Virus record (IMG/VR): IMGVR_UViG_3300032160_001448
Location: 1 to 22,399 of that record
Origin: a virus
Reading direction: 5' to 3' (one strand)
Length of the DNA: 22,399 nt
Shown: one piece after another, positions 1 through 22,399 of the stretch
How the letters are laid out: every line of letters begins with the position of its first letter
Numbering within the stretch: position 1 is the stretch's first letter
Notes under the pieces: model-generated
The model's input: only the letters and a program-made list of their open reading frames with translations
Told to the model about the DNA's origin: nothing
Database searches by the model: none
Made by a program: the position numbers and the translations under genes

Positions 1-2
1 GT

Positions 3-134
3 CATCTGGATGCTCGTACGACTCGGCACCCCGGCTACACCATCAGCATTACGAAGCGGAAACGGATCGAGCACATCTTTGGCTGGCTGAAGACGACCGC
101 GCTGATGCGCAAACTGCGCCACCGTGGCGTGCCC
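3..134 (+). pseudogene. IS5-family transposase, 3' remnant
   Basis: Frame 3 of the plus strand reads, with no stop, a stretch rich in the signatures of the C-terminal part of IS5-family DDE transposases: a HPGY segment, then KRKRIEHIFGWLKT, then a basic tail ending RHRGV. The E of RIEHIFGW corresponds to the third catalytic acid (the E of DDE) in this family. After about position 131 the frame stops looking like a transposase: the expected aromatic tail (of the type WxFTxxAAAYNLVRM) is absent and the frame runs into antisense lpxD. The element is therefore broken at its 3' end a few bases before the lpxD stop codon. The 5' part lies outside the window. No terminal inverted repeat is visible at the break, so a remnant rather than an active copy is most likely. 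Confidence 0.72.
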
Positions 135-143
135 TACCGACGG

Positions 144-1166
144 TTACCTCTCCAACTCCGCGACCCGCCGTTTCAGCTCTGCCATTTCGCGGCGCATGTC
201 GGGGAGCTTGGCGAGGTTGGCGAGCTGCTCCAGGTGCTGGCGCAAGGGGCGCGCGGGCGTGCCCCACACGGTCTCCCCGGAGTGCACCACCTTCGACGTG
301 AGCACGCCGCAGCCGGAACCCAGCACGGCCCGCGATTCGATGCGCGCCTTGTCGCCGATCCCCACCTGGCCGCCGATCATGGCGTGGTCCTCTACCACCA
401 CGGAGCCCGAAAAGCCCGTTTGCGCCGCCACCACCACGTGGCGGCCGATGCGGCAGTTGTGCGCCACGTGCACCATGTTGTCGAGCTTGGTGCCTTCGCC
501 GATCGTGGTCACCCCGAGCGCGGCGCGATCGATGCAAGAGTTGGCGCCGATCTCGACGAAATCGCCGATCTCGACGCGGCCCACTTGCGGAAACTTGTGC
601 CAGCGGTCGTCCTCCAGCACGTAGCCGAACCCGTCGGCGCCAATCACGGCGCCGGAATGAATGATGACGCCGCGCCCTATGTCCACGTTGTCGTAAATGG
701 TGACGTTGGGATGGAGCACCGTGCCTTCGCCCAGCACCACGCGCTTGCCGACCACGCAGCCCGCGCCGATGCTCACCGCAACTCCCGCGCGCGTTCCATC
801 GCCCACCACCGCGTGCGGCCCGACAAAAACCAGCGCGCCCAGCTCGACGCCGGAGCCCACCACCGCCGTGGGATGGATGCCGGGCTTCAACTCCGCCGTC
901 GGGTAGAAGCGGTTCATCGCGCGCGCGAACGCGGTGCGCGGTTCCGGCACGCGGATCACAGTGCGGTAACACGGGCTCGGCCATTCGAGCGGCACCAGCA
1001 GACACCCCGCCGCCGAAAGTTCGGCCTGCGCCGCGGCTTTCCGCCCGCCGACAAACGCCACCTCCGACGCGCCGGCAGTTTCGATCGCCGCCGCGCCGAT
1101 CAGTTCCTTCTCGCCGTCGCCTTCAAACGTGGCGCTCAGCCACTCGGCCAGTTCACGAACTCGCAT
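144..1166 (-). CDS. lpxD: UDP-3-O-acylglucosamine N-acyltransferase LpxD
   Basis: LpxD adds the second, N-linked 3-hydroxyacyl chain to UDP-3-O-acylglucosamine from acyl-ACP, the third step of lipid A synthesis, in the cytoplasm at the inner membrane. The 340-residue product has the usual length (E. coli 341). Residues 1-95 form the N-terminal uridine-binding-like domain with a conserved FVGGRKAAAQ stretch. Residues 96-300 are left-handed beta-helix hexapeptide repeats (IGAGCVVG, VVIGADGFGY, IGANSCIDR and others). The catalytic histidine is expected at H236 in HVAHN, followed by AAQTGFSGS. The C-terminus (305-340) is a charged helix, as in the trimeric family. The ATG at 1166 has only a weak AGGG upstream. 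The gene stands alone here, divergent from typA, with no other lpx genes in view. It may be one of several lpxD copies in the genome; that cannot be judged here. Confidence 0.95.
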   Translation of the reverse strand: MRVRELAEWLSATFEGDGEKELIGAAAIETAGASEVAFVGGRKAAAQAELSAAGCLLVPLEWPSPCYRTVIRVPEPRTAFARAMNRFYPTAELKPGIHPTAVVGSGVELGALVFVGPHAVVGDGTRAGVAVSIGAGCVVGKRVVLGEGTVLHPNVTIYDNVDIGRGVIIHSGAVIGADGFGYVLEDDRWHKFPQVGRVEIGDFVEIGANSCIDRAALGVTTIGEGTKLDNMVHVAHNCRIGRHVVVAAQTGFSGSVVVEDHAMIGGQVGIGDKARIESRAVLGSGCGVLTSKVVHSGETVWGTPARPLRQHLEQLANLAKLPDMRREMAELKRRVAELER

Positions 1167-1271
1167 GGCCCTATCATGACAAATCCATCACGTGCCGGGG
1201 CACAATGCTAAACTGAAGGTTCGCGGCCCTCCAACGGCGGCGCCCGAGACTCTTCCAATCGAAATCATTAG
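1167..1271. promoter_or_regulatory. Divergent lpxD-typA spacer, presumed promoters
   Basis: Both flanking genes start here and point outward, so the 105-bp spacer should hold both promoters. I see no convincing paired -35/-10 boxes. The stretch around 1205-1215 (AATGCTAAACT) is the only AT-rich piece and could supply a -10 element for typA. A short perfect inverted repeat (GTGCC-GG-GGCAC, 1192-1203) is present and could be an operator or chance. There is no clear Shine-Dalgarno in front of typA. Confidence 0.35.
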
Positions 1272-3068
1272 ATGAAAATCAGCAATACAGCCATCCGCAA
1301 TGTCGCCATCATTGCCCACGTCGACCATGGGAAAACCACGCTCGTCGACGCCATGCTCCACCAGAGTGGCATCTTCCGCGACAACGAGCAGACCGTCGAG
1401 CGGGTGATGGATTCCAACGACCTGGAGCGCGAGCGCGGCATCACCATCCTCAGCAAGATCACCGGCGTGCGCTACCAGGGCGTCAAGATCAATATCGTCG
1501 ATACCCCCGGCCATAGCGATTTCGGCGGCGAAGTGGAGCGTGCGCTCAAGATCGTCGACGGCGTGATGCTGCTCGTCGATGCGAGCGAAGGACCGCTGCC
1601 GCAGACGCGCTACGTGCTTTCCAAGGCGCTCGAGGCCCATCTGCCGCCCATCGTGGTGATCAACAAGATCGATCGTCCCGACGCGCGCTGCCAGGACGTG
1701 CTCAACGAGATCTACGACCTGTTCATCGACCTCGACGCCACCGAAGACCAGCTCGATTTCAAGGTGCTCTACGCCATCTCAAAAACCGGCGTGGCCAAAG
1801 AGTCGCTCGACGATCCTTCCACCGACCTGCGCCCTCTGTTCGATGCCATCCTGGCCCACATCCCGCCGCCCGTTGGCGAGCCCGATGAGGTGCTGCAGAT
1901 GCTGGTCGCCAACCTGGATTACAGCGACTACCTGGGCCGGCTCGCGATCGGCCGCGTCTTCCATGGCACGCTGAACTTCGGCGACACCGTGGCCGTCGCC
2001 AAGCGCGATGGATCGCTGCAGACGACCAAGATTACCAAGCTCTATTCATTCGAGGGACTGAAGCGGGTGGACGAAACGGTGGGCCGGCCCGGCGATATCC
2101 TCGCCATCGCCGGCGTGGAAGGCATCACCATCGGCGAAACCGTCACCAGCGCCGAGACCCCCATGCCGCTGCCGCATGTGGCGATCGATGAGCCCACCAT
2201 CGCCATGGCGTTCACCATCAACACGTCGCCCTTCGCCGGCCGCGAGGGGCAATGGGTGACGTCGCGCAACCTGCGCGAGCGGCTGGATAAAGAGCTGCTC
2301 ACCAATGTTTCCATCCGCGTGGAGGAGTTGGGACACGACACCTTCAAAGTGATGGGTCGCGGCGAACTGCAACTGGCCATCCTGGTCGAAATGATGCGCC
2401 GCGAAGGTTATGAGCTGGCCGTGGGCAAGCCTGAAATCCTCACCCGCACCGTGCACGGCAAGATCGAGGAGCCGATCGAGCTGCTGGTCATCGATTGTCC
2501 GGAGAATTTCCTCGGCGTGGTGATTGAGAAGCTGGGCGCGCGCAAGGGCAAGATGAACAAAATGGTGAACCACGGCTCGGGCCGCGTGCGCCTGGAGTTT
2601 CTGATCCCGTCGCGCGGCCTCATCGGCCTGCGCAGCGAAATCCTCACCGATACGCGCGGCACCGCCATCATGAATTCGCTCTTTCACGGTTACATCGAGT
2701 GGCAGGGCGATATCCCAATGCGGCCCACCGGATCGCTGGTGGCAGACCGGCCCGGCAGAACCACCGGCCACGCGATTTTCAATTTGCAGGAGCGCGGCGA
2801 GATTTTCGTTGCCCCCGGCGCCGAGGTTTACGAAGGCATGGTGATTGGCGAGAACGCACGCGAGAAGGACCTCGACGTCAATATCGTCAAGGAGAAGAAA
2901 CTCACCAACATGCGCGCCTCCACCGCCGATGAAGCCATCCGCCTGGTGCCGCCCCGCATCCTGAACCTGGAACAAGCCATCGAATTCATCCGCGAGGACG
3001 AGTTGGTTGAGGTGACGCCTTCCTCGATTCGCCTGCGCAAGAAGATTCTCAAATCCAACCAGCGGTAG
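1272..3068 (+). CDS. typA: Ribosome-associated GTPase TypA/BipA
   Basis: TypA/BipA is a translational GTPase of the EF-G/LepA class that binds the ribosome and supports 50S assembly and growth under cold and other stress. The 598-residue product matches the family (about 600-610). GTPase motifs are intact: P-loop AHVDHGKT (15-22), switch I RERGITI (53-59), DTPGH (77-81) and NKID (131-134). They are followed by a domain II beta-barrel (about 200-300), an EF-G-like domain III ([12 protein letters not shown]) and the BipA-specific C-terminal domain, with [20 protein letters not shown] and the ending SIRLRKKIL. The start was chosen because it puts the P-loop at the usual distance from the N-terminus; no strong ribosome-binding site precedes it. 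It is probably monocistronic, since the next gene is unrelated and separated by a palindrome. Confidence 0.97.
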
Positions 3069-3085
3069 CCGCGGGTATTCCGTAG

Positions 3086-3105
3086 GGGCCGGGCATGCCC
3101 GGCCC
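3086..3105. repeat. Perfect 20-bp GC palindrome after typA
   Basis: Two 10-base arms (GGGCCGGGCA / TGCCCGGCCC) form an uninterrupted palindrome 18 bases past the typA stop, in the 55-76 bp gap before the next gene. There is no following T-run, so it is not a standard intrinsic terminator, although it could act as a transcript 3' stabiliser. Its make-up and intergenic position suit a dispersed REP-like palindrome. Only one exact copy is in the window. Confidence 0.5.
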
Positions 3106-3144
3106 GCTCGGGCTTAAGCTGAAATGTTCGAGAGGAACATTCAG

Positions 3145-5331
3145 ATGAGATACCCGTGTGCGCCGGTTCGATCAGCCGCCGTGCTGGTTCTACTGCTGGC
3201 CGTTGCTTTCCAAGCCAAATCGCAAGACGCCGTCTATCGCCCCAAGAACCAGCTCATCCCCGCTTCCGGCTGCCTGACGATGAAGGGCGCCTGGGAAGGC
3301 GGTTCCACCTCCTGCACCGAAGCCAGCCATCAACTCTGGCTGAAGGACGTCCAGCACTGGCGGATGGAGCGGAAGATCCGCATCGGCTACAACTCCTCCC
3401 GATATGAGCGGCCGGAGCTGCGATGGACGCAATCCAGTTTCATGCAGCCGCAGATGATGGTCCACGACCGCTACTTCTACGATCCTGTCGCCGGCAAATA
3501 CACGGTTGACCGCTACCTCGACGACCTCGAACAACGGTACGGCGGAATCGATTCTGTTCTCATCTGGTCGACCTATCCGAATATGGGCATCGACAATCGC
3601 AACCAGTTGGACATGGTGAGAAGCATGCCCGGCGGCGTGGACGGCATAAAGCAGATGGTCGCGGATTTTCACCGCCGCGGCGTGCGCGTTCTCTTCCCCA
3701 TGATGATGTGGGACCAGGGAACGCGCGACCCGGGCAGCGCATGGCCCGGCGCGATCGCCGCATTGGTGAAAGAGATCGACGCCGATGGCATCAACGGCGA
3801 CACGCAGGACGGAGTTCCTCTCGAGTTCTCGCTGGCCGCCGACCGCGCCGGGCATCCCCTGGCGTTCGAACCGGAAGGCGGTCCGTCGGATGAAGCGCTG
3901 GCCTGGAACCTCATGACCTGGGGACAGTATGGCGGCCAGTTCGATTTCGTTCCGGGCGTGGATAAGTACCGCTGGCTGGAACCGAAACACATGGTGCACA
4001 TCTCCGACCGTTGGAATCGAAGCAAGACAGATGACCTGCAGTACGCATTTTTCAACGGCGAGGGCTGGGAAGCGTGGGAAAACATTTGGGGCATCTGGAA
4101 CGGCATCACGCCGCGCGATGCAGAGGCGACGCGCCGGGTGGCGGCTCTGGAACGCGGCATCGCCGGGTTCGTCATCAGCCCGGAATGGGAACCGTTCTAT
4201 CCGGTGCATCGCTATGGCGTGTTCGCCAGCCGCTGGCCGCTCGGCGATGAAACCGTATGGACCATCGTGAACCGCAACGAATATGACATCGACGGCCGCC
4301 AGATGACGATCCCGCATCGCGACGGCGTCCGCTATTTCGACTTGTATCGGGGGTCCGAGTTGGACGCCGCGCGCGAACCGGCGGGCGACGTGCTGTCCTT
4401 TCCCCTCGAAGCGCGAGGCTACGGCGCCGTTCTTGCCACTCATGGCGAACCAGCGGACACGCAGCGAAAACTCATGGCGAAGATGAAATCCATGACGGCG
4501 CAGCCGTTGTCGAGCTATTCGAACGTTTGGAAAACGCTGCCGCAGAAGCTCGTTGACATCCGTCCCACCGCACCGGCCTCCTCGGCGCCGGAAGGGATGA
4601 TTCGCATTCCTGCGGGCGACTTCCTGTTCAAGGTGGAGGGGATCGAAATCGAAGGGTCGAACGACGCCGGCGTGGACGTGCAGTACCCTTGGGAGCCGGA
4701 CGCCCGCCGCTTCCACGAGCACCGAATGACGATTCATTCCTTCTATATCGATAAGTATCCGGTGACCAACGCGCAGTTCAAGAGGTTCCTCGACGCATCG
4801 CGCTATCATCCCAGGGACGATCAGAACTTCCTGCGGGATTGGAAGGATGGCACGTTTCCGGAAGGCTGGGCCAACAAGCCCGTGACGTGGGTTTCACAAC
4901 AGGACGCTCGCGCCTATGCGGTCTGGGCCGGTAAGCGTCTTCCGCGCGAGTGGGAGTGGCAATATGCCGCTCAAGGCACCGATGGCCGCCTCTATCCGTG
5001 GGGCAATGACTGGCGGCCTGCGGCAGTCCCTGCCCCGCAGACCGGGCGAACGATGGCCGGCCCCGACAACGTCGACGCGCACCCGGGCGGAGCGAGCCCG
5101 TTCGGCGTCATGGACCTGGTGGGCAACGTCTGGCAGTGGACCGATGAATATATCGATGAGCACACGCGAGCCGGCATCCTGCGCGGGGGCAGTTACTACC
5201 AGCCGCAGGGATCGATCTGGTATTTTCCGCAGGCATACCGCAATGACCAGCACGGCAAGCTGCTGCTGATGGCGCCCACCTACGATCGCTCCGGCGGACT
5301 CGGCTTCCGCTGCGTCGTCGATGCTCCGTAG
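3145..5331 (+). CDS. Exported TIM-barrel / SUMF1-fold fusion protein
   Basis: The start is taken at the ATG at 3145 because GAGAGGA lies 8 bases upstream and a signal peptide follows at once (basic RYPCAPVRS, then AAVLVLLLAVAF). An in-frame ATG at 3124 lacks such support. The product is about 728 residues. Roughly residues 95-430 look like a glycosidase-type TIM barrel: DSVLIWSTYPNMG, HRRGVRVLFPMMMWDQGTRD and DADGINGDTQDG resemble successive beta-strand ends carrying acidic residues. The exact GH family is not recognised. From about residue 483 (EGMIRIPAGDF) to the end it is a SUMF1/FGE-fold domain, with YIDKYPVTNAQFKRF, GKRLPREWEWQYAA, YPWGN, DLVGNVWQWT, LRGGSYY and LGFRC. The catalytic cysteine pair of true formylglycine-generating enzymes is not there: the segment after RGGSYY reads QPQGSIWYF. 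It is therefore probably a carbohydrate- or ligand-binding module rather than a sulfatase activator. It converges on the GH2 gene. Confidence 0.8.
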   Translation: MRYPCAPVRSAAVLVLLLAVAFQAKSQDAVYRPKNQLIPASGCLTMKGAWEGGSTSCTEASHQLWLKDVQHWRMERKIRIGYNSSRYERPELRWTQSSFMQPQMMVHDRYFYDPVAGKYTVDRYLDDLEQRYGGIDSVLIWSTYPNMGIDNRNQLDMVRSMPGGVDGIKQMVADFHRRGVRVLFPMMMWDQGTRDPGSAWPGAIAALVKEIDADGINGDTQDGVPLEFSLAADRAGHPLAFEPEGGPSDEALAWNLMTWGQYGGQFDFVPGVDKYRWLEPKHMVHISDRWNRSKTDDLQYAFFNGEGWEAWENIWGIWNGITPRDAEATRRVAALERGIAGFVISPEWEPFYPVHRYGVFASRWPLGDETVWTIVNRNEYDIDGRQMTIPHRDGVRYFDLYRGSELDAAREPAGDVLSFPLEARGYGAVLATHGEPADTQRKLMAKMKSMTAQPLSSYSNVWKTLPQKLVDIRPTAPASSAPEGMIRIPAGDFLFKVEGIEIEGSNDAGVDVQYPWEPDARRFHEHRMTIHSFYIDKYPVTNAQFKRFLDASRYHPRDDQNFLRDWKDGTFPEGWANKPVTWVSQQDARAYAVWAGKRLPREWEWQYAAQGTDGRLYPWGNDWRPAAVPAPQTGRTMAGPDNVDAHPGGASPFGVMDLVGNVWQWTDEYIDEHTRAGILRGGSYYQPQGSIWYFPQAYRNDQHGKLLLMAPTYDRSGGLGFRCVVDAP

Positions 5332-5342
5332 CAAGCGCCGTA

Positions 5343-7148
5343 CTATCGGGGCGCCGCGGCCGGCGAGCGATAGAAATCGCGGAGCACATAGTAGGCTGCC
5401 TTCTTCTCCCCGCGGTCGCTGAGGAGGCCTTTGCGGTTGTAGTAATCCTGCACTCCGGTGAGGAAGCGCCGGGGGCAGCGGAAATCCATCAGAATCCAGG
5501 CCGACATACCTTGCAGAAAGGGGATGCGCTGCAACATAGCCATCTGATGGCGGTAGACATTGGCCTGATACTCCTCGGTCCAGGCGGTGGTGGCGTCACC
5601 GTGGCTGCCGGCGGGAGCTTCGGCGCCGAATTCGCTCATCACCAGCGGCTTGTCATAGACGGTTTGGAAGCTGGTGCGGTCGGCCTTCTCGGGTGGTCCA
5701 TCGTACCATCCGATGTACTCGTTACAACCCAGCACGTCGAGGGACTTCCCCAAGGGGTCGTCGATCATGATGGTGTTGGGCGCGCCGCCGTGCGGCAGGG
5801 TGGCGGCGGTGATGAGGCGGGTGGCATCCAGCTCGCGCGCCTTCGTGGCCAGTGAGGAGAGGAACTTGGTGCGAGCGTCGCCAAGCGGGGTTTCATTGGC
5901 TACGGACCACAGGATCACCGAGGCGCGGTTCTTGTCGCGCGAGATCATCTCCGCGAGTTGCCGCTCGGCCTTGGCATAGACCGCCGCATTCTCCCACTGC
6001 ACCGCCCAATAAACAGGAATCTCCGACCAGACCATCAGGCCCATCTCGTCCGCCAGGCGCGTCATCACTTCGTCATGCGGATAGTGGGCCAGGCGGACGA
6101 AATTACATCCCATCTCCTTGGCCCAACCGAGCAGCGTGCGGGCTTCGGCTTCGGAAAAAACGCGGCCTGAGCGGAACGGCGCCTCGGCGTGAATCGCAAC
6201 ACCGCGGAGGAATACGGGCTTGCCATTGAGCAAAATCTTCGTACCCGAGGTTGCGATACCGCGGAAACCGATACGGTCCTGCACGCGATCCGTCTCGGCT
6301 TCCACCGACACTTCATACAACTTGGGATTCTCCGGCGACCACAGCGAGAGCTTGACAGGGAAGGCGAACTGCGCGTAGCCATCCTCGCCGGTCTCGACCG
6401 AAACCGACGCGCCCGCTTCCGCAATGTGGACGACGACCTTCTGCCGTTTGCGCGTGCCATTCAGCCGCACCCAGCCGGCGACACGGTCGAGCGAGCTCTT
6501 CTCCAATTGCACCTGGTAATCCTGGATGAAGGTCTCGGGGACGTCAACCAGTTTCACATCGCGGGTAAGCCCGCCGTAGTTCCACCAATCGGTCATGGTA
6601 GGCGGGACAGCGTCCGGATGGCGTTGGTTGTCCACCTTGACGATCACCGCGTTGGCGCGGTCTTTGAGCAGACCTGTGACTTCGAACTGAAACGGGGTGA
6701 AGCCGCCTTCGTGCTGGCCCAGCTTCTTGCCATTGACGAAGACCACGGCCTTGTAATTGGCGGCGCCAAACCAAAGGAACTGGCGGCGCGGCGTGGCCGG
6801 CAGGGCGTAGTCGAATTCCCGCCGGTACCACATGCTGCCTTCATACCATAGAAGCTCGGGCCTCTGCGTGTTCCAATCGCCGGGCACCTGAAGAGCCGGC
6901 GCGGCAGGAAGAAAGGTGAGCTCGTACTTGTCGCCTTTGTCGCTGGGGACTCGGTTGGCGCCGAGCCCGCCGTCCGGGATGGGGTTGAGGTGGAAATCGT
7001 AATAGCCGGCCTCGTAGGGATCCATTAGCGACTGCCAACGGCCATTGAGGCTCGCGCCATGGCGGGCGGAGGGATTCTGGATCGTGTCGATCTGCTGGGC
7101 GGTTGCGGACCCGGTCAGCGCAAGAAAAAGGATCATGAAGATTCTCAT
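5343..7148 (-). CDS. Secreted GH2 beta-galactosidase/glucuronidase
   Basis: A glycoside hydrolase family 2 retaining exo-enzyme of 601 residues. The N-terminus is a signal peptide (MRIFMILFLALTGSATAQ), so it acts in the periplasm or outside the cell. Next come the sugar-binding jelly roll (about 30-200, with MWYRREFDY and NYKAVVFVNGKKLGQHEGGF), the Ig-like domain (about 205-300) and the TIM barrel (about 300-600). The barrel holds the expected catalytic pair: acid/base E419 in SVANE and nucleophile E506 in VMSEFG; NFVRLAHYPHDE and GLMVWSEIPVYW are also typical. The compact length and SEFG motif are closer to beta-glucuronidase-like GH2 enzymes than to long LacZ, but substrate cannot be read from sequence alone. 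No good ribosome-binding site is seen before the ATG at 7148. It is convergent with the SUMF1-fold gene 11 bp away; joint action on one polysaccharide is possible but not shown. Confidence 0.93.
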   Translation of the reverse strand: MRIFMILFLALTGSATAQQIDTIQNPSARHGASLNGRWQSLMDPYEAGYYDFHLNPIPDGGLGANRVPSDKGDKYELTFLPAAPALQVPGDWNTQRPELLWYEGSMWYRREFDYALPATPRRQFLWFGAANYKAVVFVNGKKLGQHEGGFTPFQFEVTGLLKDRANAVIVKVDNQRHPDAVPPTMTDWWNYGGLTRDVKLVDVPETFIQDYQVQLEKSSLDRVAGWVRLNGTRKRQKVVVHIAEAGASVSVETGEDGYAQFAFPVKLSLWSPENPKLYEVSVEAETDRVQDRIGFRGIATSGTKILLNGKPVFLRGVAIHAEAPFRSGRVFSEAEARTLLGWAKEMGCNFVRLAHYPHDEVMTRLADEMGLMVWSEIPVYWAVQWENAAVYAKAERQLAEMISRDKNRASVILWSVANETPLGDARTKFLSSLATKARELDATRLITAATLPHGGAPNTIMIDDPLGKSLDVLGCNEYIGWYDGPPEKADRTSFQTVYDKPLVMSEFGAEAPAGSHGDATTAWTEEYQANVYRHQMAMLQRIPFLQGMSAWILMDFRCPRRFLTGVQDYYNRKGLLSDRGEKKAAYYVLRDFYRSPAAAPR

Positions 7149-7219
7149 GCGCTATTCAGGATAGCGTGTGGCGCAGCGCGTGGATGCCGCCCGATTCTCC
7201 GTACCGGGTTGCCGGCAAT

Positions 7220-7274
7220 CGCTCCGAACGGTCGCGGTTCGGAACGCTATCGGAGCCGCGACCGTGAGGGAGCG
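7220..7274. repeat. Nested GC-rich palindrome (REP-like)
   Basis: The 151-bp gap between the start of the GH2 gene and the end of the tail-tip gene holds no gene. It has an outer inverted repeat CGCTCC (7220-7225) / GGAGCG (7269-7274) enclosing CGGTCGCGG (7229-7237) / CCGCGACCG (7256-7264). The loop is not T-rich and no poly-T follows on either strand. It could end or stabilise the phage-operon transcript, or be one of a family of dispersed intergenic palindromes. Confidence 0.5.
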
Positions 7275-7299
7275 TTGGTATCGCTATATGGGTCGAGGC

Positions 7300-10014
7300 C
7301 TAAGTACCCAGAAATCTCGCTCGCGCGGCTCTCTTATCGAGCGGCAGGGCGTAGCCGATCAGGCACAACTGATCGAGTGCAAACAGCGCCACCGATTCCA
7401 TTCCTGCCGCTAACGCCAGCTTGCGTTCCCGGGCCCACGGCGTGGTGTAATCGCCGACGCCCACCAGATGGCTGCTCTGCGACGCCGGAAAACCGAGCTC
7501 CTGCGGCAACTGGATCGACTGGCGCGCCAAATCCAGATTGCGATCGCCGGTGTAAGTAAAGTTCTCGGTCTTAAGACAAGCCAAATTCGCGGCCGTCCAG
7601 TAGGTTGTCGGGTAGTTGATCAATGTGTTCAACGGCGTGTTATTGACATCCGGCGGATACAGCACCTCAAACTTCGTATCTGGCGCTGACTGCCGGACAA
7701 AAGTCATGATCGCCTGGGTGAATTGGCCGATTATACCTGGCAAGAAAGCACACTCGTCTGGATAGGAGGCCGGGTCGGCATTCTGGCTGGGAATAACCGC
7801 CATCGCATGCCCGTAATCTGTCTGAAAGGCCGAGGTCGTGTGGGCGTCATAAAACGGCATGCCGCCATGTGCCGCCGTGTACCACCACTGAACCTCGCCG
7901 AATTGCAGATACGGCGGAACGCCTGCCTCCAGCATGATCTGCGCCATGTCGAGGTACGCCTGCTCCCAGAACGCCGTGCTCTCTGGTCCGAAGTTGGTTT
8001 GTAAAGCTGGCGTGCTTACTGTGCAGGCGGTGCCGTCCGGATAACGTTGAGCAATTCCCGCGCCAGTGCTCTGGTCCCCGTTACCGAGTTCCATGCTGAA
8101 TGCCGCGGTGGCGCTGATGCCATAACCTTTCAGGGCCTTGAAAAAGCTAAGACTCCAGTCCCGGGCCGCGCGGTTGATCCGCGGCACGGCGGTCAGATCC
8201 GTGACCCATGTTCCATCTTGACCGCCCGAAAGCGAGCTCGTCGCCAGACTGGCAGTGAACTGCGTACTGTTGGTATTGACGCCTAGACCAATGCTGTTGC
8301 CGCTTGATCCCAAAAGCCGTGAAGTGATCGTGAGGCTGGCGCCGCTGGCTTGAGCCCACACCTCGCTCGAGCCCGCGTTGATCAACAGTTCGAAGCAGGT
8401 GGCGATGCTTTCCGCCGTGTCGCCGATCAGATTCCAGTGCAGCAGCGCCGTACCGTCGAGTTCAACCTCGGTCTTCCCACCGGAGCCAAACTCCGGCTGT
8501 CCCGCGAAAGTGATCGTCGCCGATGCGTACTGGTTCCCTTGGCACGCCAGCTCATAGAACAGTAGCGCTCCCGCATAGTGGTTCAATCGGCCCCGCAATC
8601 CCAAGGTGTCGACCAGCCACGCGGTTCGTTCAGGGGCGAGCGCCAGAGAATGGTTTGTATCCCAGTCCGTCGCCGCCGCTGTCGTGGGCATCGCGCTGAA
8701 CGTCGGCAGATCGCTTGCCGGCACGGCGACCTCCAGAAAGTCGAAGTACACCGAGGTGCCTGCCGTTCCGGAATGGGTCACGCTGACGATATGTGTGACC
8801 GCCGCAGTCTGTTGCCCCAGCGATACCCGCATCAGCACATCTTCGCCTCCCAGCGCCAGGCTGATTACGATCAGCGCGCCGTCGTCTACCTGCACCGTGG
8901 CCTGTCCACCGCCCGTTAGTGCCCGCGTGCCTAGATACAAGATGTGGGCAAACGTCGAAACATAGGAGCAGGCGACGGCAGAGCCTGGCGTTGTCGTCGA
9001 GTGTATGGAACCGCCCGAGTAGTTTCCTATCTCGGACACCCAGCTGCCGGTGTAGGTGAGCGTCGGGGAATCGTCTTCGATCCGGCGGCTGCCAGGCCCC
9101 GCTACTTGATATTGCTGGCCGGTCCCGGTCACGGTCCAATTCGACACGACCACTGAGAATTCGCCTCGTTGAAAATCCGCCGTCTGCACGTCCGCCGCCC
9201 AGGTCCATCGCAACTTCCGAATGTTCGTTAGATTTGCGGCGGGAATCGGGACGCCGTTCAAATCCGTCAGGTTTGCAAAGTCGAGACTCACTTGCCACGC
9301 GGCAGGCGACACACCGTCCTGGAACAACGCGGAAGCCGGTTCCCAGGATTCTGTTCCGGCACCATGCACGGTCCCATACACGCCAATCCGGTTTCCGTTT
9401 GATCCCGGCACTCCGAAATACGTGAGCGTAATCGTCGGACCGTCCGCCGCGGCGCTAACCAGGCCGGTTTGCTGATTCGCGGTGATAATGCCGGCTAAAG
9501 CCGCCGCCGCGCTGCTCAGAGTATCTCCGGGCACAAACTGGTAATTGTAGTGCTGGCCCAGCCATGCCAGTTCGATATAGTCTCCGGCTGTTGGCGTGCC
9601 CTGCAATTCGAAGTGCCTTGTGGCAGGAACCGCGCCCGACAATGCCGTCGCATACTGCAGTAAAGGGACTTCGTAGATCTGTTCCCCGCCGCCGTTGTCC
9701 GCCCAGATCCTGAGATGGGGCCATGCTACCGTCGGATACCACGTAGAATCAAAACCGATGCAGTTAGTGCGGACTTCCTTGTAAGACAGCCGCAATCCAC
9801 TCAGGTTTCCGTCGGGAAGATTACGCAGGGCAGGGTATTCGAAGACGTCGTCCCGGTTCCATTCGAGCACCGCCCAGTCGAATTGGCTCCGCCAGCAACC
9901 GGAAACCGTGAATCCAGTCGGGCTCGTCTCGCTCAAGGCCGCGATCGCCGATGGCTCAAAGAAGTAACACTGCAGATCCCGGTCGGGACGGAGTTTGGAC
10001 AGTGTATCGCCCAT
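7300..10014 (-). CDS. Tail-tip protein with C-terminal GH-like TIM barrel
   Basis: A 904-residue virion protein, last gene of the operon; its ATG overlaps the hub stop codon by one base (TGATG), indicating coupled translation. Seen in order: an N-terminal domain (1-130); a module at about 133-235 with DTLSSAAAALAGIITANQQT and GVPGSNGNRIGV; a beta-rich domain at about 319-435 (YTGSWVSEIG, VQVDDG, FDFLEVAVP) like a carbohydrate-binding jelly roll; a second copy of the first module at about 495-600 (DTAESIATCFELLINAG, LLGSSGNSIGLGV, LSGGQDG); and a TIM-barrel-like end at about 606-890. Possible catalytic acids of the barrel are E707 in QFGEVQWWY and E783 in KFEVLYPP. RcGTA and related tails also end with a glycosidase-like barrel protein (gp15, GTA TIM domain), which supports host-surface glycan recognition or hydrolysis. 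Whether it is enzymatically active is inference. Confidence 0.7.
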   Translation of the reverse strand: MGDTLSKLRPDRDLQCYFFEPSAIAALSETSPTGFTVSGCWRSQFDWAVLEWNRDDVFEYPALRNLPDGNLSGLRLSYKEVRTNCIGFDSTWYPTVAWPHLRIWADNGGGEQIYEVPLLQYATALSGAVPATRHFELQGTPTAGDYIELAWLGQHYNYQFVPGDTLSSAAAALAGIITANQQTGLVSAAADGPTITLTYFGVPGSNGNRIGVYGTVHGAGTESWEPASALFQDGVSPAAWQVSLDFANLTDLNGVPIPAANLTNIRKLRWTWAADVQTADFQRGEFSVVVSNWTVTGTGQQYQVAGPGSRRIEDDSPTLTYTGSWVSEIGNYSGGSIHSTTTPGSAVACSYVSTFAHILYLGTRALTGGGQATVQVDDGALIVISLALGGEDVLMRVSLGQQTAAVTHIVSVTHSGTAGTSVYFDFLEVAVPASDLPTFSAMPTTAAATDWDTNHSLALAPERTAWLVDTLGLRGRLNHYAGALLFYELACQGNQYASATITFAGQPEFGSGGKTEVELDGTALLHWNLIGDTAESIATCFELLINAGSSEVWAQASGASLTITSRLLGSSGNSIGLGVNTNSTQFTASLATSSLSGGQDGTWVTDLTAVPRINRAARDWSLSFFKALKGYGISATAAFSMELGNGDQSTGAGIAQRYPDGTACTVSTPALQTNFGPESTAFWEQAYLDMAQIMLEAGVPPYLQFGEVQWWYTAAHGGMPFYDAHTTSAFQTDYGHAMAVIPSQNADPASYPDECAFLPGIIGQFTQAIMTFVRQSAPDTKFEVLYPPDVNNTPLNTLINYPTTYWTAANLACLKTENFTYTGDRNLDLARQSIQLPQELGFPASQSSHLVGVGDYTTPWARERKLALAAGMESVALFALDQLCLIGYALPLDKRAARARFLGT

Positions 10015-13004
10015 CAGAGTCGGATGATTACCGTGAGGTCGGCGCCTGGATAGGTTTGCCCCACGGATTGGACCGCCAGCGTGATCTGATCGCCCGCCGC
10101 CAGAGGCGGCAGATTTCGCCCGCTAACATCGTTGGAAATAGTCTCGTTTGCCTGAAACTCCAACTGGCAGTATGCCGACCCGTTAACGTTCAGTTGGAGT
10201 TGCACCGGCGCGTCGGCCGCTGCGCCGAGCACCGCGTAGACGTCTCCGACCGAGTGCGCCGCTTCAACCACCAGGGCCGGTGCCGCCGATTGGTCTACCG
10301 ACAGGAACCCGTCCACCTGAATCGAGTACTGACCGCCCGACAGCGTCCGTAAGCCGCTATCGACCGTGTGCGTCAGGCATGCGCTCGCCGTCGGACTGTT
10401 CCCTTTTTGGTTGGTAACGAACAGTTGCGCGCTCGCCACCCGCACGTCCGGAAGCGGTACGGGAAAGCTCCAGGTGCCGCTATAGGGGCTGCCAAAGAAT
10501 CCTTGCGCAAACCCAGCGATCGCCGTTTGGCCGGTCAGGTGAAAGACGGCTGCCTGCGCCGCGTGCGCGCTCGCTGGGCTGCTATGCACGCCTCTCTGAA
10601 CCGCATACTGAACCCCGCCCTCGGTAACAGCGGTGACCTCGAGTACCTCGCTTTCGATCTGCAAAACACCGCCGGCCTGGGCCGATCCTGCAACGTTCAG
10701 CGTCAAGGTCGTGTCGCTCGCCCCGATAGCGTCGGCGAGCGCGAAGCTGGTGGCGCCCTGCAGTTCGTCCCAATAGTAAACCGCCAGCGTCGCAGCTGAG
10801 ATCGTCTCCGTGTCGGTCAGGCCGCTGAAGGAGACTCCGCTCAACTCCAGCGTCCCGCCGCCCTTTCCAGCACCCAGGCCAAAGAACGGCGCCGGCGGCG
10901 CGGCGCTGTCGCTGAATCCGCTTCCCCCAATCTGCCACCGCGTCACTGTCGATAGCGCTGGAGGGCATTCCACGTTGGCCGCGTTCGCCGACCGCCCCGT
11001 CACCTGAACCGTTTCGCCTCCTTGATTGGGGACAACGAAGCTCACCGGGCTGCTCTTGGTCATTGCTCCAAAATGCCAACCCGATTCCGCCACCACGAAG
11101 TGGCTGGTCGCGTCCGGTTCGACGACCCAAGTTCCCGAGAGAGTCAGCATGGTCGCGTTGTTGCTCGCAATCGATGCCTCCTGCCCGGCGCCGGTCCCCC
11201 GCGTGACACGCGCCGTCATTCCCCGGTAGTTGTTTGGGTCCATCTCAAGGTTCTCATTGCCCACCGTGGTCGGCGAAAAGATCGTGGCCGCCATCTCCGG
11301 CTGGAGTTCCATGCGCCAATAGAAATTCGCATGGTCGAAATTCGTATCCGGCGGGGCAATCAATTGAGGCTGTGCGCCGCAATCGGTGAAGCTCGTCCCC
11401 ATCGTCTGGTCCGAGGCGATTCGTAACAACTCGGCAGGCGTTGTCCCGCGGTAGACATTGAAGCTGCTGGTGCCGGGAGCGAAACTGAGCCCCGTTAGCG
11501 TCACCGAAGACCTATCGCTCGCAATCACTGCCGTTACGATGAACGAAAGTGCGCCCTCGTCTCCCGCCGCATCCACGCCGGAAACCGCGTAGTACAAAAC
11601 CTGACTTGCCGCAAGTGTGCCGCCCGTTCCAATCGTCGCCGCCAGGCTCACCAGCGGCACGCCAGGTCCTGTTGCGGTCGCGGCCGCCGGCGCGACAAAA
11701 GTTGCAGCCAGGTTTGCCTGAATCGTCCCGTCGCTGCTCGTCGTGTCCGTCTCGCTAATGCCAAAGTCCACCAGTCCGTTCGCGTTCACCACGCTCCCCA
11801 GCAGGGGCCTCGGGATGCCAATGGTGGCTGTTCCCTGCTGGTTCGCGCCCGCTGCCGCGCTGTCTTGCCCATTCGAGTCGAGATACCAGGCATCGTCATG
11901 AATCTGCGCCGTAATTACTGCAGTCCGGTAGTTAGTTGACGGAGATATCTTGAGGACGCGAAATGGCTGCCGGTTGAAGCCTTCCTTTTGATACGTGACA
12001 GTGATCAGGTCCCCAGGCCGGATCCCGAAACCCTTGACGCTCGTCTCAAACTGGATATAGGTGTTGCCCCGCAGCGACTTGTCCAGGTTGAATTGGAGAA
12101 TTCGGGCGGCCTGGTCGTAATCGGGCAACCCAATCGCCATCAACGTGGCGGTCACTTGTTGGCCGGTCAGGGCCACATCGTCCGGATCCACGACCGTGTA
12201 ACTATCCTGCTGAAAGCCGTTCAGGTCGTCTTGAAAGTCTATGCTCAGAGAGTTCGGCGTGTCCGCGATGTTGCGCGATGAAACCACCACACTCGGCTCG
12301 CCCGTGGATTTCCGCAGGATTCCCGATACGCCCGTGGTCCCGTCGCCAAATTCGTAAACCGGCCATCCCCCGTTCAGCGATTCGGTGCTGTTGGACCAAG
12401 GGTTTTGCGTCGGCTGCTGTAGGGCGAGCGAGTTTTCGACGTTGATCTGCAAGACGCCCCCCGAACCGTAAGTCAAATACAGGCGTGAGGCATTGCGAAT
12501 TCCTCGAATCACATCGCCTGCGCTGCGCCTGTTCTGCAGTACCATGTTGCAGCGAAATCGGGAGATGCTAATGGCGTTACCGTTCAGATCCGTCGAGTTG
12601 ATTGACTCGTCGCAATACGCCGCTGCGGTCGCCAGGCTCGAGTAATCGATCTCGCTAGCCTGCCACCCGCTGCGCCGCAGTATGTCATGAAGAACCCAAA
12701 CGGGATTGCTGGTGAACTCGTCGCCTATTTTGTTCCCTTGCGCGTCATAGCTGGGCACCACCAGCCCTTGCACCAGAACCTGCACCGAAGGGAGCGAGAT
12801 CCCGTCGCTGATTTGATTCGGCACCACCACCGACAGGTACGCCATGCCGCCATAGGGATCTCCGGCCGGCTGACCGCTAGAGTTCAGGAAGTTGAGATCG
12901 AATGCGCCGTCTCGCGTTCCTAGCGTGGGAATGTTGTACCATCCGGTACCGGTCATATTCTGCCCGTTCACGCCGAGCGGAATCTGATAACCATTCGCCA
13001 GCAC
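10014..13004 (-). CDS. Tail hub/tail protein, C-terminal frame (Phage-tail_3-like)
   Basis: This 996-codon frame begins at a GTG with no ribosome-binding site. Its first residues, read back across the six-G run, complete the preceding frame as SIQG-VLTVLANGYQIPLGV, the G-x-I-x-G-V-x-x-V-x-x-N pattern usual in hub/tail-tip proteins. It is therefore most likely the C-terminal part of one protein of about 1293 residues. Residues about 95-375 look like the Phage-tail_3 type hub (CDESINSTDLNG, RFRCNMVLQNRRSAGDVIRGI, GFGIRPGDLITVTYQKEGF). Residues about 448-548 form an Ig/FN3-like domain (LYYAVSGVDAAGDEGALS, SSFNVYRG, TSFTDCG). The rest (about 555-996) is beta-rich and unidentified. Such proteins sit at the tail end below the distal-tail ring. 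The stop overlaps the start of the tail-tip gene. Confidence 0.75.
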   Translation of the reverse strand: MLANGYQIPLGVNGQNMTGTGWYNIPTLGTRDGAFDLNFLNSSGQPAGDPYGGMAYLSVVVPNQISDGISLPSVQVLVQGLVVPSYDAQGNKIGDEFTSNPVWVLHDILRRSGWQASEIDYSSLATAAAYCDESINSTDLNGNAISISRFRCNMVLQNRRSAGDVIRGIRNASRLYLTYGSGGVLQINVENSLALQQPTQNPWSNSTESLNGGWPVYEFGDGTTGVSGILRKSTGEPSVVVSSRNIADTPNSLSIDFQDDLNGFQQDSYTVVDPDDVALTGQQVTATLMAIGLPDYDQAARILQFNLDKSLRGNTYIQFETSVKGFGIRPGDLITVTYQKEGFNRQPFRVLKISPSTNYRTAVITAQIHDDAWYLDSNGQDSAAAGANQQGTATIGIPRPLLGSVVNANGLVDFGISETDTTSSDGTIQANLAATFVAPAAATATGPGVPLVSLAATIGTGGTLAASQVLYYAVSGVDAAGDEGALSFIVTAVIASDRSSVTLTGLSFAPGTSSFNVYRGTTPAELLRIASDQTMGTSFTDCGAQPQLIAPPDTNFDHANFYWRMELQPEMAATIFSPTTVGNENLEMDPNNYRGMTARVTRGTGAGQEASIASNNATMLTLSGTWVVEPDATSHFVVAESGWHFGAMTKSSPVSFVVPNQGGETVQVTGRSANAANVECPPALSTVTRWQIGGSGFSDSAAPPAPFFGLGAGKGGGTLELSGVSFSGLTDTETISAATLAVYYWDELQGATSFALADAIGASDTTLTLNVAGSAQAGGVLQIESEVLEVTAVTEGGVQYAVQRGVHSSPASAHAAQAAVFHLTGQTAIAGFAQGFFGSPYSGTWSFPVPLPDVRVASAQLFVTNQKGNSPTASACLTHTVDSGLRTLSGGQYSIQVDGFLSVDQSAAPALVVEAAHSVGDVYAVLGAAADAPVQLQLNVNGSAYCQLEFQANETISNDVSGRNLPPLAAGDQITLAVQSVGQTYPGADLTVIIRL

Positions 13005-13896
13005 CGTCAGGACCCCCCTGAATCGACCCGATGCCTAGCAGCACCTCCATCCGCGTCAGGTTGCCGTCGTTGCGTGCGAATACGACGGGTGGATTGTACC
13101 AGGCCGTTCCATGCGCCATCGGAACGTAGTCGTTGTAACGCGCCTGATTCACTGCCACAGCGGAGCTCGTCCAGTTCTTGCCGTAGCCTCGCACTGCAAT
13201 CACCGGAGGAATGTATTCAATTCCCGCGAATCGCGTGAACATCCCGCGGGCCTGGCAGTCTGTCGAGGTGTGCCCGCACGAGGTAAACGGCGCACCGTTA
13301 TTCAGGCTGCCACAGCCCCCTGGAAGGCCAGCCGAGTAACCGCACGGATAGTAAAGGGAGTAACTGCCCTCTGCGCCCCCATTGATGGCTTCCTGTTGTT
13401 GAGCGGGCGTTGACGGGAATGTCCAGGGGCACCGGCGCTGAATCCGTATTTCGGGCAGAAACATCCGCTGCAAGCTCATCCGGTTCGTCGCCGTTACGCG
13501 AAAGGTCGCTTCCTTGACTTGATCCGGAGGGTTACAGATCCCCTGGAACACTACGACGGCGTCCGTCAGCGGCGTGTTGTTGCGTAAATCGTAGAACACG
13601 AAGCTGACGGTAAGTTTCGCACCCCGGAAGCCCGTGCTCTGTTCAATTTCCGAAAAGTGTGAGTCCGCGTTGGCCAGCAGCAGCGTGATCGTCGGGCTCC
13701 CGTCGACACCCTGGTCGGAAGCGGTCTGAATATCGAACGCGCTGTGTTGCAGTACACGGGGGGCGTACGACGTGCCTCCAATGGCGATGCCGTGCGTGCA
13801 CCAATGTTCGCTTTCTCCGTTCGGCAGAGCACAGTCGAATATTACCAGCGGCGTGTCGGCGACCGCACACTCCTTCAACTCAGAGACTGTCTGCAT
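12877..13896 (-). CDS. Tail hub protein, N-terminal frame (DUF2163-like)
   Basis: A 339-codon frame whose first about 293 residues resemble DUF2163/RcGTA gp13-type hub proteins: TPLVIFDCALPNGESEHWCT, an early beta-barrel with SPTITLLLANADSHFSEIE and VVFQGICNPPDQVKEATFRV, and then an insertion rich in cysteine (RRCPW, YPCGYSAGLPGGCGS, SCGHTSTDCQARG) like the C-rich zinc/iron-cluster-type loop of that family. It ends with HGTAWYNPPVVFARNDGNLTR and MEVLLGIGSIQG. The last about 46 residues after Q293 are basic, low-similarity out-of-frame translation (SARRERAEYDRYRM). The true continuation is in the other frame, so this entry and the following large frame are one gene. It overlaps the end of the second Dit-like gene by 17 bases. 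Confidence 0.75.
   Translation of the reverse strand: MQTVSELKECAVADTPLVIFDCALPNGESEHWCTHGIAIGGTSYAPRVLQHSAFDIQTASDQGVDGSPTITLLLANADSHFSEIEQSTGFRGAKLTVSFVFYDLRNNTPLTDAVVVFQGICNPPDQVKEATFRVTATNRMSLQRMFLPEIRIQRRCPWTFPSTPAQQQEAINGGAEGSYSLYYPCGYSAGLPGGCGSLNNGAPFTSCGHTSTDCQARGMFTRFAGIEYIPPVIAVRGYGKNWTSSAVAVNQARYNDYVPMAHGTAWYNPPVVFARNDGNLTRMEVLLGIGSIQGGPDGAGEWLSDSARRERAEYDRYRMVQHSHARNARRRIRSQLPEL
13013..13018 (-). other. Six-G run at the frame change of the hub gene
   Basis: On the coding (minus) strand the hub reads CAG GGG GGT CCT in the upstream frame; the downstream frame needs CAG GGG GTC CTG. Removing one G, or a +1 or -2 ribosomal shift here, joins the two frames exactly where protein similarity passes from one to the other (after Q293). 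The cause may be a homopolymer sequencing error, a real inactivating insertion or recoding. No stop codon or stem-loop of the usual recoding type is seen next to it, so an indel is the simpler explanation. Confidence 0.65.
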
Positions 13897-14662
13897 AGAA
13901 TATAGTCACCGTTGCGGAGTGATGGTTCACGTCGGTGGAAGTGAAAGTGAACTCATCGTCGCGGAAGCGCGCGTTCTCATAAACCCCTCCCGCCGTTCCG
14001 GTTTTGTACGCCGACGGCGCCGGCTGAGCTTCCACCTGCGGCCCGAACACGCTGACTGTGGTTCCCGCCGGAAGTTCAATCCCGAATTCGATCGCGCTCG
14101 CCGCAGCGTCTCCCGTGCCGGCGATCTGAATGCGGCTCCACCGTGAGTTCAGCGCGGCCTGCACGGAGTTGCTTCCGAGCAACAGCCGTATCGTCAAGGG
14201 CTGCATGCTGAACGCATATACGCTGAAGCAGTACGTGTAACTGGCCGGCGCGTTCAGCGTCTGCGTCAGGGCCTGCGCCCCTTCTCCGCAGTTTGCCAGT
14301 TGCCACGCGCTGCTGCCGCCCAGCGGGTCCGTCACGCCGCCCGATACAGTCAGAAACGGCGCCGCCTGCCAGACCGTGTTGGTCAGATCCTCGCTCCAGC
14401 CGATCAGGTTCGCCGTCGGGTCAAGGAACGTGAAGGTGTTCAGTGACCCTTCCATAGCCGTGAAGAACTGCTGTAACGCACCTGACTCTGTATCGCTGAG
14501 ATTGGAATACTGCAGCTGCCACTCGACGGTTGCGCCGGCGGGGTCCGCCAGCTTGATGGAACTTCCGTCTGCCGCCGCATTCACCACGGTGCGCGGTCTT
14601 CGGCGCTTCACAACTGGAAATTGGCTCACTGCCCCGGTTACTAACTGCGGATATACATTCAT
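13880..14662 (-). CDS. Distal tail (DUF2460-like) protein with C-terminal beta-sandwich
   Basis: The start is placed at the ATG at 14662 (MNVYPQLVTG): GAGG lies 6 bases upstream and the preceding stop is two bases away; the longer open frame to 14755 has no support. It is 260 residues. Residues 1-85 are clearly related to the preceding gene product: YPQLVTGAVSQFP, then LSDTESGALQQFF and FTFLDP. This is the DUF2460/phage minor tail type domain of distal-tail ring proteins (RcGTA gp12). Unlike its neighbour it then carries about 130 residues of beta-sandwich (YTYCFSVYAFSMQPL, TTVSVFGPQVEAQPAPSAY) resembling carbohydrate-binding domains, before the terminal FRDDEFTFTSTDVNHH segment. It probably forms part of the tail-end ring, with the extra domain facing outwards. 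Confidence 0.7.
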   Translation of the reverse strand: MNVYPQLVTGAVSQFPVVKRRRPRTVVNAAADGSSIKLADPAGATVEWQLQYSNLSDTESGALQQFFTAMEGSLNTFTFLDPTANLIGWSEDLTNTVWQAAPFLTVSGGVTDPLGGSSAWQLANCGEGAQALTQTLNAPASYTYCFSVYAFSMQPLTIRLLLGSNSVQAALNSRWSRIQIAGTGDAAASAIEFGIELPAGTTVSVFGPQVEAQPAPSAYKTGTAGGVYENARFRDDEFTFTSTDVNHHSATVTIFYADSL

Positions 14663-14664
14663 GG

Positions 14665-15024
14665 CTACCCTCGGTTTTCCGTGACAGTAATCGAGGTCCC
14701 GCCGCGCATTTCTTCCACCGAAGTCAGGTCCATGGCATCGTCTGCGAAACTGCAATTGCTGTAAGTCTGGTTATCCCACGGGTCTGTGAAGGAGAAGCTG
14801 CCGAAACTTCCTTGGTTCAATTCCAGAAATCGCTCCAGTGCAGCCATTTCAGTCTCGTCCAGTTCGCTCAGGCAGATCACCCACCGGTGCAGTGGTCCGG
14901 CGCAATCCCGGTATCGCTGCTCGCTCCCATCCACAAATCGCGCTACCTGGTTCCGGAACGTGACCGCTTTGGTTGCCGGATACTGCGCGACCGCGCTGGT
15001 CTTTAGAGTTGGGAACGAAGCCAT
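14665..15024 (-). CDS. Distal tail (DUF2460/minor tail-like) protein
   Basis: A 119-residue protein, one base after the tape-measure stop (TGA-C-ATG), so presumably translated by coupling; no separate ribosome-binding site is apparent. The sequence SFPTLKTSAVAQYPATK, then HRWVICLSELDETEMAALER, FLELNQGSFGSFSFTDPWD and a final ITVTENRG fits a DUF2460/phage minor tail (lambda M-like) fold. This type of protein binds the end of the tail tube beneath the tape measure. Position between tape measure and hub agrees with the RcGTA gp11-gp12-gp13 order. It is a shorter paralogue of the next gene. Confidence 0.7.
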   Translation of the reverse strand: MASFPTLKTSAVAQYPATKAVTFRNQVARFVDGSEQRYRDCAGPLHRWVICLSELDETEMAALERFLELNQGSFGSFSFTDPWDNQTYSNCSFADDAMDLTSVEEMRGGTSITVTENRG

Positions 15025-15025
15025 G

Positions 15026-15613
15026 TCACAGGTCGCTAATCACGTCGTTGATCGTGCTCATGTTTAGCATCGCGCTGCGTACTGCCTGCGCGATGTCGCC
15101 GCTCCGGTCCAGAATAGACTGCGCATCCATCGCCTGTATGTTCACCGTCACTTGCGGCATTGGTGTTCCGCTCTGCCCGGCGCTGTTTCCATTTCCCGCC
15201 GCGGAGGAGCCGCTGGCTCCGAAGGAACCTGCAGCCGTCGAGGTCGGCAGCGGGGTATCGGCTAGCCGCGGCATCCCCAACTGGTCATAGTCCGCCGCCA
15301 CCAGTCCGTTCGGCGTATCCGCACTCATAAAGTCGATTGCAGAAGGCTGCTGGTACTTCTCGAGTTGAGGGGGAGCCGAACTGCCCCCGCCGAACAATCC
15401 CAACAGGCTGCTCACCAGCGGAACAATCCCAAGCCCGCCTTCTAAAAACGTCGTCAGTGCCGATTCGATAGTGCTCCCGGTCCCGCCCGTACTTTGTGCC
15501 GCGCTGTCCGCGCCGCCCTTAGTGCTCGTGCCCACGGGAGTCGCTTCGTAACCCTGGCCGTGAGGACCATCGCTTATCGGACCGGGCGCTGGGCTGGAAG
15601 CGGCGTCCGCCAA
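15026..15613 (-). CDS. Very short tail tape-measure-like protein
   Basis: 195 residues, reading from a TTG at 15613, eleven bases after the chaperone-extension stop; no in-frame ATG lies near. Residues 1-50 are flexible (G, S, T, A, P). A hydrophobic stretch follows (about 58-76, GGLGIVPLVSSLLGLFGG), as in tape measures that later enter the membrane. Another low-complexity linker (120-150) comes before the C-terminal block from 155 (VTVNIQAMDAQSILDRSGDI, AVRSAMLNMSTINDVI). That C-terminal block is the typical end of tape-measure proteins in siphophages and GTAs. Position directly after the frameshifted chaperone and before the Dit-like proteins is the classical tape-measure slot. The length is far below ordinary tape measures (often 600-2000 residues) but comparable to the short one of RcGTA, predicting a stubby tail. 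Confidence 0.65.
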   Translation of the reverse strand: MADAASSPAPGPISDGPHGQGYEATPVGTSTKGGADSAAQSTGGTGSTIESALTTFLEGGLGIVPLVSSLLGLFGGGSSAPPQLEKYQQPSAIDFMSADTPNGLVAADYDQLGMPRLADTPLPTSTAAGSFGASGSSAAGNGNSAGQSGTPMPQVTVNIQAMDAQSILDRSGDIAQAVRSAMLNMSTINDVISDL

Positions 15614-15624
15614 CGGGCTTTCGG

Positions 15625-15990
15625 TCAGTCCGTCAGTCTGCTTCGCAGCGGAGCTACCCGAAAAATCCGTTCCGGCCGCCTCCGCGCCGCGAGTTCCTTT
15701 TCCAGAATGGCGAACGCTTCAACCTGCCGCGCCGTGAGATGCTCTTCGTTCATCAGGCCCAGCCGCCTTCGAACAAAAAACTCCTCCACCGTCGTTTGGC
15801 TCTCCGCAGTGATCAACGACTTGGGGCACGTCCCCAGGCTCACCCCTCTGCGCGCCCACACCGGTGGCCCGCCTTCGTCTACCACCGGCAGCCAGCCGCA
15901 CCTGCGCTTTACTTCCAGGCCGGACTTCCGGCAAACGTCGCACCTCCACCCGGCCTGGTTGGAGAATTGAAAATGAAAGGCGACGATTAG
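15625..15990 (-). CDS. -1 frameshift extension of tail-assembly chaperone (GT-like)
   Basis: A 121-codon reading frame starting at the CTA codon that follows the slippery heptamer, ending at TGA just before the tape measure. It has no ATG, GTG or TTG near its 5' end, and the frame upstream of the slip site gives only glycine/arginine-rich noise. It is therefore reached by -1 slippage from the preceding gene, making a product of about 242 residues. The segment begins IVAFHFQFSNQAGWRCDVC and carries four cysteines (CDVC, RRCGW, GTCPKS) suggestive of a small metal knuckle. It then has a helical part (TVEEFFVRRRLGL, LTARQVEAFAILEKELAARR). In lambda the corresponding T part of gpGT binds the tail tube protein while the G part binds the tape measure. 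Confidence 0.7.
   Translation of the reverse strand, partial: LIVAFHFQFSNQAGWRCDVCRKSGLEVKRRCGWLPVVDEGGPPVWARRGVSLGTCPKSLITAESQTTVEEFFVRRRLGLMNEEHLTARQVEAFAILEKELAARRRPERIFRVAPLRSRLTD
15915..15958 (-). other. Perfect 9-bp inverted repeat downstream of slip site
   Basis: Arms CCAGGCCGG at 15958-15950 and CCGGCCTGG at 15923-15915 (minus strand) pair perfectly, extendable by a G-U pair, around a loop of about 26 bases. It begins 31 bases past the slippery heptamer. Stimulatory structures usually lie 5-9 bases away, so a role in recoding is uncertain; it lies inside the extension coding region. Confidence 0.4.
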
Positions 15991-16352
15991 TTTTTTCGTT
16001 CTACAACGCTCAAGCCCGTCTCGGCCTTGACGGCCGCCAGCGCTTCCCGAAACAAGTCTTCGGGTCCGCTTTCCGCCAGCGCCGCCGGTGTTGCCGCCGC
16101 CCCGTCTAGCGCCAGGCCGGAGACCTCCACCAGGCCCCACACCAGATACAACCGGTCGACCTCGGCCTGCACCAGCGCCGCTTCCATTTTTCCGCCCGGC
16201 TCCTGGCCCGCCTCCAGAAACTCCACGCGCCGCGCCAGCTCCCGCACCTGCCGCATCAGTTCCACGCGCCGCGCAAAAGACATCCGCGCGATGCGGTACC
16301 TGACTTCCGGCGCTATCTTCGACTCCACATCCTTCACGCTCTCGTATGTCAT
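15987..16352 (-). CDS. Tail-assembly chaperone, short product (G-like)
   Basis: 121 residues from the ATG at 16352, one base after the tail-tube stop (TAG-C-ATG); a TTG at 16361 in the same frame would overlap the tube gene and is less likely. The protein is mostly helical and charged (YRIARMSFARRVELMRQVRE, LARRVEFLEAGQEPGGKMEA), with a second block (VDRLYLVWGLVEVSGLALDG) and a C-terminus (SGPEDLFREALAAVKAETGL) ending VVERKN at the slip site. No family is recognised by sequence alone. The assignment rests on position between tube and tape measure and on the recoding signal at its end. It would hold the tape measure in an assembly-competent form during tail building; the zero-frame product should be the abundant form. 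Confidence 0.7.
   Translation of the reverse strand: MTYESVKDVESKIAPEVRYRIARMSFARRVELMRQVRELARRVEFLEAGQEPGGKMEAALVQAEVDRLYLVWGLVEVSGLALDGAAATPAALAESGPEDLFREALAAVKAETGLSVVERKN
15990..15996 (-). promoter_or_regulatory. Programmed -1 frameshift slippery site A AAA AAC
   Basis: The minus strand reads CGA AAA AAC TAA in the zero frame, i.e. a perfect X XXY YYZ heptamer in the correct phase, with the zero-frame stop codon (TAA, 15989-15987) directly after it. Slipping back one base pairs both tRNAs on AAA AAA and continues into CTA ATC GTC, the open extension frame. Location between tail tube and tape measure is where nearly all long-tailed phages recode their chaperone pair. Confidence 0.75.
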
Positions 16353-16353
16353 G

Positions 16354-17523
16354 CTATCCAAACGCGACCGCGATTTCGTCGTCTACCGTGCCCTGCGCCC
16401 GCGATGGCTTGAACGCCCATTGCAGCCGGTTCGCGCTGTCGTCAAACTGCGGAACCTCCGGAATCACGCTTTGCAGGTGCACGCCCATCACCTGGTTCTG
16501 CAACTGGCCGAGTTGGAACATCACGCTGATTGGCGTTTGCCGCCGCGCCGCCTGGTACAACGCCGCTGTCGCGCTGTCGGTCTGGCTGTAAAGTCCGATC
16601 GATGCCTCCACCGTTCTTTGTCCCGGCGCGATCGCTTGTGGAAGGCTGAAGCCGAATTCCCGCGACCGCGTGTCCAGCCCGTTCTTCAGCACCACCGACG
16701 CTTCCGTCACCGTGAAGAATTGCGCTGGCTCAGTTCCCAGCCACGCCTGCCCCAGGTTGCCCGGCACAATCGAATAGTCGAATGCGCCGATCGCCGGCTC
16801 CAACGGATAGCTCATCAAATTGCCGGCTCCCGGCGTGAAGCTGGCGCTGTCCAGCACATCCTGCGCCACGCCACTGAAATGGAACTCGTGAAAATCGCCG
16901 TTGATTTGGATCTCCATCTGATCCACTGCGGCGCCGCTCAGGATTCGTTGCACCGCGCTCGCCGGGTCCCAGTAATCGAACACGCTGGCGCTTGGCAGCT
17001 CCGTCGCCGGGCGGTAAGTCACGGCCGCGCCAATCGTCGTTCCACTCGCTGGTGCAGCCGTGAACGGCGCGTTGATCTGCACCGTGTTCGCGTCCACCAC
17101 CACTGTCACAAAGCGTATCTCGCCCCCGCTGGAGACCGCCTGGTTTACGTTCAGCCCGTGAGGCGATGCGAAGGCCAGCGTCGTGTTCGAGTACGAGCCC
17201 ACCACCCCGCCATTGAAAACCAGTGGCGCCGCTCCCAATGCCGCCTGAAACAACGGCCCGTACGCTGGGGCGCCCGCTGCCGGTTGCCAGCTCGTCATGT
17301 ACGTCTGCAAATCGAAAGTCGTGCGGCGTCGGCCGCCCGCCGGCAAACCGGGAAACGTCCGGCTCCCCGTCTTGTCTTTCCGGTTTGTGACCTCGGACTG
17401 CTGCTGCACCGTCAGCTTGAGCGCCGGTATCCGGTTGCTTGCCACGATCGCCGCCACGCTGCCGTACCCGCTCTCCAGCGCCGCATAGAAGCGGTTTGCG
17501 TTTGAGGAAATGTAAGAAGCCAT
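16354..17523 (-). CDS. Major tail tube protein
   Basis: 389 residues. Just inside the N-terminus comes a conserved-looking stretch typical of tube proteins (KTGSRTFPGLPAGGRRRTTF followed by LQTYMTSW and GPLFQAALGA), where a beta-sandwich subunit forms the ring. It includes an insertion with GLNVNQAVSSGG and NTVQINAPFTAAPASGTTIG (about 130-175) that looks like an added surface beta-domain. It continues with MEIQINGDFHEFHFSGVAQDV and a C-terminal part ending VDDEIAVAFG. No sheath-like features were seen, so the tail is presumably non-contractile. It starts one base after the preceding stop (TAA-G-ATG), with GGAGTGAG some 11 bases upstream. Position before the chaperone/tape-measure pair supports the call; the assignment comes from context and general sequence character, not a database match. 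Confidence 0.7.
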   Translation of the reverse strand: MASYISSNANRFYAALESGYGSVAAIVASNRIPALKLTVQQQSEVTNRKDKTGSRTFPGLPAGGRRRTTFDLQTYMTSWQPAAGAPAYGPLFQAALGAAPLVFNGGVVGSYSNTTLAFASPHGLNVNQAVSSGGEIRFVTVVVDANTVQINAPFTAAPASGTTIGAAVTYRPATELPSASVFDYWDPASAVQRILSGAAVDQMEIQINGDFHEFHFSGVAQDVLDSASFTPGAGNLMSYPLEPAIGAFDYSIVPGNLGQAWLGTEPAQFFTVTEASVVLKNGLDTRSREFGFSLPQAIAPGQRTVEASIGLYSQTDSATAALYQAARRQTPISVMFQLGQLQNQVMGVHLQSVIPEVPQFDDSANRLQWAFKPSRAQGTVDDEIAVAFG

Positions 17524-17524
17524 C

Positions 17525-18025
17525 TTAGTTAATGCTCACTCCAATCTCGAATGTCACCTTGGCTATCTGGACGAAGTTTCTACCCCCGCTTTTGATGGCC
17601 CCAAATGTAACCTGATACCCGCCCGCATAGTACATCCCGCCACCCCAGTCTCCACGGCTGGCATCCAGCGTCTGCATCACCGCACTTGTGTATAGCTCAA
17701 CCGTGTCCTGTAACCCGTCCAACCGGTCCTGCGAGTGCCGCACTTCAATCGCCATCTGGGAGATCCCGGAAAACGTCCGGAATTTCTCCACTAATTGGTT
17801 CACGATCTTCTCGCAGTAGACATTCACTGCCGGGTACTGCACGGCGGTCGCCCGCTCCACCAGGTCAAGCGCCACGTTTTCGGGGCGAATCTGCGCCGTC
17901 CCCAACGGCGCCACTGCTGTCTCGCCGCTCAGCGCCAAAGCCTCCAGGCTCAAGTTCACTCCGCTTGCCCCGGTCAGCAACTGTACCGTCTTGGCCGTTA
18001 CCGTATTTCCAATCGTTGCCGGCAT
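17525..18025 (-). CDS. Probable tail terminator / neck protein
   Basis: 166 residues starting at the ATG at 18025, which overlaps the stop of the preceding gene by one base (TGATG) and has AGAGGGG just upstream. The open frame extends further 5', but that part is antisense-like, arginine/glycine-rich noise. Recognisable parts are ENVALDLVERATAVQYPAVN, VYCEKIVNQLVEKFRTFSG and an end in FVQIAKVTFEIGVSIN. A small alpha/beta protein in the slot between head-tail adaptor and tail tube is usually the head-closure or tail-terminator protein that caps the tube and joins it to the head. The YPAV(N/x)VY pattern is common in such proteins. No exact family can be given. Confidence 0.6.
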   Translation of the reverse strand: MPATIGNTVTAKTVQLLTGASGVNLSLEALALSGETAVAPLGTAQIRPENVALDLVERATAVQYPAVNVYCEKIVNQLVEKFRTFSGISQMAIEVRHSQDRLDGLQDTVELYTSAVMQTLDASRGDWGGGMYYAGGYQVTFGAIKSGGRNFVQIAKVTFEIGVSIN

Positions 18026-18789
18026 CAGCCCCTCTGCACGATCCGCGTCAGCGCCTGCATAAAGCTTGGAGCTTGCCCGCACCCCGGCTTGCGTCCCGCC
18101 GCGCTGATCCACACCGGTTGCACCCAGGCCGCCCCGACCTCGAGCGGCGAACTGTTCTGCAGCGTCATGCTCTCCGGATCCATGCCGACGTACACGTTCC
18201 AGCCGGTGGCGTTCCCTGGCGCCGGCCCGAGTTGCGCCGAAAACGAGCTGGACGATGTCGTAATCGCCCCTGGAATGGCGCTCGACCCTTCTTCGTTCAC
18301 CCGGTTCACCCAGGCTGCCGTTACATAATAAATGTTGTCCGGCAGACTCCCAGGCGCCGCCGCCAGCACGGGCGTCGTCGCACGTGGCACCGGTATCGAC
18401 GCCATCCCGGCCCCAGCCTCCATCAGCCGCTCGCGATACGAGACGGCCATCTCGTGGAACTGATCGCGCTTTCCCATGTACCGGTCGTTCAGTTGGCTGC
18501 CATAAGCGTCGCTGTATACCAGCTCCAGCGTTCGGCAGGCATGCCAGATCCGTAGCGCCGTCGTCACCACCACGTTTTCCAGGCTCGGCTTGAGCACTGC
18601 CCACATCAGGCGGTCCGCCGGGCTCGTCCTCTTCAGCAACGCGTGCAAGTCCAGACCGATTTCTTCGTGCGCCAGTTCCAGCTTGCGCGTCACATCGATC
18701 CCCTCGGTGCTGGCCACGCTCAGCAACTGCGAGTCCAGTGTCGTCAGGCCTTCGATGCTGGAAGGAGGTCCGTCGGTGAATAGTGCCAT
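18025..18789 (-). CDS. Probable head-tail adaptor with Ig-like domain
   Basis: 254 residues. Residues 1-125 are helical (STEGIDVTRKLELAHEEIGL, LENVVVTTALRIWHACRTLE, DRYMGKRDQFHEMAVSYRER) and resemble head-tail connector/adaptor proteins that bind beneath the portal. Residues about 145-225 form a separate Ig/FN3-like domain (NIYYVTAAWVNRVNEEGSSA, ATGWNVYVG), similar to the one in the hub protein. Ig-like domains are common decorations on phage virions and are thought to bind surface sugars weakly. AAGGA lies almost on top of the ATG, next to the preceding stop. Assignment of the helical part is by gene position and predicted fold character only. Confidence 0.55.
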   Translation of the reverse strand: MALFTDGPPSSIEGLTTLDSQLLSVASTEGIDVTRKLELAHEEIGLDLHALLKRTSPADRLMWAVLKPSLENVVVTTALRIWHACRTLELVYSDAYGSQLNDRYMGKRDQFHEMAVSYRERLMEAGAGMASIPVPRATTPVLAAAPGSLPDNIYYVTAAWVNRVNEEGSSAIPGAITTSSSSFSAQLGPAPGNATGWNVYVGMDPESMTLQNSSPLEVGAAWVQPVWISAAGRKPGCGQAPSFMQALTRIVQRG

Positions 18790-18793
18790 TTCC

Positions 18794-19126
18794 TTACGCC
18801 TGGTTCTTGGCGCGCTTTCCCGCGTCCTGGATCTTGTTCCATTCCGTCACTGGCAGGAACGTCATCTGCACCTTGGCCGCCGCCAGTGCCTCGTCCGCCG
18901 CCTGCTTGGCTTTGGCCCGCGCCTCGCGAAACGCCACCGCGTCCGCTTCCTTCGCCAGCCGCGCCGCTCCTTCCACAATCAACTTCGCCGCCAGAGCTGG
19001 CGTCACTTCGGTCAGCCTGCCCACCGCCCCTCCGGCCGCTGTTTCGCAGCTCTCCACCACTGGAAATGGGTCGGCGATCTTCGCTTGCGTGTCCCGTATC
19101 TTCTGGTAGTACAGTCTCAGATCCAT
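18794..19126 (-). CDS. Small phage structural-operon protein, unknown
   Basis: 110 residues, preceded by AGGAG with a 6-base spacer, so a good start at 19126. The protein is mainly helical and alanine/lysine-rich, with AKLIVEGAARLAKEADAVAF, REARAKAKQAADEALAAAKV and the ending EWNKIQDAGKRAKNQA. No cysteine cluster, signal peptide or membrane segment is present. It lies between capsid and adaptor and ends four bases before the adaptor start, so it is co-translated with head-neck genes. It could be a head-associated accessory or a decoration-type protein. I do not recognise the family. Confidence 0.6.
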   Translation of the reverse strand: MDLRLYYQKIRDTQAKIADPFPVVESCETAAGGAVGRLTEVTPALAAKLIVEGAARLAKEADAVAFREARAKAKQAADEALAAAKVQMTFLPVTEWNKIQDAGKRAKNQA

Positions 19127-19150
19127 CCCGCTCTCCTCGCTTCTCAGTCC

Positions 19151-19183
19151 GGGCCGGCCGCCTGTTACTTCGGCCGCCGGCCC
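19151..19183. repeat. Imperfect GC inverted repeat after capsid gene
   Basis: Arms GGGCCGG (19151-19157) and CCGGCCC (19177-19183) enclose a spacer that itself pairs partly (CCG/CGG). It lies in the 216-bp non-coding gap between the capsid gene and the small protein, just upstream of the latter's ribosome-binding site. The whole gap holds no open frame of note; it is filled with this and two further palindromes. Confidence 0.4.
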
Positions 19184-19241
19184 GCCCCGCTAGGCATCCT
19201 GTCTCACAAGTTCCCAACATGATTCCGGAGCTTCGTATCAG

Positions 19242-19304
19242 GGCACGGCTTCAGCCGTGCCGGCGTGGGATTTACTCAACGGCCTTTAGGCCCTGTAATT
19301 GAGT
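19242..19304. repeat. Pair of palindromes after capsid gene (REP-like)
   Basis: Two adjacent stem-loops. The first is GGCACGGCT (19242-19250) with AGCCGTGCC (19253-19261), a near perfect 20-bp palindrome. The second is nested: ACTCAA (19274-19279) with TTGAGT (19299-19304) enclosing GGCCT-TT-AGGCC (19281-19292). The GCACGGCT-TC-AGCCGTGC and GGCCTTTAGGCC types are the kind of short palindromes found in bacterial REP families. Here they sit directly after the capsid gene, where phages often place a leaky terminator or a processing hairpin. There is no poly-T. Confidence 0.5.
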
Positions 19305-19342
19305 GATTGCCACTCGGGAAATCTGTCAACGAACACAGGACA

Positions 19343-20248
19343 CTAGGTGTTGACCTGTACGCCGCACGCGTTGCGCAGCACGCCGCATCCGTACAGCACG
19401 TCCACCGTGAACTGCTGCGCCAGCGTGTTCGGCTGGTAGCTCATCACTACCCGCATGCCGAAGTTGCCCAACTCGGCGTACTCCGCAATCGCTCCCGTTC
19501 CCGGAAGAGGCTGTGGCAGCCGGCGAACCACCAGGCCGATCGCGTCCCGTGTGAACGCCAGGTTGTGTGTGTTCACCGGGCTGCTCCCTGTCTTCGGCAC
19601 GAATTGCGAGCGGAACACGTAGAAGTCTTTGTACTTGCCGATCGTCCCGTCAATCAATGCCGCCAGGCCGGCCGCGCCCGCCGTCTGGAACTCCTCAAAC
19701 AGCGGAATCTGTCGCCATGCAGAGTAGGCCGCCGCGTCCACCACGATGTACTTCGGCTCGTTGGGAGGCACCTTGGCCATGAACAGAGCGGTCTCCGCCG
19801 CATCCACCGTAGCTTCCGTCAGCGCCGAGCCCGGTGTTCCTACCGTCGTCGTGAAGCTTGCGTACAGGTTCAGCAGGTCGGTTTCGATCTTCTGCGCGAT
19901 CGCCGCCACTGCCGGCTGCATGTAGATCTTCAGCAAATCCGGTACCGCCAGCACCTTCGTCACGTCCGGAATCTGGAAAGTCGCCTCCGCGTGCGTGTTC
20001 AGTACGATCTGCGCGTTGCCCAGACTCGGATTCTGCGGCGTCACCGTGCTGCCGTCCGCGATGTTGTTGGCTTGCATCGTCGGCGGTATCGGCACGTTCA
20101 CCGTATCGCCGGCATTTGCCAGCACCGGTTCGTAATCCCGATTGACCAGGTTGCCCATCACCAGGTTCCCTACCAGCACCGGCAGAGCGTCCGCCGCCAC
20201 CAGCTTCACAATCGCGCTTGCGACGTTATTGGTTGTAATTGCTCCCAT
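19343..20248 (-). CDS. Major capsid protein (P22 coat-like HK97 fold)
   Basis: 301 residues, with a strong ribosome-binding site (AAGGAG, 6 bases before the ATG at 20248), as expected for an abundant structural protein. Segments such as LVMGNLVNRDYEPVLANAGD, TVNVPIPPTMQANNI, LNTHAEATFQIPDV and IETDLLNLYASFTT fit the P22 gp5-like coat family. The segments YIVVDAAAYSAWRQIPLFEE, DFYVFRSQFVPK and NLAFTRDAIGLVVRRLPQPL are the usual substrate-like tail of that family. It has no N-terminal prohead-protease-cleaved delta domain, which matches the presence of a separate scaffold gene upstream and the lack of a protease in view. It forms the icosahedral shell that encloses the DNA. Confidence 0.85.
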   Translation of the reverse strand: MGAITTNNVASAIVKLVAADALPVLVGNLVMGNLVNRDYEPVLANAGDTVNVPIPPTMQANNIADGSTVTPQNPSLGNAQIVLNTHAEATFQIPDVTKVLAVPDLLKIYMQPAVAAIAQKIETDLLNLYASFTTTVGTPGSALTEATVDAAETALFMAKVPPNEPKYIVVDAAAYSAWRQIPLFEEFQTAGAAGLAALIDGTIGKYKDFYVFRSQFVPKTGSSPVNTHNLAFTRDAIGLVVRRLPQPLPGTGAIAEYAELGNFGMRVVMSYQPNTLAQQFTVDVLYGCGVLRNACGVQVNT

Positions 20249-20270
20249 TCTTTCTCCTTGGTTTGTACTT

Positions 20271-20286
20271 GCCGGCCTGCTGGCCG
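20271..20286. other. Hairpin between scaffold and capsid genes
   Basis: CCGGCC (20271-20276), loop TGCT, GGCCGG (20281-20286) form a compact perfect stem-loop in the 47-base gap between the scaffold stop and the capsid ribosome-binding site. No T-run follows on the coding strand, so it is more likely an RNA-processing or translation-setting structure than a terminator. Confidence 0.4.
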
Positions 20287-20295
20287 GGCTTGTCC

Positions 20296-20847
20296 CTACA
20301 GACCCTTTAAGGTCTGCGACGCCACGCGCACGATTTCTTCTCGTACCCGCCGCATATCTTCCGCGCTCATGCCCGGCCGGATTCGGTCGAGCGTCACCGC
20401 CTCGCCACCGCCTGCGGGGCTTTTCAGCATTGCTGCCATTCCGCTTCCCCCGGGGATGCGCGCCGGCAGAAATTCCGGATTCTCTTTCACGAACGCCGCC
20501 AGGTACTCGCGAACCGGCAGTTCGCCGCTCTCACTCCGCGCCACCAGCCGACCGTCCTCGTTCCGCACGATCTCGTCCTGCACCGCTTTGAAAGCCAGAT
20601 CCACCTTCGCCACGCCCAGACGCTGCAGTTCCGCCCGCACCGCCGAGGCGCGTTCAGCCTCCTCCGCCACCAGCCGGCTGCGCTTGTTCTCCTCTACCAG
20701 CTCGTTGACCCGGCGTTCCAGTTGCTCCCGTCGCCTTCGCTCTTCCTGCAACTCTGCCTTGTGGGCCGGCTCGGCCTTAGCCTGTTCGTTGTTCACAAAT
20801 TCCTGGATCGCCTGCCGCACGATCGCTTGCACGTCGATTCCTTCCAT
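20296..20847 (-). CDS. Capsid scaffolding protein
   Basis: 183 residues with AGGAG 5 bases before the ATG at 20847. Residues about 20-75 are a charged, heptad-like coiled coil (KAELQEERRRREQLERRVNE, LVEENKRSRLVAEEAERASA). A linker region follows (KVDLAFKAVQDEIVRNEDGR, LPVREYLAAFVKENPEFLPA), then a flexible glycine/proline part and a short basic C-terminal helix (EDMRRVREEIVRVASQTLKG). A long coiled coil ending in a small charged helix, placed directly between portal and coat, is the hallmark of phage scaffolds, whose C-terminal helix binds the coat subunit. Sequence families of scaffolds are poorly conserved, so the call leans on position and architecture. Confidence 0.75.
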   Translation of the reverse strand: MEGIDVQAIVRQAIQEFVNNEQAKAEPAHKAELQEERRRREQLERRVNELVEENKRSRLVAEEAERASAVRAELQRLGVAKVDLAFKAVQDEIVRNEDGRLVARSESGELPVREYLAAFVKENPEFLPARIPGGSGMAAMLKSPAGGGEAVTLDRIRPGMSAEDMRRVREEIVRVASQTLKGL

Positions 20848-20890
20848 ACACTCCTCTCCCTCGCAAGTTGTTCTTGGGTCGCGATCCGCC

Positions 20891-20960
20891 GCTCGGTAGG
20901 ACAGGCGATCGGTTTGTGTCGCCTGTCTTCCGCCGCCGGGCCGCTCGTAGAACAGGCGCC
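20891..20960. repeat. Inverted and direct repeats in portal-scaffold gap
   Basis: The 113-bp gap has a stem-loop GACAGGCGA (20900-20908) / TCGCCTGTC (20919-20927) with a 10-base loop. It also has a direct repeat: GCTCGGTAGGACAGGCG (from 20891) is echoed by GCTCGTAGAACAGGCG (20943-20958), just before the portal stop codon. The arrangement looks like a degenerate intergenic repeat unit rather than a terminator. No gene is seen in the gap. Confidence 0.45.
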
Positions 20961-22337
20961 CTACCCCGCCGCCCCTTCGATCTCTTCCGCCACCCGGCTC
21001 TTCACTTCCTGCCTTGCGTCAGCCAGGTATTGGAACGCCAGCCGCTTGTAGATCTGCTTGGTCAGGGTCGGCGATTGAATGCCAAGGTTCAGCAGCTTTT
21101 GCGCGTCGTTCAACTCCGTACTGAAATCGTCGATGTCGAATTCGTCCATCCCCGCGACGTCGATCGAGACTTCATCCTGCCGCGCCGCCGCCACCGCCCA
21201 CAGCACCTGCTTCATGCTTTCCCGCACCGCCGTCCCATACGCCCCGAGCACCTCGGCGGTGGTCGCGAAGTCCAGTTGTTTGCCCAGCGCCGACTGGTTG
21301 GCCGAACTCGATGCCCCTCCCATCGCCTGGTTGTTCAGATAGCAGACCCGGTAGATTTCATCCTTGAGCTGAACCAGGTTGTCCGCCGCGATCTGATAAA
21401 CCTTCCCCTCTGGCTCCGCGTACCCAAACCGGTCCTCCGGCCCAAGTTGGATGTAATATGACTCGCCCACAATCTGGTTCCACTCCCGTTCCGAGTAGAT
21501 CACCGGCATCGCGAACAGCCCCATCGTCAGCGCCCACGCCAGCGCATTCGACTTGTTGAAGTGTTCCAGTTGCAGCAACGCGGCTTTGTTCATCAGCCAC
21601 AGCCCCTCTGTCACCCGTACCCGGAACAGTGGCACCCGGCCCAGCGAGGCCAGCGCGTGCCGCCCTTCATCGATTCGCTCGATCGGTTTCCCCTCGCCCG
21701 CCTTCCGGTAAACTTGAAAATTCTCTCGGTCGTAGTAGATCCAGCGCGTCTCCTGTTCCCACTTCGCGTCCGTCACCTTCGACTGCTGCAGACACGACGT
21801 CCGGATTACCGCCCAGTCCATCCCTCCATGCGGGTCGTAGTTCCAGTTGATGACTTCGTCCGCGCCATAGTCCACCAGGTATGCGCGCGACGTCCCCGCG
21901 GCGTCTTCCTCCGCTCGCGTCAGCGCCGGCCCCGTCGTCCGCGGAAAGTCCACCACCAGATAGCTCGAGCCGCATACCAGCGCTTCCACAAATCGTTTGC
22001 GGAAAAACTCGCTCAGGCTTGTGCCTTTCAGGTCGCAATCGTTCGCCAGCAGGCTGTAGAAGTTCTTCGCCCCGGCGTCCGTTCCTTCCAGCATCAGCGC
22101 CGGCTCGCGGTGCATCAGCGTCGCCGCGTACCAGTCCACAATCGAACCGATGTAGTTTTGATAAAAGACCCGGCTCAGTCGCTCCTGGTATACCTGGCCC
22201 GGTTCTTTGTGCCGCCGCAAGAGGTACTCTGTGGCGCGCGCCCGCAACTGTTCGCCGCCCAGGTACAGGTCCCTGTAGCGCCGCCACGTCGCCTTTCGCG
22301 CGATGTATTCCGGATGCTCCCGGTTAATCGTCTCCAT
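20961..22337 (-). CDS. Phage portal protein
   Basis: The portal forms the dodecameric ring at the capsid vertex through which DNA enters and leaves and on which the tail is mounted. The product is 458 residues from the ATG at 22337 (METINREHPEYIARKATWRR); an AGGAG lies about 14 bases upstream. The frame stays open to a GTG at 22397 at the window edge, so a longer N-terminus cannot be excluded. Typical portal-like parts are WRRYRDLYLGGEQLRARATE and YLLRRHKEPGQVYQERLSRV near the N-terminus and VDWYAATLMHREP, the first helix of the wing. Further on come NKAALLQLEHFNKSNALAWA and LTMGLFAMPVIYSEREWN, then NNQAMGGASSSANQSALGKQ and a C-terminal helix DARQEVKSRVAEEIEGAAG. This matches the DUF4055-type portal class. 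Terminase genes would be expected just beyond the right edge. Confidence 0.8.
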   Translation of the reverse strand: METINREHPEYIARKATWRRYRDLYLGGEQLRARATEYLLRRHKEPGQVYQERLSRVFYQNYIGSIVDWYAATLMHREPALMLEGTDAGAKNFYSLLANDCDLKGTSLSEFFRKRFVEALVCGSSYLVVDFPRTTGPALTRAEEDAAGTSRAYLVDYGADEVINWNYDPHGGMDWAVIRTSCLQQSKVTDAKWEQETRWIYYDRENFQVYRKAGEGKPIERIDEGRHALASLGRVPLFRVRVTEGLWLMNKAALLQLEHFNKSNALAWALTMGLFAMPVIYSEREWNQIVGESYYIQLGPEDRFGYAEPEGKVYQIAADNLVQLKDEIYRVCYLNNQAMGGASSSANQSALGKQLDFATTAEVLGAYGTAVRESMKQVLWAVAAARQDEVSIDVAGMDEFDIDDFSTELNDAQKLLNLGIQSPTLTKQIYKRLAFQYLADARQEVKSRVAEEIEGAAG

Positions 22338-22399
22338 GTTTAGAACAATCGCTCCTGGCGCTCCCCGATCCTGGGAAGCATTCTGCACTCCTGCCACAG

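Follow-up and report, generated by a model that had tools for sequence, protein, structure and literature searches.

We describe a tail assembly chaperone gene pair that would be expressed through a -1 ribosomal frameshift aided by a downstream RNA pseudoknot, and that appears to belong to a vertically inherited, phage-derived operon resembling a gene transfer agent (GTA) in Bryobacteraceae, a family of soil bacteria. We assign this explanation as a whole a probability of roughly 0.88. It would provide a bacterial -1 frameshift signal whose pseudoknot is backed by covariation and conserved across a bacterial family, in tail chaperones, a gene class without such a structure in the literature that we searched. 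A second implication is a phage-derived particle operon that spans a family of Acidobacteriota, usually in single copy, which makes gene transfer in this major soil phylum directly testable.

The window is the whole stretch of DNA that was analyzed (22,399 nucleotides). On its minus strand, the zero-frame gene ends with the sequence GTA GAA CGA AAA AAC TAA. The features at this junction are as follows.

15987..16352, minus strand: zero-frame gene of 121 amino acids (ORF with ATG at 16352), a probable tail assembly chaperone (G-like)
15990..15996, minus strand: slippery heptamer A AAA AAC, in phase (from conservation in relatives)
15987..15989, minus strand: zero-frame stop TAA, immediately 3' of the heptamer (from junction counts)
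15625..15990, minus strand: -1 frame extension of 121 codons plus stop, a putative T-like domain (from dN/dS and invariant columns)

The codons of the -1 frame run from 15990 to 15628 on the minus strand and are followed by a stop at 15627-15625; the next ORF, which is tape-measure-like, begins just past this stop, at 15613. The two overlapping frames are therefore placed between tail tube and tape measure, as in G/GT-type pairs. A first-pass annotation made from the sequence alone had noted the CGA AAA AAC TAA end with its in-phase heptamer and immediate stop, and also the 121-codon continuation to just before the tape measure; our coordinates confirm both. AAAAAAC is not a rare word in the window (3 occurrences, 1.2 expected), so the heptamer by itself is no evidence. 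The case therefore rests on its phase, its position and its conservation across relatives.

We obtained 219 further loci by scanning viral contigs twice and bacterial genomes once. Of 160 distinct junctions, 159 are readable and one is obscured by a run of N at that position. In 157 of the 159, the first frame carries an in-phase A AAA AA(C/T) close to its end (A AAA AAC in 155, A AAA AAT in 2). A deeper branch, consisting of loci with far weaker matches to the tail-tube profile, has an in-phase heptamer in 27 of 27 readable junctions. Such a conserved slippery site is typical of G/GT-type pairs, and its conservation among homologues, which the first-pass annotation had proposed as a check, bears that annotation out. 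In all heptamer-bearing junctions tabulated, the codon before AAA ends in A (CGA, AGA, ATA, ACA or AAA), and the residue that it encodes differs among relatives (Arg, Lys, Ile or Thr). In the same genes, AAA accounts for 29% of Lys codons, and CGA and AGA together for 22% of Arg codons.

The zero-frame stop directly follows the heptamer in 125 of 133 unique full junctions. In six others it is located one codon later, and in the remaining two it is displaced by 22 and 33 codons; an immediate stop is thus favored, but not required. A Shine-Dalgarno-like stimulator upstream of the site is not clearly conserved (44/133, or 33%, versus a background of 24%). Two junctions depart from the heptamer. 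One locus (L168, 8044-8060) has G AGA AAC in its place and retains the extension and the pseudoknot; possible reasons are decay, an assembly error or a weaker slip site. The other (L158, around 9342-9760) is the sole readable relative without any slip site. Its chaperone gene is followed by other sequence, and the slip site and the extension are lost together. Because both are missing, the extension is not strictly essential in this locus.

Judged from substitution patterns, the extension evolves as a protein, and solely in the -1 frame. Its median dN/dS is 0.143 in that frame, versus 1.83-1.96 in the other two, and is on par with the value of 0.136 for the zero-frame gene. The Ka/Ks comparison that the first-pass annotation had called for therefore gives a low value only where its reading predicts one. 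Residues that are invariant in 77 relatives are Leu1, Trp15 and Cys 17, 20, 31 and 55 of the extension. Because the four cysteines are invariant, it is reasonable to propose a metal-binding T-like domain. An AlphaFold model of the extension has a pLDDT of 91. Neither the extension nor the zero-frame gene matches a family in Pfam or PHROGs, and sequence similarity of the pair to described chaperone families is undetectable with these databases. Foldseek found no PDB fold at E 0.001 or better, and a second structure comparison of the extension with the PDB (VIA) gave no match.

Downstream of the heptamer, we predict an H-type pseudoknot, which is a new finding, absent from the first-pass annotation. 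Its two crossing stems comprise 11-12 bp (stem 1) and 9 bp (stem 2), with loops of about 15, 0-1 and 11-12 nt. Each arm is assigned on the basis of pair covariation.

15974..15985, minus strand: stem 1, 5' arm, 4-5 nt past the heptamer
15936..15948, minus strand: stem 1, 3' arm, with one bulged base
15950..15958, minus strand: stem 2, 5' arm CCAGGCCGG, within the loop of stem 1
15915..15923, minus strand: stem 2, 3' arm CCGGCCTGG

The usual spacer between heptamer and pseudoknot is 5-9 nt, and the spacer of 4-5 nt is at or slightly below this range. Alignments for pair counts were built without use of structure, and they exclude loci with long inserts in the loop, which limits the counts. In an alignment of 70 sequences, 89% of cells are paired. 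This alignment contains 62 double-change cells, versus 28.7 +/- 5.6 after shuffling (0/500 shuffles as high) and at most 32 in slid controls. When the deeper branch is included, 84.7% of cells are paired and 78 double-change cells are found, versus 31.9 +/- 5.0. Support for stem 2 declines in the deep branch (75% of cells paired on this mixed alignment). Stem 1 and stem 2 are each supported when tested alone. On a tree of the tail-tube protein, 31 independent double changes preserve pairing; stem 1 accounts for 16 of them and stem 2 for 15, and slid controls reach at most 2 and 6, respectively. For example, GTC/GAC is replaced by CTC/GAG in L186, by GCC/GGC in L178 and by ATC/GGT in L199, and AGCCCCCGC/GCGGGGGCT is found in L277.

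Codon choice shows a similar pattern. Same-codon excess is highest at the heptamer, at the start of the extension and across the stem 1 5' arm, and it rises again at extension codons ~11-25, which correspond to the 3' arm of stem 1 and to stem 2. Two covarying, crossing stems shortly after a heptamer are the structural hallmark of an H-type stimulator. The region has no match in Rfam, and a search of the open-access literature gave no description of a pseudoknot where a tail chaperone is frameshifted.

Other explanations of the junction were weighed against frameshifting at a pseudoknot. RNA polymerase can slip on A runs, and the first-pass annotation had suggested that the six-A run might also slip in transcription. 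However, the runs usually needed for such slippage are longer than six, and 131 of 133 relatives have neither more nor fewer than six A before the C or T. It is therefore highly unlikely that the fusion arises by transcriptional slippage, which, in addition, would need neither the in-phase XXXYYYZ form nor a downstream pseudoknot. One relative (L190) has a run of ten A at the heptamer, and there transcriptional slippage could add to frameshifting. Separate translation of the extension, whether initiated within its own frame or restarted at the stop, is hardly credible. The two frames do touch, and the -1 frame of the window has an upstream GTG at a distance of 48 codons (ORF 16140-15625); taken literally, the earlier statement that this frame has no start of its own is thus untrue of the window. 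The upstream openness is not conserved among relatives, however, and the statement is true of 46 of 133 junctions, in which the -1 frame, read from the preceding stop to the conserved Trp/Cys, contains no ATG, GTG or TTG. In these junctions, only a change of frame can supply the extension sequence. Moreover, the conserved residues of the extension begin at the slip codon itself, and separate translation leaves the heptamer unexplained.

A different objection is that the stems might be alternative hairpins that form a switch, or that stem 1 might act alone. Minimum-energy folds of single sequences often give just one of the two stems, and the window's two stems, taken singly, have energies of -12.5 and -17.2 kcal/mol. 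Nonetheless, both stems covary independently, and the loops are long enough for an H-type knot located 4-5 nt from the heptamer; we regard a switch or a lone stem as improbable.

Structure prediction provides a clue to the function of the zero-frame protein. Its AlphaFold model, derived from an alignment, has a pLDDT of 84. With Foldseek, the model matches an uncultured phage protein in BFVD (E 1.2e-8), and individually weak matches (E 0.1-2) fall on several BFVD proteins annotated as chaperones of tail assembly or of the tape measure. The HK97 tail assembly chaperone (PDB 2ob9) aligns with the model at 89 of 107 residues, with a Z of 5.3 and an rmsd of 3.9, but with 14% identity. This alignment is one of the two longest among the rows listed, but its Z is below 8 and tied with that of unrelated helical chains. 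The predicted fold thus resembles those of tail-assembly and tape-measure chaperones, a resemblance that is supportive, but not decisive. Because the heptamer, its phase, the nearby stop and -1 coding are conserved, and because the genes lie between tube and tape measure and the first frame is predicted to have a chaperone-like fold, the pair most likely belongs to the lambda G/GT class, as the first-pass annotation had concluded.

We therefore favor frameshifting at a pseudoknot, and propose the following mechanism. Most ribosomes would end the 121-aa chaperone at the stop directly 3' of the heptamer, and a fraction would slip by -1 on A AAA AAC while held by the H-type pseudoknot 4-5 nt downstream. 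Slippage would yield a fusion of ~242 aa carrying the four-cysteine domain. If the pair works as in lambda, the tape measure may be coated by many copies of the short chaperone, and the few long copies may recruit tail-tube subunits. The cluster so served would be a GTA-like operon of phage origin that Bryobacteraceae inherit vertically and that presumably encodes a particle.

The pair shares with lambda gpG/gpGT its position between tube and tape measure, a predicted -1 shift near the end of the first gene and the putative combination of a chaperone with a T-like extension. The lambda slip site is G GGA AAG, whereas that of the present pair is A AAA AAC; the conserved downstream pseudoknot, the four invariant cysteines and the immediate stop likewise set the present pair apart. 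The g-t genes of the haloarchaeal virus HCTV-2 have the same slip site, A AAA AAC, but this virus is archaeal, and a pseudoknot is not mentioned in the consulted sections of the report (PMC5009743). According to the same sections, A_AAA_AAC is weaker than A_AAA_AAG on E. coli ribosomes (PMC5009743), and a stimulating structure would therefore have a purpose. The heptamer, short spacer and H-type pseudoknot with a first stem of 11-12 bp resemble -1 signals of the coronavirus/MMTV type. However, the present signal would act on bacterial ribosomes, and it has no sequence relation to those signals and no Rfam match.

The chaperone pair lies within a block of head genes and genes for a short tail. 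The other genes assigned in the window are as follows.

20961..22397, minus strand: portal-like gene at the window edge (named from its place beside the terminase; co-linear in relatives)
20296..20847, minus strand: scaffold-like gene (named from its place before the capsid gene; co-linear in relatives)
19343..20248, minus strand: P22-type major capsid protein (PF11651, phrog_283)
16354..17523, minus strand: tail tube-like protein (phrog_290 in PHROGs; relatives in 200/237 family genomes)
15026..15613, minus strand: short tape-measure-like protein of 195 aa (C-terminal match to phrog_3779, E 0.0011)
14665..15024, minus strand: DUF2460 tail protein (Pfam)
13880..14755, minus strand: second DUF2460-like tail protein (match below the Pfam cut-off)
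10014..13896, minus strand: baseplate/tail protein (Phage-tail_3 match in a relative)
7300..10014, minus strand: tail protein (a relative matches TIM-barrel_NCTSP)

In relatives, a terminase gene is located upstream of the portal-like gene. The order of the block is therefore terminase, portal-like, scaffold-like, P22-type capsid, head-tail genes and tube, followed by the chaperone pair, short tape measure, two DUF2460 proteins, baseplate and TIM-barrel tail protein. The baseplate gene is a single ORF of ~1,300 aa in relatives and is divided into two in the window (12877-13896 and 10014-13004, minus strand). The cause of this split is a G run near 13,017 that differs by one base, through either a sequencing error or a real break.

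The distribution of this block suggests that it is inherited with its host. Among 237 Bryobacteraceae genomes, 200 carry the tube gene. In a phylum sample of 396 genomes, the ~394 from outside the family gave two weak matches, and there is no match among 50,697 records of isolated phages. Distances between elements correlate with those between host typA genes (Mantel r 0.63-0.80; highest permutation 0.57), although single-gene trees disagree in individual branches. Flanking genes are common to both members in 4 of 4 pairs whose tube identity is at least 90%. An asparagine synthase gene (asnB) occurs on the upstream (terminase) flank in 12 loci (L141, L144-L146, L148, L150-L152, L154, L159, L170 and L220) and marks one old chromosomal site. 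Based on these genomic comparisons, the phage-derived cluster has probably been passed vertically with its host, and it looks like a domesticated, GTA-like element. The literature on gene transfer agents describes such a pattern (PMC9662315, PMC11841831).

An ordinary circulating prophage family would also carry a phage head-tail gene set with terminase, and the cluster is listed as a virus in IMG/VR. In addition, 11 of the 200 genomes have more than one match to the tube gene. However, the other 189 have exactly one, and gene order does not vary across 80 genomes within the reach of their contigs. In three complete genomes, the nearest integrase is more than 500 kb from the block, and in six genomes most scanned neighbor genes, on both sides, match host families. 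Together with the host-like distances and common chromosomal sites, these observations make a circulating prophage family unlikely, though it retains some weight, and we prefer a domesticated element. The more specific proposal, that most species of Bryobacteraceae carry an independently domesticated GTA lineage in which a pseudoknot-stimulated frameshift sets the tail chaperone ratio, has about even odds. Literature searches returned no paper on gene transfer agents in Acidobacteriota.

The element shares with RcGTA, BaGTA and BhGTA a head-tail cluster of the tailed-phage type, vertical inheritance in one host group, the absence of a nearby integrase and DUF2460-type tail proteins. It differs from them in its host phylum and its P22-type capsid. 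Adjacency to typA was considered as a conserved site and rejected, since it is seen in just the two closest genomes; asnB serves better in one clade. Between the tail genes and typA, the window carries genes for a GH2-like hydrolase and a 735-aa protein (3124-7148), both of which are missing there in the closest genomes, L141 and L142.
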